Assembly: GCA_022482495.1 (NCBI GenBank)
Contig: JAKVPA010000006.1
Location: forward strand, 62,001 to 126,000
Direction: 5' to 3'
Length of the DNA stretch: 64,000 nt
From: Sphaerochaeta sp.
Lineage (GTDB): Bacteria > Spirochaetota > Spirochaetia > Sphaerochaetales > Sphaerochaetaceae
The notes beneath the pieces are model-generated. The model did no database searches, had not been told where the DNA came from, and worked only from the letters and a program-made list of their open reading frames with translations. Below are positions 1-64,000 of the stretch, piece after piece; positions within the stretch are counted from its first letter, which is position 1, and each line of letters starts with the position of its first letter. The position numbers and the translations under genes were made by a program.

Positions 1-569
1 CTGGCGATCAAGGAGTCACAGACGCACGCCTCAAGGTTGCCGTTCAGCATGTCTTCGATGGCAAGCCCGATGTCATCGTACTGTTTGGGGACGACCGGGT
101 AGTCGGCCAGGGCGAAATCGCCGGTGGTGCCGATCTGCACGCCGATCTTCTTTCCGGAGAGATCGTTGATCGATGCGTACTTGTCCTTGTCCGCCGCGCG
201 GATGATCACCACCTGTCCATTGGACAGGATCGGCGTGGAGAAATCCATTGTCTGCTTGCGCTCTTCCGTCACGGTGACGCCGGAGGAGACACCGTCATAC
301 GCGCCGTTGGCAAGACCTGCGAAAATGGTGTCCCATGGGATGTTCTTCACCGTCATGGTGACGCCGACTTCCTTTCCGATGGCCGGCATCAACTCGACTT
401 CAAATCCCGTCAGGTTGCCTTTCTCATCAATGAACTCAAGCGGAGGCCAGGTCGCGTCAGCGGCGAACACATAGCTCTTCGCTTCCGATGGCGCGCTCTC
501 CTTCGCCCCACCGGCGAAGACCACACCACACGCCAAAACACAAAGCAACACAATCCATACTTTTTTCAT
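1..569 (-). CDS. Amino-acid ABC transporter substrate-binding protein (family 3), C-terminus cut by window edge
   Basis: The first 189 codons are present and the rest lies beyond position 1. An ATG at 569 follows an AGAGGT ribosome site. The protein starts with a lysine pair and a hydrophobic stretch ending F-A-G-G-A-K-E-S, a Sec signal (a lipobox-like L-A-C-G at residues 12-15 is an alternative). Then comes the family 3 periplasmic-binding core: ligand-binding W-P-P-L-E-F, the G-F-E-V-E-L strand, W-D-T-I-F-A-G-L, and S-G-V-T-V-T-E-E-R followed by a lobe switch (G-K-K-I-G-V-Q-I-G-T-T-G). This family binds polar or basic amino acids in the periplasm for an ABC importer. Permease and ATPase genes would be expected beyond the left edge. 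The ligand cannot be told from the sequence. Confidence 0.93.
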   Translation of the reverse strand, partial: MKKVWIVLLCVLACGVVFAGGAKESAPSEAKSYVFAADATWPPLEFIDEKGNLTGFEVELMPAIGKEVGVTMTVKNIPWDTIFAGLANGAYDGVSSGVTVTEERKQTMDFSTPILSNGQVVIIRAADKDKYASINDLSGKKIGVQIGTTGDFALADYPVVPKQYDDIGLAIEDMLNGNLEACVCDSLIA

Positions 570-592
570 CTTTTACCTCTGATGATTTGGAA

Positions 593-1051
593 TTACTTGA
601 AGAAATAGGTGATCAGGAAACCCACCACCGCGCCAAAGACGGCGCCTCCGAACACCTGGGGGAACGAATGACCCAGCATCGTCTTCAAATGCTCCTGGGT
701 GAACCTCCCGTCCTTGTGGATGTCCGAAAGGATGGAGCTCCATTCGTTGATCACTTCAGCCTGCTTTCCCGCGGCCCGGCGGATTCCCATGGCATCATGG
801 ATCGTGATGGCGCCGAAACAGCAGGCGATGGCGAATTCCACCGTACCGCATCCTATGGTCATGCCAATGGAAACAATCAGGGCAACCACTCCCGCCGTAT
901 GGCTGGAAGGCATTCCGCCGGTGGAGAAGGCTGCGTGGGGATTCCACGATCGCTCCAACGCAAGCGTGATGAACGGCTTGAGAAATTGCGCGCCAAAGAA
1001 CGCAAGGAAAGCGGACCACAACGGCGCATTGCCCAGGATGTCATTGTTCAT
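593..1051 (-). CDS. Divergent PAP2 family protein (DUF212/YuiD type)
   Basis: A 152-residue integral membrane protein. It carries the signature of the divergent PAP2 group: G-G-M-P-S-S-H-T-A-G near residues 45-54, then D-A-M-G-I-R-R-A-A-G-K-Q-A near 85-97, and a C-terminal L-G-H-S-x-x-Q-V-x-x-G with a last membrane helix. Length matches the family (about 150 aa). The S-S-H and R-R residues resemble phosphatidic acid phosphatase motifs, but the substrate of this group is not established. It lies 23 bp upstream of the binding-protein gene on the same strand and may be co-transcribed with it. Confidence 0.9.
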   Translation of the reverse strand: MNNDILGNAPLWSAFLAFFGAQFLKPFITLALERSWNPHAAFSTGGMPSSHTAGVVALIVSIGMTIGCGTVEFAIACCFGAITIHDAMGIRRAAGKQAEVINEWSSILSDIHKDGRFTQEHLKTMLGHSFPQVFGGAVFGAVVGFLITYFFK

Positions 1052-1079
1052 GGCTCCAATGTATCTTGTTTGGCTTCGC

Positions 1080-1108
1080 TAGACAAGAGCGCTCCACTCG
1101 TGTATACC
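1080..1108 (+). promoter_or_regulatory. Predicted promoter of the MFS gene, near-leaderless
   Basis: TAGACA (one mismatch from TTGACA), 17-nt spacer, TATACC, then only 10 nt to the ATG at 1119 and no Shine-Dalgarno. The predicted transcript start is within a few bases of the start codon. Confidence 0.5.
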
Positions 1109-1118
1109 TTCCTTTGCC

Positions 1119-2294
1119 ATGCAAACAAAGAGCGATACATTGCAGTCCTGGGTATTGAATTCGGCGAGTTTTTTCGCCAACACCGCCATCTCCATGATGG
1201 CGCTTTCGTTGGTCTATTACCTTCGTTCCGTCTTCTTGCTCACCCCCTCGCAGATCGGCGTGGGGACCAGCGTCAGCACGTTCAGCTATCTGATCGGCTG
1301 CCTCTGCCTGGCACGTCTGGTCAGCGCGATGAAACCCCGGTACGCCGTGGCGTTGGCGCTGGTTGGCATGGGTTCTTCCCTGCTGTTGTTTGTCCGCGCC
1401 CACCTGTTATGGGTGGCATATCTCGGATTGGCGTTGTATGGCGTGTTCATGAGTATGCTCTGGCCTTCCATCGAGGCCTGGTTCTCCCGAGGAAAAGAAG
1501 GGGAGGCGTTGAACAAGGCGTCCAACAGCTTCAACTTCTCCTGGAGCTTTGCCGCCGGGGTGTCGACGTTGTTCGCAGGCATGTTGGTGGAAGTCTCCGT
1601 GACGCTTGCGTTCTGGGTGGGCATCGCCATGCTTTTCGGGCTGGCCGCGTATGTCAGCCTGTTCGCCCATTTTGTGCCCGGCATGCGCGCCCTTCCCAGT
1701 GAGAATGTCTCCCGACAGGAGACGGTCCAGGAGGACCACAGCACGCCGCTGCGGTTTTTCTGCTGGGCAGGCATCGTTCTGGTGTACACCGGCATGAGCG
1801 TCGTGCAGAACATTTTTCCTCTGTACGCCCAGGATGAGCTGGGCATCAGCGAGTCGATGACCGGCCTGTTGCTGTTGATCCGAGGTGTCGCTACCTGTTT
1901 CACCTTCGTCTTCCTGGCGAAAACCCATTTCTGGCAGTTCAGCAGGAAAACCATTTTGTTTTCCCAATTGGGATTTGCGTTGGTCTGTTTCTGGGGCGCG
2001 ATGATCCGCTCGGCTTTGGTGTTCGGCCTCTGTTTCCTTGCCTTTGGCGTGGTGTTCGCCTTCGGCTACTCGCTGTCCATGTTCCATGGGGTTGCCGGTT
2101 GCCAGAAGCGTGCCCGACGGATGGCCATCCACGAGATTCTGCTGACGGTGGGGCAGATCACCGGTTCGGTGGCCGGCGGCGCCATCTACCAATACCAGAG
2201 CTTCTCACGGATCCTCTCCGTATACGGCGCCATCGCGCTGGTGGCCGTCTGCGTCGAATCGTTCATCCGGACCGATTCCCCCAAGCGAGGCTAG
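1119..2294 (+). CDS. MFS transporter
   Basis: A 391-residue polytopic protein with about 12 hydrophobic segments, the usual MFS size, split by a hydrophilic central loop around residues 190-210 (R-Q-E-T-V-Q-E-D-H-S). The C-terminal half contains the G-x-x-x-G-x-x-x-G-like helix faces typical of the superfamily. The substrate is not predictable. No ribosome site precedes the ATG; a promoter sits immediately upstream. It is divergent from the PAP2-like gene. Confidence 0.85.
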   Translation: MQTKSDTLQSWVLNSASFFANTAISMMALSLVYYLRSVFLLTPSQIGVGTSVSTFSYLIGCLCLARLVSAMKPRYAVALALVGMGSSLLLFVRAHLLWVAYLGLALYGVFMSMLWPSIEAWFSRGKEGEALNKASNSFNFSWSFAAGVSTLFAGMLVEVSVTLAFWVGIAMLFGLAAYVSLFAHFVPGMRALPSENVSRQETVQEDHSTPLRFFCWAGIVLVYTGMSVVQNIFPLYAQDELGISESMTGLLLLIRGVATCFTFVFLAKTHFWQFSRKTILFSQLGFALVCFWGAMIRSALVFGLCFLAFGVVFAFGYSLSMFHGVAGCQKRARRMAIHEILLTVGQITGSVAGGAIYQYQSFSRILSVYGAIALVAVCVESFIRTDSPKRG

Positions 2295-2337
2295 GCAGGG
2301 AAGAAGGTTTCACGTACAATCTCCGGTGGAGTGTACC

Positions 2338-4272
2338 ATGGCACAGACATTGACGGAAAAAATTCTTCGCGCCCACCTTGTGGAGGGCACGTACCAGACG
2401 GGGAAGGACATTGGCATTCGTATTGACCAGACATTGACGCAGGACGCCACAGGAACGATGGTGTACCTGGAATTCGAGTCGCTGGGCATCGATCATGTGA
2501 AGAACGATCTTGCGGTCAGTTACGTCGATCACAATACCGTGCAGGTCGGGTATGAAAACGCAGACGACCACGCGTACCTGCAGTCCGTCGCCGCGAAGAT
2601 CGGCGCGGTCTTTTCCCGACCGGGAAACGGCATTTGCCATCAGGTGCATCTGGAACGGTTCGGGAAATGTGGCGCCACGTTGCTCGGCTCGGACAGCCAT
2701 ACACCGACGGACGGCGGGCTGGGGGCGCTTGCCATTGGCGCCGGAGGGTTGGATGTCGCCCTGGCCATGGCGGGGCGTCCGTTCCATTTGATCACCCCGA
2801 AGGTCATCGAGATCCGATTGACCGGTCACCTAGAGCCTTGGGTGTCCGCAAAGGATGTGATCCTCACCGTATTGGAGCATTTCACCGTCAAGGGAAACGT
2901 CAACACGGTGTTCGAGTATACCGGCGATGGCGTGGCGACCCTTGATGTGCCCTCCCGCGCCACCATCTGCAATATGGGGGCCGAGTGCGGTGTGACGACC
3001 AGCCTGTTCCCAAGTGATAAGGAGACGCTCCGTTTCCTCACCGCCCAGGGAAGAGCCCAGGATTACACGCCGCTTTGCGCCGATCCCGGCGCTGTGTACG
3101 ACGGGCTGTTTGAGATCGACCTGTCCAAGGTCACCCCAAAGGCGGCGTGCCCACACAGCCCGGGGAACATTAAGGATATCAAGGAGCTGGCCGGGATGAA
3201 GGTCGACCAGGTGTTGATCGGCTCCTGCACCAACTCAAGCTATACCGACCTGGCCAAAGTGGCGGAGGTGCTCTCCGGTCATGTGGTGGCGCCCACCGTC
3301 AGCCTGGGGGTGGCTCCGGGAAGCAGGGAAGTGCTGCAGATGATCGCCGACAACGGCATTCTTTCCCAGCTGGTCAAAAGCGGGGCGAGGATTCTGGAGA
3401 GCGCCTGCGGATTTTGCATCGGCAACCACCAGAGTCCGAAGAGCCATGCCGTCTCGCTTCGCACCAGCAACCGGAACTTTGAAGGCCGCAGCGGCACCAA
3501 GGACGCCCAGGTGTACCTGGTCAGTCCTGAGATGGCGGCGCTGGCCGCTATTACCGGCGTTGTCACCGATCCCACGACGGTGGACATCCCCGCTCCTTCG
3601 GTGAAACTTCCCGATCACTACGCTTCGGATGATTCGATGTTCATCTTCCCACCGAAAGACGGAAGTTCCGTTACGGTGGTGCGGGGGCCCAACATCGGAG
3701 AACCTCCGACAAATTCCCCGCTTTCCGACCAAATCCGTGGGGTGGCGACGATCAAAGTGGGGGACAAGATCACCACCGACCACATCATGCCGGCCGGAGC
3801 CCGTCTGAAATACCGCTCCAACATTCCGGTGTACAGTACGTTCGTCTTTGAGAACGTCGACAAGGATTTCGCAAAGAATGCCGCCTCCAACCGGGATGCC
3901 GGCGTCGCCAACTTCATCATCGCCGGCCTTTCCTACGGACAAGGTTCCAGCAGGGAGCACGCGGCGATCTGCCCGATGTACCTGGGGGTCAAGGCGGTGG
4001 TGGCGCTCTCCATCGAGCGGATCCACCAGGCCAACCTGTGCAACTTCGGCATTTTGCCGCTGGTCTTCCGCAACGCGGAGGATTACGCATCCATCTCCCA
4101 AGGGGATACGCTGGAACTGGATGATGTGCACGCCATGGTGGAGAGCGGTTCGTTCACCCTCCATGACCGTACCACCCAAAAAGACATTCCGTTGGATCTT
4201 ATCGCTACGGATGAGCAGAAAGGGATGCTGCTGGCCGGAGGGCTGCTCAACCTGCTTCGCCACCAAAAGTAG
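2338..4272 (+). CDS. acn: Aconitate hydratase
   Basis: A 644-residue enzyme that isomerises citrate to isocitrate with a [4Fe-4S] cluster. The cluster cysteines are visible as G-S-C-T-N-S (C297) and A-C-G-F-C-I-G (C357, C360). The swivel domain has G-L-S-Y-G-Q-G-S-S-R-E-H near residue 540. The size fits the short, mitochondrial-like prokaryotic aconitases of about 640-650 aa rather than the 890-aa AcnA type. The start at 2338 is chosen because GGTGGAG lies 6 nt upstream; an ATG 12 nt earlier has no ribosome site. It faces the citrate synthase operon, and its last 26 bases overlap the HAD gene tail-to-tail. Together with citrate synthase it supplies isocitrate for 2-oxoglutarate. No isocitrate dehydrogenase gene is in the window. 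Confidence 0.96.
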   Translation: MAQTLTEKILRAHLVEGTYQTGKDIGIRIDQTLTQDATGTMVYLEFESLGIDHVKNDLAVSYVDHNTVQVGYENADDHAYLQSVAAKIGAVFSRPGNGICHQVHLERFGKCGATLLGSDSHTPTDGGLGALAIGAGGLDVALAMAGRPFHLITPKVIEIRLTGHLEPWVSAKDVILTVLEHFTVKGNVNTVFEYTGDGVATLDVPSRATICNMGAECGVTTSLFPSDKETLRFLTAQGRAQDYTPLCADPGAVYDGLFEIDLSKVTPKAACPHSPGNIKDIKELAGMKVDQVLIGSCTNSSYTDLAKVAEVLSGHVVAPTVSLGVAPGSREVLQMIADNGILSQLVKSGARILESACGFCIGNHQSPKSHAVSLRTSNRNFEGRSGTKDAQVYLVSPEMAALAAITGVVTDPTTVDIPAPSVKLPDHYASDDSMFIFPPKDGSSVTVVRGPNIGEPPTNSPLSDQIRGVATIKVGDKITTDHIMPAGARLKYRSNIPVYSTFVFENVDKDFAKNAASNRDAGVANFIIAGLSYGQGSSREHAAICPMYLGVKAVVALSIERIHQANLCNFGILPLVFRNAEDYASISQGDTLELDDVHAMVESGSFTLHDRTTQKDIPLDLIATDEQKGMLLAGGLLNLLRHQK

Positions 4273-4936
4273 GAAGCAGGGGAAGATACTGCCGGAAATC
4301 GGTCAGCGTTCCTTGCGCACCTGGCATCCGTGCCGCCTTTGCCGTTTCGGCCAATGGACTGGCCACTATGTAAATGCGCCGGATGCCGGCCCGTCCTGCC
4401 GATTCCACGCCGGGCGGGGAATCCTCGAAGACCACCGTCTCTTGGGGGGTAGCTCCGATGGCGCGCATAGCGTCCCGGTAGATGTCCGGTTCCGGTTTGC
4501 CCCTTCGTGTTCCGTCATCATACAGTAGGGCGCTTCCAAAGAGGGAAAGGATGGGAAACCAACGAAGGTAGCTCTCCACGTTCGACTTTGGCGCTCCGGT
4601 GGCGATGGCCATCCGGATTCCCCGGCGGTGTGCTTCCTCAAGGAGCTCTTCCGCTCCCGGGGCAAGACGGGGGGCTCCATCCTTCTGGCAGAGTTCCCGG
4701 TAGAACCGTTCCTTCTCGTCAATGACCCGGAGAATCTCCCGTTCGTCCACATCAGGACCCAAGAAGAACCGGGCCGTCTCCCTGCTGTTCCTTCCGTTGA
4801 AACGGAGGATTTCCACCTCGGTGTACGGTTGTTTCCGATAAATTCGGGAAATCCTGTCCCAGGCCGCCGTATTGAATGCGGTATCCCAGAACAGGGTTCC
4901 GTTGAAATCGAAGATCAGGGCGTCAGCGTTCGGCAA
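4247..4936 (-). CDS. HAD superfamily hydrolase (beta-phosphoglucomutase/phosphatase-like)
   Basis: The protein opens with the HAD nucleophile motif D-F-N-G-T-L (N replaces the usual D two residues before T), then has a helical cap and S/T motif II (A-I-A-T-G-A-P-K). Motif III lysine is in R-R-G-K-P-E-P-D, and motif IV is V-V-F-E-D-S-P-P-G-V. This is the subfamily IA layout (about 229 aa). The start is taken as TTG at 4936, giving M-P-N-A-D-A-L-I-F-D-F-N-G, with AAGG 9 nt upstream. A longer frame to 5008 would add a low-complexity Arg-rich leader. It overlaps the end of citrate synthase by 14 bp, so it is translationally linked. The substrate is unknown. Confidence 0.85.
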   Translation of the reverse strand: MPNADALIFDFNGTLFWDTAFNTAAWDRISRIYRKQPYTEVEILRFNGRNSRETARFFLGPDVDEREILRVIDEKERFYRELCQKDGAPRLAPGAEELLEEAHRRGIRMAIATGAPKSNVESYLRWFPILSLFGSALLYDDGTRRGKPEPDIYRDAMRAIGATPQETVVFEDSPPGVESAGRAGIRRIYIVASPLAETAKAARMPGAQGTLTDFRQYLPLLPTFGGEAG

Positions 4937-6221
4937 GCGGGATGACCTTCCGCTCCTGCGGACCGTTGTACACCTGTCGTGGTCTGCCCAGTTTCTGATA
5001 CGGATCATGCCGCCACTCCAACCAGTGGGCGATCCATCCCGGCAAGCGTCCCATGGCGAACAGCACGGTGAACATGTTCTCCGGAATGCCCATGGCGTGG
5101 AAGATCAGGCCGGTGTAGAAGTCGACGTTGGGGTACAGGTGACGTTCGATGAAGTACGAATCGTTCAGAGCCGTATGCTCCAGTTCCAGGGCGATCTGCA
5201 GCAACGGGTCGTTCCCTTTTCCTTCACCCAGCACCTGGGTGCAGATTTGTTTGGCGATCTTCGCCCGTGGATCATACGTCTTGTAAACGCGGTGCCCGAA
5301 TCCATACAGACGGAAGCTTTCGTTCTTGTCCTTCGCCTTGCGTACCACTTCCTCAACGCTCATGCCGCGGGTGTAGATGCTCTCCAGCATCTGCATCACC
5401 GCCTGGTTGGCTCCGCCGTGCTTGCTGCCCCACAGGGCGCAGACACCGGCGCAGACCGAGGCGTACAGGTTGGCTCCTGAGGAGCCGATCAGTCGCACCG
5501 CGCTGGTGGAGCAGTTCTGCTCATGGTCTGCGTGCAGGATCATCAGGTCGTTCAACGCCTTGACGTGGATCGGGTTTGGTTTGTAGTCGTTGACTGACGT
5601 GTGGAACATCATGTTGAGGAAGTTCTCGCAGTACGAGTACTTGTACGAGGGGTCGACGAAATCCAGACCGTTCATCTGCCGGTAGGTGAATGCCGCGATG
5701 GTGCGCATCTTGGAGAGCAACCGGGTGACGGTAAGGTCGATGTTTTCCTCAGGGTCCCGTTCCTCCAATTCCGGATAGAAGGCGGACAGGGATGCAACCA
5801 TGGCGGCGAGAATGGACATCGGGTGGGCGTTCTGCGGGTAGTTGCGGAAGAAATCCCGCATGTCCACGTGCAGGAGCGAATGCCGGTTGAGCAGTTCGCT
5901 GTACATCTGCCGTTGTCTGAGATCGGGCAGCTCCCCTTTGACCAACAGGTAGGCGACCTCGACGAAATCGCAGTTGGCGACAAGGTCTTCGATGCCATAG
6001 CCGCGGTAGCGGAGGATTCCTTTCTCCCCGTCAATGTAACAGATCGAGGAGAGGCAGCTACCCGTGTTGACAAAGCCCGGGTCGTAGGTGATGTATCCCG
6101 TCTTGGTTCTCAGTTCCGTGATGTTCAGGCTTTTGTCGCCCATATTGTCCGTCAGGACGGGCAACACATATTCCGAGCCATCCGCAAAGGTCAGTTTCGC
6201 GCCTTCATTGTCCAGTTTCAT
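4923..6221 (-). CDS. gltA: Citrate synthase (type II)
   Basis: A 432-residue enzyme condensing oxaloacetate with acetyl-CoA. The catalytic triad is visible: H268 in S-K-H-G-G, H310 in G-F-G-H-R-V-Y and D367 in N-V-D-F-Y-T-G. The N-terminal extension with T-G-Y-I-T-Y-D-P-G-F and the length match the hexameric, NADH-sensitive GltA type of Gram-negatives. The ATG at 6221 is preceded by AAGGAGTG, which overlaps the stop codon of the upstream dehydrogenase, so the two are one operon. The HAD gene follows with an overlap. Confidence 0.97.
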   Translation of the reverse strand: MKLDNEGAKLTFADGSEYVLPVLTDNMGDKSLNITELRTKTGYITYDPGFVNTGSCLSSICYIDGEKGILRYRGYGIEDLVANCDFVEVAYLLVKGELPDLRQRQMYSELLNRHSLLHVDMRDFFRNYPQNAHPMSILAAMVASLSAFYPELEERDPEENIDLTVTRLLSKMRTIAAFTYRQMNGLDFVDPSYKYSYCENFLNMMFHTSVNDYKPNPIHVKALNDLMILHADHEQNCSTSAVRLIGSSGANLYASVCAGVCALWGSKHGGANQAVMQMLESIYTRGMSVEEVVRKAKDKNESFRLYGFGHRVYKTYDPRAKIAKQICTQVLGEGKGNDPLLQIALELEHTALNDSYFIERHLYPNVDFYTGLIFHAMGIPENMFTVLFAMGRLPGWIAHWLEWRHDPYQKLGRPRQVYNGPQERKVIPLAER

Positions 6222-6224
6222 TGC

Positions 6225-7121
6225 TCACTCCTTGAAACAACCCGCGCCACTGACGCGGTCCAACGCAAGCACCAACGCCTGGGTGCCAAGTTTGCCAAGA
6301 TCCATTCCCTGCAGGGCGATGTACAGTTGCTGCACCAACGCCAGCGTGGGCAGGCACAGTCCCATCCTGCGGCTCTCCTCAAGGGCGATGCCCATGTCCT
6401 TGACGAAGTGGTCGATCATGAAGCCGGGGGTGTAATCCCCTTTGATGATCCGTGGGGCAAGGTTGTCCAGACTCCAGCACCCCGCCGCGCCCGCCTTGAT
6501 GGTTTGGAGCATGGTGTCCAGATCCAGTCCGGCCTTGCGTGCGTACAGAAGCGCCTCGCACATGCCGGCCATCGTGCCGGCGATGACGATCTGGTTGCCC
6601 ATTTTTGTGTGCTGGCCCATTCCCGGCATCCCTTCGTAGGTGATGGCTTTCCCCATGATTTGGAAGAGGGGAAGCAGGTGCTCGTACACCGTTTTCTCCG
6701 CGCCGACCATGATGGACAGCGCGGCGTTCTTCGCCCCGGTGTCCCCGCCGGAGACCGGCGCGTCACAGGCGTGGCATCCCGCTTCCGTCGCAGCCTTTGC
6801 GATCTTTTGGGCGAGCGATGGCTTGGTGGTCGTCATGTCGACGAAGTATTGCCCATGCCGGCACGCAGAGAGCAGTCCGTTCTCTCCGAAATAGACCTGT
6901 TCCACATCCTGGGGGAACCCAAGCATCGTGAAGACCACATCGGAAGATTTCGCAACCGCCGCGGGAGTGTCTTCCCACACGGCGCCCCGAGCGACCAGAA
7001 GGTCGGCTTTCGCTTTGGTGCGATTGTACACATGCACCGTATACCCGGCGTCAAGCAGGTGGGAGCACATCGAGTGCCCCATGACGCCCAGACCAATGAA
7101 TCCAAGCATTTCCTTCCCCAT
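6225..7121 (-). CDS. NAD(P)-binding beta-hydroxyacid dehydrogenase (3-hydroxyisobutyrate/tartronate semialdehyde type)
   Basis: A 298-residue protein with an N-terminal Rossmann motif G-F-I-G-L-G-V-M-G, N-R-T for NADP preference, D-A-P-V-S-G-G-D-T-G-A (substrate loop) and the catalytic lysine in G-Q-H-T-K-M-G-N-Q. The C-terminal all-helical domain is complete. The family oxidises beta-hydroxyacids such as 3-hydroxyisobutyrate, or reduces tartronate semialdehyde; the exact substrate is not decided by sequence. The ATG at 7121 follows GAGGTACGT. A longer frame to 7202 has no ribosome site and starts in a non-homologous leader. It is the first gene of the operon with citrate synthase. Confidence 0.9.
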   Translation of the reverse strand: MGKEMLGFIGLGVMGHSMCSHLLDAGYTVHVYNRTKAKADLLVARGAVWEDTPAAVAKSSDVVFTMLGFPQDVEQVYFGENGLLSACRHGQYFVDMTTTKPSLAQKIAKAATEAGCHACDAPVSGGDTGAKNAALSIMVGAEKTVYEHLLPLFQIMGKAITYEGMPGMGQHTKMGNQIVIAGTMAGMCEALLYARKAGLDLDTMLQTIKAGAAGCWSLDNLAPRIIKGDYTPGFMIDHFVKDMGIALEESRRMGLCLPTLALVQQLYIALQGMDLGKLGTQALVLALDRVSGAGCFKE

Positions 7122-7174
7122 ACGTACCTCAAGACCACTGTAGCGAAAAAAATGGGGAATGAAAATACAACACT

Positions 7175-7202
7175 TTGTTTTTTTCTGGGAAACGCGTATC
7201 AT
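7175..7202 (+). promoter_or_regulatory. Predicted promoter of the ArsR-family gene
   Basis: TTGTTT, 16-nt spacer, TATCAT. A short leader follows with GAGGTG 4 nt before the ATG at 7220. Confidence 0.4.
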
Positions 7203-7219
7203 GAGAACAGAGGTGCAAG

Positions 7220-7525
7220 ATGGCGGGAAAACTTCAGATAGCGGAAGAGGAAGTGGTGGATCTGGCCGAATTCTTCAAGGTGTTTGCCGACCCGACCCGG
7301 TTGAAGATCCTGTTTGTGCTGCTGGAAGGTGAATCCGATGTTTCCAGCCTGTGCGCCGAACTGGACATGCAGCAGAGCACCATCAGCCAGCAACTCAAAC
7401 TGCTTCGTGCGCGCCGTCTGGTCAAATGGCGAAAAGAAGGGCGCAACGTGCTGTACCGTCTAAACGATGAGCACATCAAACGTATCCTCGATCTCGGCAC
7501 AGAACACTACGAGGAACTGGGATGA
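7220..7525 (+). CDS. ArsR/SmtB-family metal-sensing repressor with an alpha5-type site
   Basis: A 101-residue winged-helix protein: A-D-P-T-R-L-K-I-L-F-V-L-L at residues 23-35, then a recognition helix with Q-S-T-I-S-Q-Q-L-K-L-L (52-62) and a wing R-K-E-G-R-N-V-L-Y-R. The last helix reads D83-x-H85-x10-H96-x2-E99. This is the alpha5 metal-binding pattern of SmtB/CzrA-type zinc, nickel or cobalt sensors. The alpha3 C-x-C motif of arsenic/cadmium sensors is absent (only C45 is there). The function inferred is metal-relieved repression. No metal transporter is adjacent; the nearest possible targets are itself and the divergent dehydrogenase-gltA operon. GAGGTG lies 4 nt upstream of the ATG. Confidence 0.93.
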   Translation: MAGKLQIAEEEVVDLAEFFKVFADPTRLKILFVLLEGESDVSSLCAELDMQQSTISQQLKLLRARRLVKWRKEGRNVLYRLNDEHIKRILDLGTEHYEELG

Positions 7526-7526
7526 A

Positions 7527-7997
7527 TCAGTAGATTTTCCCGTTCTCCTTGGCGTATTCGTCAAACAAAACCAACGTCAGTTCCCGTCCTTCCTGGGTGA
7601 TCTTCATCACATTGGAGTCGGTGCAGTCCCCTTTGATGAACCGATAGATGAAATCATCGCGGAATCCGATGGCTTCGGCGTCTTTCGGCGTGCAACCGTA
7701 GTAGATCGTCTTGATGTTCGCCCAGACACACGCGGAAAGGCACATCGGGCAGGGATAACAGGTAGTGTACAGAACGCACCCGCTCAGGTCATGGGTCTGT
7801 TTCTCCTTGCACGCCTTGCGGATGGCGTTGACCTCGGCATGGGCAGTCGGGTCGTTGCTGGAAAGGACGGTGTTGCTCGCCACGTACAGATGACCTTCCG
7901 GATCAATGATTGCGGCTCCGAACGGCCCGCCGTCTCCGGCAGTCATCGTTTTCTTGGCTTCCGCCACCGCTTTCTTCAGGATTTCTTTCGCTTCCAT
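7527..7997 (-). CDS. guaD: Nucleoside/base deaminase, guanine deaminase (GuaD)-like
   Basis: A 156-residue zinc deaminase of the cytidine deaminase superfamily. The zinc and catalytic motifs are T-A-H-A-E-V-N-A-I (H, E) and C-Y-P-C-P-M-C (two cysteines). The segments S-N-D-P-T-A-H-A-E-V, A-I-R-K-A-C and G-F-R-D-D-F-I-Y resemble the Bacillus guanine deaminase rather than the tRNA adenosine deaminase TadA. The likely reaction is guanine to xanthine. The start at 7997 has GGAGG 7 nt upstream. A longer open frame extends upstream without homology. The stop lies 2 bp from the ArsR gene end, tail to tail. Confidence 0.85.
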   Translation of the reverse strand: MEAKEILKKAVAEAKKTMTAGDGGPFGAAIIDPEGHLYVASNTVLSSNDPTAHAEVNAIRKACKEKQTHDLSGCVLYTTCYPCPMCLSACVWANIKTIYYGCTPKDAEAIGFRDDFIYRFIKGDCTDSNVMKITQEGRELTLVLFDEYAKENGKIY

Positions 7998-8015
7998 GGG
8001 GGTTCCTCCAAAAAG

Positions 8016-8024
8016 AGTATAGCA
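8016..8024 (-). promoter_or_regulatory. Extended -10 of the guanine-deaminase-like gene
   Basis: Minus strand TGC followed by TATACT, 19 bases upstream of the ATG at 7997, with GGAGG in the short leader. No good -35 is seen, which is usual for an extended -10. Confidence 0.4.
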
Positions 8025-8061
8025 TACTCGTTGCGGTTTGTTGCAGATATTTTGGACGGGT

Positions 8062-8090
8062 TTGCGTGAAAAATTGGTTTCATGTACACT
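8062..8090 (+). promoter_or_regulatory. Predicted promoter of the PNPOx-fold gene
   Basis: TTGCGT, 17-nt spacer, TACACT. The same pair of hexamers recurs at 50543-50571, and a near-identical pair at 12161-12189. Here an ordinary leader with TGGAGG follows. Confidence 0.5.
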
Positions 8091-8108
8091 CTTTCTGGAG
8101 GTCGGACG

Positions 8109-8807
8109 ATGCACTGTACGTTGGTGATTTACCCAGCAGAGAGAAAACGGGACGCGATACTCATCGCGTCGATCATCGGAAACGCCCGCGCCATGGATGT
8201 GGCGCGTTGCGGGGAGGTGGACGCAACGCGGTACACCCATATCATTTCCCTTACGCCGCAACCGCTTCCCTGGGCAGCTGAAGAATTCATCAGCGAAGCG
8301 GAGGACGCCGCCCAGGCAGGGGAGCGGCTCCGCTACCGTTTCGAGCGCGCCGATGGCAAGGTGATGCCCCCTGATCTCCTGAAAGAACGGATGGAATCGT
8401 TTCTCAGGGAGCACAACACCTGCGCGCTTGCCACCTGCAGAAAAGGAAAACCCCGATCCACGCCAATGGAATACCACTATCTGGACGGATGTCTGTTTTT
8501 GCTCTCCAGCGGTGGGTTGAAATTCATCGGATTCTCAGAAACGGAAAAAGCGGCGCTTTCCATCTCGGAACCGTACGGGCGCTTCAAGCCGCTTGCCGGC
8601 TTCCAGGCGGAAGGGGTGTTGGACGAACTTCTGCCGGAGGACCCTCTGTTCTCAAAATTGCTCGTGCTCGACCAGGTGGACCTGGCGGTGTATGCCCGCA
8701 GTCCTGTGGACACCCACATCCTGCGGTTCCGTATCCAGCAGAGTGAACTGCTTCTCTCCGCGTTCCGCAAGGAAGGATACGGGGTGCGGCAGTATCTTAC
8801 CTGGTAA
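8109..8807 (+). CDS. Pyridoxamine 5'-phosphate oxidase-fold protein with an unassigned N-terminal domain
   Basis: A 232-residue protein. The C-terminal part (about residues 95-232) has the FMN split-barrel start M-E-S-F-L-R-E-H-N-T-C-A-L-A-T-C, followed by P-R-S-T-P-M-E-Y-H-Y and F-L-L-S-S-G-G-L-K, as in PNPOx-like flavoproteins of general-stress type. The N-terminal 90 residues (H-C-T-L-V-I-Y-P-A-E, then T-H-I-I-S-L-T-P) look like a small alpha/beta domain, perhaps flavodoxin-like, but I do not recognise it. The start at 8109 is chosen for GGAGG 7 nt upstream. A redox or FMN-binding role is inferred; the substrate is unknown. Confidence 0.65.
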   Translation: MHCTLVIYPAERKRDAILIASIIGNARAMDVARCGEVDATRYTHIISLTPQPLPWAAEEFISEAEDAAQAGERLRYRFERADGKVMPPDLLKERMESFLREHNTCALATCRKGKPRSTPMEYHYLDGCLFLLSSGGLKFIGFSETEKAALSISEPYGRFKPLAGFQAEGVLDELLPEDPLFSKLLVLDQVDLAVYARSPVDTHILRFRIQQSELLLSAFRKEGYGVRQYLTW

Positions 8808-9675
8808 GCAGTTCCCGCACTTCGTTCGATGGCGCAAGATCCAGGGCGGTGCGACCCCGTTTGTCTTTCAGATGGATGTCCGCGCCACGGGAGAGGAACA
8901 GGAGAATGTTCTCTGGCTTGATGTAGGTTTCTACGGCATGCATCAGGACCGTCATGCCGCCGACATCCTGGGCGTTGATGTCCGCTCCCGCGTCCAGCAG
9001 GGTGGTGATCTTCTCCATGCGGAACGGATCAATGCCTGCCATCATCAGGGCGGTGGAGCCATGTCCGTTTTGGGCGTTCACCGAAGCGCCTGCCTTGAGC
9101 AGGACGTCAAGCACCCTGTATTCGGGGTTCATCAGAGCTGCGATCATCAGGGCGGTTGTACCAGAATGGGATGCTGTGTTCACCGGGTTTCCTAGGGCGA
9201 TCAGGCGGGCGATGGAGTCGGGCTTCTGGTTGGTCGCGGCAGCCATGAGCAACAACGTCTCTCCCCGTTCGTTGGTCTTTTGGCACGAAGCTTCGTCACA
9301 GAGCAGGGAGATCACCTCCGGGGAGCCAACTTTTGCCGCGACGATTCTGGCGTCTTCCCCATCTGCGTTTTTAATGGTAGGATCGGCTCCTGCGCGAAGC
9401 AGGTAGCGGATCATCGAAGGGGAGCAGGACGGTGTGGATGCGGCAATCATCAATGGAGTGACGCCTTTCTCATCCTTCGTGTTGACATCCGCGCCATGAC
9501 GGATCAACTCCTTCAGCGTGGCGTCCGGTGCTCCATTCTCCAGCCCAAGGGAGAGCAACGTCTTTCCGTGGGAATTCCTGCCATTGGCAGGCACGCCGGA
9601 TTCCAGCAGGCTGTAGACCAGTTCTTCGTCCCCATCGAGGACGGCGTCCATCAAAGCGGTATCCAAGGTTTCCAT
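8797..9675 (-). CDS. Ankyrin-repeat protein
   Basis: A 292-residue protein made almost entirely of about eight ankyrin units, for example G-V-T-P-L-M-I-A-A, G-E-T-L-L-L-M-A-A, G-T-T-A-L-M-I-A-A and G-S-T-A-L-M-M-A-G, each followed by L-L-x-A-G-A-D/S-x-N. No signal peptide or enzymatic domain is seen, so it is probably a cytoplasmic protein-binding scaffold. Repeat 2 is less regular. It overlaps the PNPOx-fold gene tail to tail by 11 bp. The start codon has no Shine-Dalgarno, and a promoter lies directly upstream. Confidence 0.9.
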   Translation of the reverse strand: METLDTALMDAVLDGDEELVYSLLESGVPANGRNSHGKTLLSLGLENGAPDATLKELIRHGADVNTKDEKGVTPLMIAASTPSCSPSMIRYLLRAGADPTIKNADGEDARIVAAKVGSPEVISLLCDEASCQKTNERGETLLLMAAATNQKPDSIARLIALGNPVNTASHSGTTALMIAALMNPEYRVLDVLLKAGASVNAQNGHGSTALMMAGIDPFRMEKITTLLDAGADINAQDVGGMTVLMHAVETYIKPENILLFLSRGADIHLKDKRGRTALDLAPSNEVRELLTR

Positions 9676-9683
9676 GTCAGATC

Positions 9684-9712
9684 AGGGTAGGTGATGAGAA
9701 ATGGATGGTCAA
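9684..9712 (-). promoter_or_regulatory. Predicted promoter of the ankyrin gene, leaderless type
   Basis: Minus strand TTGACC, 17-nt spacer, TACCCT, then 8 nt to the ATG at 9675. No ribosome site is present. Confidence 0.5.
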
Positions 9713-9751
9713 GAGGGGGAAAAACGTCCATACTGGTTTGGGAGGCGTCAG

Positions 9752-10300
9752 ATGAATCCTTCGGTTCGGGATATCATGCGGGGGAACTTCCTCATCATCC
9801 TCTGTTGCTGTTTTTATCTCGCCTGGTGGGTGGTTGCTTTTCATCCGAAGCATCCCATCGTCGGATTCGCTTCCGGTTGGTTGTTGATTCCCGCGACACT
9901 GCTTGGGGTGATCGGGGTCGTCTGGGGCATCAAAGGAACTGGCGCGCTTCCCAAACGGATGGATGGGCGGATCCTTGTCGGACTTGCCGTTGGAATCTAT
10001 CTTCTGCTTTTGCTGGTTTCCCGATGGGTTGCCCGTCCGGTGACGACGGAACTCTTTCTGATCGTCGGCTGGGGCCTGTTGATGGCGATGGAATGCAATG
10101 GACTGTTTGCCGCGAACGTTCTTTCCCTGAAGCGGTTGGTCTTCGTCTCCCTGCTGATCATTGGGTGCTTTGTTCTCTCCTTGGTCTGCTACGTTCGTTA
10201 TTACCACCTTGCGGGAACCCCACGGTATGTGGATGGAATGGTTCCGTTGCTTCTGGTGATCATTGTCGAAGGAGTGGTCTCGTTGTTGGTCATCCGATGA
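9752..10300 (+). CDS. Uncharacterised membrane protein, about six helices
   Basis: A 182-residue hydrophobic protein with membrane segments near residues 10-30, 36-56, 72-88, 95-115, 125-145 and 160-180. I do not recognise a family. The start at 9752 is chosen because GGGAGG lies 6 nt upstream; frames from 9691 or 9701 only add an unlikely polar leader. It converges on crcB with an 11-bp overlap. Confidence 0.75.
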   Translation: MNPSVRDIMRGNFLIILCCCFYLAWWVVAFHPKHPIVGFASGWLLIPATLLGVIGVVWGIKGTGALPKRMDGRILVGLAVGIYLLLLLVSRWVARPVTTELFLIVGWGLLMAMECNGLFAANVLSLKRLVFVSLLIIGCFVLSLVCYVRYYHLAGTPRYVDGMVPLLLVIIVEGVVSLLVIR

Positions 10301-10649
10301 GTTGGCCGAGAAAGAAGAAAAGCAATCCTCCCAGAATACTGGAAAGCAGGTACAGGGACGCCGCTCCAGGTCTTCCTTGCGAAAACAGGGAGCCGTATTC
10401 GAACGCAAAGGTGGAGAATGTGGTGAAGCCTCCGCAAAGGCCCGTGGTGAGCATCAGAAGGAGGCGAGGGGGAATGGTTGCCCTTCGCGCTGCGGTCGCC
10501 ATGACGAACGACAGGAGAAACGATCCGAGACAATTGATGAGAAGCGTCTTGAGCGGCGCGAAACTCTGGAAGATGGGGATTCGCGCACATACATAACGCG
10601 CCACGCATCCCAGGAAACCACCAAGACCGACCAGAAGGCAATCAAGCAT
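10290..10649 (-). CDS. crcB: Fluoride ion channel CrcB/Fluc
   Basis: A 119-residue, four-helix membrane protein with the family hallmarks G-G-x-L-G-C-V-A-R-Y at residues 10-19, N-C-L-G-S-F-L-L-S at 39-47, and G-L-C-G-G-F-T-T-F-S-T-F near 70-81 (the phenylalanine box and sodium-binding turn). It exports fluoride as a dimer. AAAGGAG stands 6 nt before the ATG. A fluoride riboswitch lies in its leader, which fixes the physiological role. Confidence 0.96.
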   Translation of the reverse strand: MLDCLLVGLGGFLGCVARYVCARIPIFQSFAPLKTLLINCLGSFLLSFVMATAARRATIPPRLLLMLTTGLCGGFTTFSTFAFEYGSLFSQGRPGAASLYLLSSILGGLLFFFLGQLIG

Positions 10650-10670
10650 ACCTACTCCTTTCGTCCAAAG

Positions 10671-10735
10671 ACGTCAGAAGTCATCAGCCATGATAATGGC
10701 GGTTTGGGTTTCCCCGGGGAGCACCTCATTCCCTC
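10671..10735 (-). promoter_or_regulatory. Fluoride riboswitch (crcB motif)
   Basis: The minus-strand leader of crcB contains the ordered crcB-motif parts. GGGA pairs with UCCC as the pseudoknot. AUGAGGU pairs through GAGGU with ACUUC as the closing helix. An AAAC segment is followed by the hairpin GCCAU/AUGGC and the conserved GCUGAUG turn. The element ends about 20 nt before the crcB start codon, near the ribosome site. A short insertion (GGGGAAACCC) separates the pseudoknot strand from AAAC. Fluoride binding is expected to switch crcB on. Confidence 0.9.
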
Positions 10736-10745
10736 TTTCCGAAGT

Positions 10746-10782
10746 ATAAAAAAACCAGGAACCCTTCGCAAGGCTCCTGGTT
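10746..10782 (-). terminator. Intrinsic terminator after argG
   Basis: Minus strand AACCAGGA pairs with TCCTGGTT, with an inner CCTT/AAGG helix, followed by a run of seven T. It lies 14 bp past the argG stop codon. Confidence 0.9.
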
Positions 10783-10795
10783 GATGGGTGTACGA

Positions 10796-12022
10796 TCAGT
10801 CCATACCCCGTTGCTTGGCATCGGCGACAAGGCGCATGGCGTTGATGTTGATGAACCCTTTGCAGTCCACCGGATGATAGCCACCCGCCTCGTCCATCGA
10901 TCCCAGCTTCTGGTTGTACAGGGAGCAGGGGCTGGCCACTCCGGCGAAGCTGACGTTGCCTTTGTACAAGGCGACGGTCGCCGTGCCGGTGACGTACTTC
11001 TGGCTCTCGTCAAACAGGGCGGTGAGCATGTCGAACTCCGGCGCGTGCCAATAGCCGTTGTAGATCAGCTCGGCATACTTCGGGGAGAGGCAATCCCTCA
11101 GATGCATCGCTTCCTTGTCCATCGTGATCCCTTCCAGGTCGTGGTGGGCGTGCCACAGAATGGTGCATCCCGGCGTCTCATACACGCCACGGCTCTTGAT
11201 GCCGATGTACCGGTTCTCCACCATGTCCACACGGCCGATGCCGTTGTCGTGCCCAACCTTGTTCAGGTACAGGATCATCTCCAGAGGATCGGTCACCGTG
11301 GTGCCATCCGCCTGGTTGACCACCTTGACCGGAATGCCCTTCTCGAACGTGAAGGTCAGATAGGTCTTCTTGTCCGGAGCGGCCTGCGGGCTGACGGAAA
11401 GGGAATAGACATCATCCGGGCATTCCTTGGAAGGATCCTCCAGGATGCCTGCCTCATGGCTGATGTGGATCAGGTTCTCATCCTCGCTGTACGGCTTCTT
11501 CACCGAAGCTTTGACCGGGATGTTGTATTTCTTGGCGTATTCCAGAAGATCCGTCCGGCCTTCGAACTGGGAAAGCCACTCGGGGTCTTTCCACGGGCTG
11601 ATGATCTTCACCTGGGGCATGTGCATGTAGTAGCCGAACTCGAACCGCACCTGGTCGTTGCCCTTGCCGGTGGCTCCATGGGCCACATACACCGTTCCTT
11701 CCTTCTTGGCGATCTCGATCTGTTTCTTGGCGATGATCGGCCGGGCCAGGGAAGTGCCCAGCATGTAGGTGCCTTCATAGATCGTGTTGGCCTTCATGGC
11801 GGGGAACACATAATCGGTGACCAGTTCGTGACGCAGATCCTCGATGTATACCTTGCTGGCGCCGGTGGCGTACGCTTTCTTCTCCACCGCGTCAAAATCT
11901 TCGTTCTGTCCGACGTTCGCCACATAAGCGATGACGTCAAAGCCCTTGTTGCTCAGCCACTTCAGGATGACCGAGGTGTCCAACCCGCCGCTATAGGCGA
12001 GAATGATTTTTTCCTTCTGCAT
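10796..12022 (-). CDS. argG: Argininosuccinate synthase
   Basis: A 408-residue enzyme joining citrulline and aspartate with ATP in arginine synthesis. The N-type ATP pyrophosphatase P-loop A-Y-S-G-G-L-D-T-S is at residues 9-17. G-A-T-G-K-G-N-D-Q and the aspartate/citrulline-binding Y-x-H-x-P segments follow. The length is typical. The start at 12022 has GGAGG 7 nt upstream; the longer open frame to 12124 runs through the promoter. No other arg genes are adjacent. Confidence 0.97.
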
Positions 12023-12090
12023 ATCGTATCCTCCAGAGGATCTTGTTCTGTGCTTAGAGTATGCATAAAAGCAAAAAATATGCAAGTAGT

Positions 12091-12107
12091 TTTGTATATT
12101 TATTCTG
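12091..12107. promoter_or_regulatory. Possible arginine-repressor box upstream of argG
   Basis: Minus strand CAGAATAAATATACAAA resembles the ArgR box (T-G-A-A-T-4W-A-T-T-C-A with flanking C-A). It lies about 70 bp upstream of the argG start in an A+T-rich stretch. The match is imperfect, and no argR gene is in the window. Confidence 0.3.
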
Positions 12108-12160
12108 AAAAACCGGATATTCATGGGTAAATATGCAATGAAATGGAATACTCGAAGGCG

Positions 12161-12189
12161 TTGCGTCCTTTCTGCTTCTATGCGATACT
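12161..12189 (+). promoter_or_regulatory. Predicted promoter of the ABC exporter operon, leaderless
   Basis: TTGCGT, 17-nt spacer, GATACT with TGC in front (extended -10), then exactly 6 nt to the ATG at 12196. No ribosome site is present, so transcription should start at or next to the start codon. Confidence 0.55.
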
Positions 12190-12195
12190 TCCCCC

Positions 12196-12912
12196 ATGAT
12201 TACGTTGGATCACGTTTCGAAAAGTTATGGAAAAGGGAAGAAGGCGGTGGATGACCTTTCCCTTTCCATTCCCTCCGGAGAGGTGTATGGATTCCTCGGA
12301 CCGAACGGCGCGGGGAAAAGCACCACCATCAAGATGCTGGTCGGACTGTTGCGTCCGGATGCCGGGCATCTGTCCGTGGACGGGGTGGACGTACAGCAGG
12401 ACCCGATCACGGTGAAACGGAACATCGGCTATGTTCCGGATGAACCATTGTTCTACCGGAAGATGACCGGACGGGACCACCTGGGGTTCATCGCCGACCT
12501 GTACCACGTGGAGGACCGGTGGGCGAGGGCGGACGCGCTCTGCAGGCTGTTCGATTTCACCACGCTGAACGACGAGATATCCTCCTACAGTCACGGCATG
12601 AAACAGAAGCTTGCCGTCATCAGCGCGATGATCCACCAGCCGCGCCTGTTGATCCTTGACGAACCGATGGTCGGTCTGGATCCCAAAAGCTCCTATACGT
12701 TGAAACAGGAGATGGTACGGTACGCCAAGGAGGGGAACACCGTCTTTTTCTCCACCCATGTGCTGGAAGTGGCCCAGGAGGTGTGCACCAGGGTGGGGAT
12801 CATCGACCGGGGAAAACTCCGCTTTGACGGGACGCTCGAAGAGCTCAGGCAGGGGACGGACCGGAGTCTGGAGGATCTGTTCCTGTCACTGACGGAGGAG
12901 ACCAATGGGTGA
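12196..12912 (+). CDS. ABC transporter ATP-binding protein (exporter type)
   Basis: A 238-residue ATPase. Walker A is G-P-N-G-A-G-K-S-T (35-43). The signature is the variant Y-S-H-G-M-K-Q (131-137). Walker B is L-L-I-L-D-E-P (151-157), and the switch histidine is in F-F-S-T-H-V-L-E. The S-H-G-M-K-Q signature is typical of ABC-2-type exporters. Its stop overlaps the start of the permease gene by 8 bp, forming a two-gene exporter. The substrate is unknown. Confidence 0.93.
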
Positions 12913-14497
12913 GGCGGTGTTCCTGCTTCGTGCCTACCTGAAGGGAACACGACCGCTGGACCAGGTGCTGGGCGGTTCTTCCAAGAAGTGGGTTCGGGCG
13001 CTGACGTTGGCTGCCCTGATCTACGGGTTTGGCGTCCTCGCCGTGATGCTGGGCTTCTCCTACCAGAGTTATCAGGAGGCGGGGAGAATGGTCGGGCACC
13101 CGGAGTGGGGCTATGCCATGGCTTTGCTTTTCTCCTTCATTTTTTCGTTCTTCACGTTTCTGTTCTCCGTCCCGCCATTGCTGTACACCTCCCGTGACAT
13201 GCCGCTGGTCATGACCCTTCCCCTGTCCACCCGATCGGTCTTCTTTTCCCGTTTCTTGATCGCCTGGCTGAGCATGCTGGTGCTGGATACGGTGATGCTG
13301 CTTCCCGCCCTGGTCGTCTGGATCCTGCATGGAGGGGCGGCACCCCTGGCGATTCTCTCCTTTCTTGGCGCCGTCGTCGGGGAAAGTCTGGCGACACTCT
13401 CTCTGGTATTCCTTGTTTCCATGGTGATGGTGCGCCTGACGCGTGGTATTGTTTCCCCATGGTTGGGGAAGGTAGGGTTCACCATCGCGATCCTTGCGAT
13501 CACATTGCTGGGGGCCAGGGGAATGACCCGACAGCTGGACGGCTCCGTCGATCTTTCCGTCATCGCGCTCCGTGTTGAAGCCGTGGTGGCCAAGATTCCT
13601 TTGTTCGCCACGCTTGCCCGCTCGCTTTGGGAACCCCTGTGGGTGATGGTGGTCTGGGTGGGATTACCGCTTTTCGCCTGGGTGTTGCTCTCCCTTTCCA
13701 CGCGGCTGTTTCCCGGCAACTATTCCCTTGCCCAACGGTCACAGGGCGGGAAGGCGACCCGCAGGGCCGCGCGAAACATCCCTCCCCGGAGTGTCGTCTC
13801 CGCGTTGGAGAAGCGGGAGCGGATGATCATCCGCAGCCAATCGGTATTCCAGATGGAGATCTACGCCCAGACGGTCATCCCGCTGATCCTCCTCGGAGTG
13901 TTCGCCGTGACGGGTGCCGTCGGGGAGATGACATCCTCGCTGGCGGAACTGAAAACCGTTCCCCGGCTTCCCCAGATCCTTCTGATTGTCTTTTCGTTGT
14001 TTCCTTCCCTGAGCACCGTATCCTCCACCAGCGTGAGCAGGGAGGGGGCGTTGTTCGACCTTGACCGGACGTACCCGGTGGAGGCTGGGCAGTTTGTCCA
14101 AGCGAAGATCCGGACACACCTGAGGTATCTGGGGGTCAGTACGGAACTGTTTGTGATCGTTACGTTGTGCTGGCTGGGGCTTCCCATCTGGCACTTCCTT
14201 TGGATGGCGCCAATGTTGCTTCTGGTTTCAGTCGCTTCGGCGGCCATCGGACTGGCCATTGATTACCATCGGCCCAACCTTTCCTGGACGCTTCCCCAGC
14301 AGGCGATGAAGAGCAACATCAACGCGATGCTCGCCATGATCCCGTCGTTGGCGCTGGTGGCGGTGCTGGCTCTGGTGATGCTCGCCTTGCCGCTTCCCGT
14401 CGCCATTGTCCTTGGGTGCATGATGCTTGCCACTATTGCGTGGGGAAGCTATCGGATTGCGGTGAGGCAGGCCGCTTCCCTGCTCAAAGGCGCGTGA
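12905..14497 (+). CDS. ABC transporter permease, large exporter type
   Basis: A 530-residue membrane protein with about 12 hydrophobic segments in two halves, separated by a cytoplasmic loop around residues 275-310 (rich in R and K). Long permeases like this pair with a single ATPase in putative ABC exporters of Gram-positive bacteria and spirochaetes. A GGAG ribosome site is inside the ATPase coding end. It converges on the HAD-IB gene with a 14-bp overlap. Confidence 0.8.
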   Translation: MGEAVFLLRAYLKGTRPLDQVLGGSSKKWVRALTLAALIYGFGVLAVMLGFSYQSYQEAGRMVGHPEWGYAMALLFSFIFSFFTFLFSVPPLLYTSRDMPLVMTLPLSTRSVFFSRFLIAWLSMLVLDTVMLLPALVVWILHGGAAPLAILSFLGAVVGESLATLSLVFLVSMVMVRLTRGIVSPWLGKVGFTIAILAITLLGARGMTRQLDGSVDLSVIALRVEAVVAKIPLFATLARSLWEPLWVMVVWVGLPLFAWVLLSLSTRLFPGNYSLAQRSQGGKATRRAARNIPPRSVVSALEKRERMIIRSQSVFQMEIYAQTVIPLILLGVFAVTGAVGEMTSSLAELKTVPRLPQILLIVFSLFPSLSTVSSTSVSREGALFDLDRTYPVEAGQFVQAKIRTHLRYLGVSTELFVIVTLCWLGLPIWHFLWMAPMLLLVSVASAAIGLAIDYHRPNLSWTLPQQAMKSNINAMLAMIPSLALVAVLALVMLALPLPVAIVLGCMMLATIAWGSYRIAVRQAASLLKGA

Positions 14498-15143
14498 GCA
14501 TCAGCGCTACCGTCTCCGGTAGAGATCGCGTCATGGGGTATTCGTCGAACAGGCGTTTGCCGTTGTAGCGGAGTTGTATGCCGACATCCGCTTCGGCGAG
14601 CATGAACCGGTCGGTAAGCCCGTCGCCGGTGGCGAAGACACGCTGGTACCGTGACCCCAATCCATGCAACACCTCCGCCTTCGCCCGAGTCGTCGGAACT
14701 TCCGACGTATAGCCGGTCATTTTCCCTTCTGGACTGAAGATAAGATGTTTGCCGTAGAATCCGGTGAAGAGATTTTCGACACCGAAACGCTGGAGGAACA
14801 TCCGGGCGATCTCCGTCGTGCCGGCGGAAAGGACGATCAGATCGGCTTTGGCGGAAAGCTCCTTCAATGGGGCGTACCATTCCGCTTGGCAGGGGCGGGA
14901 AATGAAATCCACTACTTCCCGGATGGTCTGCATCGTGGCGCCCTTGGCGTAGCGGAGATAATCACGGTCGAAGACTTCCAGCGAACTTTTCCCCGCCATG
15001 TCCTTGGCCACGGCCCGTTTGGCTCTGGCTCTGATCAGCTCTCCCCGAGAGCGGGATGCCAAAAGCATCAGCAATTCTTCACTGTCATACGGGGCGAACG
15101 GGTACAGGGTACCATCAAAATCAAACGCGATGAGGGTGTCCAT
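14484..15143 (-). CDS. HAD-IB family phosphatase (phosphoserine phosphatase-like)
   Basis: A 219-residue protein with nucleophile motif F-D-F-D-G-T-L near residue 8, motif II L-S-A-G-T-T-E-I-A near 110, a lysine in T-T-R-A-K-A-E-V, and motif IV A-T-G-D-G-L-T-D-R near 170. This spacing is that of HAD subfamily IB. The start is uncertain: ATG 15143 fits the family but lacks a ribosome site, while a TTG at 15179 lies inside the end of the upstream gene. It is probably translated as the last gene of the kinase-DUF5107 operon. The substrate is unknown. Confidence 0.82.
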   Translation of the reverse strand: MDTLIAFDFDGTLYPFAPYDSEELLMLLASRSRGELIRARAKRAVAKDMAGKSSLEVFDRDYLRYAKGATMQTIREVVDFISRPCQAEWYAPLKELSAKADLIVLSAGTTEIARMFLQRFGVENLFTGFYGKHLIFSPEGKMTGYTSEVPTTRAKAEVLHGLGSRYQRVFATGDGLTDRFMLAEADVGIQLRYNGKRLFDEYPMTRSLPETVALMLTRL

Positions 15144-15162
15144 GGGTGGTATGCTAGCGGAA

Positions 15163-17151
15163 TCATTTCGTTGAGGCAACCGGTTCGTCGGTCATGGAGA
15201 AGGAAAGACGTTCGGGAAGCGGATGAGCGGCAAGCAGTTCTTTGGTCATTTTGTCGGTTTTCTTCTCATGAGGGGCCAGACGCATGTACAGAAGAGAGAC
15301 CCAAAGGTCCTCAAACGGAGCTTCTCCTTCCCGGACATTGGGGAACCCCTCATCCAACAGGCGGGACAACAGGGTGGGGTTGTTCTCATGGCTGGCAAGA
15401 ATCGCCTTTTCCATACGGATGCGGCCGGTCTCCAACCGGGATGGCAGGACGGCGAGTGTTTCGTGGACCATCGGCCAATCACGTTCCTCGCGGAGCAACG
15501 CGATGTATTCCTCGGCGATCGCGGGATCATCCCCGTATCCGGTGGAGTAGGTGGCCGCCTGGTACCACAAGCGCGCCTGGCTTGTTTTTCCTGCGCGAAG
15601 CAGCAACTGGGCGATGTTCCGCGCGCTGAAAGCGTCATGCATGTGGGTGTGGACGATTTGGAACAGTTCCATCGCCTCGGCGTCCTTTCCCTGCTCGGCC
15701 AGCATGATGCCGCTCCAATAGGAAAGGGACATCGGTTCCCCTTCACCCGCCTTGAGCAGCGCCAGCCAATTGTCCCCGATGACCGGTGGAATACGCAGTG
15801 GGTCGTACCGTGGAACCTTTTTCGCTTCCACCAAATCCAGCCAAGGAAGAAGCCGTTCGGATACATCTTCCCGACGTACATGATAGGCGACACCCGGGTT
15901 TTCCTGGTTCGCCTGTTTTTCCAAATACGACCATCCATCGTCATGGTGGAGGATTTCCTGTTCCGGGCTGTCCAGTTCCGCTTGGCGTCGTTTCCCTTCC
16001 CGTGTCACTTTCTCAGGGTCGATGATCGTCTGGATCATCTGGATGACGGTCTCTCGTTCCTTGTGGTATTCCTGGCTTCGCCGTATGGCGATGGGGCCGA
16101 ACATCTGCACCCAGCGTACCGAATGGTATCCTTCGATGTACGCGCCATGCAGTTGGGTCGGGGCAAGTCCTGCCTGGATCTCCACATAAGAAGAACCTTC
16201 CCGTTCCGGAGCGAGGAACCGTTGCCAGTTTCTTCCCCCTTTCCCCGTACCCCAGCAGAACATCTTCCGATAGCCGAGGATCGGGGAGGAGACTTCCATC
16301 AACCCCCTGCCGTCTTCCTGAATGGAGACTTCCCAGGGCATTGGATCATGGTTGCAGGTGAAGAAGTATTCTTCGGAGACCGGCCAGCGCGCCGGGTACG
16401 ACGCGTCCATCCCGGGATACAGCGGGGTATCCGGGCTGTCCATGTATCCGAAGACGCGTTGTCCTCTCTGGTGGATGTCCAGATACAGCGCATGGGTGTT
16501 GGACGCGAAAACCCGCGTCGTCTCCGTCTGGCTGACGGCGGTGTTGACCCATGCGTACAGCGATTGTCGCGTGGGCTTCTGGTTGTCGATCGTCACGATG
16601 GATGTCAGCATCCGGTCGCCTTCGGAAAGGAAGAAATCCACCCGCCACCACAGGCCTTTGCACCGTTCATAGGAATACATGCGGATGTGGTCGCCGCTGA
16701 CTTTGGCGAAATAAACGTCCGAGCAGGTGGAGAAACCGTGGCCGTACTGGCCGACGTTCCACTCGATGCCTCCGGCAAACCACGCGTCACGGTTGGCAAG
16801 ATTGGCCACCTGGATGTTCCAGTTGTCGTACAGCAGTTCCCGCTTGCCATCCTTGTCGTACAGGCTGATCAACCGGCCACCCAACGAGGGGAGAAACGAT
16901 GCCTTCAGATGGTTGTTCTCCAGAATGATCGTCTTCAGCGGCGTCCATGCCCGAAGCCGGTCATACCGGTCCTGGCGGAGGTAGGGGAGCATGCGGAAGC
17001 CACAGTCAAGACCAAGCGACTGCCGGTATTCCTCCGGCACGTCTGGAGTAAGTTGGACGGAAACATCATGGTGGGGGGCACGGAAAAACGGCAAGGGATT
17101 CTCCCCCGCGGGAAGGGCTGCCTTTACCTGGAATTCCTCAATGCGAACCAT
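15163..17151 (-). CDS. DUF5107 domain protein with TPR-like C-terminus
   Basis: A 662-residue cytoplasmic protein. Residues about 40-350 carry the DUF5107 beta-sandwich related to aldose mutarotases: L-G-G-R-L-I-S-L-Y-D-K and G-G-I-E-W-N-V-G-Q-Y-G-H. A helical C-terminal part (about 450-650) has W-L-A-L-L-K-A-G-E and repeated helix pairs like tetratricopeptides. Related proteins are longer, often near 1000 aa. The mutarotase relation and the neighbouring sugar kinase suggest carbohydrate binding or conversion; no activity is established. AAGGA precedes the ATG at 17151. Confidence 0.8.
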   Translation of the reverse strand: MVRIEEFQVKAALPAGENPLPFFRAPHHDVSVQLTPDVPEEYRQSLGLDCGFRMLPYLRQDRYDRLRAWTPLKTIILENNHLKASFLPSLGGRLISLYDKDGKRELLYDNWNIQVANLANRDAWFAGGIEWNVGQYGHGFSTCSDVYFAKVSGDHIRMYSYERCKGLWWRVDFFLSEGDRMLTSIVTIDNQKPTRQSLYAWVNTAVSQTETTRVFASNTHALYLDIHQRGQRVFGYMDSPDTPLYPGMDASYPARWPVSEEYFFTCNHDPMPWEVSIQEDGRGLMEVSSPILGYRKMFCWGTGKGGRNWQRFLAPEREGSSYVEIQAGLAPTQLHGAYIEGYHSVRWVQMFGPIAIRRSQEYHKERETVIQMIQTIIDPEKVTREGKRRQAELDSPEQEILHHDDGWSYLEKQANQENPGVAYHVRREDVSERLLPWLDLVEAKKVPRYDPLRIPPVIGDNWLALLKAGEGEPMSLSYWSGIMLAEQGKDAEAMELFQIVHTHMHDAFSARNIAQLLLRAGKTSQARLWYQAATYSTGYGDDPAIAEEYIALLREERDWPMVHETLAVLPSRLETGRIRMEKAILASHENNPTLLSRLLDEGFPNVREGEAPFEDLWVSLLYMRLAPHEKKTDKMTKELLAAHPLPERLSFSMTDEPVASTK

Positions 17152-17177
17152 CTTTTTTCCTTACCTCATCCTAAGCC

Positions 17178-17206
17178 ATCATAGGGTACATTTCCTCAGA
17201 GGGCAA
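17178..17206 (-). promoter_or_regulatory. Predicted internal promoter before the DUF5107 gene
   Basis: Minus strand TTGCCC, 17-nt spacer, TATGAT, in the 86-bp gap behind the kinase gene. A normal leader with AAGGA follows. Confidence 0.45.
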
Positions 17207-17237
17207 CAAAAAAGCGTGAAAACATGGTTACGAAGCG

Positions 17238-18302
17238 TCACAGATGAAGCAAATCATCCCACTGCCGGTCCATGGAACGCATCAGGGCTATCTGCGTCCT
17301 CGCCCGGTCCAGATTCTGGCCGGGACGATCGATGTGGTAGTACACGTCTCCGGCAAGGTAGTCGGTGAGGAACCGGACGGCCATGATCTGGGTGATGGTC
17401 TTCCCGCTTTCCGCCAGGGCGTCAAACTCTTCATCGGTGAGGAACGGGTCGGCTTGGGAAAGGTACCCATCCATCAACGCGTGGTACAACCGTACGTCGC
17501 AGGAAACCTTGGAGAGGTCCTGCTCGTCCTCCACGGCGGTGTTGGTCGCCGTGCGGATCATGTCACCAGTGTCAAACAGGATGGTCCCCGGCATGACGGT
17601 GTCCAGGTCAATGACGCAGAGCGCTTCACTGCCATCTTCGGAGAACAGCACGTTGTTCATCTTGGTGTCGTTATGGGTGACCCGTGTGGGGTAGGTGCCA
17701 CGCTCCATGCCATCCCAGATGGCGCATCCCCGCTTCCTGTTGTCCATCAAAAAATCCAGATCATCGGTGACTTCCCGCACCCGGTCTTTGGGGTCGGCTT
17801 TGTAAGCCTGGGCGAGTTGTTCGTACCGGAAGCGCATATTGTGGAAATTGGGGATGGTGATATGGAGTTTTCTTCCATCAAAATCGGAGAGTTGGTTTTG
17901 GAATCGTCCGATGGCGCTTCCCAGCAAATACACTTCCTTCGGTTCGGTGATGGTGCTGAACGTCCGGGCATTGGAGATGTATCGATACACGCGCCAGTAT
18001 TCTCCGGTGTCATCTTTGAAACAGAGGTTTCCCTCTTTGGTCCGAATGACGGTAAGACAACGACGATCCATATCCGCGGTACCCGTCAAACGGCTTCTGA
18101 TGTGGCTGGTTACCAGCTCTATGTTTTCCATCACCTGTTCCGGATGGACGAATACCGTTCGGTTGATCTGTTGCACCGTGTACATGGCGCCATCGGAGAA
18201 CGTACAGATGTACGTCCCGTTGATGTGCCCTTCATGGTTTGTTTCCGCCGTGACGAGTTCGCCTTCAATGGCAAACTGTCGCACGATGTCCCTAATCTCC
18301 AT
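17238..18302 (-). CDS. Aminoglycoside-phosphotransferase-fold sugar kinase, N-acetylhexosamine 1-kinase (NahK)-like
   Basis: A 354-residue protein, close to NahK in length. It has a G-H-I-N-G-T-Y nucleotide loop near residue 26, catalytic V-T-H-N-D-T-K-M-N-N-V-L-F near 208-220 and the metal-binding D-L-D-T-V and D-T-G-D-M-I-R segments near 232-250. NahK phosphorylates GlcNAc or GalNAc at C1 in the lacto-N-biose/galacto-N-biose pathway. The match of motifs is good, but sugar specificity is inferred. It is divergent from the AraC/PocR regulator, with an inverted repeat between them, and upstream of the DUF5107 gene. Confidence 0.85.
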   Translation of the reverse strand: MEIRDIVRQFAIEGELVTAETNHEGHINGTYICTFSDGAMYTVQQINRTVFVHPEQVMENIELVTSHIRSRLTGTADMDRRCLTVIRTKEGNLCFKDDTGEYWRVYRYISNARTFSTITEPKEVYLLGSAIGRFQNQLSDFDGRKLHITIPNFHNMRFRYEQLAQAYKADPKDRVREVTDDLDFLMDNRKRGCAIWDGMERGTYPTRVTHNDTKMNNVLFSEDGSEALCVIDLDTVMPGTILFDTGDMIRTATNTAVEDEQDLSKVSCDVRLYHALMDGYLSQADPFLTDEEFDALAESGKTITQIMAVRFLTDYLAGDVYYHIDRPGQNLDRARTQIALMRSMDRQWDDLLHL

Positions 18303-18342
18303 ATCAGTTCCTCTTGGTGTTAGTCTACCGTTTTTCTTTCAG

Positions 18343-18377
18343 ATGTCCATGCAATTATCTGGTATGGATATGGACAT
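18343..18377. promoter_or_regulatory. Inverted repeat between the kinase and araC-type genes
   Basis: ATGTCCAT at 18343-18350 and ATGGACAT at 18370-18377 are perfect inverted arms 19 bp apart. The right arm overlaps the -35 (TGGACA) of the regulator promoter. It is a plausible operator for autoregulation and for the divergent kinase operon. Confidence 0.5.
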
Positions 18378-18398
18378 TTCTGCAAACCTTGCTACACT
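18371..18398 (+). promoter_or_regulatory. Predicted promoter of the AraC/PocR gene, leaderless
   Basis: TGGACA, 16-nt spacer, TACACT with TGC in front (extended -10), then 6 nt to the ATG at 18405. No Shine-Dalgarno is present. Confidence 0.55.
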
Positions 18399-18404
18399 TG
18401 CGCC

Positions 18405-19287
18405 ATGCATGAAGAGATGAAACTGTACCTGAATCCGATGGTCAAACGGTTGGTGGAGAGTTTCTCCTACTGCTTTGATGTGAAGATTACCTTCTATTCC
18501 CCCCATCTGGACGAATGGTTGGTCGGGTATCATACCGATGTGAGCGATTACTGCACCATGGTACAGAAGGAACTCAAGGTCAGATACAAGTGCCTGTACC
18601 AGGATGGGCAGGCTTGCAAACGATGCGGGGTGTTGGGGCGTTCCTTTTCCTACCATTGCCACGGGGGATTGACGGAATCGGTCATGCCCATCCAGCTGGA
18701 TGATCGTATTGTGGCGTACGCGATGCTTGGACAGTTCCGAATGGCGAAGGAACCCCCGGTGGGGGTTGTGGAGGCATGGCAAGCCGCGGGGAAACCGGTG
18801 GATGAACTTCGCCAGGCGTTTCTGGATCGTCCGTTTTTCTCCGAGGAACGCCTATCCAAAATGCTCTATCTGTTTTCCACCACCTTGTCGTTTTTGATCA
18901 GCACACAGAATGTGAAGCTGCAGAAACCGGAACTGGTGGAGCAGGTGATGGCATACATCGAGCACCATCTCAGTGAGCCGGTTTCCCTGAATGAGGTTGC
19001 CCATGCCGTAGGGAAAAGCCCCTCGACGGTGACCCATACGTTGAAGGAAAAGGTGGGAATGTCGTTCAAGGAGCTGGTCATCACGCAGAAGATGATGCGT
19101 TTCGAACGCATCCTCCTTGCCGATCCCACGTTGTCCATCAACCAAGCGGCCCGGATGGTCGGCTACGACGACGCGCTGTATTTCTCCCGTCTGTACCGGA
19201 GCAAGCGTGCCTCCTCTCCCCAAGGAATATCTGGAGATGGTCCGGCGCTCCAAGTCGTTGGATGAAGAAAAAACGGTGCTTTGGTGA
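18405..19287 (+). pseudogene. AraC-family regulator with PocR sensory domain, frameshifted near its C-terminus
   Basis: Residues 1-170 form a PocR ligand-binding domain (C-L-Y-Q-D-G-Q-A-C-K-R-C-G with metal- or ligand-binding cysteines, Y-H-C-H-G-G-L). A two-helix AraC DNA-binding domain follows from about 185 (S-L-N-E-V-A-H-A-V-G-K-S-P-S-T-V). As written, the frame ends at 19265 with an unrelated tail after R-S-K-R-A-S-S-P. Dropping one C from the CCCC run at 19219-19222 restores P-K-E-Y-L-E-M-V-R-R-S-K and a 293-residue protein ending at 19287. That P-K-E-Y-L tail is the conserved end of the AraC domain. So either there is a single-base sequencing error or a recent frameshift. It probably controls the divergent sugar-kinase operon. 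Confidence 0.85.
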
Positions 19288-19319
19288 GGGATGGGATGCC
19301 CAAATGACGCGCTTTATGC

Positions 19320-19325
19320 TACGGT
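19320..19325 (+). promoter_or_regulatory. Predicted extended -10 of yfcE, leaderless
   Basis: TGC plus TACGGT, then 6 nt to the ATG at 19332, with no ribosome site. The -35 region is weak. Confidence 0.4.
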
Positions 19326-19331
19326 GAACCT

Positions 19332-19871
19332 ATGAAACTCTTTTTCGCTTCTGATATTCATGGCAGCGCTCCCGCGACGGAGCGGATGATCGCGGCGTAC
19401 CAGGAAAGCGGCGCCCAGCGGATGATCCTCCTGGGGGACATCCTGTACCACGGGCCAAGAAATGATCTGCCCGAAGGGTACGCCCCCAAACAGGTGGTTT
19501 CCCTCCTTTCTCCGTTGGCGCCGAAGATTCTCTGCGTACGGGGAAACTGCGAGGCGGAAGTGGACCAGATGGTCCTGCCGTTTCCCGTGATGGCCGATTA
19601 CGCCGTCCTGTTTGTCGAAGCGCTTTCCCCGAGAATGGTGTACCTGACCCATGGGCATCATCCGCTTCCCCCCCTGTGTGATGGGGATGTGGTGATCAGC
19701 GGGCACACCCATATCCCGTTGATCGATCAAGGCCCGCAGGTCCACCTGAACCCTGGTTCGGCTTCTCTCCCCAAAGGCGGATTCAAACCATCTTACATGG
19801 TGTATGACGACGGACTGTTCGTCATCAAGGATTTCGATGGCGGAGTCATCGGCTCATGGAGGGCAGTGTGA
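19332..19871 (+). CDS. yfcE: Phosphodiesterase YfcE
   Basis: A 179-residue calcineurin-like metallophosphoesterase. The metal ligands are D-I-H-G at residues 8-11, L-G-D-I-L near 34-38, G-N-C-E for the usual G-N-H/C-D near 72-75, T-H-G-H near 104-107 and G-H-T-H near 122-125. The N-terminal F-A-S-D-I-H-G-S-x-P-A-T-E-R and L-P-E-G-Y-A-P match E. coli YfcE closely. The protein hydrolyses phosphodiesters in vitro; its physiological substrate is uncertain. It overlaps the next frame by 16 bp. Confidence 0.93.
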   Translation: MKLFFASDIHGSAPATERMIAAYQESGAQRMILLGDILYHGPRNDLPEGYAPKQVVSLLSPLAPKILCVRGNCEAEVDQMVLPFPVMADYAVLFVEALSPRMVYLTHGHHPLPPLCDGDVVISGHTHIPLIDQGPQVHLNPGSASLPKGGFKPSYMVYDDGLFVIKDFDGGVIGSWRAV

Positions 19872-20695
19872 GCAAAGGTCACAAGCGGATGAGAGGACGC
19901 ACCTACTCGCTTCGCGAGGCGGTGAAGGAGCATAAGCGGGCACTGGCTGTCTATCTGGTGCTTCGGGGGCTGGTCATCGCCATCATCGTGCTTTCCATCT
20001 TGCAACGGAAATACGAAAATCTGTTCATGTGCGCGATGGCCTTGGTGATGTTTAACCTGCCATCGTTGTTTGAACGCCGCCTGTCCATTGAGATTCCTGA
20101 TACGCTTGAGATCATCATCTATCTGTTCATCTACGCCGCCCAGATTCTGGGGGAGATGCGTTCGTTCTACGTGCGTTTTCCGTTCTGGGACACGATGCTT
20201 CACATGCTCAACGGGTTCATCTGCGCCGGGGTGGGGCTGGCGTTGATCAATTTGATCAATCACCGCAGCCACAACCTGGTGTTCGTTTGTCTCCCCCGTA
20301 CGTCGCCATCGCCGCGTTCTGTTTTTCCATGACGGTAGGAGTGTTGTGGGAGTTCTTTCGAGTATGGGATGGACAGCATCGTCCACACCGACATGCAGAA
20401 GGATACCGTGGTGCACGCCATCTATACGGTGACGTTGGACGAGACCAGGACAAACAAGGTGGTGGCGATCAAAGACATCCGGCAGACCGCAGTGAATGGC
20501 CGGGACCTTGGGGTGGACGGGTATCTGGACATCGGCCTGAACGATACGATGAAGGATCTGTTCGTCAACTGCATCGGTGCGGTGGTGTTCTCCATCTATG
20601 GGTATTTCTACGCCAAACGGGAGGAGAAGGTCCGGTTCATCGAAGGCTTCATCCCGTATTCCACCAAAAAACCGGAAGAACCTCCGGAAATGTGA
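19856..20695 (+). pseudogene. YjdF/DUF2238-like membrane protein with two compensating frameshifts
   Basis: Three frames combine into one 279-residue membrane protein. The first runs to about 20284 (four or five helices, F-W-D-T-M-L-H-M-L-N-G-F). A middle frame encodes S-P-P-Y-V-A-I-A-A-F-C-F-S-M-T-V-G-V-L-W-E-F-F. The last frame from 20360 encodes E-Y-G-M-D-S-I-V-H-T-D-M-Q-K-D-T and G-Y-L-D-I-G-L-N-D-T-M-K-D-L. Restoring one C at 20284 and removing one C at 20359 gives continuous V-F-R-L-S-P and F-F-E-Y-G-M-D. The combined protein resembles the YjdF family of uncharacterised integral membrane proteins. Two opposite indels within 75 bp suggest sequence error as much as decay. Confidence 0.75.
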
Positions 20696-20719
20696 CGTGC
20701 AACAGGCAGACGTTTGTGC

Positions 20720-20725
20720 TACACT
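20720..20725 (+). promoter_or_regulatory. Predicted extended -10 of apt, leaderless
   Basis: TGC plus TACACT, exactly as before the araC-type gene, then 6 nt to the ATG at 20732. No Shine-Dalgarno and no clear -35. Confidence 0.45.
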
Positions 20726-20731
20726 GCCGCC

Positions 20732-21259
20732 ATGGACAGCAGGTTGGAACGCATCGACAAAGCCATCAGGAAAAAGGCGGATTTTCCCCGCAAGGGGATT
20801 TTGTACAACGACATCTCCGGGCTGACCGTCACTCCTGATGCCTTCGGTGACTGCATCGATTTGATGTATGAGTACGCCAAAGAGCGCGATATTGACCGGA
20901 TCGCAGGCATTGACGCCCGTGGGTTTGTGCTCGGCGCGCCCTTGGCATACCGGATGCACCTGCCGTTGATCCTGGTCCGGAAGCCGGGCAAGCTCTGTGG
21001 TACGGTGCACCAGAAGACGTATCAATTGGAGTATGGGACGGATACGATCTGCGTCCAGGAAGAGGATGTCCAGAGAGGGGACCGTATTCTGGTCTGCGAT
21101 GATTTGATCGCCACCGGGGGGACGGTGCTCGCCGCCTGCCAGCTGTTCGAAGAGCTGGGAGCGACGGTGGCGGGATGCTTCGCCATCATCGGGTTGTCCT
21201 ATCTTCCCTACAAGGAAATGTTGAAAGCGTACCCCGTCCACACGTTGTTGGAATATTGA
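20732..21259 (+). CDS. apt: Adenine phosphoribosyltransferase
   Basis: A 175-residue purine salvage enzyme making AMP from adenine and PRPP. It has the family opening D-F-P-R-K-G-I-L-Y-N-D-I, G-I-D-A-R-G-F-V-L-G near residue 59-68, the dimer loop R-K-P-G-K-L near 82-87 and the PRPP motif I-L-V-C-D-D-L-I-A-T-G-G-T near 117-129. The length is typical. Confidence 0.97.
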   Translation: MDSRLERIDKAIRKKADFPRKGILYNDISGLTVTPDAFGDCIDLMYEYAKERDIDRIAGIDARGFVLGAPLAYRMHLPLILVRKPGKLCGTVHQKTYQLEYGTDTICVQEEDVQRGDRILVCDDLIATGGTVLAACQLFEELGATVAGCFAIIGLSYLPYKEMLKAYPVHTLLEY

Positions 21260-21277
21260 GTTTTTTCCGTAAAATTA

Positions 21278-21306
21278 TTGATTTTGGGAATCAGAGCTTG
21301 TACAGT
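21278..21306 (+). promoter_or_regulatory. Predicted promoter of the HD-GYP gene
   Basis: TTGATT, 17-nt spacer, TACAGT, then 10 nt to the ATG at 21317 and no ribosome site. It is near-leaderless, like the MFS gene. Confidence 0.45.
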
Positions 21307-21316
21307 ACAGGCCATC

Positions 21317-22534
21317 ATGAAGATTTGCCGGAACGATTTGCAGTATGCCTTCTCCATGGGATTGGATTACGTAGAGAAGGAAATCCTCGGAGGGACCCGT
21401 CACCATGGATTGAGGGTCGCCTACCTCGCCGCGCTTACCGGGCAGGTGCTGGGCGTGTCGCAGGCGGAGATCGCTGATTTGGTTTCCGTCGCCATTTTCC
21501 ACGACAACGCGTTCACCCAGTTCTGGCAGGAATTCAAGAACAGTTCCTTCGGAGACAATATCCAGACGTCCAAAGCGTTCGGAAAACATTGTGAGTTCGG
21601 GGAAAAGAACATCAGCATCCTTGGATTCTATCCTCGGGTCAAAGGCGCCATCCTGTATCATCATGAGAACGCCGACGGGTCCGGACTGTTCAAGAAAAAG
21701 GCCGATGAGGTGCCCCTGTTCGCCCAGTTGATCCATCTGGCCGACCGGATTGACGTTGGCTACGACCTGTTTGACATGGACCACTCCAAGATTGATATGG
21801 CACGGAGCAAGGTGTCCAAGGAAAAGGGCAGGGCGTTCGCTCCTCATGTGGCCGACGCGTTTTTGGACGGCGTGAAGGATGCCCAATTGGAACACATCGG
21901 GAAAGATGAAGTGGTCGAGGCGCTGAACGCTCTGGTACCCCGGACCATCGTGGACTTCTCGCTTTCCGAACTGGAGGCGATCGGGAGGATGGCTGCGAAG
22001 ATCGTCGATTACAAATCCCACTTCACCTGCACCCATTCCATCGGGATCGCCGAGAAGGCGAAACGGATGGCAGAGTTCTACCAGTGGGATGAGGAGAAGT
22101 GCACCAAGATGTTCCTCACCGGAGCGCTGCATGACATCGGCAAGCTTACCATCCCCAATTCCATCTTGGAAAAGCCGGATCGCCTGACGCCGGAAGAGTT
22201 CCAGATCATGAAAGGGCACGCCCTTGCCTCATGGAACATCCTTGCGGGAATCGAAGGGATGGAAGACATCCAGCGGTGGGGCGCGTTGCACCACGAGAAA
22301 CTGGATGGCAGCGGATATCCGTTCGGCTTGAGCGCAAAAGATCTGGGCTTCGAGGAACGACTGATGGCGGTGATTGACATCTATCAGGCGCTCACTGAAT
22401 CACGTCCCTACCGCAAAGGCATGAGCCACCAAGGCGCCATGCGGGTGATCACCACGATGGTGGAAAACGGTCTGCTGGACGCCGGCATCGCCCAGGATGT
22501 CGACCGGGTGTTCAGTCCCCAAACTCCACGTTGA
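21317..22534 (+). CDS. Tandem HD-GYP domain protein
   Basis: A 405-residue cytoplasmic protein. The C-terminal half is a full HD-GYP domain: H-S-I-G-I-A-E-K-A-K-R-M near residue 236, H-D-I-G-K near 272-276, H-H-E-K-L-D-G-S-G-Y-P near 318-328 and a final D-I-Y-Q-A-L-T-E-S-R-P-Y-R segment. The N-terminal half is a second, degenerate copy with H-H-G-L-R-V-A, F-H-D-N-A (lacking the H-D-x-x-K lysine) and H-H-E-N-A-D-G-S-G. HD-GYP proteins degrade cyclic dinucleotides. Here the C-terminal domain is likely catalytic and the N-terminal one regulatory. No receiver domain is present. It overlaps glf tail to tail by 23 bp. Confidence 0.9.
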   Translation: MKICRNDLQYAFSMGLDYVEKEILGGTRHHGLRVAYLAALTGQVLGVSQAEIADLVSVAIFHDNAFTQFWQEFKNSSFGDNIQTSKAFGKHCEFGEKNISILGFYPRVKGAILYHHENADGSGLFKKKADEVPLFAQLIHLADRIDVGYDLFDMDHSKIDMARSKVSKEKGRAFAPHVADAFLDGVKDAQLEHIGKDEVVEALNALVPRTIVDFSLSELEAIGRMAAKIVDYKSHFTCTHSIGIAEKAKRMAEFYQWDEEKCTKMFLTGALHDIGKLTIPNSILEKPDRLTPEEFQIMKGHALASWNILAGIEGMEDIQRWGALHHEKLDGSGYPFGLSAKDLGFEERLMAVIDIYQALTESRPYRKGMSHQGAMRVITTMVENGLLDAGIAQDVDRVFSPQTPR

Positions 22535-23606
22535 CCAACGTCAGGGCGGACGCGATCGTCTTGTCCATGTCCATGTAGGCGTAGCCTGCCAGTCTGCCGC
22601 CGAACAGGAAGTCTTTGCGAGTCTCGGCGAGAGCCCGGTATTTCCGGTACAGTTCCAGATTCGCCTGATCCGCCACCGGGTAGTACGGTTCTCCCGTCTC
22701 CTGATAGTCCGCGGGGTACTCATAGCTGACGTACGTCACCGGACTGGATTCCCCTAGGAAGTGTTTGTGCTCGATGGATCGGGTATACGGCTGGTCCATG
22801 GATGTGTAGTTGATGACGGCCACTCCTTGATGATTCTCTTCCATGAGCCGTTTGGTGATGAATTTCTCCGACCGGTATTCCAGCTTTCCCAACTGGTAAT
22901 CGAACAGGGCGTCCAGCATCCCGGTGTACAACACTTTTTTCCCCTTGGAGTCCCAGCGTTTCCGATCGAGATTGTAATCCTCGCCCAGGACAACGTCACT
23001 GCCGGTGAGCATGCGCTCGATCAGGGCGGAATATCCCTCGGAGGGGATTCCCTGGTGGGGGTCGTTGAAGTAGTTGTTGTCGTAGCGCATTCGCAGCGGA
23101 ACCCTACGGATGATGAACGGCGGCAGTTCGGTGCAGGGCCGCCCCCACTGTTTTTCCGTATAGGATTTGATCAACTTCTCATAGATGTCCCGGCCGGCAA
23201 GGGCAAGCGCCTGCTCTTCCAGGTTGGTTGGGTTCTCCCAAGGGATCCGTTGGCTGTCAAGTTTCGCCTGCGCTTCCGCCGGGGTGATGACGCCCCAGAG
23301 CTGGTGGAACGTGTTCATGTTGAACGGAAGGTTGTACAACTCATGGTGCCACAGCGCCACCGGGCTGTTGATGAACGGAGTGAGGTCGCACAGCGAGGTG
23401 ACGTACGACCAGACCGTCTCATTGGACGTATGGAAAATATGCGCGCCGTACCGGTGGATCGTCACGCCTTCCTGGGCGATCGTGGCGCAGTTTCCTCCGA
23501 TGTGGTCCCGTTTCTCCACCACCAGGCACTTTTTCCCACGTTTGGTCGCCTGATGGGCGAATACCGAACCGAACAGCCCGGAACCGATGATCACATAATC
23601 GTACAT
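22512..23606 (-). CDS. glf: UDP-galactopyranose mutase
   Basis: A 364-residue flavoenzyme converting UDP-galactopyranose to UDP-galactofuranose for surface glycans. The N-terminal FAD-binding I-I-G-S-G-L-F-G-S-V-F-A is at residues 6-17, followed by V-E-K-R-D-H-I-G-G-N-C, G-A-H-I-F-H-T-S-N, the conserved E-K-Q-W-G-R near 152 and Y-P-V, P-Y-Y-P-V. The length matches bacterial Glf. GGAGA precedes the ATG. No glycosyltransferase is adjacent; the IS110 element lies directly upstream. Confidence 0.96.
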   Translation of the reverse strand: MYDYVIIGSGLFGSVFAHQATKRGKKCLVVEKRDHIGGNCATIAQEGVTIHRYGAHIFHTSNETVWSYVTSLCDLTPFINSPVALWHHELYNLPFNMNTFHQLWGVITPAEAQAKLDSQRIPWENPTNLEEQALALAGRDIYEKLIKSYTEKQWGRPCTELPPFIIRRVPLRMRYDNNYFNDPHQGIPSEGYSALIERMLTGSDVVLGEDYNLDRKRWDSKGKKVLYTGMLDALFDYQLGKLEYRSEKFITKRLMEENHQGVAVINYTSMDQPYTRSIEHKHFLGESSPVTYVSYEYPADYQETGEPYYPVADQANLELYRKYRALAETRKDFLFGGRLAGYAYMDMDKTIASALTLVNVEFGD

Positions 23607-23675
23607 ACGTCACTTCTCCTAAGTATTATTAGCCCTACAATGTAGAGCATAAGATTCGTAATCACGGTATATTCT

Positions 23676-23739
23676 GGGGACAGAGGACGACATACCATTT
23701 AAGTTCTCAAACTTTGAAAGGAGTCTGTCCTCGGTCTCC
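23676..23739 (+). ncRNA. Candidate bridge-RNA stem-loop in the IS110 left end
   Basis: GGGGACAGAGGA (23676-23687) pairs with TCCTCGGTCTCC (23728-23739) as a 12-bp helix with one G-U and one mismatch, closing a loop of about 40 nt. It lies between the likely element end and the transposase start, where IS110-group bridge RNAs are encoded. The RNA itself is inferred, not seen. Confidence 0.4.
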
Positions 23740-23834
23740 ATTATCCCTATCGGTTGATTAGGCCTTCGAGCTTTCTTCACACGGGAGATTGGACAAAGAG
23801 ACCTGTTGTTTTTTCTTGACCTGGAGGTCCGCTT

Positions 23835-25025
23835 ATGAAAGTCATTGGAATCGATGTCTCCAGCCGGAACGCCGACTATGGAATCGCGGTCACGGGAAGC
23901 AAGTCCGTGTACAAGGGCACCTTCGCCATGGACAGGACGGGCATGGAGTCCCTGCTCTCCGACAAGGATGCCGAGGGCTCCGACGTGCTGTTCCTCATGG
24001 AGTCCACGGGGCTTTACCACCTGCCGCTCTACCACTTTCTCTTGAACAGGGGCAAGCGTGCGCTTATCATCAATCCTGTGCTCATCCGCGGCTACAAGAA
24101 GTCCCTGTCGCTGCGCAACACGAAGACGGACAGGATCGACGCGAAGGCGATCGCCGAGTACGGCATCGACCGCGCCGCGAGTCTTCCGGAGGGAAAGAAC
24201 GTGACGGATACAGAGAGCCAGATCATCGCCCGCAGGCGTGCGGCGAACGCCGAGGAGACCGGGAAGGCGAAGACCATCCTCAAACAGGATCTCGCCGTGG
24301 CGTTCCCCGAACTGCTTTCCATGGATGTGTTTACCGAGGGGATGCTCCATTTCCTGGCGCTCTTCGGCAGCCCCAGGGAAGTCCTGGACGCAAGCGACGA
24401 GGCGTTGGAGAACGCGCTGCTCATCCCGGGCAAAGGGAGGAAGGTCACCCTTACCGCCAAGAGGCTCAGGGAGCTTGCAGGGGACTCCGTCGGCGTCTCC
24501 CTGCACGGCCTCTGCGTGAGGGACAGCGCCAAGCGTGTCATCGAGTGCGCCGAGCGTGACGCGATGCTCACCGCCGCCCTGCTCAAGGTCGAGAAGGACA
24601 TCCATCCCGAGGACATCGACATCGTCTCCTCCATGCCCGGCATCGGCGAGGTGGAGGCCGCACAGTTCATGGCGGAGGTCGGCGACATCCACCGCTTCGC
24701 GACCTACCAGAAGCTCATCGCCTACATGGGGACCGACCCCGGGGTCTACCAGAGCGGGCAGTCCAACGTCAGGGGACACATCTCCAAGCACGGCGACGCG
24801 GTCCTCAGGAAATACGTGTTCCTCATGGCAAAGGGAAGCATCGCCAACAACCCCGTCTTCGGAGACTACTACAGGAAGAAGAGGAGCCAGACCGTGACCA
24901 TAAACGGAGTGGAGCTCAAGCGTCCTTACCGGAAGGCCATGGTCGACACCATGAACAAACTCGTCAGGGTGCTGCATTTCATGCTCACCAACGGTGTCAT
25001 GTACGCCCCTGAGAAGAAAAGTTGA
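23835..25025 (+). CDS. IS110-family transposase (DEDD recombinase)
   Basis: A 396-residue recombinase. The N-terminal RuvC-like DEDD acids appear as D7 (G-I-D-V-S), E56 (M-E-S-T-G), D99 and D102 (K-T-D-R-I-D-A-K). The C-terminal transposase_20 domain has S-M-P-G-I-G-E-V near 266-273 and the catalytic serine region G-V-Y-Q-S-G-Q-S (S307 the likely nucleophile). GGAGG lies 7 nt before the ATG. The gene is intact, so the element may be active. The stop codon lies inside an inverted repeat. Confidence 0.96.
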   Translation: MKVIGIDVSSRNADYGIAVTGSKSVYKGTFAMDRTGMESLLSDKDAEGSDVLFLMESTGLYHLPLYHFLLNRGKRALIINPVLIRGYKKSLSLRNTKTDRIDAKAIAEYGIDRAASLPEGKNVTDTESQIIARRRAANAEETGKAKTILKQDLAVAFPELLSMDVFTEGMLHFLALFGSPREVLDASDEALENALLIPGKGRKVTLTAKRLRELAGDSVGVSLHGLCVRDSAKRVIECAERDAMLTAALLKVEKDIHPEDIDIVSSMPGIGEVEAAQFMAEVGDIHRFATYQKLIAYMGTDPGVYQSGQSNVRGHISKHGDAVLRKYVFLMAKGSIANNPVFGDYYRKKRSQTVTINGVELKRPYRKAMVDTMNKLVRVLHFMLTNGVMYAPEKKS

Positions 25026-25034
25026 TCTTTTCTT
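25014..25034. repeat. Inverted repeat at the transposase stop codon
   Basis: AAGAAAAG (25014-25021) and CTTTTCTT (25027-25034) are perfect arms around a 5-nt loop holding the stop codon. It could be a subterminal recombination signal of the element or a weak hairpin. Confidence 0.6.
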
Positions 25035-25042
25035 AGAGTTTC

Positions 25043-27295
25043 TCATTTAATTATAGTTGACTCCTTTGCGGTGGTGTGGGTTTTTGCTTCCGTTTCCTTC
25101 CAGGCCTGCGTCCCTTTGGCGTCTTTTTTCCGGGAAGGGGTTGGTTGCTCCATGCTCGCCGTGATGCAGGCGACCTGATGCTTCCAGGAAAGGGGATGGC
25201 CGCACAGCGCCTGCTCCAATTCCGCTTGATGGGATGCGCAGGATTGGTAACCTCCCCGAAGCCAGGAGGCGAGGTTCGCCTTGGTCACCAGCCGTTGTTC
25301 GGTGAATGTCCGTACCGTGATGGTGGCGTACAATCCCGCATCTTCAACCACGTTTTGTAATTCTTCCACGCCCCAATCGGACAGGGACGTGCCGCCTTTC
25401 TGGTAAATGGCTTGTTCCGCTTCCTTCAGTGAGGACGAGAGAGCTTTGTCCGTAACGAAGTCGGACAGGCGGGAGCCCCCACTGGGGATGGTCTGGGCAA
25501 GGACCATCACGGCTTTGGGTGCCATCCATTGCGTCAGGGTGGCAAGGATTCCCTTGTCTTCGGACAGATGGGTCAGGATGTTGCGCCCGATGACCTTCTC
25601 AAACCGCAGCCCCGGTTCCAGATGGGAGAACACCGCGCAGGGCGCGCATTGGATGATCATCGGTCGTGAAACAGGATCCAACGCCGAAGCGCTGTGTTCC
25701 AGGTATTCTTTCTCTTCGACGCTCCCCACCTGGGCGACGACCAATCCTTCCGGTGTTTCCTTGTAGGCGGGCCAGAGCAACAGGCCGTATCCGCCACCCA
25801 GGACCAGCACCCGGTCGTTGCGGAGGAACGTCACCTGGGCGTACAGCATGTCCCGTACCGCTTTCAGCACGGCACCCCGCTGTCCCATGGTGCGTTGCAC
25901 CCAACGCTCCCGTTCCTTGTCTCCCGGACTGAAGGTGAGGTTTTCTCCCGCCGCGGCATCCACCGCCGCGTTTTCGATCTGTTCTTCCCTCCGTTCCTGT
26001 ACCTGGTCATGGATCTTCGCCTCATACCCCAACGTGCCAGGCTGGTAGAACAGTTTCCCTTGCAGGGATGTGGGCAGGTACTGCTGGGCCACCCAATGAT
26101 CCTGGTAGGCGTGGGGATACAGGTATCCCTCTCCATGTCCGAACCCTTTGGCGTCCCTTCCGGGATCCCTGAGGTGGTTGGGTACTTCCGTGCGGGAGTT
26201 CTCTTCCTCGACGGTCTTCAAGGCGTCGAAGAACGCCAGGGCGGAATTGCTTTTCGGCGCCGTGGCCAGGTACAGCGCCGCGTGGGTCAGGTGGAACCGG
26301 CCTTCGGGAAGCCCGATGCGGTCGAACGCCGCGGCGTCCGCCTCCACCACGACAATGGCGTTGGGGTCTGCCAGCCCGATATCCTCGCAGGCGGAGATCA
26401 ACATGCGGCGGAAGATGAACCGGGGATCCTCCCCGGCGGCCACCATTTTGGCAAGCCAGTACAATGCCGCGTCCGGATCACTGCCGCGGAGGCTCTTGAT
26501 GAAGGCGGAGATCACATCGAAATGGTAATCCCCTTCCTTGTCGTACAGCACCACCTTCTTCTGGATGCTTTCCTCCGCCGCTTCCTTGCTGATGGTGATC
26601 ACCGAACCGATGGGTGGGGGAAACGGCTCGACGGAGGTTTCCACGGCCAGCTGCAGGGCGTTGAGGAGCGAGCGGGCGTCCCCGTTGGCCACCTCGACGA
26701 GGTGTTCCAGGGCTCCTGGCTCAAACCGCACATCCCACGACCCATATCCCCGTTCCTTGTCGGAAAGCGCCTGACGGGCGATGTCCATCAGGTTTGCGTC
26801 CGTCAGGGGTTTCAACTGGAATATCCTGCTGCGGCTGACCAAGGCTGCGTTGACTTCGAAGAACGGGTTTTCCGTCGTCGCGCCGATGAAGATCACCGTA
26901 CCGTTCTCCACCCAGGGGAGCAGTGCGTCCTGCTGGCTCTTGTTCCAGCGGTGCACCTCATCAACGAACAGGATGGTGCCCTGCCCGAAATGATCTATGC
27001 GGTTCTTCGCCTCGGCGATTTCATCCCGCAGTTCCTTCACGCCGGTAAGAACGGCGTTGAGCGTGGAGAAGTGCCGTTTGGTGGTGTTGGCGATGACCCG
27101 GGCCAGGGTGGTTTTCCCTGTCCCCGGAGGACCGTAGAAGATTACGCTGGAAAGCTGGTCCGCCTGAATCGCACGCCGAAGAAGTCTTCCCTTGCCGACG
27201 ATTTCTTCCTGTCCGATGTACTCGTCCAGCGTCCGGGGCCGCATGCGGAACGCAAGCGGCTGGTTTTTCGGATCCGGCTGGTCGAACAGTGTCAT
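25043..27295 (-). CDS. rarA: RarA/MgsA-type AAA+ ATPase fused to a methyltransferase-like C-terminal domain
   Basis: A 750-residue protein. Residues 1-430 are a complete replication-associated recombination protein A: R-P-x-T-L-D-E-Y-I-G-Q-E near 20-31, Walker A G-P-P-G-T-G-K-T-T near 55-63, Walker B L-F-V-D-E-V-H near 110-116, sensor G-A-T-T-E-N-P, and the MgsA C-terminal tetramer region (P-N-H-L-R-D). Residues about 470-680 look like a Rossmann methyltransferase, starting at R-V-L-V-L-G-G-G-Y-G-L-L-L-W. The last 60 residues are basic and low complexity. RarA alone is about 430-450 aa, so this is a fusion. The IS110 element stands directly behind the stop codon and may have replaced the original end. 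ATGA overlap with the upstream lipoprotein gene. Confidence 0.93.
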   Translation of the reverse strand: MTLFDQPDPKNQPLAFRMRPRTLDEYIGQEEIVGKGRLLRRAIQADQLSSVIFYGPPGTGKTTLARVIANTTKRHFSTLNAVLTGVKELRDEIAEAKNRIDHFGQGTILFVDEVHRWNKSQQDALLPWVENGTVIFIGATTENPFFEVNAALVSRSRIFQLKPLTDANLMDIARQALSDKERGYGSWDVRFEPGALEHLVEVANGDARSLLNALQLAVETSVEPFPPPIGSVITISKEAAEESIQKKVVLYDKEGDYHFDVISAFIKSLRGSDPDAALYWLAKMVAAGEDPRFIFRRMLISACEDIGLADPNAIVVVEADAAAFDRIGLPEGRFHLTHAALYLATAPKSNSALAFFDALKTVEEENSRTEVPNHLRDPGRDAKGFGHGEGYLYPHAYQDHWVAQQYLPTSLQGKLFYQPGTLGYEAKIHDQVQERREEQIENAAVDAAAGENLTFSPGDKERERWVQRTMGQRGAVLKAVRDMLYAQVTFLRNDRVLVLGGGYGLLLWPAYKETPEGLVVAQVGSVEEKEYLEHSASALDPVSRPMIIQCAPCAVFSHLEPGLRFEKVIGRNILTHLSEDKGILATLTQWMAPKAVMVLAQTIPSGGSRLSDFVTDKALSSSLKEAEQAIYQKGGTSLSDWGVEELQNVVEDAGLYATITVRTFTEQRLVTKANLASWLRGGYQSCASHQAELEQALCGHPLSWKHQVACITASMEQPTPSRKKDAKGTQAWKETEAKTHTTAKESTIIK

Positions 27296-27996
27296 TTCCT
27301 GGTCTCCTTTTCTTTGGCGAAGAACTCGTACAACGAGCCGCTTCCCACAAGGCGGGGCGTGGTGCGGACATCAATTTCCTGTGTCCGGAGAGAAGCGATG
27401 TACCGGTCAAAGAACAGGTCGGTGTACGCTTGGAGCGTTGGTTCGGATACTTCGGGCAACGCTTTTTCCCCGACGTGCTGTTTCCCGGTATCCCAGATGC
27501 GATACATGGTGAGGATTCTCCCCAGCATCGCCTGGGCGTCAGCCAGTTCCGTCTCCAAGTGCTTGCTGATCGCTTCCTTCAGGGGTGTGGCGTAGGTGGT
27601 GGCAAGCAGTTCCGTCATGCTGTCATCCCTTCGGTCGATCACCGCCTTGGGGTCAGGAATTCCCATTGTCTGGGCGATGCCCTTGACCTCATCCGGCATG
27701 GACAACAACGTGGCACGGAACGCGTTCTGGCAGAGCGTGCGATAGGTTCCCAGATAGTGTTGCAGTAGGGGAATCTCCGTCATGGTGAGAAGAGGCTGGG
27801 AACTTGAAGTGAGAAAGGTTGCCGTTGTTGTCGTTGCGAACAACGTTACCGGAACCTTGTCGGTTGCTTGGGACAACGCGTTGCGCAGTGCTGTCTGTCG
27901 TTGTTCCCGTACCACGTCGGCATCCTCCGTCCGCATGGAGGAACATCCGGAGAGCGCCACGAGGAGAATGAGCAGAAGGGGAAACCGCCGTTTCAT
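27292..27996 (-). CDS. Predicted lipoprotein, DUF4197-like
   Basis: A 234-residue protein with K-R-R, a hydrophobic core and lipobox V-A-L-S-G-C (lipidated C18). The mature part is helical, with A-L-R-N-A-L-S-Q-A-T-D-K-V near the start, then D-D-S-M-T-E-L-L and T-P-L-K-E-A-I. This pattern recalls DUF4197 proteins, but the match is loose. No function is known. The start codon lacks a Shine-Dalgarno, and TATGAT lies 7 nt upstream. It is co-transcribed with rarA through an ATGA overlap. Confidence 0.75.
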   Translation of the reverse strand: MKRRFPLLLILLVALSGCSSMRTEDADVVREQRQTALRNALSQATDKVPVTLFATTTTATFLTSSSQPLLTMTEIPLLQHYLGTYRTLCQNAFRATLLSMPDEVKGIAQTMGIPDPKAVIDRRDDSMTELLATTYATPLKEAISKHLETELADAQAMLGRILTMYRIWDTGKQHVGEKALPEVSEPTLQAYTDLFFDRYIASLRTQEIDVRTTPRLVGSGSLYEFFAKEKETRK

Positions 27997-28003
27997 GTGG
28001 ATA

Positions 28004-28009
28004 ATCATA
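28004..28009 (-). promoter_or_regulatory. Predicted -10 of the lipoprotein-rarA operon, leaderless
   Basis: Minus strand TATGAT, 7 nt before the ATG at 27996, with no ribosome site and no clear -35. Confidence 0.4.
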
Positions 28010-28026
28010 CCATCATTCCAATTCAC

Positions 28027-28055
28027 TTGCATAGCGTCGGCGGAACGTGTACCTT
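28027..28055 (+). promoter_or_regulatory. Predicted promoter of the MATE gene, leaderless
   Basis: TTGCAT, 17-nt spacer, TACCTT, then 7 nt to the ATG at 28063. No Shine-Dalgarno is present. Confidence 0.5.
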
Positions 28056-28062
28056 CGGTATC

Positions 28063-29442
28063 ATGGATGGGATGGGAAGGTTGCAACGGGAGATCCGCCG
28101 CATGTCGTTGCCGACGATGTGGGGGTTCCTCTGCCAGGCGTTGTACGACATGGTGGACATGCTGTTCATCGGGATGATGGACAAGGCGGCGGTTGCGGCG
28201 GCGACACTGTTCATCACCGTATTCTGGGTGCTGGACATCCTCAATGAAATTGTAGGGGCCAGCAGTGTGTCGATGATCAGCCAGGCGTGGGGAGCCCATG
28301 ACAAGGAGCGCACCCGCCTGGTAAGTCAGGAAACGCTGTGGTTCAAAGTGGTGTTGGCCATCATCGGAGCGACGGTGATGATCGCCGTCCTGCCTGCCTA
28401 CTACCGGTTTTTCTCCGATGACCCCCAGGTGGTCGGCTACGGTCTTTCCTACGGTGTGATCCGTCTGGCGTTCCTGCCGGTATTTTTCTCATCATATACC
28501 GTCAATACGATTTTCCGGTGCACCGGAGACGCGAAGACCCCGATGCGCCTTCTGGTCGCCGCCAGCGTGATCAACATCGTGCTGGATCCGCTTCTGATGT
28601 TCTCCACCGTTCCAGGCACGACAATCCCTGGTTTGGGGTTGGGGATCGCCGGGGCTGCCTGGGCGACGGTCATATCCATCTCATTCAGTTTTGGTGTCGG
28701 TTTCTTCCTGCTGTTCTCCGGCAAGGCGCCGATACGGCTCCGTTTCCGTGAGTTGTTCCGGTTCCATCGGAACATCGATCGTGATTTGTTCCTCATCGGC
28801 CTGCCGTCCGGCTTGAACCTGTTGATGCGCAACCTGGCCAACTTCATCGTCATCAAGCTGGTTTCTTCCTATGGGACGGACGCCATCGCCATGCTGGGGG
28901 TGGCCACCCGGATGTACCAGTTCGCCGTGGTTCCCAGCAACGGCATCGCCATGGGAAGCGGCATCATTGTCGGGCACGCGTTGGGCGCAGAGGAGATGGA
29001 AGACGCACGCAAGACGGTGGCGTTGACCAGTCTGGATTGTACGGCCATCACGCTGGGGTTGGCCGCCTTGATGGGCTTTCTTCCCGGTCCGTTGCTTTCC
29101 CTGTTTCTGGGAGGGGCCGCCGCTCCAAGGGAAGGAATCCTGCTGATGCGGGTCTTCGCCCCCTGCCTGCTCTGTCAATCGGTGATGAGCGGATTCACCG
29201 CGGCGTTCACCGGAAGCGGCGATACCCGCCCGATCCTCACGTCAGCGTTGGTCAGCCAATGGCTGTTTTTGGTGCCATACGCCATGCTGGTCACCTTGGC
29301 GCTCCATTTGGGGATCGGTTGGCTTTGGCTTGCCTATCTGGTCGGAGACGCGACGGACTGCCTGTGGCGGCTGAAGGCCTATCGAACCGGCAGGTGGATG
29401 ACCCGGAGGGTCAATCGGTCACCAGTCCGTACGGCCAGTTGA
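28063..29442 (+). CDS. MATE family multidrug/cation antiporter
   Basis: A 459-residue protein with 12 predicted helices in two homologous halves. The first half opens with P-T-M-W-G-F-L-C-Q-A-L-Y-D-M-V-D-M-L-F-I-G, and later contains N-T-I-F-R-C-T-G-D-A-K-T-P-M and V-I-N-I-V-L-D-P-L-L, both MATE hallmarks. These proteins export drugs or metabolites using Na+ or H+ gradients. The substrate is unknown. The start at 28063 (M-D-G-M-G-R-L) is chosen because the open frame upstream runs through the promoter. Its end overlaps the rhodanese gene tail to tail by 32 bp. Confidence 0.93.
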   Translation: MDGMGRLQREIRRMSLPTMWGFLCQALYDMVDMLFIGMMDKAAVAAATLFITVFWVLDILNEIVGASSVSMISQAWGAHDKERTRLVSQETLWFKVVLAIIGATVMIAVLPAYYRFFSDDPQVVGYGLSYGVIRLAFLPVFFSSYTVNTIFRCTGDAKTPMRLLVAASVINIVLDPLLMFSTVPGTTIPGLGLGIAGAAWATVISISFSFGVGFFLLFSGKAPIRLRFRELFRFHRNIDRDLFLIGLPSGLNLLMRNLANFIVIKLVSSYGTDAIAMLGVATRMYQFAVVPSNGIAMGSGIIVGHALGAEEMEDARKTVALTSLDCTAITLGLAALMGFLPGPLLSLFLGGAAAPREGILLMRVFAPCLLCQSVMSGFTAAFTGSGDTRPILTSALVSQWLFLVPYAMLVTLALHLGIGWLWLAYLVGDATDCLWRLKAYRTGRWMTRRVNRSPVRTAS

Positions 29443-29800
29443 TGATGCCCCCCATCGAATAGACGTGGGTGTATCCCCGCTTGATCAGATTCTTCATCGC
29501 GACTCCGGCGCGGGCGCCGCTGCGGCAGTACAGAAGGATCACCGCTTGTTTGTCCGGCAGCAGTGGGGGATCGCTCTTTGCGTTGATCGTCTCATTGGGG
29601 ACGAGCAGGGCGCCCTTGATATGGCCTGCGTCATATTCGTACTGCCTCCGTACATCGACCAGAACCACATCGCCTTGGTCCAGCAGCTCCTTTCCTTGCT
29701 TCGCGCTGATCACCGAACCGTTGGCGTAGGGCGCGGAAGCCGCGCTCACCGTGGCGACGGATATCAGGAGCGCGAGCGCCATGATGGATAGCTTTTTCAT
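29411..29800 (-). CDS. Exported rhodanese-like domain protein
   Basis: A 129-residue protein with a Sec signal (M-K-K, hydrophobic stretch, cleavage near V-S-A) and a single rhodanese domain: V-V-L-V-D-V-R-R-Q-Y-E-Y near residues 45-56, then A-G-H-I-K-G-A near 58-64. The catalytic loop is Y-C-R-S-G-A-R-A (C95 or close). It would act in the periplasm as a sulfurtransferase or persulfide carrier. The GGAGG site is strong (AAAAGGAGG). Confidence 0.92.
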   Translation of the reverse strand: MKKLSIMALALLISVATVSAASAPYANGSVISAKQGKELLDQGDVVLVDVRRQYEYDAGHIKGALLVPNETINAKSDPPLLPDKQAVILLYCRSGARAGVAMKNLIKRGYTHVYSMGGIINWPYGLVTD

Positions 29801-29943
29801 ATCTGCCTCCTTTTCCCAATGTAGAGGGCGGATTTCCCTCTCGTCCAGAGGCAAGGAACGCTTTCGCTTGCGCAGCGAAAGCGTCTGAATGTTGACGAAT
29901 CGGGAAAAAACCACCACATTATGGAGGTAGGAGTACAAACGGA

Positions 29944-30654
29944 ATGCAAGAACAACGAGCGGAAATGCTCCGCAATGTCACGGCACGAGAGAAAGGGATC
30001 ATCAAGAGCGTCTACCTCTGGATGACGGCTGCACTGGCGGTAACGGCAGGTGTGGCGTACATCGTCGCTTCCAGCCCGAATCTGATGAAGGCGTTGCTCG
30101 GGGGTTCATTCGGTTTCATTTTGTTGGTCATCGCCCAGTTCGCGTTGGTGTTTTTCCTTTCGGCGCGATTGGATTCCATGAGCCAAGGCTCCGCCATCGG
30201 GGCGTTTTTCGCCTATGCCGTGCTGAACGGCGTGATGTTCAGTACGCTGTTTTATGTCTATCAGATCGCAACGATCTACAAGGCGTTCCTTACGGCGGCG
30301 CTGATGTTCGCCGGCATGAGTGTCTACGCCATGACGACCAAGCGGGATCTGAACGGATGGGGATACTACCTGATCGTCTCCCTGTGGGGTCTTCTGATCG
30401 CGTCCCTGATGAACATGTTCTTCAAATCGTCCGGAATGGATTACATCATTTCGTTCATCGGCGTGTTCATCTTCATGGGGCTGACCGCATGGGATACCCA
30501 GAAACTGGTGCGGTTCAATGACCAGTACGGGTACAACATGGATGAAGCGACGTACACCAAGGCCGGCATCATCTTCGCCTTGTCCCTGTACATGGACTTC
30601 ATCAACCTGTTCCTGTACATCCTACGGCTTTTCTCACGGGGAGATCGAAGCTGA
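29944..30654 (+). CDS. Bax inhibitor-1/YccA family membrane protein
   Basis: A 236-residue protein with seven predicted helices, as usual for the family. Typical segments are V-Y-L-W-M-T-A-A-L-A-V-T-A near residue 24, A-V-L-N-G-V-M-F-S near 95, and the C-terminal F-M-G-L-T-A-W-D-T-Q-K-L near 178-189 with the conserved aspartates implicated in pH-gated calcium leak. AGGAG stands 10 nt upstream. A UUCG-loop terminator follows. Confidence 0.93.
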   Translation: MQEQRAEMLRNVTAREKGIIKSVYLWMTAALAVTAGVAYIVASSPNLMKALLGGSFGFILLVIAQFALVFFLSARLDSMSQGSAIGAFFAYAVLNGVMFSTLFYVYQIATIYKAFLTAALMFAGMSVYAMTTKRDLNGWGYYLIVSLWGLLIASLMNMFFKSSGMDYIISFIGVFIFMGLTAWDTQKLVRFNDQYGYNMDEATYTKAGIIFALSLYMDFINLFLYILRLFSRGDRS

Positions 30655-31365
30655 GGAGCTTTCCTTCAGAGTCACAAGGCCTCTTCGGAGGCCTTCTTTT
30701 ATGCCCTGGAACGTGCAGGATTCCGCCTCCAGCTGGAACGATCTGCGGCCGACCTGCTCAAAACAATGGGCGTCGCTGCCGGTGATGCGGGTGTTCCCCC
30801 ACGTCTCCGCCTGATGGGACGGATGAATCATCTCGACGGCGGAATAGGGCAGGTCAGGGAGGAATCCCAGGTTGGCCAGCGCGCTGTTTGCGTACCGGTC
30901 GATGTGCGCCGGAATGACCAGCGCGTCGCGGGACATTCCTTCCTCAATGGTATCCTCATAGCTGATGCCGCTGGTGGACAGGAGGCTGTTGGGAAACGTC
31001 CCGGTGGTGTTGCCGTCCTCGTCGACGATCAACTGGTTGCCTAGGAGCTTGGGATTGTTGGGAATGTCCGGAAGCATCCGCTGGATGTAGGAACCGAAGT
31101 CAAGGCTGTCTTCCAGATGCTCGAACAGCACCAGGACATGCACATCCTCGATGGTGTTCACCTCGATGCCGAACAGGGGAAGAATGCCGCACACCTTGGC
31201 GACGGCCGCGAACGCAGGATTGTTCAGGCAGCTGTTGTGGTCGGTCAGCCCCAACACTTGGATCCCTTGTTCCATTGCTTGGATGCACAGGAGCGCCGGG
31301 GTGAAGTCGTCATTGGCGCAAGGGGAGAGACAGCTGTGGTTGTGCAGGTCAACGGACAGGCGCAT
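30634..31365 (-). CDS. PHP-domain phosphoesterase-like protein
   Basis: A 243-residue protein with the PHP metal motifs D-L-H-N-H-S at residues 6-11, T-D-H-N-S near 41-45, I-E-V-N near 66, a histidine in P-A-H-I-D-R near 152-157 and G-S-D-A-H near 195-199. This fold hydrolyses phosphate esters in TrpH-like and polymerase-associated proteins; the substrate is not known. It is the last gene of the CBS-kinase/DRTGG/PHP operon and overlaps the DRTGG gene by 17 bp. The last 21 bp overlap the BI-1 gene tail to tail, and the terminator of BI-1 lies inside its coding sequence. Confidence 0.9.
   Translation of the reverse strand: MRLSVDLHNHSCLSPCANDDFTPALLCIQAMEQGIQVLGLTDHNSCLNNPAFAAVAKVCGILPLFGIEVNTIEDVHVLVLFEHLEDSLDFGSYIQRMLPDIPNNPKLLGNQLIVDEDGNTTGTFPNSLLSTSGISYEDTIEEGMSRDALVIPAHIDRYANSALANLGFLPDLPYSAVEMIHPSHQAETWGNTRITGSDAHCFEQVGRRSFQLEAESCTFQGIKEGLRRGLVTLKESSSASISP
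30676..30700 (+). terminator. Intrinsic terminator of the BI-1 gene, inside the PHP coding region
   Basis: AAGGCCTC, UUCG tetraloop, GAGGCCTT, then CTTTT. It lies 21 bp past the BI-1 stop and encodes part of the PHP protein C-terminus on the other strand. Confidence 0.85.
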
Positions 31366-31693
31366 CCATCTTCCCCAGCAGAAGGGCTACCTGGCAACTG
31401 GCGAAGAACTGGTTCTCATTGGTGGTGAAGATGGAAATCCCTTCCTCTTCTGCGGCGCTCTTCATGTCAGCCGGTACCGAGCGGTTGTTGCAGACCACCA
31501 CTGCCTTGATGCCGGCCAGCGTTGCGACGGCAATGGTGTTCCGGTGCGCCTGGATGGTGACCAGGACGGAATCGGATGGGGCGTTCCCCATCACATCGGA
31601 GAGCAGATCCCCGGTATAGGCGTTGGTGATCGTCTCGTTTCCGTTGGGCATGATCAATGTCTGGAATTTGGTGGCGAGGTCTTGTACGGTCAT
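31349..31693 (-). CDS. DRTGG-domain protein
   Basis: A 114-residue single-domain protein with the DRTGG pattern: an N-terminal helix, a G-D-L-L-S-D-V-M-G-N-A strand-turn near residues 28-38, A-V-V-V-C-N-N-R near 64-71 and a final I-S-I-F-T-T. The domain occurs in HPr kinase N-termini and CBS proteins and probably binds a small ligand. Overlaps by ATGA with the upstream kinase-like gene and by 17 bp with the PHP gene. The three form a translationally coupled unit. Confidence 0.85.
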   Translation of the reverse strand: MTVQDLATKFQTLIMPNGNETITNAYTGDLLSDVMGNAPSDSVLVTIQAHRNTIAVATLAGIKAVVVCNNRSVPADMKSAAEEEGISIFTTNENQFFASCQVALLLGKMDAPVR

Positions 31694-32631
31694 GATGCGA
31701 TTTCCCCCTTGTGTTCTGGATTCAGAAAGATGGTGCAGACCACGGTGGTCCCTGCCGGACTGGATTCGATGGAGAACTCATCACTGCAGTTTTTGGCGTT
31801 GGGCAGTCCCATCCCCGCGCCGAATCCCAGCGAGCGGATCCACTCGTTGGCGGTGGACCACCCCGGAGTCAGCGCCTTCTGGATGTCCGGGATTCCCGGC
31901 CCGGTGTCCCGCGCGGTGATGACCAGTTTGTCTTTGCTGTACTCGGCGATCAACTCGCCACCATTGGAGTGGATGACGATGTTCATCTCCAGCTCATAGC
32001 TGGCGATGGCCGCACGACGGATGATGTGGGGTGAGACTCCCGCCTGCTTCAGGTGCTTCTTGATCTCCGTGGACGCGAAGCCTGCGTTCTCGAAATCGTT
32101 TTTGGTCAGTGTGTAGGTGTATGCCTCGCCGTTGAAGTCGACCAGCTCCTTGTGGAAGCCGTTTCGCTTCTCCATTTCCTCCACTTCCCGGTTGATCTCC
32201 AGAAGCAGCGAACGGGAAATGTCCCTGCTGGTCAGCATGCCGACCAGCTCCTTCTGTTTGTTCAGCACCGGGTAGCGATGGAACTGGTATCGGTCGAAGT
32301 ACCGGATGGCGAAACTGATCGGCATGTCTTCTTCCAGGACGATCAAAGAGCGGGACATGTGGTTGCCTGCCGGCTCCTCAATATACCCGCCATCCAGCGC
32401 GGTGATGATGTCGTCGACGGATACCAGGCCGATCAGGCGCTTGCCCTGGACGATCGGCACGCCGGTCAGATGGTTGTCCTTCATCAGTTGCTGGATGGAT
32501 CGGAGTGTATCGTCCTTTCCCGCCGTCACCAACGTGCAGGACATTACGTCCTTGATCTTCAACCGGTAGATCAAATCCAGGATGACGGTCGGACTGGTGT
32601 CCATGTTGATGGGAATTTCAGATACGGGCAT
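31690..32631 (-). CDS. CBS-pair protein fused to an RsbW-like ATPase (HATPase_c)
   Basis: A 313-residue cytoplasmic protein. Residues about 25-150 are two CBS motifs (K-D-V-M-S-C-T-L-V-T and M-S-R-S-L-I-V, each with a G-V/L-V-S or G-M-L-T-S-R-D-I end) that usually bind adenine nucleotides. Residues about 180-310 are a GHKL ATPase like anti-sigma factor kinases: E-L-E-M-N-I-V-I-H-S N-box, D-T-G-P-G-I-P-D G1 box, and G-F-G-A-G-M-G-L-P G2 box. It could phosphorylate a partner in response to energy charge. The ATG at 32631 has no ribosome site. First gene of the operon. Confidence 0.9.
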   Translation of the reverse strand: MPVSEIPINMDTSPTVILDLIYRLKIKDVMSCTLVTAGKDDTLRSIQQLMKDNHLTGVPIVQGKRLIGLVSVDDIITALDGGYIEEPAGNHMSRSLIVLEEDMPISFAIRYFDRYQFHRYPVLNKQKELVGMLTSRDISRSLLLEINREVEEMEKRNGFHKELVDFNGEAYTYTLTKNDFENAGFASTEIKKHLKQAGVSPHIIRRAAIASYELEMNIVIHSNGGELIAEYSKDKLVITARDTGPGIPDIQKALTPGWSTANEWIRSLGFGAGMGLPNAKNCSDEFSIESSPAGTTVVCTIFLNPEHKGEIAS

Positions 32632-32637
32632 GCGACA

Positions 32638-32666
32638 AGTATAGCACAGGGTACGCCACCGTTGAA
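32638..32666 (-). promoter_or_regulatory. Predicted promoter of the CBS-kinase operon, leaderless
   Basis: Minus strand TGC plus TATACT, then 6 nt to the ATG at 32631. A weak TTCAAC lies 17 nt upstream. No Shine-Dalgarno is present. Confidence 0.5.
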
Positions 32667-32698
32667 GGGGAGAGATGGCGCTTCTTTCTGTACTCTGC

Positions 32699-32704
32699 TA
32701 TGAT
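32699..32704 (+). promoter_or_regulatory. Predicted extended -10 of the pseudouridine synthase gene
   Basis: TGC plus TATGAT, then 8 nt to the ATG at 32713, without a ribosome site. Confidence 0.45.
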
Positions 32705-32712
32705 ATCGGTAT

Positions 32713-33432
32713 ATGGAACAGATCAAAGTAATTGCGGAACGGAATGACTGGCTGGTGGTGGACAAACCCTCCGGCCTTCCCACCGTTCCCCTGAAAAGTG
32801 ACAGGCCGGAGAAAGACACGCTGTTGTCTCGTCTCGGCGAAGCATATCCGGAAGTCCTTTCCGTGGGGCGGAACCCCTGGGAAGGAGGCGTGTTGCACCG
32901 TTTGGACACCCCAACCAGCGGGCTGGTGTTGGTCGCCCGCACCCAGCGAGCGTTCGATGACCTGTGGGACGAGCAGCGGCATGACGAGATCGTCAAGACG
33001 TACCTTGCCGTCTCATCCAAACGGCTTTCCCCACTGCCGGTGGGATTCGTTCCGTTTCCTTTCGGGGACATCACCCAGGGAAGGACGGTGATCCGCAGTC
33101 TTTTCCGTCCCTTCGGCGAGAAGGGGCGGGTGGTGCGTCCGGTGGCGGAGGACAGCCCTTCGGCCCTTCGGGGCAAGAGCACCGGGATCTGGTATGAGAC
33201 GGAGGTGGAGTTTCTGGGAAAGGACGGGACTACCTGTCGGTTCTCCTGCGTCATCACCCAGGGCTTCCGCCATCAGATCCGCTGCCACATGGCGTGGGCG
33301 GGATATCCGCTGGACGGGGATGTGACCTATCGGGGACTTCCGGAGAAGCCGTTCGGTCTCACTGCGCAAGAACTCCAGTTCATTGATCCGGAGACGGGCA
33401 AGCGGGTGCGGTGCGTCCGGCCGGAGGCGTGA
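32713..33432 (+). CDS. RluA-family RNA pseudouridine synthase
   Basis: A 239-residue single-domain enzyme without an S4 domain. The catalytic motif is G-V-L-H-R-L-D-T-P-T-S-G (D near residue 66). The opening L-V-V-D-K-P-S-G-L-P-T-V-P and the C-terminal Q-G-F-R-H-Q-I-R-C-H and P-L-D-G-D segments are the other family blocks. It isomerises a uridine in rRNA or tRNA; the site is not predictable. Followed after 1 bp by the aminopeptidase gene. Confidence 0.93.
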   Translation: MEQIKVIAERNDWLVVDKPSGLPTVPLKSDRPEKDTLLSRLGEAYPEVLSVGRNPWEGGVLHRLDTPTSGLVLVARTQRAFDDLWDEQRHDEIVKTYLAVSSKRLSPLPVGFVPFPFGDITQGRTVIRSLFRPFGEKGRVVRPVAEDSPSALRGKSTGIWYETEVEFLGKDGTTCRFSCVITQGFRHQIRCHMAWAGYPLDGDVTYRGLPEKPFGLTAQELQFIDPETGKRVRCVRPEA

Positions 33433-33433
33433 G

Positions 33434-34543
33434 ATGGGTGATCAACGGGAACAGAGACTGGCACAGTTGCTGGTACGGTACTCCGTAGCGTTGAAGCCTG
33501 GGGAAAAGTGCTTGATCAACGCGGTGGATGTGCCGACCAGCATGACCGAGGCGTTGATCGGCGCCGTCTACCAGGCCGGGGCGTATCCCTTGGTCAACGT
33601 CTGGAGTGAGCGGATCGAACGGGCTATGGCCGTCGGCGCCACCAAGCAGTCCCTCTCCGTCTGGGCGGACGCCGATGTCTACCGGATGAAGATGATGGAC
33701 GCGTTCATCGGCATCCGGGGCATCGCCAACGTGCGGGAGCTTTCATCCATCCCGGAACAAGCCGAACTGGTCTCCACCTGGTACAACCAGCCGGTCCACA
33801 TGAAGGTGCGCGTCCCCCATACCCGGTGGGTGGTGCTCCGTTATCCGACGGAATGCTTCGCCATGCAGGCGGGCATGTCCACGGTGGAGTTCGAGGATTA
33901 CTTCTACCGTGTCTGTCTGGATGTGGATTACCCCGCGATGCAACGGACGATGGAGGAAGCCAAGCGGTATCTGGATACGGTGGATCAGGTACAGATCGTG
34001 GGGAAGGGGACGGATCTGAGCTTCAGCGTCAAAGGGATGCCGTGGATCCCCTGCGCCGGGCAGTCCAACATCCCCGATGGGGAGATCTACAGCTGTCCGG
34101 TCAAGGAGAGCGTCAACGGACGCATCACGTACAATTGTGACAGTACGTATCAGGGTCATTGCTTCCATGACGTGTCACTGACGTTCCGGAACGGAAAGAT
34201 TGTGGAAGCCCACGCGGATGATGACGTTCTGGTGAACAAGGTGTTTGACACGGACGACGGAGCCCGGTATGTCGGGGAATTCTCCCTTGGGTGCAATCCC
34301 CAGGTGACCGTCCCGATCGACAACATCCTGTTCGATGAGAAGATCGCCGGGTCCATTCATTTCACACCGGGACAGTCGTACCGTAACTGTTACAACGGCA
34401 ACGATTCCGCCGTACACTGGGATCTGGTGCAGATCCAGCGCAAGGGGTACGCAGAGGCGAACATCTTTTTCGATGGCGATCTGGTGCGGGAGAACGGCGT
34501 GTTTGTCCACCCGGCGCTTCAAGGGTTGAATTTCGAACCGTAA
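33434..34543 (+). CDS. M29 family aminopeptidase
   Basis: A 369-residue metallo-aminopeptidase (family usual length about 370-410). Metal-site segments are visible: N-I-P-D-G-E-I-Y-S-C-P near residues 214-224, G-E-F-S-L-G-C-N-P near 281-289, H-F-T-P-G-Q-S-Y near 313, and a late S-A-V-H-W-D-L-V near 333. It removes N-terminal amino acids from peptides in the cytoplasm. The start at 33434 is chosen because GGAGG lies 6 nt upstream, within the end of the pseudouridine synthase gene. Confidence 0.92.
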   Translation: MGDQREQRLAQLLVRYSVALKPGEKCLINAVDVPTSMTEALIGAVYQAGAYPLVNVWSERIERAMAVGATKQSLSVWADADVYRMKMMDAFIGIRGIANVRELSSIPEQAELVSTWYNQPVHMKVRVPHTRWVVLRYPTECFAMQAGMSTVEFEDYFYRVCLDVDYPAMQRTMEEAKRYLDTVDQVQIVGKGTDLSFSVKGMPWIPCAGQSNIPDGEIYSCPVKESVNGRITYNCDSTYQGHCFHDVSLTFRNGKIVEAHADDDVLVNKVFDTDDGARYVGEFSLGCNPQVTVPIDNILFDEKIAGSIHFTPGQSYRNCYNGNDSAVHWDLVQIQRKGYAEANIFFDGDLVRENGVFVHPALQGLNFEP

Positions 34544-34564
34544 CGAAAAAGTTTCCGGTGGTCC

Positions 34565-34593
34565 TTGACAGAAAAGGGGCGTTTGCATTATAA
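34565..34593 (+). promoter_or_regulatory. Predicted sigma70 promoter of amt
   Basis: TTGACA, 17-nt spacer, TTATAA (TATAAA with 18). It lies 22 bp past the aminopeptidase stop and about 165 bp before amt. No sigma54-like GG/GC pair is seen. Confidence 0.7.
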
Positions 34594-34612
34594 AACTCCC
34601 ATACCATCAAAG

Positions 34613-34649
34613 GCGATGTGGATGATCCGCATCGTCTTTTCTTTTTTTT
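34613..34649 (+). terminator. Terminator-like hairpin 1 in the amt leader
   Basis: GCGATGTGGA pairs with TCCGCATCGT around UGA, followed by C, TTTT, C and eight T. It lies about 15 nt downstream of the predicted transcript start, so it would stop amt transcription unless read through. Confidence 0.75.
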
Positions 34650-34663
34650 ACCACAGGCGTACA

Positions 34664-34705
34664 AAGGCGTGCGTTGGGTACTGGGCCCACCGCCGCCTTT
34701 TTTTT
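34664..34705 (+). terminator. Terminator-like hairpin 2 in the amt leader
   Basis: AAGGCG pairs with CGCCTT, with an inner TGGG/CCCA helix, followed directly by eight T, 25 bp before the amt start codon. Confidence 0.7.
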
Positions 34706-34729
34706 ATTTCACTTCCTGAGGAGGAACGT

Positions 34730-36445
34730 ATGTATTCATCTGTGGACACGATTTGGGTGTTGTTCGCCTCTGCATTGGTGTTCTTTATGCAGGCAGGGTT
34801 CGCCATGGTGGAGACCGGTATGACGCGGGCAAAAAACGCCGGTAACATCATCATGAAGAACCTGATGGACTTCTGCATTGGAACTCCGGCGTTCTGGATC
34901 CTTGGATTCGGATTGATGTTCGGGGTGACCAAGGACGGAAACGTGCTTTCGTTCATTGGAGTCCCCGACCTGTTCGTACGCGGGAATTACGGAGTTGAAG
35001 GCTCCTATCCCACCTACGCCTATCTGATCTTCCAGACGGTGTTCTGCGCGACGGCGGCGACCATCGTCTCCGGAGCCATGGCGGAACGGACCAAGTTCAG
35101 CGCATACTGCCTGTACTCGTTCTTGATCAGCTTGGTCGTCTATCCGATCAGCGGCCACTGGATCTGGGGTGGTGGCTGGCTTGCTCAGCTTGGGTTCCAT
35201 GATTTTGCCGGTTCCACAGCGGTACATATGGTCGGTGGTGTCGCAGCCTGCGTCGGCGCGGCAATGCTCGGACCCCGTATCGGGAAGTATGACGCCGAAG
35301 GGAAACCCAAAGCGATTCCTGGCCACAGCCTTACCCTTGCAGCCCTTGGTGTATTCATCCTGTGGTTCTGCTGGTTCGGCTTCAACGGCGGTTCCACCGT
35401 CTCCATGACGGGTGATGACACCATCGTTGCCGCTTCCCGCATTTTCGTGACGACCAACCTCGCCGCGGCATGCGCGTCCTGCGCCACGATGATCTTCACC
35501 TGGATTCGCTACAAGAAACCGGATGTGTCCATGACGCTGAACGGATCCCTCGCCGGTCTGGTCGCCATTACGGCCGGATGTGACGCCGTCAGCGTTCCGG
35601 GTGCTGCCCTCATCGGCATCATCGCCGGTATCGTGGTCGTGTTTGCCGTTGAGTTCTTTGACAAGAAAGTGAAGATCGATGATCCGGTCGGAGCCATCAG
35701 CGTCCATGGGGTATGCGGCGCGCTCGGCACCATCCTCACCGGTCTGTTCTCCGTAGACGAAGGTGTGTTCTACGGCCATGGCTTCAAATTCTTCGGCATC
35801 CAGGTGTTGGGTGTGGTCGTCGTCGCCGCGTGGGTGACCGTCTGCATGCTGATCATCTTCACCATTCTTAAAAAGACGGTCGGTCTGCGGGTCACCAAGG
35901 AAGAGGAGATTCAGGGCCTCGACCTGCAGGAGCATGGCTTGGTCGCCGGCGCGTACAGCGACTTCATGCCGGCTGTTCCCAATGGTTTCAGCCATATCAT
36001 GGAAGATGTCGGCAACCCGACTCCGGTCAATGTCGCCGTTCCTGTGATCGACAAGACGGCCCCGAAGAAACCTGCTGGCGTGAAGTTCTCCAAAGTGGTG
36101 ATCATCTCCCGTCAGAGCAAGTTCCAGGATCTGAAGAAAGCGATGAACGAAATCGGTGTCACCGGCATGACGGTCACCCATGTGATGGGATGCGGCATGC
36201 AGAAGGGACGCAGCGAGTATTATCGTGGCGTACCGGTGGAGATGACGTTGCTTCCCAAGATGAAAGTGGAGATCGTTGTCAGCAAGGTGCCGGTATCGAC
36301 GGTAATTGATACCGCGGTCAAGGCGCTGTACACCGGTCATATCGGAGACGGAAAGATCTTCGTCTACGATGTGGAGAACGTGGTGAAGGTGCGCACCGGC
36401 GAACAGGGCTACGACGCATTGCAGGATGAATCTGACGCCGAGTGA
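34730..36445 (+). CDS. amt: Ammonium transporter Amt fused to a C-terminal PII domain
   Basis: A 571-residue fusion. Residues 1-420 are an Amt channel with about 11 helices. The family blocks F-F-M-Q-A-G-F-A-M-V-E-T-G near 17-29, F-N-G-G-S-T near 220, and the late twin-histidine helix G-A-I-S-V-H-G-V-C-G-A-L-G-T near 322-335 are all present. From residue 451 a complete PII domain follows: K-V-V-I-I-S, G-M-T-V-T-H-V-M-G-C-G, T-loop G-R-S-E-Y-Y-R-G (Y498 in the place of GlnB Y51), L-P-K-M-K-V-E-I-V-V and T-G-H-I-G-D-G-K-I-F-V. Free PII blocks Amt in response to 2-oxoglutarate and ADP/ATP; here it is tethered. GAGGAGG lies 5 nt upstream. Confidence 0.96.
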   Translation: MYSSVDTIWVLFASALVFFMQAGFAMVETGMTRAKNAGNIIMKNLMDFCIGTPAFWILGFGLMFGVTKDGNVLSFIGVPDLFVRGNYGVEGSYPTYAYLIFQTVFCATAATIVSGAMAERTKFSAYCLYSFLISLVVYPISGHWIWGGGWLAQLGFHDFAGSTAVHMVGGVAACVGAAMLGPRIGKYDAEGKPKAIPGHSLTLAALGVFILWFCWFGFNGGSTVSMTGDDTIVAASRIFVTTNLAAACASCATMIFTWIRYKKPDVSMTLNGSLAGLVAITAGCDAVSVPGAALIGIIAGIVVVFAVEFFDKKVKIDDPVGAISVHGVCGALGTILTGLFSVDEGVFYGHGFKFFGIQVLGVVVVAAWVTVCMLIIFTILKKTVGLRVTKEEEIQGLDLQEHGLVAGAYSDFMPAVPNGFSHIMEDVGNPTPVNVAVPVIDKTAPKKPAGVKFSKVVIISRQSKFQDLKKAMNEIGVTGMTVTHVMGCGMQKGRSEYYRGVPVEMTLLPKMKVEIVVSKVPVSTVIDTAVKALYTGHIGDGKIFVYDVENVVKVRTGEQGYDALQDESDAE

Positions 36446-36469
36446 CGTTGGATATTACGAATCTTTGCC

Positions 36470-36499
36470 GGGGGAGGTGATGACACCTCCCCCGTTTTT
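36470..36499 (+). terminator. Intrinsic terminator of amt and group II intron target
   Basis: GGGGGAGGTG and CACCTCCCCC form a perfect 10-bp stem with an ATGA loop, followed by G and TTTTT. The intron starts at the next base. Confidence 0.93.
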
Positions 36500-38423
36500 G
36501 TGTGACACGCATGACATTATTCTAAGGTGAAAGTCCTAAGGGGCGTAGATACCGACGAACCCGATAGCGACTTGCAAGCTCCATGTCGTGAGGCATGAGG
36601 CGAAAGAAGCAATAGCGAAATCGTGGCCTGACGAACAGGTAACCCGGACAGAGATGCCCGAGTGGCTGATACAAGGCACCCAAAGGGGACAAGCTGGCAA
36701 AGAACAGTCAAGCTCCGAAAGGTATCGAGCCTTTGGTTGTAAATCAGACAGGTAAACGAGGAAAGAATAGTGGATTACCGTGCGAGGCCTCTCCAGCGCC
36801 TTAGGCTGCAATATCGCCGTATGACGGTGCAGTAACAACGAATGGGGAGGAGTCAGCAGAAGCCATAGTAGCAGAGAGGGACTCTGCGAAGGGCTGAACG
36901 AATGAATGCCTTCGAAGAAGAGAAGGCCAATCCGCCAGCGTGGAAAAGGCGAGAGCCTTAACGCGAACGCGATGCGGAAAGGAGGTACCTCATGAGAGGG
37001 GAAGACAGGACAGTGCCGAACACTGGGCTGTGCAGGGAGCTGGTCTCGGTCGGGAACATCACCAGCGCCATCAAGAAAGTGAAGGCGAACAAGGGTGCGT
37101 GCGGAGTCGACGGCATGGACGTGGCCATGCTGGACGAGCACTTCGCGAGGCATTTCGGTGATATCCGGTCAAGAATTCTTGCAAGGACGTACAGGCCGAT
37201 GCCTGTCCGAAGGGTGGAGATACCCAAGGACAACGGCGGGGTGCGTCTTCTGGGAGTGCCCACCGTAGTGGACAGGGTAATCCAGCAGGCCATTGTGCAG
37301 GTGCTGACGCCGGTGTTCGAGCCGACGTTCTCCGACTACAGTTTCGGGTTCCGCCCGGACAGGAGTGCGGAGGATGCGGTGAGATTGGCACAGACCTACA
37401 TGTCCGAGGGATACAAGCATGTGGTAGACCTAGACCTGTCGAAGTTCTTCGACACGGTGGACCATGACATCCTCATGGGACTGGTCGACAAGTACATGCC
37501 GGACAAGGACATCAGGAGACTCATATTCTCGTTTCTTGAAAGCGGGGTTCTGACGAACGGATGCATGATGGCCACGGCACAAGGCACGCCACAAGGCGGC
37601 CCCCTGAGCCCGATGCTGAGCAACATTTATCTGACCCCATACGACAAGGAGCTTGAACGCAGGGGGCTCAAATTCGTCAGGTATGCGGATGACTGCAACA
37701 TCTTCGTGAAGTCGATGATGGCATCCTACAGGGTGAGGGACAGGGTGATTTCCTATCTTGGGCGCAAGCTCAAGCTGAAGGTGAACATGGAGAAGACAGA
37801 GGCGAGGAAGACCGTAGGGTCGAAGTTCCTCGGGTTCGAATTCATCACCAACGGGGAAAAGGAGACGCTCGGCAAGCTCAAGCCCACAGAGAAGAAAGTG
37901 AGGAAACTGGAGGACAGAATCCGTGAGATAACGGCACGAAGCCGTGGCGTCAGGATAGAGACTGTCATAAGGGAACTGAACGCGACTCTCAGGGGGTGGA
38001 TATCCTACTTTGCAAGGGGGAACATGAAGTCGTACCTGAACGAGGAACTGATGCCGTGGGTCAGGAGACGGGTGAGGCAGGTTCTCTACAAGCAGTGGAA
38101 GAACGGCCGGAACCGTTGCCACAAGCTAAGGCAACTGGGGGTGCCGGAATGGGTCTTCGGCAAATGCAATTTTGCGAGCAACTCATACTGGAGCATGTCC
38201 GGCGGGCCCATGAACAGGGCCCTCACAAACAAGATTCTCGAAGAAAGATTCGGGTTGGTGGATGCCGTAGCCCATTATGCCAAGATTCATGCCCAACGCA
38301 TGATGAAAGACCGGGTGATGCTGGAATTAAGGTATCACAGTCTATTCGTTTGAACCGCCGTATGCCGAACGGCACGTCCGGTGGTGTGAGAGGAAGGAGC
38401 CTGGCGGCTCCCTCCTACTCGAT
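36500..38423 (+). mobile_element. Group II intron, class C-like (3' end approximate)
   Basis: The 5' end is GTGTG directly behind the T-tract of the amt terminator. Domain I includes TTCTAAGGTG and AAAGTCC, as in class C introns. An intact reverse transcriptase gene is in domain IV. Domain V (38354-38385) is A-C-C-G-C-C-G paired with C-G-G-T-G-G-T around a GCC/GGC hairpin. Domain VI follows as AGGAAGGAGCC/GGCTCCCTCCT, ending CTACTCGAT. Class C introns lack an endonuclease and insert behind terminator hairpins, exactly as here. From 36500 to 36991 there is only ribozyme sequence. Confidence 0.93.
36992..38353 (+). CDS. ltrA: Group II intron reverse transcriptase/maturase
   Basis: A 453-residue intron-encoded protein. 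RT blocks run from G-V-D-G-M near residue 38 through Y-S-F-G-F-R-P (116-122), D-L-S-K-F-F-D (148-154), Q-G-T-P-Q-G-G-P-L-S-P (197-207) and the catalytic Y-A-D-D (231-234). The thumb/maturase domain has L-N-A-T-L-R-G-W-I-S-Y-F near 330. There is no C-terminal HNH endonuclease, in line with class C. GGAGG stands 6 nt before the ATG. Arg codons are mostly AGG/AGA, unlike host genes. Confidence 0.97.
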   Translation: MRGEDRTVPNTGLCRELVSVGNITSAIKKVKANKGACGVDGMDVAMLDEHFARHFGDIRSRILARTYRPMPVRRVEIPKDNGGVRLLGVPTVVDRVIQQAIVQVLTPVFEPTFSDYSFGFRPDRSAEDAVRLAQTYMSEGYKHVVDLDLSKFFDTVDHDILMGLVDKYMPDKDIRRLIFSFLESGVLTNGCMMATAQGTPQGGPLSPMLSNIYLTPYDKELERRGLKFVRYADDCNIFVKSMMASYRVRDRVISYLGRKLKLKVNMEKTEARKTVGSKFLGFEFITNGEKETLGKLKPTEKKVRKLEDRIREITARSRGVRIETVIRELNATLRGWISYFARGNMKSYLNEELMPWVRRRVRQVLYKQWKNGRNRCHKLRQLGVPEWVFGKCNFASNSYWSMSGGPMNRALTNKILEERFGLVDAVAHYAKIHAQRMMKDRVMLELRYHSLFV

Positions 38424-38438
38424 TACGAGAATGACATC

Positions 38439-38912
38439 ATGCGATTGACCAAACGTGAATTGACGGACAAGGAATCCCTGATTGCGGTGCTCCGGGACGG
38501 AGTGGTGCTGCACCTGGCCTTTGTGGACGAAGCGGGCGTGGCGTTGTTTCCGGTGAACTATGGATTTGTGGAGACGGACGGAAACGTGGAATTGCTGTTC
38601 CATGGCGCTACGGAAGGAAGGAAAGCAACCTTTTTTTCACAGCACAGCCATGTCACCTTTGAGATTGACGTGCCGGAAGGAATGATCACCGGAACGTACG
38701 CGTGCGCCTACAGCTACGCCTACCGGAGCGTCATCGGGGAAGGGGATGTGACCCTGATCCAGGATTCGGAACGGAAAATCCGTTGTCTGGATCTTCTGCT
38801 TGATCATGTGACGGGAAACGAAGAAAAGCGGGAGTATTCCACCTCGGCGTTGGAGCGTACCAACGTCTATTCGCTTGCCGTCTCCTCGATGACCGGCAAG
38901 CGCCGCGCGTGA
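38439..38912 (+). CDS. NimA-like pyridoxamine 5'-phosphate oxidase family protein
   Basis: A 157-residue flavin-binding split-barrel protein with V-L-H-L-A-F-V-D near residues 23-30, P-V-N-Y-G-F-V near 38-44, and L-L-F-H-G-A-T-E-G-R-K-A near 52-63. Relatives bind FMN or haem, and NimA reduces nitroimidazoles. No Shine-Dalgarno precedes the ATG. GAGAAT lies 6 nt upstream, the position of a -10 in leaderless genes here, so the intron insertion a few bases further up may have cut off its -35. Confidence 0.85.
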   Translation: MRLTKRELTDKESLIAVLRDGVVLHLAFVDEAGVALFPVNYGFVETDGNVELLFHGATEGRKATFFSQHSHVTFEIDVPEGMITGTYACAYSYAYRSVIGEGDVTLIQDSERKIRCLDLLLDHVTGNEEKREYSTSALERTNVYSLAVSSMTGKRRA

Positions 38913-39785
38913 TCACCGTTCCTGTCCAAAGACGATCGTCCGGTTCTTCCACAGGATGATCCTGCTCTCCAGATGGGCGGAAACGGCTCTCGCCAACACC
39001 CGTCGCTCCACGTCTTTTCCCACTTCCTTGAGTCCTGTGGGGGTGAACTCATGGTTGACCCGCACCACATCCTGTTCGATGATCGGCCCCTGGTCCAGGT
39101 CGCAGGACGCATAGTGGGCCGTTGCTCCGATCAACTTGACCCCACGGTCATACGCCTGCTGATAGGGATTCGCACCCTGGAACGCCGGCAGGAACCCGTG
39201 ATGGATGTTGATGATCTTTCCCTGCCACTCGTTGATGAAGTGAGGGGTGAGGATCTGCATGTACCGGGCCAGCACCACCAGGTCGATGTCAAACCGCTTG
39301 AGCAATGACAGCACCTTCTCCTCCTGTTCCTCTTTGGAGTGGGTCTTGTCCACCGGATAGCAGTAGAACGGGATGCGGAACTGGTTGGCGATGTATTCCA
39401 GGTCGGGATGGTTGCTGATGATCAGGGGAATGTCACACTTCAGGTCACCTTCCTCTTTGCGGCTGATCAAATCGTACAGGCAGTGGCTGGTCTTGCTTAC
39501 CATGATGGCCACGCGGGCGCGGAAATCGCTGTAGTGGATCGACCAGGATAGCCCTTCCTGGGTGGCGAACGAACCGAAATCATCCTCCAATTCCTTGCGG
39601 GACATCTTCAGGTCGTTCATATCCAGCTCCAGGCGCATGAAGAATTCATGCTCATTGTCGTCGGTGTGTTGCTGGCAGTGCAGCACGTTGAAGTTCCGCT
39701 GGGAAAACCATGACGCTACTTTGGCAAGAATGCCCCGTTTGTCAGGGCATTGGATCAAAATGATGATCTTCCCGCTCTGCCTCAT
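38913..39785 (-). CDS. purU: Formyltetrahydrofolate deformylase
   Basis: A 290-residue enzyme hydrolysing 10-formyl-THF to formate and THF. An N-terminal ACT domain (C-P-D-K-R-G-I-L-A-K-V near residues 13-23) is joined to a formyl transferase domain with N-I-H-H-G-F-L-P-A-F near 200-209 and the catalytic D in D-L-D-Q-G-P-I-I near 236-243. The length is typical. ATGA overlap with xseB, and its stop abuts the NimA-like gene stop. Confidence 0.97.
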   Translation of the reverse strand: MRQSGKIIILIQCPDKRGILAKVASWFSQRNFNVLHCQQHTDDNEHEFFMRLELDMNDLKMSRKELEDDFGSFATQEGLSWSIHYSDFRARVAIMVSKTSHCLYDLISRKEEGDLKCDIPLIISNHPDLEYIANQFRIPFYCYPVDKTHSKEEQEEKVLSLLKRFDIDLVVLARYMQILTPHFINEWQGKIINIHHGFLPAFQGANPYQQAYDRGVKLIGATAHYASCDLDQGPIIEQDVVRVNHEFTPTGLKEVGKDVERRVLARAVSAHLESRIILWKNRTIVFGQER

Positions 39786-40012
39786 GATGCGTCTCCCTTC
39801 GTCTCATCCACTTCGGTGAGCGTGACACCGTCGGCGATGCTGCCGCTTGCGATCTCAACCTTGCGTTTGGCGTCGTCCAGCTGTTTCTCCAAGCTTTTGA
39901 CCAGTTTGATGCCTTCTTCGTACAGCTTGACGCTTTCCTCCAAATCCACTCCCTGGCCATTGAGTTTTTCGGTGATCTCCTCAACCCGTTTCAAATCCGT
40001 TGCAAATGCCAT
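39782..40012 (-). CDS. xseB: Exodeoxyribonuclease VII small subunit
   Basis: A 76-residue helical-hairpin protein with L-E-E-S-V-K-L-Y-E-E-G near residues 24-34, the XseB signature, and a second helix L-E-K-Q-L-D-D-A-K-R-K-V. The start at 40012 has GGAGG 6 nt upstream and follows the xseA stop by one base. It is the partner of XseA in single-strand DNA degradation. Confidence 0.95.
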   Translation of the reverse strand: MAFATDLKRVEEITEKLNGQGVDLEESVKLYEEGIKLVKSLEKQLDDAKRKVEIASGSIADGVTLTEVDETKGDAS

Positions 40013-40013
40013 C

Positions 40014-41349
40014 TCATTCCTCCACGACGGCTTTCCGTTTTCCATCCTGGAAACGGATGCCGATATGTTGCCCCGCCGCCAGAGTGGCGGCATGGGTGAT
40101 GATGTTTCCCCTTTCATCGGTCGTAACGCTGAATCCCCGCGCCAGGATGGCCAGCGGGTTCAATGCCTCCAACCGGTCTTTCTCAAACCGAATCGTTTCC
40201 TGAAGCCCCGCCAGACGAGTACGCATCGCCGCTTCCAACAACGTGCGCGCGCTGGAGATGACTTCCCGTTTTCCCGTGAGCCGTACTTTCGGATTGACGG
40301 TTTCCAGCGCTCCCGCCGCTTTGCCCAGAACGCTCTGCCGTTGGGAAAGAGAAAGACGCATGGCCCCCTCCATCCCATCGCTGGCGTTTGCCAGTTGGTA
40401 CTGCCACGCGGTGATGATTGTCGTCATCCGCTGGTCCAACTCTTCCGCGCGGTAGAAGCGCAGTGCCATTGCCGCTTGATCCAGATTCCGCTGGATGGCT
40501 CCGATCAGCGCATCCTCCATTGCGGAAAGGGACTGCCTGAGGTCATTGTAGCCTTTGCTGACCAGTTCCGCGGCGGCGCTTGGTGTGGATGCCCTCACAT
40601 CGGCGGCATAATCACACAGCGCCCAGTCAATCTCATGTCCGACACCGCTGACCACGGGGATTTCGCTGTCAAAGATCGCTTTCACCACACATTCCTCGGA
40701 GAAGGGAAGCAGGTCCTCGATGGAACCACCGCCACGGGCGACGATCAAGACATCGCACAGGTGCAGCAGGTTCGCTTCTTCAATCCGTTGGGCGATGGTG
40801 GCAGCCGCCCCGTCTCCCTGCACGACCGCCGGGAGGATCACCACATCCAATGAAGGCGCCCTCCGCCCAAGAATCTGCAGGATGTCCTGCAGCGCAGCTC
40901 CCGTCGGGCTGGTCACAACCCCCACTCTTTGCGGATACAAGGGAAGGGGGGCTTTATGGTCTGGATCAAAATAGCCAAGAGCGTCGAATTGTCGTTTCCG
41001 CGCTTCCAGCATGGCAAGGATTTCACCGTTTCCTGTCATCTCCATGGCGGAACAGACGATCTGGTAGGTGCCGCGGGGCGGGTAGACGTCGATGGAGCCG
41101 GTGACGGTCACTTTGTCGCCATTCTTGGGAGTGAATCCCACACGCCACAGGACGCTTTTGAACATCACGGCGTTGATGACGGCGTCATTGTCCTTCAGCG
41201 CGAAAAACCAATGTCCCGAAGAGGCTGGCCGGAAGTTGGAGATTTCACCAGTGACCTTTCAGGCCGTAGAAGGATCCCTCCAGCGTCTGTTTGATCAATG
41301 CGGTCAGTTCACCGACGGTCAATTCCTGGGGGAGCAAATCGTTCTGCAT
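40014..41349 (-). pseudogene. xseA: Exodeoxyribonuclease VII large subunit, broken by one frameshift
   Basis: Without the frameshift this is a 444-residue XseA. The N-terminal OB domain starts at ATG 41349 (L-P-Q-E-L-T-V-G-E-L-T) and continues in another frame as V-T-G-E-I-S-N-F-R-P and H-W-F-F-A-L-K. The large catalytic part has R-V-G-V-V-T-S-P-T-G-A-A-L-Q-D near position 140, I-V-A-R-G-G-G-S-I-E-D-L and S-G-V-G-H-E-I-D. One base too many in minus-strand AAAGG (plus 41255-41259) puts a stop after G-L-K-G-H-W. The rest is intact, and xseB follows normally, so a sequencing error is likely. An internal start at 41168 would lack the OB domain. Confidence 0.9.
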
Positions 41350-41371
41350 GGACCTCACCAGTCCCGAACAC

Positions 41372-41401
41372 AAAAAAAGCGTACCGCATCAGGTACGCTT
41401 T
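41372..41401 (-). terminator. Intrinsic terminator of the ferredoxin gene
   Basis: Minus strand AAAGCGTACC and GGTACGCTTT form a 10-bp stem followed by a T run. It lies just before xseA. Confidence 0.92.
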
Positions 41402-41419
41402 ACCTTGTGTCCAGGTAAA

Positions 41420-41590
41420 TCAGTCAGCGTGCTCGATGGAGCCGGTCGGGCAGACATCAGCGCACGTACCGCAATCAACGCACTTCTCCGGATCGATCTT
41501 GTACGGAGATCCTTCCGAGATGGCGCCAGAAGGACATTCCGACTGACACGTACCGCAAGAAACACACGTATCTTTGATTCTGTAAGCCAT
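41420..41590 (-). CDS. 2[4Fe-4S] ferredoxin
   Basis: A 56-residue clostridial-type ferredoxin with two C-x2-C-x2-C-x3-C-P clusters: C-V-S-C-G-T-C-Q-S-E-C-P and C-V-D-C-G-T-C-A-D-V-C-P. It carries electrons at low potential for ferredoxin-dependent enzymes. The start at 41590 is chosen because AAGGAG lies 6 nt upstream. It is monocistronic, with its own terminator. Confidence 0.97.
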   Translation of the reverse strand: MAYRIKDTCVSCGTCQSECPSGAISEGSPYKIDPEKCVDCGTCADVCPTGSIEHAD

Positions 41591-41716
41591 AGTAAACTCC
41601 TTCACACAACGTTTTCATTCATCATACTTCCTCGAGGTGAGACCGTCAAGAACTGGTAGGAAAAAGCAATCCGTTCCCAGCGTTTTTTTCAAAGGATTCC
41701 TGCGGATACGCCATCC

Positions 41717-42445
41717 TTATGATTTCTTTGGGGCTCGCCGCTCTTTTCGGGTCAGATAGTAGATCGGGGGATTGGTCCCCGTCTTCACGCCGACCTTGTA
41801 CGCTTCCGGGAAATCCTCAATCATGGAAAGCAGCGAGGAATATCCGAACGCCTTGAAGCTGAAATCCGGTTTGAACCGGTGGATGGAGTTGCCCAGGTTG
41901 GCCAGCATCTTCGCCCCGATGCCTTCGCTGTCCGGGGTGGAATCGTAGGCCATGTCAAGGAATTTCAGCAAGGACGTCCGACTGTCCAGCTTGGTGTCCG
42001 GGATCTCATCGGAGACGGGATTCAGGTCTTCCAGATACTGGAACTGGTTGCAGGAGTTGATCCAGATCGGTTTGCACTTGGCCTTTTCCCCCAGACCGAT
42101 GACCGTCTTGCCCAGCTCCCGAAGCCTCAGGGAGAGCATGTAGTATCCGTTGTCCGACGCGACGATGGCGAACGTGTCGATCTCCGGATGCCCGATGGCC
42201 AGGGCGACGGCGTCCATCATGATCGCCTTGTCGATCACCTGGTCCTCCCCATTGTGGAACTGCTGGATCACACTGATCGGCGTGCGGGTGATCTGGTCCT
42301 GCCATGCCTTGGTGTTCTTGATGGACCAGTCGGCATAGGCGCGCTGGTACAGGATGTCCCCCTGTCCGGAAAGCCACGCGATGATGTCAGGGATGGCCCT
42401 GCTGGGTACGTTCTCCGCATCGAAAAAGACGGCGATTTTGCTCAT
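41717..42445 (-). CDS. NYN-domain ribonuclease-like protein with LOTUS/OST-HTH-like C-terminus
   Basis: A 242-residue protein. The N-terminal PIN-like NYN domain has F-F-D-A-E-N-V near residues 7-13, D-K-A-I-M-M-D-A near 71-78 and V-A-S-D-N-G-Y near 94-100, giving the acidic metal site. The C-terminal 80 residues (L-L-K-F-L-D-M-A-Y, then F-K-P-D-F-S-F-K-A-F-G-Y-S-S-L) look like an OST-HTH RNA-binding domain. It may be an RNA-processing or decay enzyme. Divergent from topB. The ATG has no ribosome site, and a promoter lies 6 nt away. Confidence 0.88.
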   Translation of the reverse strand: MSKIAVFFDAENVPSRAIPDIIAWLSGQGDILYQRAYADWSIKNTKAWQDQITRTPISVIQQFHNGEDQVIDKAIMMDAVALAIGHPEIDTFAIVASDNGYYMLSLRLRELGKTVIGLGEKAKCKPIWINSCNQFQYLEDLNPVSDEIPDTKLDSRTSLLKFLDMAYDSTPDSEGIGAKMLANLGNSIHRFKPDFSFKAFGYSSLLSMIEDFPEAYKVGVKTGTNPPIYYLTRKERRAPKKS

Positions 42446-42451
42446 ACGTTC

Positions 42452-42480
42452 GGTATAGCAGAGAAACGGCGTTCCCGCAA
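42452..42480 (-). promoter_or_regulatory. Predicted promoter of the NYN gene, leaderless
   Basis: Minus strand TTGCGG, 17-nt spacer, TATACC with TGC in front, then 6 nt to the ATG at 42445. Confidence 0.55.
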
Positions 42481-42485
42481 CCTGC

Positions 42486-42515
42486 TTGTTTCGAGATGGC
42501 CGTTTTAGGTATGCT
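42486..42515 (+). promoter_or_regulatory. Predicted promoter of topB, leaderless type
   Basis: TTGTTT, 18-nt spacer, TATGCT, then 7 nt (GGGGAAC) to the ATG at 42523. GGGGA could act as a very close ribosome site. Confidence 0.45.
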
Positions 42516-42522
42516 GGGGAAC

Positions 42523-44820
42523 ATGAAAAAACTGGTTCTTGCCGAAAAACCGAGCGTAGCCCGGGAGTTGGCCAAGGTGCTGGGGTGCGTTGGCCGTGAA
42601 AAAGGGTACCTGGAAGGTACAGACTACGTCGTCACATGGGCGTTGGGGCATTTGGTCGAACTGGCCCCTCCCGCCACCTACAGCGATTCCTACAAACGTT
42701 GGACGCTTTCCTCGCTCCCTATGCTTCCCGAGCCCTTGCAGCAACAGGTCATCGACTCCAGCAAGGATCAGTTCGAGGTGGTCCGTTCCCTGATGGGGCG
42801 TCCTGACATCGCTTCGCTGGTCATCGCCACCGATGCCGGACGGGAAGGAGAGCTGGTGGCACGCTGGATCATCAAGATGGCAGGGTATACGGGTTCCTGT
42901 GAGCGGCTGTGGATCAGCAGCCAGACGGAAGGCGCCATCCGTGAGGGATTCGCCAATCTCAAACCGGCATCCCTGTACGACAACCTGTACCATGCCGCCG
43001 AGGCGCGCGCCGCCGCTGACTGGTACATCGGCATGAACGTCACCCGTGCGCTGACCTGCCAGTATGACGCAAAACTCACCGCCGGGCGGGTCCAGACGCC
43101 AACACTGGCCCTGATGACCGGCAGAGAGGATGAGCGGGACAAATTCGTCGGGGCGTTCTACTGGACGCTCCGCGCTGATTTCGGCTCCTTCAGCGCCAGT
43201 TACCAGGATGCTGAGGGAAACAACCGCATTCTTTCGGAAGACTTGGCCAAGCATCTCTCCGACAGCCTGCAGGGGAAGACCGGTACGGTGGTGTCCGTGG
43301 AAAGCGTCGAGATGACCGAACAACCGCCGCTGGCTTATGACCTTACCGAGTTGCAGCGGGACGCCAACATCATGCTGGACTTCAGCGCCAAGATGACGCT
43401 GGATACGCTGCAGAAATTGTATGAGACCTACAAGATCGTCACCTATCCGCGGACGGACAGCAGGTACATCACCCACGACATCGTCGCGACGCTCCCTGAT
43501 CGTCTGAAGGCGCTCTCCGGAACGCCGTTCGCTTCGTTGTCGTCCCTGTACCTTGCCAACGGCTACCGGGTGGACGAGAACCGGTTCGTCAAGGATATGG
43601 CGGTGACGGATCATCACGCCATCATCCCCACGGAACAACGGGTCGACCTGGCCCGTCTGTCCAAGGATGAACGCGCCCTGTGGGAGTTGATCGCCACACG
43701 CTTCCTGGAAGTACTTTCTCCGGACTACGTCTATACGACCACGACGGTGAAGATTGATGTGGAAGGAACGTTGCTGCAGGCGCGTGTATCCGTTCCAAAG
43801 AGCCAAGGATGGCACGCCGTCTCCCGGCTGGTGGGACGAAGAAATCTGTTGGGCGAGGTGACGGATGATCCCGCGACGCTCTCCGGCATCACGGTCGGCC
43901 AGAACCTCACCGTGCAAAGCGTGAAGAGCCGCAGACAGGCCACCCCGATGCCGGAGCGGTACACCGACGCCACCTTGCTCTCCGCCATGGAGCATGCCGG
44001 CCGGTTCGTCGATGACGCCGAAGCGAAAAAACACCTGGGCGCCGGACTGGGCACGCCGGCGACCCGTGCCGACCTGATCGAAAAACTGGTCCAGTACCAC
44101 TATGTCGACCGGGTGGGGAAGGAATTCGTCCCAACTCCCAAGGGGAGGGAAGTGGTCCGGCTCGCGCCGCTGCAGCTTCGTTCCCCAGAGCTCACCGGAA
44201 GGTGGGAAGAACGGCTTGACGGCATCGCCAAGGGTACGGAGGATCCTGACCGGTTCATCGCGGACATCAAACGGAACGCCCGCGAACTGGTCGGCCAGAT
44301 CATCTCCACCCGGGATTCCTACGCTCCGGTATTTCCCGATGGAAAGGAGTGCCCGTTCTGCCATGGCCCGATGATGAAGGCCGTCGACGAGGTGGGGCGC
44401 ACCCACTACATTTGCCAGCGCCTTTCCTGCTCGTATGAAGAAATGGAGCTCAAACGCAGGGTGCCGGTGGAAAAACCGGTTGTTCCAGAGCCGGTCAAAA
44501 AAGCCGTGGTGGTCAAACGGGTTCCCGTTTCCGCCTCGGCACGTCCGGACGGAATGCGCAAAGTGGTGGTGAAGAAAAAGCCGATGGCTTCCTTCAGCCT
44601 GCCGGATGACGTGGAGACCGCGCCGTCGTACACCTATGTGACGGAAACGGTGGTGGTAACCCCAAGCAAGCGGCAACGGCGTGATGACCGCGACCGGCGT
44701 GAGACTCCGATTCGCAATCCCCGCATGAGCGGCGGAGGGGATTCCTATGAGGGTGGTGGCACCATCGCCGATTTTCTCCGCGCCAAAGAGCAACGGGACA
44801 AACATCACGGACGGCATTGA
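42523..44820 (+). CDS. topB: DNA topoisomerase III
   Basis: A 765-residue type IA topoisomerase. The TOPRIM domain starts L-V-L-A-E-K-P-S-V-A-R-E and has A-T-D-A-G-R-E-G-E near residue 105. The active-site tyrosine is in Y-P-R-T-D-S-R-Y-I-T near 315. The body ends with G-L-G-T-P-A-T-R-A and P-T-x-K-G. A single zinc finger (C-P-F-C-H-G and C-Q-R-L-S-C near 610-640) precedes a basic, unstructured tail of about 100 residues. It decatenates and relaxes DNA. The long tail is unusual and probably binds DNA. Confidence 0.95.
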   Translation: MKKLVLAEKPSVARELAKVLGCVGREKGYLEGTDYVVTWALGHLVELAPPATYSDSYKRWTLSSLPMLPEPLQQQVIDSSKDQFEVVRSLMGRPDIASLVIATDAGREGELVARWIIKMAGYTGSCERLWISSQTEGAIREGFANLKPASLYDNLYHAAEARAAADWYIGMNVTRALTCQYDAKLTAGRVQTPTLALMTGREDERDKFVGAFYWTLRADFGSFSASYQDAEGNNRILSEDLAKHLSDSLQGKTGTVVSVESVEMTEQPPLAYDLTELQRDANIMLDFSAKMTLDTLQKLYETYKIVTYPRTDSRYITHDIVATLPDRLKALSGTPFASLSSLYLANGYRVDENRFVKDMAVTDHHAIIPTEQRVDLARLSKDERALWELIATRFLEVLSPDYVYTTTTVKIDVEGTLLQARVSVPKSQGWHAVSRLVGRRNLLGEVTDDPATLSGITVGQNLTVQSVKSRRQATPMPERYTDATLLSAMEHAGRFVDDAEAKKHLGAGLGTPATRADLIEKLVQYHYVDRVGKEFVPTPKGREVVRLAPLQLRSPELTGRWEERLDGIAKGTEDPDRFIADIKRNARELVGQIISTRDSYAPVFPDGKECPFCHGPMMKAVDEVGRTHYICQRLSCSYEEMELKRRVPVEKPVVPEPVKKAVVVKRVPVSASARPDGMRKVVVKKKPMASFSLPDDVETAPSYTYVTETVVVTPSKRQRRDDRDRRETPIRNPRMSGGGDSYEGGGTIADFLRAKEQRDKHHGRH

Positions 44821-44869
44821 GGAAGATTTTGGAACATCACTGTTATTATTGAAACATTCTGTTATCCTA

Positions 44870-44899
44870 TGGACATACCACAGTGCTTTCTGCTATGCT
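44870..44899 (+). promoter_or_regulatory. Predicted promoter of the dap-lysA operon
   Basis: TGGACA, 18-nt spacer, TATGCT with TGC in front, followed by a leader with GAGGAG before dapB. No lysine riboswitch is seen in this short leader. Confidence 0.5.
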
Positions 44900-44918
44900 G
44901 TCCCATCGAGGAGCGGAT

Positions 44919-45671
44919 ATGCGCATTGCGATTGTCGGATATGGGAAGATGGGGCGGTTGATCAAATCGACCGCGGAAGCCTCTGGTATCGAGGTTCCTG
45001 TCGTCATCGACCCGATTTCCAAGGATCCGGGGGTGACAGCCACGGATGTCTGTGAACAGAATCTTTCTGACGTCCAGGCGGTGGTGGAGTTCTCCACCCC
45101 CAGCGTGGTCGTCGATCATCTGAAAGTATACACCCGCATGGGGCTGGATGCCGTCATCGGGACGACCGGGTGGACGGACAAGTTGCCTCAGGTGCGGCAG
45201 ATGGTGGAGACTTCCTCCAGTTCCGTCATCTACAGCGGGAATTATTCGTTGGGGGTGGCCGTATTCCTCAAGCTGGTGCGGCAGGCCGCCGCGATGCTGG
45301 GCAAAGCGGGAGGCTATGACAGCGGGGTGTTCGAAATGCACCATGCCGCCAAAGCGGACAGCCCCAGCGGGACGGCGTTGATGCTTGCCCAAAGTCTCAC
45401 CGACGCGGGAGCAGGCAAGGACAAGATCGTTTCGGAGACATTGCATCGCACCCGGGAAGCGGATGAAGTGCAGGTCGCCAGCCTGAGGGTTGGCAGCGTT
45501 TTCGGGACGCATACCGTCTATTTTGACAGTGACGCGGATACCATCGAGCTTACCCATCGGGCGAAGAACCGCCAAGGATTCGCCCAAGGCGCCATTACGG
45601 CGGTCACCTGGCTGGTCGGGCAGAAGCCCGGGCTGTACACGCTGGATGACCTGATTTCGCACATTATGTGA
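44919..45671 (+). CDS. dapB: 4-hydroxy-tetrahydrodipicolinate reductase
   Basis: A 250-residue NAD(P)H enzyme. The N-terminal I-A-I-V-G-Y-G-K-M-G-R is the Rossmann motif (residues 3-13). G-T-T-G-W near residue 84 and the catalytic E-M-H-H-A-A-K-A-D-S-P-S-G-T-A near 143-157 (His-His and Lys) are present. First gene of the lysine operon. The start at 44919 follows GAGGAG by 5 nt. Confidence 0.96.
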   Translation: MRIAIVGYGKMGRLIKSTAEASGIEVPVVIDPISKDPGVTATDVCEQNLSDVQAVVEFSTPSVVVDHLKVYTRMGLDAVIGTTGWTDKLPQVRQMVETSSSSVIYSGNYSLGVAVFLKLVRQAAAMLGKAGGYDSGVFEMHHAAKADSPSGTALMLAQSLTDAGAGKDKIVSETLHRTREADEVQVASLRVGSVFGTHTVYFDSDADTIELTHRAKNRQGFAQGAITAVTWLVGQKPGLYTLDDLISHIM

Positions 45672-45685
45672 CCCAGGAGAAAGAT

Positions 45686-46597
45686 ATGGAAAAGATTACG
45701 TTCCGCGGTGTGTATACCGCAATGGTTACGCCGTTCACCAAAACGGACAATATCGATGAACAGGCGCTGTATGACATGATCAACAGCCAGATCGCCTCCG
45801 GCGTATCCGGCCTGGTGCCCTGCGGCACCAGCGGTGAAAGCCCGACGCTCAGCCATCTGGAGCATGACCGGGTGATCGCCTTGACCGTTCATTACGCCAA
45901 AGGCAGGGTGCCGGTGATCGCCGGTACGGGAAGCAACGCCACCAGTGAGGCGATCCAGTTGTCCCGTCACGCCCAGACCAACGGCGCAGATGCCTGCCTG
46001 TTGGTCAATCCGTACTACAACAAGCCGACGCAGAAAGGGCTGTACCTTCATTTCAAGGCGGTCGCGGACAGCGTGGATATCCCCTGCATCCTGTACAACA
46101 TCAAAGGAAGAACCGGGGTGAACATCGAGACGGACACGTTGGTCAAGCTGGCCAATGATTGCCCGAACATCGTCGGCGTCAAAGAGGCCAGCGGCAACCT
46201 GGTGCAGATGGAGGATGTGATCAAACGCAAACCCTCCAGCTTTGCCGTCCTTTCCGGGGATGACAACCTCAGCCTGGATTTGATCGAACGGGGTGGGGAC
46301 GGTGTTGTTTCCGTCGCGTCCAACATCTGCCCTGCGTTGATGAGCAAAATGATCGGTCTCGCGTTGGACGGAAAGATGGCCGAAGCGCGGAAGATTGAGG
46401 AGAAGTTGGCTCCGTTCTTCAAGGCTTGCTTCATTGAGACCAACCCGATCCCCATCAAGACGGCCATGGCTCGGTACGGTTGGTGCGAGGAGAGTTTCCG
46501 CCTGCCGCTGTGCACGCTGGCCACGGAAGAACACCGGCAGATCCTGTATCAGGCGTTGGATGACCTGGATGCCATCGGCGCCATTGTGAGGCGGTAA
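45686..46597 (+). CDS. dapA: 4-hydroxy-tetrahydrodipicolinate synthase
   Basis: A 303-residue class I aldolase condensing pyruvate and aspartate semialdehyde. It has P-C-G-T-S-G-E-S-P-T-L near residues 43-53, the tyrosine in N-P-Y-Y-N-K-P-T near 111-118, and the Schiff-base lysine in G-V-K-E-A-S-G near 167-173. AGGAG lies 7 nt before the ATG. Confidence 0.97.
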   Translation: MEKITFRGVYTAMVTPFTKTDNIDEQALYDMINSQIASGVSGLVPCGTSGESPTLSHLEHDRVIALTVHYAKGRVPVIAGTGSNATSEAIQLSRHAQTNGADACLLVNPYYNKPTQKGLYLHFKAVADSVDIPCILYNIKGRTGVNIETDTLVKLANDCPNIVGVKEASGNLVQMEDVIKRKPSSFAVLSGDDNLSLDLIERGGDGVVSVASNICPALMSKMIGLALDGKMAEARKIEEKLAPFFKACFIETNPIPIKTAMARYGWCEESFRLPLCTLATEEHRQILYQALDDLDAIGAIVRR

Positions 46598-46600
46598 CAG

Positions 46601-47833
46601 ATGGCGACCGTCAACAACCATTTCCTCACGTTGTCCAGCGGATACCTGTTTCCTGAGATCGCCCGTCGGACAAAAGCGTGGCAGGAGAAGCATCCCGACG
46701 CAAAGGTGCTCAGGTTGGGCATCGGCAACACCACCGAGGCGCTCGCACCGGCGGTATGCCAGGCGATGAAGCATAAGATCGACCTGCTCTCCGATCGCGC
46801 CACGTACACCGGATACGGCGACGAGCAGGGCGACGCGTCGCTGAGAAAAGCGCTCTGTGGTTTCTATCATGACCATTGGGGTGTGGATCTGGATCCGATG
46901 GAGTTCTTCATCAGTGACGGGGCGAAGAGCGATGCGGCGAACATCCAGGAACTGTTCGGACAGAACAACATCGTCGCCGTACAGGATCCCGCCTATCCCG
47001 TGTATGTGGACAGCAATGTCGTGGGAGGCCGTACCGGCGCATACAACAAGGAAAAGGAAGGGTATGACGGGTTCGTCTATCTTCCCAGCGTGGCGGAGAA
47101 CGGGTTCATTCCCGATCCTCCATCGGTGCATGTCGATCTGATCTATCTGTGCAGCCCGAACAATCCCACCGGCGCGGTTGCGACAAAAGCGCAACTGAAG
47201 GCGTTCGTCGACTACGCCATCCGGGAGAATGCGGTGATCATCTTCGACGCCGCCTACAGTTCGTACATCACCGATGACCAGTACCCCCATTCCATCTACC
47301 AGGTGGAAGGGGCCCAGCGGTGCGCCATTGAGATTTCCAGTTTCAGCAAGTTCGCCGGTTTCACCGGAGTCCGTCTGGGATGGACGGTGGTTCCCAAACA
47401 GCTGGTCTGTCAGGATGCCGGTCCCGGAGTGCTCAACGGTCTGTGGAACCGCAGGCAGTGCACCTTCTTCAATGGAGCCAGCAACATCTCCCAATACGGT
47501 GGAGAAGCTTCCCTTTCCGGAGAAGGGTACAAACAGTGCATGCAACTGGTCGACTACTATCTGGAGAACGCAAGGATCATCCGTCAGGGACTGGAATCCG
47601 TCGGCCTGGTCTGTTATGGTGGTGTCAACAGCCCGTACATCTGGGCCCGAACACCGAAGGGCATGACCAGCTGGCAGTTCTTTGATCTGCTGCTTGACCG
47701 TTGCCATGTGGTGGTTACCCCGGGATCCGGTTTCGGCCCTGCCGGTGAAGGGTATGTGCGGGTTTCCGCGTACGGTCATCGTGAGGATGTGGTGGCGGCG
47801 ATGGAGAGCATCCGGAGGAATTTCAGCGTATGA
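46601..47833 (+). CDS. dapL: LL-diaminopimelate aminotransferase
   Basis: A 410-residue PLP enzyme of class I/II that converts tetrahydrodipicolinate to LL-diaminopimelate in one step, bypassing DapD, DapC and DapE. It opens with L-S-S-G-Y-L-F-P-E-I-A-R-R and L-R-L-G-I-G-N-T-T. D-P-A-Y-P-V-Y-V-D-S and C-S-P-N-N-P-T-G-A follow. The PLP lysine is in S-S-F-S-K-F-A-G-F-T-G-V-R-L-G-W near 246-260. The gene begins 3 bp after dapA and overlaps lysA by ATGA. Confidence 0.97.
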   Translation: MATVNNHFLTLSSGYLFPEIARRTKAWQEKHPDAKVLRLGIGNTTEALAPAVCQAMKHKIDLLSDRATYTGYGDEQGDASLRKALCGFYHDHWGVDLDPMEFFISDGAKSDAANIQELFGQNNIVAVQDPAYPVYVDSNVVGGRTGAYNKEKEGYDGFVYLPSVAENGFIPDPPSVHVDLIYLCSPNNPTGAVATKAQLKAFVDYAIRENAVIIFDAAYSSYITDDQYPHSIYQVEGAQRCAIEISSFSKFAGFTGVRLGWTVVPKQLVCQDAGPGVLNGLWNRRQCTFFNGASNISQYGGEASLSGEGYKQCMQLVDYYLENARIIRQGLESVGLVCYGGVNSPYIWARTPKGMTSWQFFDLLLDRCHVVVTPGSGFGPAGEGYVRVSAYGHREDVVAAMESIRRNFSV

Positions 47834-49083
47834 GCGACAAAACACTTCCCCTTTCCGATGAGCGGCTGCAGGAGCTGGCCTCCCGATTGCCCACGCCGTT
47901 CTATCTGTACGATGAGTCGGCCATCCGGGAGAACGCGTTGGCGTTCAAGGCCGCTTTTTCCTGGGCGCCAGGATTCACCGATTACTTTGCCGTCAAGGCG
48001 TGTCCCAATCCGGTGATCATCCGGATGCTCAGTGAGTTGGGCTTTGGCGCGGATTGTTCCTCACTCCCTGAGTTGTTGCTTGCCGATGCCTGCGGCATCC
48101 GTGGGGAACGCATCATGTTCACCAGCAACGACACCCCGGTGGAGGAATTTGATGAAGCGTACCGCCTCGGCACGGTGATCAACCTGGATGACATCACGCA
48201 TATCGACAGCCTGAGGACGATTCCCCAGACGATCTGCTTCCGCTACAACCCCGGTCCGGAACGGACGGGGAACGCCATCATCGGCAATCCGGTGGACGCA
48301 AAGTATGGGGTGCGGAGTGACCAGATCTGTGACTGTTACCGGATCATGAAGGAGAAAGGGGTCAAACGGTTCGGCCTGCACACCATGGTGGCGTCCAACG
48401 AGCTGGACGGCCAGTACATCGTGGAGACGGCGCGGATGCTGTTTTCCCTTTGTGGAAAGATTTATCGCGAAACCGGGGTGCGCATCTCGTTCCTCGACCT
48501 GGGCGGCGGGATCGGCATCCCGTACCGGCCGGAACAACAGCGGATGGATATCCGGGATGTGAGCCAAAAGATCCATCAGTTGTACGATGAGATGATCGTC
48601 AAAACCGGTCTGGGACCGGTTTCCATGGCGTTTGAGTGTGGCCGGTACATCACCGGTCCGTACGGATACCTGGTCACCAAAGTCCGCCACGTCACCCACA
48701 AGTACAAGGAATTCGTCGGTGTGGACGCCACGATGGCCGATCTGATGCGGCCGGGCATGTATGGAGCCTACCATCACGTCAGCGTGGTGGGGAAGGAACA
48801 ACTGCCCCATGACCACACGTATGATGTTACCGGCTCCCTCTGTGAGAACAATGACAAGTTTGCCATCGACCGGGCGCTTCCCGCCATCACGGAAGGGGAT
48901 GTGTTGGTGATCCATGACGCCGGCGCGCATGGACATTCGATGGGGTTCAATTACAATGGAAAGCTGCGTCATGCCGAATATCTTCTCCATCCGGACGGGA
49001 CGGTGACGATGATCCGCCGCGCCGAGACGTACGACGATTATGTGGCGACCTTGCGGTTTCCTGGATGTGAGGTGAAGGTATGA
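47830..49083 (+). CDS. lysA: Diaminopimelate decarboxylase
   Basis: A 417-residue alanine-racemase-fold PLP enzyme. The lysine that binds PLP is in Y-F-A-V-K-A-C-P near residues 52-59. L-D-L-G-G-G-I-G-I-P near 222-231, E-C-G-R-Y-I-T-G-P near 267-275, and the late C-E-N-N-D and G-A-H-G-H-S-M segments are also seen. The protein diverges from E. coli LysA and is the type often found with DapL. It overlaps both neighbours by ATGA. Confidence 0.95.
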   Translation: MSDKTLPLSDERLQELASRLPTPFYLYDESAIRENALAFKAAFSWAPGFTDYFAVKACPNPVIIRMLSELGFGADCSSLPELLLADACGIRGERIMFTSNDTPVEEFDEAYRLGTVINLDDITHIDSLRTIPQTICFRYNPGPERTGNAIIGNPVDAKYGVRSDQICDCYRIMKEKGVKRFGLHTMVASNELDGQYIVETARMLFSLCGKIYRETGVRISFLDLGGGIGIPYRPEQQRMDIRDVSQKIHQLYDEMIVKTGLGPVSMAFECGRYITGPYGYLVTKVRHVTHKYKEFVGVDATMADLMRPGMYGAYHHVSVVGKEQLPHDHTYDVTGSLCENNDKFAIDRALPAITEGDVLVIHDAGAHGHSMGFNYNGKLRHAEYLLHPDGTVTMIRRAETYDDYVATLRFPGCEVKV

Positions 49084-49472
49084 GTTTCCACTACGAAAGC
49101 AGAGTCTATTATTCCGATACGGACTGTGAAGGCATCGCCTACCACGCCCGGTATCTGGACTGGGCGGAACACGCCCGTACCGAATGGATGCGTTCCCTCT
49201 TCGGGAGTCCATCCCAGGTGGTGGAGCGCTACCACATGCTGTTTGTCGTCAAGACGATCACCATCGAGTACCACCGTCCGCTGAAGTTGGATGATCCGGT
49301 AAGGGTGGAAAGCTCGCCGGTGGAGTGGGGCGCCTTCTCGTTTGTCCTTCTGCAGGAGATTTTCAGCGGAGAAGAGAAAAAAGCCACCCTCAAAGTGAAG
49401 GTGGCCTGTCTGGATGACCGGACGCTCCGGCCCGCCAAACTCCCGGATACATTCGTCGCAAGCTTCAGTTGA
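49080..49472 (+). CDS. Acyl-CoA thioesterase, 4HBT hot-dog family (YbgC-like)
   Basis: A 130-residue hot-dog protein. The catalytic block is Y-S-D-T-D-C-E-G-I-A-Y-H-A-R-Y-L-D-W-A-E near residues 11-30 (D14 and E29 the likely active-site acids). It hydrolyses short or aromatic acyl-CoA. It is the last gene of the dap-lysA operon with an ATGA overlap, yet has no obvious lysine role. It overlaps the lipoprotein gene tail to tail by 8 bp. Confidence 0.92.
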   Translation: MSFHYESRVYYSDTDCEGIAYHARYLDWAEHARTEWMRSLFGSPSQVVERYHMLFVVKTITIEYHRPLKLDDPVRVESSPVEWGAFSFVLLQEIFSGEEKKATLKVKVACLDDRTLRPAKLPDTFVASFS

Positions 49473-50502
49473 CCGTATCGGATACCGGGACGGAGACCAA
49501 CGTCGAGACGCTCCCCACCGATCCCAGCTTGGACGCGGAGATGATCAGATCATAGCGATGCGTTCCCGCGATGGGGGAGCTGACCGTCAACGAGGAGCTG
49601 GTGGCTCCCGAGATGGCGATTCCTTCGCAGTACCATTGGTAGATCAGATCTGATGTGGTCAGGCCGGCCTTCGCCAGATTGCTCGGGCTGAACTGCAGGG
49701 TGAATGGTTCGTTCCCTTTGGGGGTGGTCGGTTGGCAGGTGACCGTCCCTTGTACGGGAAGCGAAGTGTTGTTGGTCACCGAGAGGGAGAATGAATTGCT
49801 CATGTCCCCGATGACCAGCGCGATTGTTCCGCTGGAAGTCGTTCCGTCCACCACCCGGATGGCGATGGTCGAGCCGGAGACGGAGACCGTGTCACTGATC
49901 AATCGGGTGGAGAACACGTAGGAACCGGCGGCAAGCGTCTTGACCAGTTTGCCTGTTCCATTCCCGTTGTTGGTGATCTCTCCCGCGTCGATTTCCACCG
50001 CGTTTCCCTTCTGGTCGGTCAGCGTGAACAACAGATAGGCATCAGTGGAGACCTGGTCGGTCGGCCAGCTGAACTGCAGGGAAACTTCGCCTTCACCGGG
50101 AAGGGTTTCCAGAGAGAGTGTTGCCGTAGTGGTCGCCGGTGAGAACCGTTGGGTTGTGGAACCGGTTGCCAGTACCTTGCCGTTCGGGTTCAACGCTTCG
50201 ACGGTGATGCTCCACGTCCCGATGGCGATGTTGCCCAACGTAATGGGACTGGTTTCCGCCGTCAGGTCGATCGCCGTGGAGACGGCCGGCCCTGTGGCCG
50301 TAACATGGTAGCTGGATATCTCCAGTTCCGCGTCGGTGGGTTTGACGCTCCGCTCCTGTTCGGAAAACTGGCTGCACTGGATTTCCAGGGTGGCCTGGAC
50401 GGTGCGTTCCTCCGGGGCGCTTGTCTCATGGTTGCATCCCGCTCCAAGCAGTATGGTTGCCATGATCAGCGCCAGAACGCCAGAGTGAATGGTTCGTTGC
50501 AT
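49465..50502 (-). CDS. Surface or periplasmic lipoprotein with beta-sandwich repeats
   Basis: A 345-residue protein with a signal ending in lipobox L-L-G-A-G-C (C23). The mature part is Ser/Thr-rich and all-beta. Two or three Ig-like segments can be seen, such as I-A-I-G-T-W-S-I-T-V-E-A-L-N near residue 92-105 and a final S-S-P-I-A-G-T-H-R-Y-D-L-I-I-S-A with Y-Q-W-Y, as in PKD/Ig domains. GGAGG lies 6 nt before the ATG. The function is unknown; a surface role is inferred. Confidence 0.8.
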   Translation of the reverse strand: MQRTIHSGVLALIMATILLGAGCNHETSAPEERTVQATLEIQCSQFSEQERSVKPTDAELEISSYHVTATGPAVSTAIDLTAETSPITLGNIAIGTWSITVEALNPNGKVLATGSTTQRFSPATTTATLSLETLPGEGEVSLQFSWPTDQVSTDAYLLFTLTDQKGNAVEIDAGEITNNGNGTGKLVKTLAAGSYVFSTRLISDTVSVSGSTIAIRVVDGTTSSGTIALVIGDMSNSFSLSVTNNTSLPVQGTVTCQPTTPKGNEPFTLQFSPSNLAKAGLTTSDLIYQWYCEGIAISGATSSSLTVSSPIAGTHRYDLIISASKLGSVGSVSTLVSVPVSDTVN

Positions 50503-50542
50503 AGGAATCCTCCTGTAGGGTTTTCCCTATCTACCTCTGAAC

Positions 50543-50571
50543 TTGCGTTTTTGGTCGGAGTTTCCTACACT
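50543..50571 (+). promoter_or_regulatory. Predicted promoter of the CBM9-like gene, leaderless
   Basis: TTGCGT, 17-nt spacer, TACACT, then exactly 6 nt to the ATG at 50578. No Shine-Dalgarno. Confidence 0.55.
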
Positions 50572-50577
50572 GAATGC

Positions 50578-51168
50578 ATGAATGTATTGATCCATGACGC
50601 GTCCAACCAGGGCGCGACGAGGTTGGCGTTGCACCCCCAGTGGGTGGAAGCGGATGGCGTGGCCACATTGGTGAATGTGTCGTATCAAGGGACGAATCTG
50701 TTGGTCTCTTTTCATGTCAAGGAACCCCAGCTGAGGAGAATGTGCACCCACCACAACGATGCCGTATGGACGGACAGTTGCGTGGAAGTGTTCCTCAAGC
50801 GGCCGGACCAGGCTGAGTATGTCAATTTTGAGTTCAGTGCGGCGGGATTCTGCCATGTGGCCCGGGGGACCGGCCGTTCAGGCAGGCAATCCTATCCGGA
50901 CGCGGGGCTTGCGTCCGTTCCTCTCCAGGTACGGATTCTGGAGAACACGCTCACCCAGAGCCGGTGGGACCTTTCCGTGACGCTGGATCTGTCACGTTTC
51001 GGTTTGGTTGAGGAGGGGGGATCCCTGAAGGGGAAAATCCTTTTTGGCAACTTCTACAAATGCGGAGACGGATTGGAAAAGCCCCATTATCTTTCCTACG
51101 CGCCGATCGACACGGACCAACCGGACTTTCATCGCCCGGAGGCGTTTGTGCCGTTTCAGTTCGTCTGA
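50578..51168 (+). CDS. Carbohydrate-binding family 9-like protein
   Basis: A 196-residue protein with one CBM9-like beta-sandwich: V-S-Y-Q-G-T-N-L-L-V-S-F-H-V near residues 34-47, W-T-D-S-C-V-E-V-F-L near 63-72, F-E-F-S-A-A-G near 85-91 and G-N-F-Y-K-C-G near 158-164. It lacks a signal peptide and any catalytic partner. It probably binds a sugar in the cytoplasm. It overlaps the tcdA gene tail to tail by 13 bp. Confidence 0.82.
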   Translation: MNVLIHDASNQGATRLALHPQWVEADGVATLVNVSYQGTNLLVSFHVKEPQLRRMCTHHNDAVWTDSCVEVFLKRPDQAEYVNFEFSAAGFCHVARGTGRSGRQSYPDAGLASVPLQVRILENTLTQSRWDLSVTLDLSRFGLVEEGGSLKGKILFGNFYKCGDGLEKPHYLSYAPIDTDQPDFHRPEAFVPFQFV

Positions 51169-51881
51169 ACGGGCAGTTTCTCCACCCTGAGGAGCCGGAG
51201 CATCGCCAGATGTGCCAGGTTCAGGCCGAAGATGCCGGTGACGGTGGGGAGGGACCCCAGCACTTTCCCTTCTTCCGGGTGATAGGTGAAGGAGACCGGT
51301 TCCGGACTGTAGACGACAGAGATGCCTCGGCCGACGCCTCGTTTGCGCAGTTCCTGCCGTACCGTCCGTGCCAACGGACAGACGGTGGTGTCCATCAGAT
51401 CGGCCGTACGGACCAACGTGGGGTTTCTCCGGAGCGCCGCTCCCATGGAACTGACCACTGGCTTTTGGGCAAGATAGGCAGCTTCGAGAAGCGCGCACTT
51501 GCTTTTCACCGAATCGATGGCATCCACCAGAAGATCCCCTGCCTGCGAAACTACTTCTGATGCGTTTTCCGGTGTGAGGTACATCGGAAACGCCTGAACC
51601 ACACAATCCGGGTTGATGGCCTTCACTCTGGCCGCGGCGATCTCAACCTTGTTTTTTCCCATATCCGGCCAGGTGGCAAGAAGTTGCCGGTTCAGGTTGG
51701 ATGGCTCCACCTTGTCGAAGTCGATCAAACACACGCTTCCGATTCCCAGTCGCACCAAACCTTCCAACGCGTATCCGCCTACGGCGCCCAGCCCTACGAA
51801 CGTGACGCTCTTGTGGTGCAGCTTTTCCACCGCCTCAGGTCCGATCAGACGGATGGTCCGTACAAATTGCTCGTCCCGCAT
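51156..51881 (-). CDS. tcdA: tRNA threonylcarbamoyladenosine dehydratase
   Basis: A 241-residue E1-like adenylating enzyme of the ThiF/MoeB superfamily. Nucleotide motif is V-G-L-G-A-V-G-G-Y near residues 29-37. R-T-I-R-L-I-G near the N-terminus, D-x-N-R-Q (S-N-L-N-R-Q near 62) and V-D-A-I-D-S-V-K-S-K-C near 119 follow. It cyclises t6A to ct6A at tRNA position 37. The start at 51881 (M-R-D-E-Q-F) is chosen for AGGAG 7 nt upstream. It begins 47 bp inside the TatD-like gene. Confidence 0.93.
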   Translation of the reverse strand: MRDEQFVRTIRLIGPEAVEKLHHKSVTFVGLGAVGGYALEGLVRLGIGSVCLIDFDKVEPSNLNRQLLATWPDMGKNKVEIAAARVKAINPDCVVQAFPMYLTPENASEVVSQAGDLLVDAIDSVKSKCALLEAAYLAQKPVVSSMGAALRRNPTLVRTADLMDTTVCPLARTVRQELRKRGVGRGISVVYSPEPVSFTYHPEEGKVLGSLPTVTGIFGLNLAHLAMLRLLRVEKLPVQTN

Positions 51882-52497
51882 TGATTCTCTCCTCAAGTTG
51901 CGTTTCGGTCAGCCCGAGCCGTGCCTGGCAGGCGCGATACATGGCTGCCAATGTTTCCGTTTCCTTCTCATCCTGGCTGTCCGTTTCCAACAGGAACGGA
52001 ACGTCCAGTTGTTCCAAATGGTTCCAAAGATTGCTTTGTACCGTCCGTGGCCCCAGACTGACCACACAGCGGCATTTGGCGGCACATCGCGCCGTCTCCA
52101 CGCTTCCGGTGAATCCGTGCCAGATGGAGGGAACGGAACCGTCCAGCAGGGAAAGCAGTAGCCCGTCGGCTCGTACGGCATGGATGCTGACCAACCGACG
52201 CAAGGTGGTTGCCATCTGGAGGATCTGACGGAACGTGGCGACCTGGGTTTCCATGTGGGGGAACCGCGCGTCCAGTCCCACTTCCCCGATCTGCCAGGAA
52301 GGATGGTCCTTCAATATCCTCCCCATTTCTCCGATTGCGTCCTCTTGATCCGTTCCGTCGGGAAGCAACCCCACCGAGGGGATGGAAGGAGCCGTGATGG
52401 CGGACAGCTTCGTCCATTCCTCCCGCCTGCTGGTGCAGACAATGCCCCAGGCGTTGACGGCGGCCTCCAGATGGAGATGAGCGTCAAAGTACCTCAT
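51835..52497 (-). CDS. TatD-family metal-dependent hydrolase
   Basis: A 220-residue TIM-barrel protein. D-A-H-L-H at residues 5-9 and I-G-E-V-G-L-D near 69-75 supply metal ligands. A histidine in S-I-H-A-V near 103-107 and a late L-E-T-D-S near 170 complete the site. Members are 3'-5' DNA or RNA exonucleases. The protein is about 40 residues shorter than E. coli TatD. It overlaps azlD (ATGA) and tcdA. Confidence 0.88.
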   Translation of the reverse strand: MRYFDAHLHLEAAVNAWGIVCTSRREEWTKLSAITAPSIPSVGLLPDGTDQEDAIGEMGRILKDHPSWQIGEVGLDARFPHMETQVATFRQILQMATTLRRLVSIHAVRADGLLLSLLDGSVPSIWHGFTGSVETARCAAKCRCVVSLGPRTVQSNLWNHLEQLDVPFLLETDSQDEKETETLAAMYRACQARLGLTETQLEERINAGRAICTDHPSDRT

Positions 52498-52805
52498 GCC
52501 ACCAGCACCAGATACGTGACGACGATCGAGATGGCGATGGACGCGATCATCGGAAGTTTCTTCATTCCCACGAGGAATGCCGCAAGGACTCCGAGTAATC
52601 CGGCGTACCAACGCGCTTGGAAATCGGTGATGGCTCCGGGAAACACCAGAGCCCCGATGGCGGCCACCGGCAGCAGGTGCATGCACCTGTCAAGGAATGG
52701 CGTGGTGGCGCCAAGCCGTTTCCCGAAGAACGGGATGAGCCGGACGATGAGTGTAGCCAAGGCAGAGGCAAGAATGTACACAACGATGGGGATTCCGTGG
52801 CTCAT
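52494..52805 (-). CDS. azlD: AzlD-type branched-chain amino acid export subunit
   Basis: A 103-residue, four-helix protein with the AzlD pattern Y-I-L-A-S-A-L-A-T-L-I-V-R near residues 10-22, R-x-M-x-x-L-P-V-A-A-I-G-A-L near 42-55 and a hydrophobic end. It forms an exporter with AzlC. It is linked by ATGA overlaps to azlC upstream and the TatD-like gene downstream. Confidence 0.92.
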   Translation of the reverse strand: MSHGIPIVVYILASALATLIVRLIPFFGKRLGATTPFLDRCMHLLPVAAIGALVFPGAITDFQARWYAGLLGVLAAFLVGMKKLPMIASIAISIVVTYLVLVA

Positions 52806-53503
52806 GACTCCTCCTGGACGCGGGAAGGCCGAAGCGCCCCGATTCCCGTCGCAGTAAGCATGGAAATGACGAACGCCCATCCTTTCCCAATGTCAGCCAG
52901 TACCACCAGCAGGCTGTTCATCACGGCGGAAATGGCGGCGATGCACAGCATCCATGCCCCTTCACGAAGATACGCTCCAGCGAGCAATGAGCTGAACATG
53001 GCGTACAGCGTCACTCCGACGGCGAGCTGCAACGCGACGGGAAGGAACGAGCCGATGATGAATCCGACGATCGTCCCGCTGCACCAGCCGAGGTAACTGA
53101 TGATCTGCAATCCCGCCATGTAGCGTCCATTCAACGTACTTTCCTTCATCGTGGAGACGGAAAACACCTCGTCCGTCGTGCCAAAGGCGATGAAAAACTT
53201 CCTGAGGTTCCCCGTTTCCTCAAGACGCGCCTTGATCGCCGCGCCCATGAACAGGTAGCGGAGGTTGACCAGCGCCACGGAGATGACTAATTCCGTCAGC
53301 ATGGCGCCTCCGACGAGCAGGCTTTCCGCCAGAAACTGGCCGCTGCCTGCAAAATTGGTCAGGGAAAACAACGCCGCTTCCCATAATCGGAGGCCGTCTT
53401 TGCGGCACACCAAACCGAATGCCATAGCCGTGGGGAAGTACCCCACGCAGATGGGGAAGCCGTCCTTCACGCCTTCCCGAAAGGAGAGATAACCTGGGTA
53501 CAT
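52802..53503 (-). CDS. azlC: AzlC-family branched-chain amino acid exporter subunit
   Basis: A 233-residue membrane protein with F-R-E-G-V-K-D-G-F-P-I near residues 7-17, T-N-F-A-G-S-G-Q-F near 47-55 and the N-L-R-Y-L-F-M-G block near 80-87, all AzlC features. With AzlD it exports leucine-like amino acids or related compounds. The start at 53503 is preferred to 53551 because a promoter occupies 53511-53539. It is the first gene of the azlC-azlD-tatD-tcdA operon. Confidence 0.92.
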   Translation of the reverse strand: MYPGYLSFREGVKDGFPICVGYFPTAMAFGLVCRKDGLRLWEAALFSLTNFAGSGQFLAESLLVGGAMLTELVISVALVNLRYLFMGAAIKARLEETGNLRKFFIAFGTTDEVFSVSTMKESTLNGRYMAGLQIISYLGWCSGTIVGFIIGSFLPVALQLAVGVTLYAMFSSLLAGAYLREGAWMLCIAAISAVMNSLLVVLADIGKGWAFVISMLTATGIGALRPSRVQEES

Positions 53504-53510
53504 GGTCAAA

Positions 53511-53539
53511 ATGGTAGCCCTTTCCCTGGGTTGGTGCAA
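53511..53539 (-). promoter_or_regulatory. Predicted promoter of the azlC operon, leaderless
   Basis: Minus strand TTGCAC, 17-nt spacer, TACCAT, then 7 nt to the ATG at 53503. Confidence 0.55.
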
Positions 53540-53577
53540 GCTGTGCTTCATGGTATACTTGCCAGAGGAGGTGCCCG

Positions 53578-54363
53578 ATGGCGCTCTTTTTGACCAACAC
53601 CGGTTTGTCCACTCTGAAGCATGGTGATTCGTTGGATGAGGCGACGTTGCTCGCGTTGATGGAACAGGGAAAGCGGAATGCCACGGCGAACGGCGAGGTG
53701 TATTACACCCGGCTTCTCGACAGCGGTCTGGAACTGGTGTTTCGCGTCTCTGAACGGGAAGGTGGTGTTGATGTGTACGGACTGGACACCCATATGGCGG
53801 GGCGTTGCGTCTGGACGGCCCAGCCGGTCGTCACCGTGGGGAAACCTGAGTACCTGGGTATGGATCTGCTTCTGACCGACCCTTCCCAGCATTGCGCGTT
53901 CGTCATGGGTATCGTCCGTTCGGCGTTGCTGGCCCCGATTGATGATCATTCCATTCTGGACATCCAGGTGTGCGCGTTTCCCACCGGCATGGATGTGTAT
54001 GACAGCCGGGAGGCGTTCGAGGCGATGGTTCCGGAGGAGAACCGGCCGTTGGACCGGCAGATCCTTCCATATCATTATCTTCTGGCGCGGGAGGAATCCG
54101 TCCCAAAGAAGGTCCGGGAGGCGTCGAAGAAACAGGAGATGATCAACCTGTTCTGCGGGCCGGTGCTGGCCACGCAAAAACGGGACAACGGGTTTCAGGG
54201 GACCAGCCTGTTCGTCTCCACCGTGGCGACGGAAATGGGGCACATCGATGTGGTGTATGACGGGACGCAGGTCGAGCCGCCTGAACCAGGCAGTTACCTG
54301 GTGGCGAGCGCCTATTTTTCCGGCGACGTGCTCTCCATCCGGCAAGCAGACCTCGTTCCTTGA
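53578..54363 (+). CDS. Uncharacterised soluble protein
   Basis: A 261-residue protein without signal or membrane segments. It begins A-L-F-L-T-N-T-G-L-S-T-L-K and is a mixed alpha/beta protein with no motif I recognise. GAGGAGG lies 6 nt before the ATG. It may share a transcript with the TetR gene, which starts 33 bp later and whose -35 overlaps this gene's end. Confidence 0.8.
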   Translation: MALFLTNTGLSTLKHGDSLDEATLLALMEQGKRNATANGEVYYTRLLDSGLELVFRVSEREGGVDVYGLDTHMAGRCVWTAQPVVTVGKPEYLGMDLLLTDPSQHCAFVMGIVRSALLAPIDDHSILDIQVCAFPTGMDVYDSREAFEAMVPEENRPLDRQILPYHYLLAREESVPKKVREASKKQEMINLFCGPVLATQKRDNGFQGTSLFVSTVATEMGHIDVVYDGTQVEPPEPGSYLVASAYFSGDVLSIRQADLVP

Positions 54364-54389
54364 CAAAAACGGTGAGGGGGAAGGATACT
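54360..54389 (+). promoter_or_regulatory. Predicted promoter of the TetR gene, leaderless
   Basis: A perfect TTGACA, 18-nt spacer, GATACT, then 6 nt to the ATG at 54396. No Shine-Dalgarno is present. Confidence 0.6.
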
Positions 54390-54395
54390 TCTGAT

Positions 54396-54953
54396 ATGTC
54401 CAATTCGATCATCACCAAAAAGGCGTTGGCCCAGGCACTGAAGGAATGCATGAAAACCAAACCGTTGGACAAGGTCTCCATCGGAGAGATCTGTGAGAAG
54501 TGCGGTCTGAACCGGAAAAGCTTTTACTACCATTTCCAGGACAAGTATGAGCTGGTCAACTGGATCTACGAGATGGAGATCAACCGGAAGATCCAAAGCG
54601 AGATCAAGACCAAACGGTCGGGGGAGCTTTCCCTGATGATCTGCCAGTCCATTTATGACGACCGGACGTTCTATCTCAATGCGCTGCAGGTGTCCGGCCC
54701 CCATTCGTTCCATGATTATTTCTGCCGTCAGATCGAACCTCTGGTGGAAAAAACGCTGAGCATCTCGGAAGATGATGGTCTGGACTTGTCCGAATTGTCT
54801 GATTTGATCGGGGATTTCTGTCTTTCCGCCGTGCGGAGGTGGATCGCACGACCCAATCCTTCCTCTCCAGAAAAGTTCCTTGATGAACTGACAAAAGTCA
54901 GCATATCACTCTGTGCCAAAATGATTAGCATGTTTTTGCCTGACCAAGTTTGA
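54396..54953 (+). CDS. TetR/AcrR-family regulator
   Basis: A 185-residue regulator. The N-terminal HTH reads V-S-I-G-E-I-C-E-K-C-G-L-N-R-K-S-F-Y-Y-H-F near residues 27-47, followed by D-K-Y-E-L-V-N-W. The C-terminal part is of the DhaS/TetR_C_8 type. It lies just upstream of the radical SAM gene in the same direction. The palindrome over that promoter is its likely operator. Confidence 0.93.
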   Translation: MSNSIITKKALAQALKECMKTKPLDKVSIGEICEKCGLNRKSFYYHFQDKYELVNWIYEMEINRKIQSEIKTKRSGELSLMICQSIYDDRTFYLNALQVSGPHSFHDYFCRQIEPLVEKTLSISEDDGLDLSELSDLIGDFCLSAVRRWIARPNPSSPEKFLDELTKVSISLCAKMISMFLPDQV

Positions 54954-55006
54954 ACGTAATGACCGTTTTTGGGACACTTGGGTAAAACTGACCATTTTTC
55001 TTTTTT

Positions 55007-55035
55007 TTGTCAAGGTATATATCTACAATAACAAT
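55007..55035 (+). promoter_or_regulatory. Predicted promoter of the radical SAM gene
   Basis: TTGTCA, 17-nt spacer, AACAAT. An alternative -10 TACAAT lies at 55024. A GAAGAGGT ribosome site is in the leader. Confidence 0.5.
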
Positions 55036-55041
55036 CGTTAT
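55028..55041. promoter_or_regulatory. Candidate TetR-family operator
   Basis: ATAAC-AATC-GTTAT, a perfect palindrome of 5-bp arms, covers the -10 of the radical SAM promoter. Confidence 0.5.
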
Positions 55042-55063
55042 CCGAACGAGAAGAGGTAGGTAT

Positions 55064-56449
55064 ATGGGAAAGCTGAAAAACTCGATCACCGCTGCAGTCG
55101 CCCAGGTCGGCATGAACTACATCGGCGATGATCCGGAGAAGAATCTTCCCAAGTTGATGGCTTGGGTGGACAAGATCGACACGAAGGGCGCGTACAAGAA
55201 GCAGCGGGACTTTGTCCGCTCCATCATCAACAACCCTGACAGCAACTGGTACAAGTACATCATCAGTCTGTGGAAGGATATTGACCCCGAAGTGCGGAAG
55301 GTGATGTTCAACAACTTCTTCATCAACTCCGTCATCATCGGTCGTGCCAACCAGAAGGATCTTGCCAAGGAACATGACATCAACCTGCCGTGGGCCATTT
55401 TGATGGACCCGACCTCGGCATGCAACCTGCACTGCATCGGATGCTGGGCGGCTGATTATGGCAACAAGCTCAACATGGATTACGCCACGCTGGATTCCAT
55501 TATCAACCAGGGGCGGGCGCTTGGGACATACATGTACATCTACAGTGGCGGAGAGCCGCTGGTGCGCAAGGCGGACATCATCAAGCTGTGCGAAGCACAT
55601 CCTGACTGCGAGTTCCTTTCCTTCACCAACGGTACGTTGATCGACGAACAGTTCGCCGATGACATGCTCCGGGTGAAGAACTTCGTTCCTGCCATCTCCA
55701 TTGAGGGGTTCGAGGACGCGACGGACTTCCGCCGTGGCAAGGGTACCTACCAGAAGGTCATCAAGGCGATGAACATCCTCAAGGCCAAACGGCTTCCGTT
55801 CGGTATTTCCTGCTGCTACACCAGCAAGAACTATGATGTGATCGGCAGTGAGGCGTACATCGATTCGATGATCAACATGGGCGCCAAGTTCGCCTGGTTC
55901 TTCACCTACATGCCGGTAGGCAAGGATGCCGTACCGGAACTGATGGTCACTGCCGAGCAGCGCAAGTACATGTATGACAAGATTCGCGCGTACCGCAAGA
56001 ACAAGCCGATCTTCACCATGGATTTCTGGAATGACGGTGAGTTTGTCAACGGATGCATCGCCGGTGGCCGTTGCTACCTGCACATCAACGCAAACGGCGA
56101 CATCGAGCCATGCGCGTTCATCCATTACAGCGACAGCAACATCCACGACACGACGCTGCTGCAGGCGTACAAGAACCCGCTGTTCATGCAGTACCACAAG
56201 AACCAGCCGTTCAACAAGAACATGCTCCGGCCGTGTCCGCTTCTGGACAATCCGGGCAGATTGAACGACATGGTCCACGCAAGTGGGGCGAAGTCCACCG
56301 ATTTGGAGCACCCCGAGGACGTCACCGATCTGTGCAAGAAGTGCGTTCCCGCGGCAACCAATTGGGCGCCGGTTTCCCAGGAGATCTGGGACAACAGCGC
56401 GGCGGGCAAGCGCGCCAAGGAGAAAGAGGCGTTGGCCAAGAACGCGTAA
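55064..56449 (+). CDS. Radical SAM protein with SPASM-like C-terminal cysteines
   Basis: A 461-residue enzyme. The SAM [4Fe-4S] motif is C120-x3-C124-x2-C127 (C-N-L-H-C-I-G-C). S-G-G-E-P follows near residue 159-163. The C-terminal region has C-I-A-G-G-R-C-Y near 337-344, C-A-F near 357, C-P-L near 404 and C-K-K-C near 437-440, consistent with auxiliary clusters. An N-terminal 100-residue helical region precedes the barrel. The substrate is unknown; it is probably controlled by the upstream TetR regulator. A terminator follows. Confidence 0.92.
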   Translation: MGKLKNSITAAVAQVGMNYIGDDPEKNLPKLMAWVDKIDTKGAYKKQRDFVRSIINNPDSNWYKYIISLWKDIDPEVRKVMFNNFFINSVIIGRANQKDLAKEHDINLPWAILMDPTSACNLHCIGCWAADYGNKLNMDYATLDSIINQGRALGTYMYIYSGGEPLVRKADIIKLCEAHPDCEFLSFTNGTLIDEQFADDMLRVKNFVPAISIEGFEDATDFRRGKGTYQKVIKAMNILKAKRLPFGISCCYTSKNYDVIGSEAYIDSMINMGAKFAWFFTYMPVGKDAVPELMVTAEQRKYMYDKIRAYRKNKPIFTMDFWNDGEFVNGCIAGGRCYLHINANGDIEPCAFIHYSDSNIHDTTLLQAYKNPLFMQYHKNQPFNKNMLRPCPLLDNPGRLNDMVHASGAKSTDLEHPEDVTDLCKKCVPAATNWAPVSQEIWDNSAAGKRAKEKEALAKNA

Positions 56450-56469
56450 CGTTCCAGACGCTTCGGCAC

Positions 56470-56502
56470 AACGGCATGTGGGGATACCTGCATGCCGTTT
56501 TT
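56470..56502 (+). terminator. Intrinsic terminator of the radical SAM gene
   Basis: ACGGCATG and CATGCCGT form an 8-bp stem around a 12-nt loop, followed by TTTT. Nothing else is seen between here and 56583. Confidence 0.85.
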
Positions 56503-56583
56503 CGTATGCACGATACCGTTTTGGTTGTTGTCTTGTGCAGAAATAAACGAACAAAGAGAGATGTTCTTTGTGTATCGGAATAC

Positions 56584-56616
56584 AAAAAGCCGCTTTCCGG
56601 AATCCGAAAAGCGGCT
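56584..56616 (-). terminator. Intrinsic terminator of tRNA-Pro
   Basis: Minus strand AGCCGCTTT and AAAGCGGCT form a 9-bp stem, then TTTT, 8 bp behind the tRNA 3' end. Confidence 0.88.
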
Positions 56617-56623
56617 ATGAAAA

Positions 56624-56697
56624 TCGGGCTGGGCGGATTTGAACCGCCGACCCCAAGTCCCCCAGACTTGTACGCTAAACCCCTGCGCTACAGCCCG
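56624..56697 (-). tRNA. tRNA-Pro (anticodon GGG)
   Basis: A 74-nt cloverleaf. Acceptor CGGGCTG pairs with CAGCCCG, with C1-G72 and A73 as in bacterial tRNA-Pro. The anticodon arm is CAAGT/ACTTG around CTGGGGG (GGG, G37). The T arm is GGCGG-TTCGAAT-CCGCC. CCA is not encoded. The tRNA reads CCC and CCU. Its own terminator follows. Confidence 0.96.
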
Positions 56698-56750
56698 TCA
56701 TGCAAGTAGCAACCTTACCATAAGTGCAGATGAAATGTCAAAGGGGGTTC

Positions 56751-56779
56751 TTGCAGATTTCGCAATTATAGAATACATT
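56751..56779 (+). promoter_or_regulatory. Predicted promoter of the chaperone-usher genes
   Basis: TTGCAG, 17-nt spacer, TACATT, 32 bp before the ATG at 56812, with GAGGGG in the leader. Confidence 0.55.
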
Positions 56780-56811
56780 ATGACACAACAGGTAAATCTG
56801 AGGGGTGCATA

Positions 56812-57573
56812 ATGGGAATGATATCGAGAGATGCCCGTCGCGTTACGCTTCTGTTCGTGCTCATGGTCTGCGCTTTGGTCGCCGTTTCGGCGTATCAGTT
56901 CTCTCCGCTCGAACAAAGTTTTGCGCCGACGGGGGTCGAGAGTACAAAGACCTATACCATCACCAATGACAGTGATGATTCCATCGCCATCACCATCACC
57001 GCGTTGATCAGGGACCAAAATGAGAATGGGGAAGAGATCAATCGTCCGGCAACCAATTATTTTTCCATCCAGCCTTCCAAGGTAATCGTCAAAGCACAGT
57101 CCAGCCAGATCATCCGGGTGCAGTATCGTGGTCCGCGGACGGTGACCAATGAGCTGAGTTTCCGTATCAAGTCTGAGCAGATATCCTACAACAAAGGCAA
57201 GCAGAGTACGGACAAGGGGATGTTCAACTTCCTGTACAACTATGTCACCAGCGCGTATGTCGCTCCTGCCAAGACGATTGAGAAAGTTTCCATCACCAAC
57301 GTTCAAAAAGCAACCGGTGCGGATGGTGCGACAAATCTGGCCGTCACCGCGTCCAATGAAGGTACGGTCCATCAGCTGTTGCTCAACGCCATCCTTACGG
57401 TGACGGACAGCAAGGGGAACAGTGTGGATCTGGACACCAAGGAACAGCTGGGTAGCCTGCTTGGACTGAACATTCTTGCCAAAAAGAATGTGACCGTCCA
57501 GATTCCAATGCCCGAAGGATTGTCGCAGGCCGACGGCGTTTCGTATAAAGCGACCATCAAGTATTCCAGATAA
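56812..57573 (+). CDS. Pilus-type periplasmic chaperone
   Basis: A 253-residue protein with a signal peptide (cleavage near V-S-A, residue 27) and the two-domain PapD-like layout. The N-terminal Ig domain has Y-Q-F-S-P-L, T-Y-T-I-T-N-D-S, and F-S-I-Q-P-S-K-V-I-V-K-A-Q-S-S-Q-I-I-R-V-Q-Y near 90-111, matching the chaperone block that ends in the subunit-binding edge strand. The C-terminal domain starts after Y-V-A-P-A near 148. It would escort pilin-like subunits to the usher encoded next. No subunit gene is nearby. Confidence 0.87.
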   Translation: MGMISRDARRVTLLFVLMVCALVAVSAYQFSPLEQSFAPTGVESTKTYTITNDSDDSIAITITALIRDQNENGEEINRPATNYFSIQPSKVIVKAQSSQIIRVQYRGPRTVTNELSFRIKSEQISYNKGKQSTDKGMFNFLYNYVTSAYVAPAKTIEKVSITNVQKATGADGATNLAVTASNEGTVHQLLLNAILTVTDSKGNSVDLDTKEQLGSLLGLNILAKKNVTVQIPMPEGLSQADGVSYKATIKYSR

Positions 57574-57585
57574 CGTTGGACGCGA

Positions 57586-60500
57586 ATGAGCCATAGAGGA
57601 TATCGACAGGGGATTGCGACTGATGTATTGATCATCCTTTTGGTTTTTTCTCTCTCGGTGTTCTTTCGCACCTGTTTCCATCAACCCCTGCAACAAGAGG
57701 AACAACAAACAATCCAGCCAGCTGAACGTCAAACCTCTCAGCCGGCTGATATTGTTGTGGAAACTCCGGTGCCGGAATCATCGCCGCTACCGGTTGAGCC
57801 CGCCCAACCTGTCGTATCCCAGCCAGAACCATCTACTCCCAACGTACCAGTCGCTCCCCAACCGGAACAACCGGCCCCCCAGGTGACCGGGCCGGAACCT
57901 CCCTCCCAGCCGGAGGTAGAACCAACCCTTGTGCCGCAACCTCCCAAGACACCAAGCGTCACCATCAAAAAGATGATTCCCGATCCTCCGACACTGTTCA
58001 CGCCGACCGTCATGACGCAGGAGGATTATGACCTGTTCTACGCTCCCCAGGCGACGGAAACGGAGAGTGAGGAAGAAGATCCCTTTGCCGATTTCTTTGT
58101 TTCCGGTGAAGACGCGGTGACGTACGAGGATGGCCTGTACTATCTCTCCCTGTATATCAATGACGAATATGTCGGTGACATCGAGACGAAATTCGCCAAT
58201 CCTGAGAAACTGCTCAACGCCACCGATTTGTCTTCCTACCTGAGTTCAACGTTGAAAACGGAAGCGAATGAACGACTGTTCGCCGGGAATCCCCAGTATC
58301 TCTCCTTGGAGGATCTGCAGGCCCGTGGAATGCCCACCACGTTCGATAGTGCGGCGTTTGCCCTCCACATGACGGTGGATTACAACGACATGACAGTCCG
58401 TATCCTGTCCGTCGCTTCGGGAAGTTCCTCACGACGTGACCGGTATACGATGAGCGGGGCGACGGTGCTGGATCCTGCGAAATTCTCTTGGGTCGCTTCG
58501 ATGAGCCTGTATGGCGCATTGACTTACCCGTCGGATTTCAGCGCGCTGACCAGCCAGACGGGAACACTGTACATCAACAACGCGTTGGGATTCCTCGGAT
58601 GGGGCGTCAACTTCTCCACCAGCTTGTTCTCGACAAGTCCGTATTTCTCTCTGGGTACATGGACGGCGTTCCACGATTTCCCCGAGTCCAGCCAACGGCT
58701 TACCATCGGTTCGGTGGGAACCAACCTCAGCGCCCGCACCACCAGCGAAATGAGCATTGACGCCAACATGGGATTCACCGTGGAAAAGAGCTACAGCTAT
58801 GGCAGCGGTTCGGCGCTCCGCAACCAGTTCCAGTACTCCATTGAGGTGATCGAGCCCTCCACCGTGAAGATCTACATGAACGGCGAGGAGGAATCCAACG
58901 TAGTGTTCCAACGGCGGCTTACTGCCGGCACCTACCGCCTGAAGGACTTCGTCTTCACCCAGGGGGCGAACAAGATCCGCATCGACATCATCCCGGAATC
59001 CCGGCCGGATGACATTTCCACCTATTATGTGGACACCAGCTATGATTCCCGCCTGTTGGGGCGGGGGGATACGGTATACGGGTATGGAGCCAGCATTCCA
59101 CGGGGCAACAGCACCACGTATACGGGAAGCGCCTTCCATTTCAAGAATCCGTTGAAGGACACCTATCTCAGCTATTATCCTCAGTATTTTACCACGCGGT
59201 ACTGGCAATCCATCGGTCTGACGGATACCTTCTCACTTTCCCTTGACCTGTCCGCCACGCCAGGGGGTTTTCAGCGGTACGTTCAACGGAGTGTGGGCGA
59301 CGATGATCGGGACCACCCAGTTCCAGGGGACGACCCGTTTCAGCGAGGCGTATGACGTGCCGTTATTCAACGGGACGATAACGGAGCGGTTCAACGATAC
59401 GGTGATGAAAAACTTGGGGTCCTTGTCCCTCAGCATGGGGCTCGTGTCTCCCGCGACGGCAAGCAGTTCCTTCTCTTCCTCGGACATTCCGCTCACGCTG
59501 ACGGGTTCGTTCTCCTATTCCGGCACCGGATTGCTGACCAAACTCCGGTATTCCCTCAGTGGAACAACCACGTACATCAACGGAAACGCGTATCCCACCT
59601 GGAGTATCAGCGGAACCACCGGATTCCGCCTGTTCAAGGGGCTTGCCATCTCCGCGGCGCTGACGGTCAGCGCGTCGGACAGCGACCAGCCATGGAACCC
59701 TGAAGTGACGGCGACGATCAGCGGCGGGTATTCCTTCTCGTCCAAAGTGAGTTCTTCCGCTTCCACGACGTATACGACAAACAGTGAAACGCTTACTTCG
59801 GTGGGGCTCTCGTATCGTCCTACGGATACGGACAGCATTTCCCTTTCCATGTCTGGATTCCGGCTGGACAAACCGCTGAACCATTCCTTGTACGGCGTGT
59901 GGTCCCATACAGGCAAGTTCTCCTCCTTGACGTTCCGCCAGCAGGCGTCCAGTTCGTACCAGACATTGACGACAAGCGCCACGTTGTCCACCGCCATCGC
60001 GTTCGCCGACGGGGTGTTCGGCATGGCGCGTTCCGTTTCAAACAATTTCCTGTTGATCAAGCCGGTAGGGGAGTTGCGGCACAGTCAGATTTCCGTAGCT
60101 CGGAGCATGGACAACTCGCCGCAGGTGGTGCCTTCCTATCTGGGAGCCGGGCTGTTCACCAACATCACTCCGTATCAGGAAAACAACGTAGTCGTCTACA
60201 GTGGCGGTTCGGATGCGTATTCCACCAGCACCTCGTTCATGTACCAGTTTACCCCCAGCGGCAGACAGGCGTATGTCGCCCGGATTGATCTTCCTCCAAC
60301 CTTTACCGTAACCGGGGTGATCACCCATGCCGATGGCACGGTGTACGACCAGTATTCCTCCCCGATCTATCGGGTGACCAAAGGAGAGAATGGGGAAGAC
60401 GTCCTGGAGATCGACAATGACTTCTACCTGTTCACCGATCAGGAAGGCCGGTTCGTCATCAACTCGATGCCTTCCGGTGAGTACAGCTTTGATCTGCAGG

Positions 60501-60709
60501 TCAACGACAGCACCTGGTATGCCGTCCGGTTCACCATTCCGGAAATGTCTGACAAGAAGCTTCGTGCCATCGAATACCGGACGATCAGCGATGCTGGTCC
60601 GTATGATGCCGAAGGCCTTCCGGATTATGATCAGACCATCACCTTGGAAGTGGAAAAACAGGAGACGGAGGAAGAGCTGTACTCCATGCTGTTCCCCGTA
60701 ATGGAGTAA
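57586..60709 (+). pseudogene. Usher-like outer-membrane protein with anchored, proline-rich N-terminus; one frameshift
   Basis: Two frames make one 1040-residue protein if a G is removed from GGGGG at 59263-59267 (codon about 560), giving A-T-P-G-V-F-S-G-T-F. Residues 14-27 are a single hydrophobic segment without an AxA cleavage site. Residues about 60-140 are proline-rich (P-x-P and P-E-P, TonB-like). Then an usher N-terminal domain (Y-L-S-L-Y-I-N-D-E-Y-V-G near 182), a plug-like V-K-I-Y-M-N-G-E-E and G-T-Y-R-L-K-D-F-V-F, and a long beta-rich barrel follow. The end is a carboxypeptidase-regulatory-like domain. Ushers thread chaperone-bound subunits through the outer membrane. The frameshift may be a sequencing error. 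Confidence 0.8.
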
Positions 60710-60735
60710 CCAAAAACAGTTTTTCAGACGCGTCC

Positions 60736-60764
60736 TTGACAGACTAGGGTAAAAACAAGAGTAT
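60736..60764 (+). promoter_or_regulatory. Predicted promoter of the A/V-ATPase operon
   Basis: TTGACA, 17-nt spacer, GAGTAT (TATGGA at 20 is an alternative). A leader with AAGGAAG precedes the first gene. Confidence 0.45.
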
Positions 60765-60794
60765 GGAAAGTGTTTGTTAAGGAAGTAAAACGAC

Positions 60795-61118
60795 ATGCGT
60801 AGTGACATCATCGATGAAATCCTCAGCGTGGAAGACCGCGCCAGCCAAATCGTCAAAGAGGCACAGGACGAAGGGCGGACAAAGGTGCTTGAGGCACAGA
60901 CGAAAGCTGCCCAGGATGTGCATGATGCTGTCTCGAAGCGACGATTGGAACACCAGAAGGAACTGGAGCAGGCTGAGGCGGATAGTGCCGTCCAGTTGGA
61001 TAACTACCAGGCTTCCTTGGATGTCTCCAGCACGTTGGTTCCCGAGGCGATCGACCAGATCGCGGATAAAATCGTCATGATGGTTTCCAAAACGACTTTG
61101 TTTGGAGGACAGGCGTAG
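60795..61118 (+). CDS. A/V-type ATPase peripheral-stalk subunit (G/H-like)
   Basis: A 107-residue, largely coiled-coil protein. The N-terminal part (I-L-S-V-E-D-R-A-S-Q-I-V-K-E-A near residues 9-23) is the G/H stalk pattern, with heptads running to about 75 and a short C-terminal helical end. It would form half of the stalk with subunit E. First gene of the operon; its TAG is followed directly by the ATG of subunit C. Confidence 0.82.
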   Translation: MRSDIIDEILSVEDRASQIVKEAQDEGRTKVLEAQTKAAQDVHDAVSKRRLEHQKELEQAEADSAVQLDNYQASLDVSSTLVPEAIDQIADKIVMMVSKTTLFGGQA

Positions 61119-62216
61119 ATGGACGCTGTATCGAGATACGGGTTCATCAATGCCAAACTCAGGGCAAGAATTGGTCTGATGCGTCAGTCCAGGCTTACCG
61201 ATGACATGTTGAAGGCTTCCTCGTTGGTGGATGCCGTCGCGTTGCTTCGGGAAACCGGGTATGCAGCGGTCGCCAAGGCGTATGATGAGACCGGGGATTT
61301 GCAGGCGATGGAATTCGTTCTCTTGGAGGGCGAGATCGCCAGTTACCAGGAAGTGGAGCGCTATCTGGATGACAAACCGGCAAAGTTTGTCAAGGAACTC
61401 CTAGGAAAAATCGAAGAAGACAACCTGAAGAATGCCATCCGGCTTTGGTACAGCTCGGTGGTGCGGATGCACTCCATCCGTTATCGCAGTGAATATCTGT
61501 ATCGGAACCAAATCGTCAATGATATCAACTGGGCGGGTATCGTCAACGCCACTGACTGGAAAGGCGTGGTGGAGGGGGTCAAGGGTACTCCGTATGAAAA
61601 GGTGCTCTCCACCTTCACCCAGGAAATGATCCAGAAGAACGGATTGTTCGATCTGGAGACGGCCATCGACAAGGATTGGTATGCCGATCTGATGGAAAGC
61701 GTCAAACTGCTTTCCGCGTCTGACCAGGAAGTGGCCCGGAAGATTTTCTACGCGGATTTTGATTTGAAGAACCTGCTCAATTTGATTCGGTTCGGATGGT
61801 ATCACGAGTTGGAGAAGGATCGTTTGGCCTCCACGCTGTTCCCCTGGGGAAGCCTGTATGGGAGCAAGGAAGTGGCTGCGTACCTGGCTGCCCCGAAGGA
61901 CAACAGGGACCCGATGCCCATCGTCAAGCGGTTCTATCCCAATCTGGTGCCGGAAATTCAGGATATTATCGGGAAAAACAAGGATGGAGAGCATTCCGAG
62001 CAGCTCATGGCGCAGGAGACGTTGCGTCTTGAGCAGTATCTGCAGACGGAACGCGGAGATGCCTATCACCGCATTCTTTCGCAGGATCCATTCTCCATTG
62101 GGATCGCGTTGTCGTACTTTTTCCTGTACCGCAGCGTTGATTCGCTGATCAGGGCGATCCTCAATGGAAAATATTACGGGTATACAGACCAGCAAATCAG
62201 GGGGGAGGTAGGATGA
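61119..62216 (+). CDS. A/V-type ATPase subunit C (central-axis socket)
   Basis: A 365-residue helical protein like NtpC/AtpC of Enterococcus and Thermus. It has Y-G-F-I-N-A-K-L-R-A-R near residues 7-17, repeated funnel units, F-D-L-K-N-L-L-N-L-I-R near 217-227 and the late D-P-F-S-I-G-I-A-L-S-Y-F near 326-337, which is the conserved end of this family. It links the rotor axle to the membrane ring. ATGA overlap with subunit I. Confidence 0.93.
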   Translation: MDAVSRYGFINAKLRARIGLMRQSRLTDDMLKASSLVDAVALLRETGYAAVAKAYDETGDLQAMEFVLLEGEIASYQEVERYLDDKPAKFVKELLGKIEEDNLKNAIRLWYSSVVRMHSIRYRSEYLYRNQIVNDINWAGIVNATDWKGVVEGVKGTPYEKVLSTFTQEMIQKNGLFDLETAIDKDWYADLMESVKLLSASDQEVARKIFYADFDLKNLLNLIRFGWYHELEKDRLASTLFPWGSLYGSKEVAAYLAAPKDNRDPMPIVKRFYPNLVPEIQDIIGKNKDGEHSEQLMAQETLRLEQYLQTERGDAYHRILSQDPFSIGIALSYFFLYRSVDSLIRAILNGKYYGYTDQQIRGEVG

Positions 62217-64000
62217 ATCTATTCACCAGGCCTATGAAACTGCTCACCGCCGTTGTTCTGGAACAGAAGAGCGACGCCGTGGTAAAGGCATTGTTGGAAG
62301 AGGGGGTGATGGACTTTGTCCACATCGACAAGCTTGATCCCAAGCAGATGGAGAAACTCAGCACCAGGCCGGCTTCGGTGAACCGGACGGCGCTGGAGGA
62401 TATGCGCCATCGGATCGAAGCGATGCTTCGCCAAGGACAATTGGGACTGCCTTCCAATGAATCGCTCCATGTCAAGGACGTGGAAAAACCGGATCTTGAC
62501 GGATATCGCGAGTTGCTGGATGACATCACCAAACAGTTGTCCACCTTGAAGGATGAACAACGGCATGCCAACCAGACCCTGTTGGGGCTGGGCGAGATGA
62601 AACGGTACATCCAGGAACAGAAGTACATTTACCTTGACCTTCGTGTCGGGCGTCCCACCCATGGGACGATGCCGGATCTTTCCTCAAAGCTTTCCTCATT
62701 TGGCGCAGTGATCGCCCAATCCAAAGAAAGCACGGAAAACTGGATTTCGTTGACGATGCGCCGTGATTCAGCGCAGGTGACGCCACTGTTGGACAAATTC
62801 GGTTGGACGGAGACGAGTAATCCTGAACTGCAGAAAACCGCCTTGGTGGACATCAGCTCGGAGATTGACCGGAAGATGGAAGAGGCGGACAAAGCCCGCA
62901 AGGGGATTGAGACGCAGGTGAACGCCATCATCAAGGACAAGCAGGCTGATCTGGACAAAGCGTGGTGCAACCTTCGGTTGAACGAACTGTGCGACCAGAT
63001 CCGCTCGTATTTCTCCTATACCCGGAACACGACGCTGTTCTCCGGATGGGTGCCCGCCGACAAGAGCGAGGAAGTCTCCAAGGCGATCTACTCCTCCAGT
63101 GACGGCCAGTGTGTCATCGAATGGACCAAAGCAGACGCCATGCCGCGCAACGAAGTGCCGGTTGCCGTCTCTTCTCCCAAGGCGATGATGCCGTTCGCCA
63201 AGATGGTCAGCAATTACGGGACGCCGGAGTACGGTTCGGTGAACCCGACGCCGTTCGTCATGGTCGCATACCTGGCCATGTTCGCCTTGATGTTCGCCGA
63301 TGTCGGCCAGGGATTCGTCCTTTTGGTGTTCGGTCTGTTGATGATGCTTTCCTACAAAAAGAACCCGATGAAGAAAGACGGGATGATCAGCAGGAACATC
63401 TCCCAGCTTCTGGTGTATCTGGGTGGGGCGTCCATCATTGGTGGCGCGCTGTTCGGTTCTTACTTTGGATTTACCTGGCTTCCGGCGTTGTGGTTCAACT
63501 ATGATGCGGCGGTCAATGGAGACCCGACGGGATCGTCCATCAAGGATGTGTACGGTATTTTGGGCATGACCATCAAGTTTGGTATCGCCGTCATCTATAC
63601 CGGACTGTTCATCAACTGGACAAACCTGGCGCGAAAGAAAGCGTGGCTGACGTTGTTCCTGGACAAGAACGGAGTGGTTGGTGGGGTGCTGTTCGGCACC
63701 GGCCTGTACCTGGCGTACGGGTTTGCCGGAAACGGCTACAAGAGTTTCCCCAACGCGCCGTGGGCCAGCCCGGTGATCACCACTTGTCTGATTCTGATTC
63801 TGGTGCGCGGTTTCCTGGAATACGCCCTTTCCGTCAAGGAAGGCGGCGCGAAGAAGGGTGGAGGCCAGGTCGTGCTGGATTCGGTCATGGCGTGGCTGGT
63901 CGACGTGCTTGAAATTTTCTGCGGGTACATGTCCAATACGTTGTCCTTCATGCGTGTGGCCGGCCTCGGCATCGCGCATGTCTGCCTGATGATCAGCTTC
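62213..64000 (+). CDS. A/V-type ATPase subunit I, C-terminus cut by window edge
   Basis: The first 596 residues of the membrane stator subunit. The N-terminal 330 residues are cytoplasmic with coiled coil (Y-R-E-L-L-D-D-I-T-K-Q-L). Membrane helices start near 345 (F-V-M-V-A-Y-L-A-M-F-A-L-M-F-A-D-V-G-Q-G-F). Near the edge, N-T-L-S-F-M-R-V-A-G-L-G-I-A-H carries the arginine expected to face the ion-binding ring. A Q stands where most families have H in M-F-x-D-V-G-H-G. The ion (H+ or Na+) cannot be told without subunit K, which must lie beyond 64000. Confidence 0.94.
   Translation, partial: MNLFTRPMKLLTAVVLEQKSDAVVKALLEEGVMDFVHIDKLDPKQMEKLSTRPASVNRTALEDMRHRIEAMLRQGQLGLPSNESLHVKDVEKPDLDGYRELLDDITKQLSTLKDEQRHANQTLLGLGEMKRYIQEQKYIYLDLRVGRPTHGTMPDLSSKLSSFGAVIAQSKESTENWISLTMRRDSAQVTPLLDKFGWTETSNPELQKTALVDISSEIDRKMEEADKARKGIETQVNAIIKDKQADLDKAWCNLRLNELCDQIRSYFSYTRNTTLFSGWVPADKSEEVSKAIYSSSDGQCVIEWTKADAMPRNEVPVAVSSPKAMMPFAKMVSNYGTPEYGSVNPTPFVMVAYLAMFALMFADVGQGFVLLVFGLLMMLSYKKNPMKKDGMISRNISQLLVYLGGASIIGGALFGSYFGFTWLPALWFNYDAAVNGDPTGSSIKDVYGILGMTIKFGIAVIYTGLFINWTNLARKKAWLTLFLDKNGVVGGVLFGTGLYLAYGFAGNGYKSFPNAPWASPVITTCLILILVRGFLEYALSVKEGGAKKGGGQVVLDSVMAWLVDVLEIFCGYMSNTLSFMRVAGLGIAHVCLMISF

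Follow-up and report, generated by a model that had tools for sequence, protein, structure and literature searches.

Predicted leaderless mRNAs from promoters adjoining ATG start codons in a Sphaerochaeta genome

The analysed window is a stretch of 64,000 nucleotides of a Sphaerochaeta sp. genome (bases 62,001-126,000 of contig JAKVPA010000006.1; genome of 2.25 Mb in 14 contigs, GC content about 57%). A preliminary description had listed 14 genes of the window with a -10-like hexamer 6-8 nt before the ATG, and direct reading bore this out at every one. The distance is 6 nt at eight sites. On the forward strand, the start of an ABC ATPase gene (12161..12198) comprises a -35 hexamer TTGCGT (12161-12166), a 17-bp spacer, the -10 hexamer GATACT (12184-12189) and ATG 12196 (p 0.95, the probability in the motif model described below). 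The same -35 hexamer and spacer precede TACACT (50566-50571) and ATG 50578 of a CBM9-like gene (50543..50580), with Pfam CBM9_2 in frame. A PocR/AraC-type regulator (18371..18407) has TGGACA, 16 bp, TG-TACACT (18393-18398) and ATG 18405 (p 0.99). The apt start (20697..20734) has an extended -10 TG-TACACT (20720-20725) before ATG 20732 (p 1.0), and a yfcE-like phosphoesterase gene (19320..19334) has TACGGT (19320-19325) before ATG 19332 (p 0.98). The TetR gene start (54360..54398; TTGACA, 18 bp, GATACT at 54384-54389, ATG 54396) is ambiguous. Two sites lie on the reverse strand: an NYN-domain gene (42443..42480; ATG 42445, TATACC at 42452-42457, 17 bp, TTGCGG at 42475-42480; p 0.98) and a CBS-domain/HATPase gene (32629..32643; ATG 32631, extended -10 TG-TATACT at 32638-32643; p 0.99).

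Four sites have a distance of 7 nt. These are a MATE transporter gene on the forward strand (28027..28065; TTGCAT, 17 bp, TACCTT at 28050-28055, ATG 28063), azlC on the reverse strand (53501..53539; ATG 53503, TACCAT at 53511-53516, 17 bp, TTGCAC at 53534-53539; p 0.99), topB on the forward strand (42510..42525; TATGCT at 42510-42515, ATG 42523; p 0.56) and a lipoprotein-like gene divergent to the MATE gene on the reverse strand (27994..28009; ATG 27996, TATGAT at 28004-28009; p 0.89). At two sites the distance is 8 nt: an ankyrin-repeat gene on the reverse strand (9673..9712; ATG 9675, TACCCT at 9684-9689, 17 bp, TTGACC at 9707-9712; p 0.82) and an RluA-like gene divergent to the CBS gene on the forward strand (32699..32715; TATGAT at 32699-32704, ATG 32713; p 0.99). 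Beyond the earlier list, the motif model identified the reverse-strand starts of a DUF212 gene (1049..1063; ATG 1051, 6 nt, TACATT at 1058-1063; p 0.94) and a HAD-like gene (15141..15156; ATG 15143, 7 nt, TAGCAT at 15151-15156; p 0.92), and weakly a forward start at 1119.

The start codons of the divergent pairs 42445/42523, 32631/32713, 27996/28063 and 1051/1119 are 66-81 bp apart, and both genes of each pair are predicted to be leaderless. The intergenic DNA of these four pairs is little beyond two putative promoters placed back to back. The CBS-domain/HATPase gene is the first of a reverse-strand operon (30634-32631) that continues with a DRTGG-like gene (weak match) and a gene for a PHP-domain protein. 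Other features of the window are a fusion, within a single frame, of an ammonium transporter and a P-II regulatory domain (34730-36442, forward; Pfam), a group II intron (36582-38423, forward; three Rfam domain models) enclosing an open reading frame at 37013-38353, and a fluoride riboswitch match of 39.7 bits (10668-10742, reverse). An open frame of 770 amino acids runs antisense to almost the whole of topB (42505-44817, reverse) and is probably an effect of codon usage.

The 14 listed sites share further properties. The base at -1 is C or T in all of them. Nine have a -35-like hexamer (with TTG, or with at least five of six matches to TTGACA) at a spacing of 16-18 bp from the box. The strict form of the box, TANNNT, holds at the listed sites except 12196 and 54396 (both GATACT) and 42445 (TATACC). 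A Shine-Dalgarno (SD) site is missing at 13 of the 14, in line with the preliminary description; the exception is the TetR gene, whose ATG is preceded at about 10 nt by AGGA and which the model did not class as leaderless. The listed genes had also been taken as first in their operons, which is unproven for yfcE, apt and TetR, each located 32-66 nt behind a gene on the same strand. Two start codons are open to choice: the coding score by itself favoured 42496 over 42523 for topB, and the motif model favours ATG 28072 for the MATE gene, 9 nt downstream of 28063.

The spacing was analysed in a genome sample that joined the window to 40 further 20-kb stretches of its genome, 864 kb out of 2.25 Mb in all. 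It showed a peak at 6-8 nt before promoter-proximal genes. TANNNT occurred at this distance in 72 of 435 promoter-proximal genes, with 19.5 expected from the other distances (P=6e-20). In a smaller sample, operon-internal genes had no TANNNT excess (1 of 146, 2.9 expected). Among the 172 first genes of this smaller sample, TANNNT stood 5-8 nt before 26, against 7.9 ± 2.5 in dinucleotide shuffles, a comparison of the kind that the preliminary description had proposed, and a maximum of 15 in 200 shuffles. A motif model with three classes (SD, TA, none), started from a flat spacing over 0-40 nt, arrived at TGnTATnnT with 51% of the weight at 6-8 nt. Neither this motif nor the peak emerged from three shuffled sets. 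In held-out models, for which a quarter of the stretches was kept aside for scoring and the others were used for training, 23, 9 and 6 first genes had the motif at 6, 7 and 8 nt, with about 3 per position as background. The peak was confined to these three positions in both the genome sample and the held-out models. Random internal ATGs used as a null for motif scoring mostly captured codon periodicity.

The box has the properties of a promoter element. Of the 114 predicted leaderless cases, 29 have TTG at a spacer of 17 bp, and any other spacer length has 0-6. A pyrimidine occupied -1 in 54 of 58 strong cases (p>0.9; 93%), compared to 206 of 331 SD-led genes (P=7e-7). The start codon is ATG in 98% of the cases with p>0.9, and an SD tetramer is absent in 105 of the 114 predicted cases and present in 9. 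The -10 model, the -1 test and the -35 test share one genome sample, with the -1 base and the -35 region lying outside the motif.

Transcription normally starts 6-8 nt downstream of a -10 hexamer. A box located 6-8 nt before the ATG therefore predicts a transcription start on the A of AUG and a leaderless mRNA. The listed genes very probably have such mRNAs. Their promoter would be of the housekeeping sigma-70 type, with a TTG-rich -35, a 17-bp spacer and an extended -10 TGnTAtaCT. Its position would make the usual start distance of 6-8 nt coincide with the A of the ATG, where the change from pyrimidine to purine at -1/+1 would favour transcription initiation. An ordinary ribosome could then read the 5'-AUG mRNA, as in other bacteria with leaderless mRNAs, and operon-internal and other genes would use a normal SD site. 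We infer both the real 5' end and the 70S translation route from the sequence. Some listed genes may be transcribed from upstream promoters too.

Transcription might instead start a few nucleotides upstream of the ATG and leave leaders of 1-5 nt. Bacterial start-site choice varies by 1-2 nt, and a promoter with its box at 7-8 nt could start 1-2 nt upstream. This is unlikely, however, in view of the main distance of 6 nt, which is the standard for a +1 at the A, and of the pyrimidine at -1 in the strong cases. Such mRNAs would still be without an SD site and would behave in a near-leaderless manner. It is far less probable that the promoters are real and the ATGs wrong, with leadered transcripts whose translation begins further downstream in the same frame, at a codon that has an SD site to itself. 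Start calling is uncertain, and the model shifted several starts of the window by 3-9 codons, but the 6-8 nt phasing would not be expected of a promoter that has nothing to do with the start codon. Moreover, orthologous proteins start at the same ATG, which is often SD-led in relatives.

AT-rich starts that operate without an SD site have been proposed in other phyla (PMC5397173), and the TA-rich box could accordingly be a translation signal, for example an AT-rich element bound by ribosomal protein S1, in place of a promoter. The -35-like TTG at exactly 17 bp and the TG of the extended -10 are promoter features, and the motif is a defined hexamer, not a general AT-richness; a translation signal is highly improbable. 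On the evidence given for each, the readings as wrong starts and as S1 elements were rejected. TANNNT is short and degenerate, and the sites were picked by eye in the preliminary description, which could yield chance matches. Chance is refuted by the spacing counts (72 against 19.5), the operon-internal control and the conservation across genera described below, and is left with next to no probability. The leaderless reading is thus backed by spacing, the -35 at 17 bp, the pyrimidine at -1, the ATG, the lack of SD sites and conservation. Two accompanying proposals, that it is the main pattern and that it implies a ribosome adapted to two initiation modes, did not stand.

With regard to the main pattern, SD is the commonest start mode, with about 63% of all genes and 82% of operon-internal genes, against 7-16% leaderless-looking genes. 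The motif model assigned at most 16% of all genes (119 of 740) to the leaderless class. Shuffled data still yielded 22-42 'leaderless' genes from junk motifs and overfitting, compared to the 119 in real data, so that roughly 7-16% is a fair range. Among promoter-proximal genes, the share is between about 12% (excess by strict counting) and about 23% (motif model). Gene starts were taken from a coding-score caller that uses no upstream signals, which makes single assignments and the exact leaderless share uncertain. The window is richer in leaderless starts than the rest of the sample (16 of 58 genes, P=0.01).

Predicted leaderless starts are concentrated in promoter-proximal genes. Where the neighbour is divergent they account for 27% of genes; the figures are 25% for genes 25-100 nt behind a same-strand gene, 12% for those more than 100 nt behind one and 5% for operon-internal genes. 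In divergent intergenic regions of 25-90 bp, 42-51% of the starts are leaderless, and about 15% in those of 120-220 bp. Both genes look leaderless in 12 of 105 divergent pairs (P=0.04), including the window pairs 1051/1119, 32631/32713 and 42445/42523. That leaderless starts gather where divergent genes lie close together agrees with promoter compaction as one of the reasons for their retention.

Inspection of the 16S rRNA 3' end and of ribosomal protein S1 gave no sign of a special ribosome. The 16S sequence looks spirochaetal, and its 3' end retains the anti-SD CACCTCCTTTC. S1 is full-length, with 575 bits over positions 13-516, just below the cut-off of 577 bits. Ordinary 70S ribosomes initiate on leaderless mRNAs with a 5'-AUG, according to a review (PMC9031893). 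These observations lend no support to a ribosome adapted to two modes.

For whole genomes, the pattern TATAMT-N-ATG was counted at 6-8 nt and compared with 11-13 and 17-19 nt. Other spacings of the same pattern were preferred as control; the reversed pattern was judged weaker and set aside. The genome itself has 59 occurrences at 6-8 nt versus 35 and 41 at the two control spacings (P=0.008), a modest ratio of 1.55. Two congeners have counts of 75/23/39 and 67/22/39 (ratios 2.4 and 2.2). In 39 of 41 genomes tested, 6-8 nt exceeded the other spacings, and 12 were significant after correction. A phylum-wide draw gave a median 6-8/11-13 nt ratio of 1.62 in 10 genomes of the same class and of 1.04 in 69 genomes outside it. 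The spacing excess is found in many genomes of the class and rarely elsewhere in the phylum, with a pattern test that is blunt in AT-rich genomes; the lack of an excess outside the class is therefore not evidence of absence. The strongest excesses at 6-8 nt among same-class relatives were 58 versus 14 (G094), 67 versus 20 (G035) and 63 versus 22 (G031). Leaderless starts may be commoner in these three genomes.

Orthologs provide a view on individual genes. In all of the 18 family genomes read, which represent 12 genera, the CBS-domain/HATPase gene has TANNNT 6-7 nt from a conserved ATG, at a chance of about 8% per start. One of the 18 (L198) has a poor box overlapped by an SD-like AGGA. Conservation extends beyond the selected positions, for instance to the G of the extended -10, the TA within the hexamer and one T of the -35 region. 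Among 13 orthologs of the divergent RluA-like gene, 11 carry the box. The topB gene is leaderless in 11 genomes of five genera, SD-led in 14 and both in none; the arrangement of the window is repeated in two congeners and eight other genomes of the family. All 11 leaderless topB genes start with ATG, while the SD-led ones start with GTG or TTG in 8 of 14 and with ATG in 6 of 14 (P=0.003). GTG/TTG starts are frequent in the SD-led topB orthologs L216, L217, L219, L222, L235 and L238-L240. The ABC ATPase gene (12196) is leaderless in two further genomes, L025 and L027, with the box before the same ATG, and SD-led in 11. For apt, a search for close relatives among named genomes gave only a distant Firmicute. 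Across the orthologs compared, one and the same start codon has thus been used in evolution with either mode, a conclusion that Zheng et al. had drawn for Actinobacteria (PMC3160421). The conservation among orthologs supports a function of the predicted boxes.

Leaderless genes of this type are known. TA-led genes were reported for 207 of 953 bacterial genomes, and for 6 of 18 spirochaete genomes at a mean of 3.9% (range 1.8-6.9%; PMC3160421). In Leptospira interrogans, about 244 transcripts mapped by dRNA-seq begin at the start codon or directly beside it (PMC5243855). The pattern was thus already on record for spirochaetes. The starts described here resemble the TA-led genes of Actinobacteria and Deinococcus-Thermus (Zheng et al. 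2011, PMC3160421), with TANNNT about 10-12 bp before the start and no SD site, SD favoured in operon-distal genes and an exchange of SD and TA modes between orthologs. They differ by the spirochaete host, the -35 at a 17-bp spacing and the extended -10. The share of 7-16% of genes is smaller than the mean of 39% TA-led genes in Deinococcus-Thermus (PMC3160421). L. interrogans belongs to the same phylum but to a different class, and its leaderless transcripts were identified experimentally. Leptospira and further relatives were assessed by pattern counts only. The little pattern excess outside the class of the window, set against the Leptospira transcripts, indicates either a low sensitivity of the test in AT-rich genomes or a different promoter type. 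GeneMarkS-2 predicted leaderless transcription in 21.6% of bacterial species, in a text that does not mention spirochaetes (PMC9581028). No paper joining Sphaerochaeta and leaderless initiation was found in the literature searched. The mode is already known; for this lineage, its extent and how far it is conserved appear to be unreported in that literature.

The finding adds a spirochaete lineage, for which earlier surveys gave only a few percent, to the bacteria with a sizeable share of leaderless initiation, and indicates which of its relatives have it too. Gene finders tuned to SD sites may misplace starts in these genomes. The occurrence of the same gene with and without a leader in relatives offers natural pairs for comparison. 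The CBS-domain/HATPase gene, a signalling gene, is leaderless in every genome of the family in which an ortholog was read, even where the genome-wide excess is small. On this ground we tentatively consider that leaderless initiation in the class could be a selected regulatory class and not compaction only, a possible but doubtful reading in which CBS/HATPase translation may be sensitive to how the initiation machinery is disposed, for example to the 70S pool, IF3 or stress. As a gene that never leaves the leaderless mode, it is a concrete target for the question why cells keep such starts.

Follow-up and report, generated by a model that had tools for sequence, protein, structure and literature searches.

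A predicted membrane-anchored usher with a long N-terminal linker in the Sphaerochaetaceae, a probable new form of the archaic chaperone-usher pathway

By the textbook account, ushers are outer-membrane proteins that function free of contact with the inner membrane, and their classical representatives, FimD and PapC, have cleaved signals and nothing comparable to the linker described below. The present locus raises the question of whether an usher can also be held in the inner membrane by its own N-terminus, an arrangement that, to our knowledge, is not seen in any other pilus assembly machine. The window, by which we mean the whole stretch of 64,000 nucleotides that was analysed (G000:C6:62001-126000), belongs to a spirochaete genome of 2.25 Mb in 14 contigs, and an original prediction made from its letters had proposed an orphan chaperone-usher pair whose usher is anchored in the manner of TonB. 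We report a computational analysis of this pair, of its relatives and of its candidate substrates.

The features of the locus are collected in Table 1. A PapD-type chaperone gene is followed, after a gap of 12 bases, by the usher, whose predicted extent of 57586-60709 is correct, and then by a V-type ATPase operon. As had been claimed, the chaperone is the usher's sole pathway partner in the window and no pilin-like gene accompanies the pair, the C-terminal pilin pattern occurring in none of the 58 called genes; the single pilin-chaperone-usher-adhesin operon of archaic (sigma) systems is absent here. We gathered 48 named relative loci via the chaperone, from Sphaerochaeta, Pleomorphochaeta and other Sphaerochaetaceae or Spirochaetales records, and among the genes of these loci the same pilin pattern was found in 2 of 541, one of them a chaperone. 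An usher reading frame is present at 47 of the 48; the remaining locus, L073, stops shortly past the chaperone. Across whole genomes, the usher gene occurs in 26 of 37 Sphaerochaetaceae and in 27 of 61 in all, which is more than chance. A tRNA-Pro gene (ggg; 56624-56697, minus strand) lies just upstream of the chaperone in the window, and the V-type ATPase operon (60795-64000) stands directly downstream of the usher across many genera of the family; the AC39 subunit or subunit I was seen at 28 of the 48 named loci and 16 of 24 other loci, some of which are too short to tell.

Table 1. Features of the chaperone-usher locus, in window coordinates
Feature	Position	Strand	Basis or remark
Periplasmic pilus chaperone (PapD type), own ordinary signal peptide (ends VSA, mature start YQFSPLEQ)	56812..57573	+	PF00345, E 1.5e-5, over cut-off
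Usher, first ORF: putative anchor, linker, N-terminal domain, barrel start, plug	57586..59355	+	Frame 1; last ~28 codons out of frame
Hydrophobic segment, residues 8-32, proposed inner-membrane anchor	57607..57681	+	Sequence; continuous helix 4-32 in homologue model
Pro/Asp/Glu-rich linker, about residues 33-166	57682..58083	+	Sequence; low pLDDT in homologue model
Aromatic motif FADFFV at linker end, proposed chaperone-binding N-tail	58084..58101	+	Family pattern
Usher, second ORF: remaining barrel and C-terminal domain	59243..60709	+	Frame 2
Frame break (+1) at G5T4 run	59264..59271	+	Alignment to intact homologue; long open frames in relatives
V-type ATPase G/E-like subunit, conserved downstream neighbour	60795..61118	+	PF03179, E 2.1e-5, below cut-off; synteny; not counted as a component
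V-type ATPase AC39 subunit, conserved downstream neighbour	61119..62216	+	PF01992, E 3.9e-43; not counted as a component

The usher is read in two open reading frames, which alignment to an intact homologue (L029) reveals to be the two halves of one gene: the homologue follows frame 1 up to 59271 and frame 2 from 59264. Leaving truncated contigs aside, the family homologues have open frames of approximately 975-1333 aa. The adhesin gene of the same genome, discussed below, is read in two frames and so is broken once, while its BamA gene (L266, G000:C1:95500-99500) is read in three frames and so is broken twice. BamA is essential in other bacteria; an indel-prone assembly is therefore the simplest reading, and since the relatives are intact and BamA and the adhesin are broken too, the break in the usher probably arose as an indel during sequencing or assembly. 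The breaks in BamA and the adhesin also make phase variation or programmed frameshifting at this site the less likely reading.

The identity of the protein could not be read from standard profiles. The usher family PF00577 gave no match in the window's genome and matched only 4 of the 25 members of our usher alignment (E up to 0.1, best 6.3e-6); the two usher halves found nothing useful in Pfam or NCBIfam; and a search for related loci with the C-terminal half as query gave no match. A profile built from the 25 ushers found no usher among PDB sequences, so that a comparison of folds was needed. An AlphaFold model was made of the homologue L058 (1110 aa, from the locus of L029, with 48-53% identity to the window's usher halves) from an alignment of 38 rows, with a mean pLDDT of 74.4 and a pTM of 0.58. 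It is laid out as a helix (residues 4-32), a disordered region (33-199, with pLDDT below 50 over 33-165 and 170-199), an N-terminal domain (NTD) from residue 204, and then the barrel, plug and C-terminal domain; by our own count from the DSSP line, 6 strands precede the plug and 18 follow it, giving 24. All of the top 18 Foldseek matches are FimD or PapC (best E 3e-31, target TM up to 0.69), and in VIA 15 usher entries score Z 18.9-22.2 against 15.6 for the next fold, the rows beneath the ushers being generic barrels (LptD, TonB-dependent receptors, porins). The model shares with FimD and PapC the same succession of NTD, plug-gated barrel and C-terminal domain, but only 10-15% identity over the aligned parts. 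By its predicted fold, then, the window's protein is an usher, as had been proposed.

The chaperone is more readily recognised. Its own AlphaFold model (pLDDT 85.5) finds CfaA, CsuC and EcpB, which are non-classical chaperones, as best Foldseek matches, and is close to CsuC (6fqa) of the archaic CsuC/CsuD/CsuE system of Acinetobacter baumannii. The locus has two of the marks of a chaperone-usher pathway, namely a PapD-type periplasmic chaperone, over the cut-off for PF00345 and of the right fold, beside an usher with an NTD, a plug-gated 24-strand barrel and a C-terminal domain, as judged from the homologue model and the fold search.

What sets this usher apart is its N-terminus. The original prediction described one hydrophobic segment and a proline-rich linker, and both are there, although the linker measures about 135 residues (24% Pro, 16% Asp/Glu) and not the 80 or so estimated. 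We compared 67 distinct Sphaerochaetaceae usher N-termini, the window's included, and every one has the putative anchor and the linker; when the linker filter is left out, the sole linker-less row of 67 is L053, an outgroup row. A single hydrophobic segment is present in 53 of the 67, with linkers of 96-388 residues (median 138, never below 96) composed of 17% Pro, 22% Asp/Glu and 4% Lys/Arg; L064 was flagged with two segments and judged on reading to have one, and the remaining 13 have between two and seven. The latter ushers, in which a membrane domain of 2-7 segments precedes the linker, are those of L047, L048, L052, L182, L187, L188 and L190-L196. The linker ends in an aromatic motif (for example WADFYV), found as a pattern in 63 of the 67 and as close variants in the other four, and in none of 20 outgroup ushers. 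Since classical ushers contact the chaperone largely through the N-terminal tail of their NTD (PMC9452303), we propose by analogy that this motif is a chaperone-binding N-tail. A second motif, approximately P-x-x-F-x-P-x-V-x-T-Q-E-D-Y-x-L-F, recurs in the otherwise variable linker in several genera (L029, L031, L037, L056 and the window, where it reads PPTLFTPTVMTQEDYDLFY).

The outgroup, 20 loci from other spirochaete families, presents a different picture. An usher is found at all 20, and in 19 of them, judged by eye, an ordinary signal peptide stands beside the N-terminal domain (L216 being unclear); the linker amounts to 0-15 residues in 17 of 18 rows, and in L199 and L204 the signal is followed by an additional region low in proline. 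The chaperone adjoins the usher at 19 loci, the exception (L202) being one in which the usher starts 62 bases from the stretch end. At many of these loci the genes form a pilin-chaperone-usher-adhesin operon, with a pilin of 155-205 aa upstream and an adhesin of 303-343 aa downstream, and the SCPU domain (PF05229) exceeds the cut-off in 6 of the 9 pilins and adhesins scanned. The outgroup spirochaetes carry the SCPU pilins and the two-domain, CsuE-like tip adhesin by which archaic systems are recognised. In a tree of 55 usher cores, the 34 anchored ushers are divided from the 21 others by a single branch (SH-aLRT 100), with the multi-segment ushers grouped in one nested clade; the tree was made by a quick method, is rooted at its midpoint and has long outgroup branches.

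Whether the segment is an anchor or a signal peptide is the crux of the matter. It resembles an anchor in the length of its uncharged run (median 23, compared with 17 in outgroup ushers), in the continuous helix of the model, in its want of a lipobox and in the existence of multi-segment versions. The competing explanation takes the segment for a signal peptide that is atypical yet still cleaved, leaving the linker as a free, disordered tail by which an otherwise normal archaic usher catches chaperone-subunit complexes. This has the merit of needing no new membrane topology, and the conserved aromatic N-tail sits at the linker's end. A loose small-x-small cleavage pattern also occurs in 55 of the 67 family rows, although it is present in 18 of 18 outgroup rows as well and does not discriminate; the strict A-x-A pattern occurs in 5 of 67 and 1 of 18, respectively, and in Sphaerochaeta ushers (e.g. 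L031) an LSA inside the segment is a possible cleavage site. One cleavage near the N-terminus does not, however, explain the 13 ushers with 2-7 segments, and the longer uncharged run counts against it, as do the ordinary, Ala-ending signal peptides of the chaperones and BamA of the same genomes. For BamA these were recognised by eye in 17 of 17 Sphaerochaetaceae (16 family genomes and the window's own), so that, as far as one control shows, the anchor is specific to the usher and no general trait of the lineage. In 40 of 67 N-termini the segment has a Cys close to its end, but a canonical lipobox is found in only one, a multi-segment row, and lipoprotein anchoring was set aside for this reason. 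We consider the cleaved signal peptide unlikely and infer instead that the anchor stays uncleaved, with the segment inserted in the inner membrane while the barrel would sit in the outer membrane. That anchor and linker could together span the periplasm, as was first suggested, is borne out in so far as the N-terminus looks like an anchor, the linker is long enough and both recur in the homologues. The prediction had named two findings that would count against it, want of a barrel or plug, and a confidently cleaved segment together with a linker absent from homologues; the model predicts both barrel and plug, and the homologues have the linker.

The description 'orphan' holds for the locus only, as elsewhere in the same genome there are genes for a two-domain adhesin resembling CsuE and, in tandem, for two pilin-like proteins. 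SCPU matches in this genome are below the cut-off (E 0.0045 and 0.006), and the weaker of them led to G000:C3, where two reading frames are the halves of the frame-broken adhesin gene mentioned above. Our family adhesin profile A6 matches both halves, and its only match in the PDB is CsuE (6fjy_B, E 0.019). Relatives of this adhesin are secreted proteins of 355-423 aa, with several per genome in G024, G004 and G005. Such CsuE-like two-domain secreted proteins are clustered at L137 (4570-9358) and L138 (4113-9847), some on opposite strands, which suggests that one usher serves a diverse set of adhesins. The pilin-like proteins, also secreted, are encoded at C2:187028-187666 (ending GQYLSSVTMSLTYKD) and C2:187669-188196 (ending GEYTGSITVNMSTSN); they are weak by Pfam, with a pilin profile match at E 3.3e-4. 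As pointers to donor-strand exchange, the subunit candidates show a C-terminal G-x-Y strand pattern together with profile likeness.

To compare genomes, a pilin match was called full-length-like at an E of at most 1e-6 over 100 of the 176 positions. Among the family genomes, 18 of the 26 with an usher and 0 of the 11 without one have such a match (12 of 20 and 0 of 11 without the genomes used for model building), in raw counts that ignore kinship and genome size, and the co-occurrence is confounded by genome reduction; eight of the 26, the window's genome among them, have no match at this strict level. On the strength of fold likeness and this co-occurrence, the trans-encoded adhesin and pilin-like proteins would use the window's usher. 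In one relative (G008, L051) a pilin-like gene is kept just upstream of the chaperone, an arrangement that is a possible intermediate. Several secreted proteins, pilin-like ones included, are encoded directly downstream of the multi-segment ushers of L047, L048 and L052; the idea that all secreted proteins of these operons are pilins was rejected, because the matches of g3 and A4 to the other subunit profiles fall largely within the signal peptide.

A further explanation starts from the envelope. The anchored usher might serve chiefly to tie the outer membrane mechanically to the inner one, in place of OmpA/Pal-type tethers between outer membrane and peptidoglycan, pilus assembly being secondary or lost. 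The OmpA domain (PF00691) is indeed found in 0 of 37 Sphaerochaetaceae (G000-G036) as against 20 of 24 other genomes of the class (G037-G060), the transpeptidase PF00905 is present as one copy in 22 and absent in 15 of the 37 as against 1-5 copies in all 24 others, and the linkers of one-segment ushers never fall short of the 96 residues given above. Yet the chaperone is retained and conserved, subunit candidates co-occur with the usher, and the operons of L047, L048 and L052 join multi-segment ushers to secreted pilin-like genes. The family genomes that have no usher (11 of 37) also have no OmpA domain, and 10 of the 11 have no transpeptidase either, which is the wrong direction for a substitute. 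As the absence of the usher coincides with that of the transpeptidase in the family, a role in holding the envelope ranks below pilus assembly; an outer-membrane protein with such a tie could also help to hold the envelope together, but that this is its main function we regard as very improbable.

The likely explanation, taken as a whole, is that of an archaic-type pilus assembly platform whose usher is tethered to the inner membrane and whose substrates are encoded in trans, remodelled in the ancestor of the Sphaerochaetaceae from an archaic (sigma, Csu-like) platform. The folds of usher and chaperone, the conservation of anchor and linker, the single branch of the tree and the trans-encoded substrate candidates in the window's genome are computed results. 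In the proposed scheme, that ancestor would have exchanged the usher's cleavable signal peptide for a transmembrane anchor that is retained, and would have gained, ahead of the N-terminal domain, a flexible linker of some 100-390 residues that ends in the aromatic N-tail. A single chain, embedded by its barrel in the outer membrane and by its anchor in the inner one, would bridge the periplasm. The chaperone would bring pilin-like and CsuE-like two-domain subunits, made from other loci, to the N-tail and N-terminal domain, and the subunits would then, as with other ushers, be linked by donor-strand exchange and leave through the plug-gated barrel.

Known systems resemble parts of this scheme. 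With the archaic Csu system it shares, besides the CsuC-like chaperone, the CsuE match of the adhesin profile and the SCPU-domain pilins and two-domain adhesins of the outgroup operons; it differs in the apparent membrane anchor and long linker in place of a cleaved signal, and in subunit genes at separate loci. TonB has an N-terminal inner-membrane helix and a Pro-rich linker that spans the periplasm. The helix and linker of the anchored usher fit this build by sequence and model, but the likeness first proposed is one of build only: there is no TonB C-terminal domain, and the chain ends in an outer-membrane barrel. CupB3 of Pseudomonas aeruginosa, the P-usher, carries an extra domain that serves TpsA secretion and is not a membrane anchor. 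The Sphaerochaetaceae protein is likewise an usher with an extra part, in this case a proposed membrane anchor; the P-usher, an usher carrying an extra domain, is the subject of a paper cited in PMC4793230. Archaic chaperone-usher systems are described in PMC4654587 for proteobacteria, Cyanobacteria and Deinococcus-Thermus. In a literature search that left most subscription papers outside, no paper combining Sphaerochaeta with an usher was found, the papers on chaperone-usher systems and spirochaetes were not about spirochaete ushers, judged by title and the start of the abstract, and queries for anchored ushers or uncleaved barrel proteins returned unrelated papers at most. That such a system is unusual in a spirochaete agrees with this literature, but not with the usher cores that we find in 82 of the 297 genomes of the class.

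The usher of the Sphaerochaetaceae is probably a new form of the archaic chaperone-usher pathway, its N-terminal putative anchor and linker conserved throughout the family. A family-wide usher tethered to the inner membrane, if true, would break the rule that ushers work without contact with that membrane, would be a rare case of one polypeptide joining both membranes and would offer a natural experiment on coupling pilus assembly to the inner membrane, or loading it against that membrane. We suggest tentatively, and at rather less than even confidence, that a single chain of inner-membrane anchor, linker and 24-strand outer-membrane barrel spans both membranes of these diderms, that in one clade the domain of 2-7 segments may sense the state of the inner membrane or couple it to pilus assembly, and that the machine may also anchor adhesins mechanically to the inner membrane in a lineage with no OmpA-type tethers and few or no transpeptidases. 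The Sphaerochaetaceae, in whose surveyed genomes such tethers are absent, would with a tethered usher also gain a surface adhesion system that current annotation misses: no Pfam family matches the usher of the window, and the substrates are encoded elsewhere.
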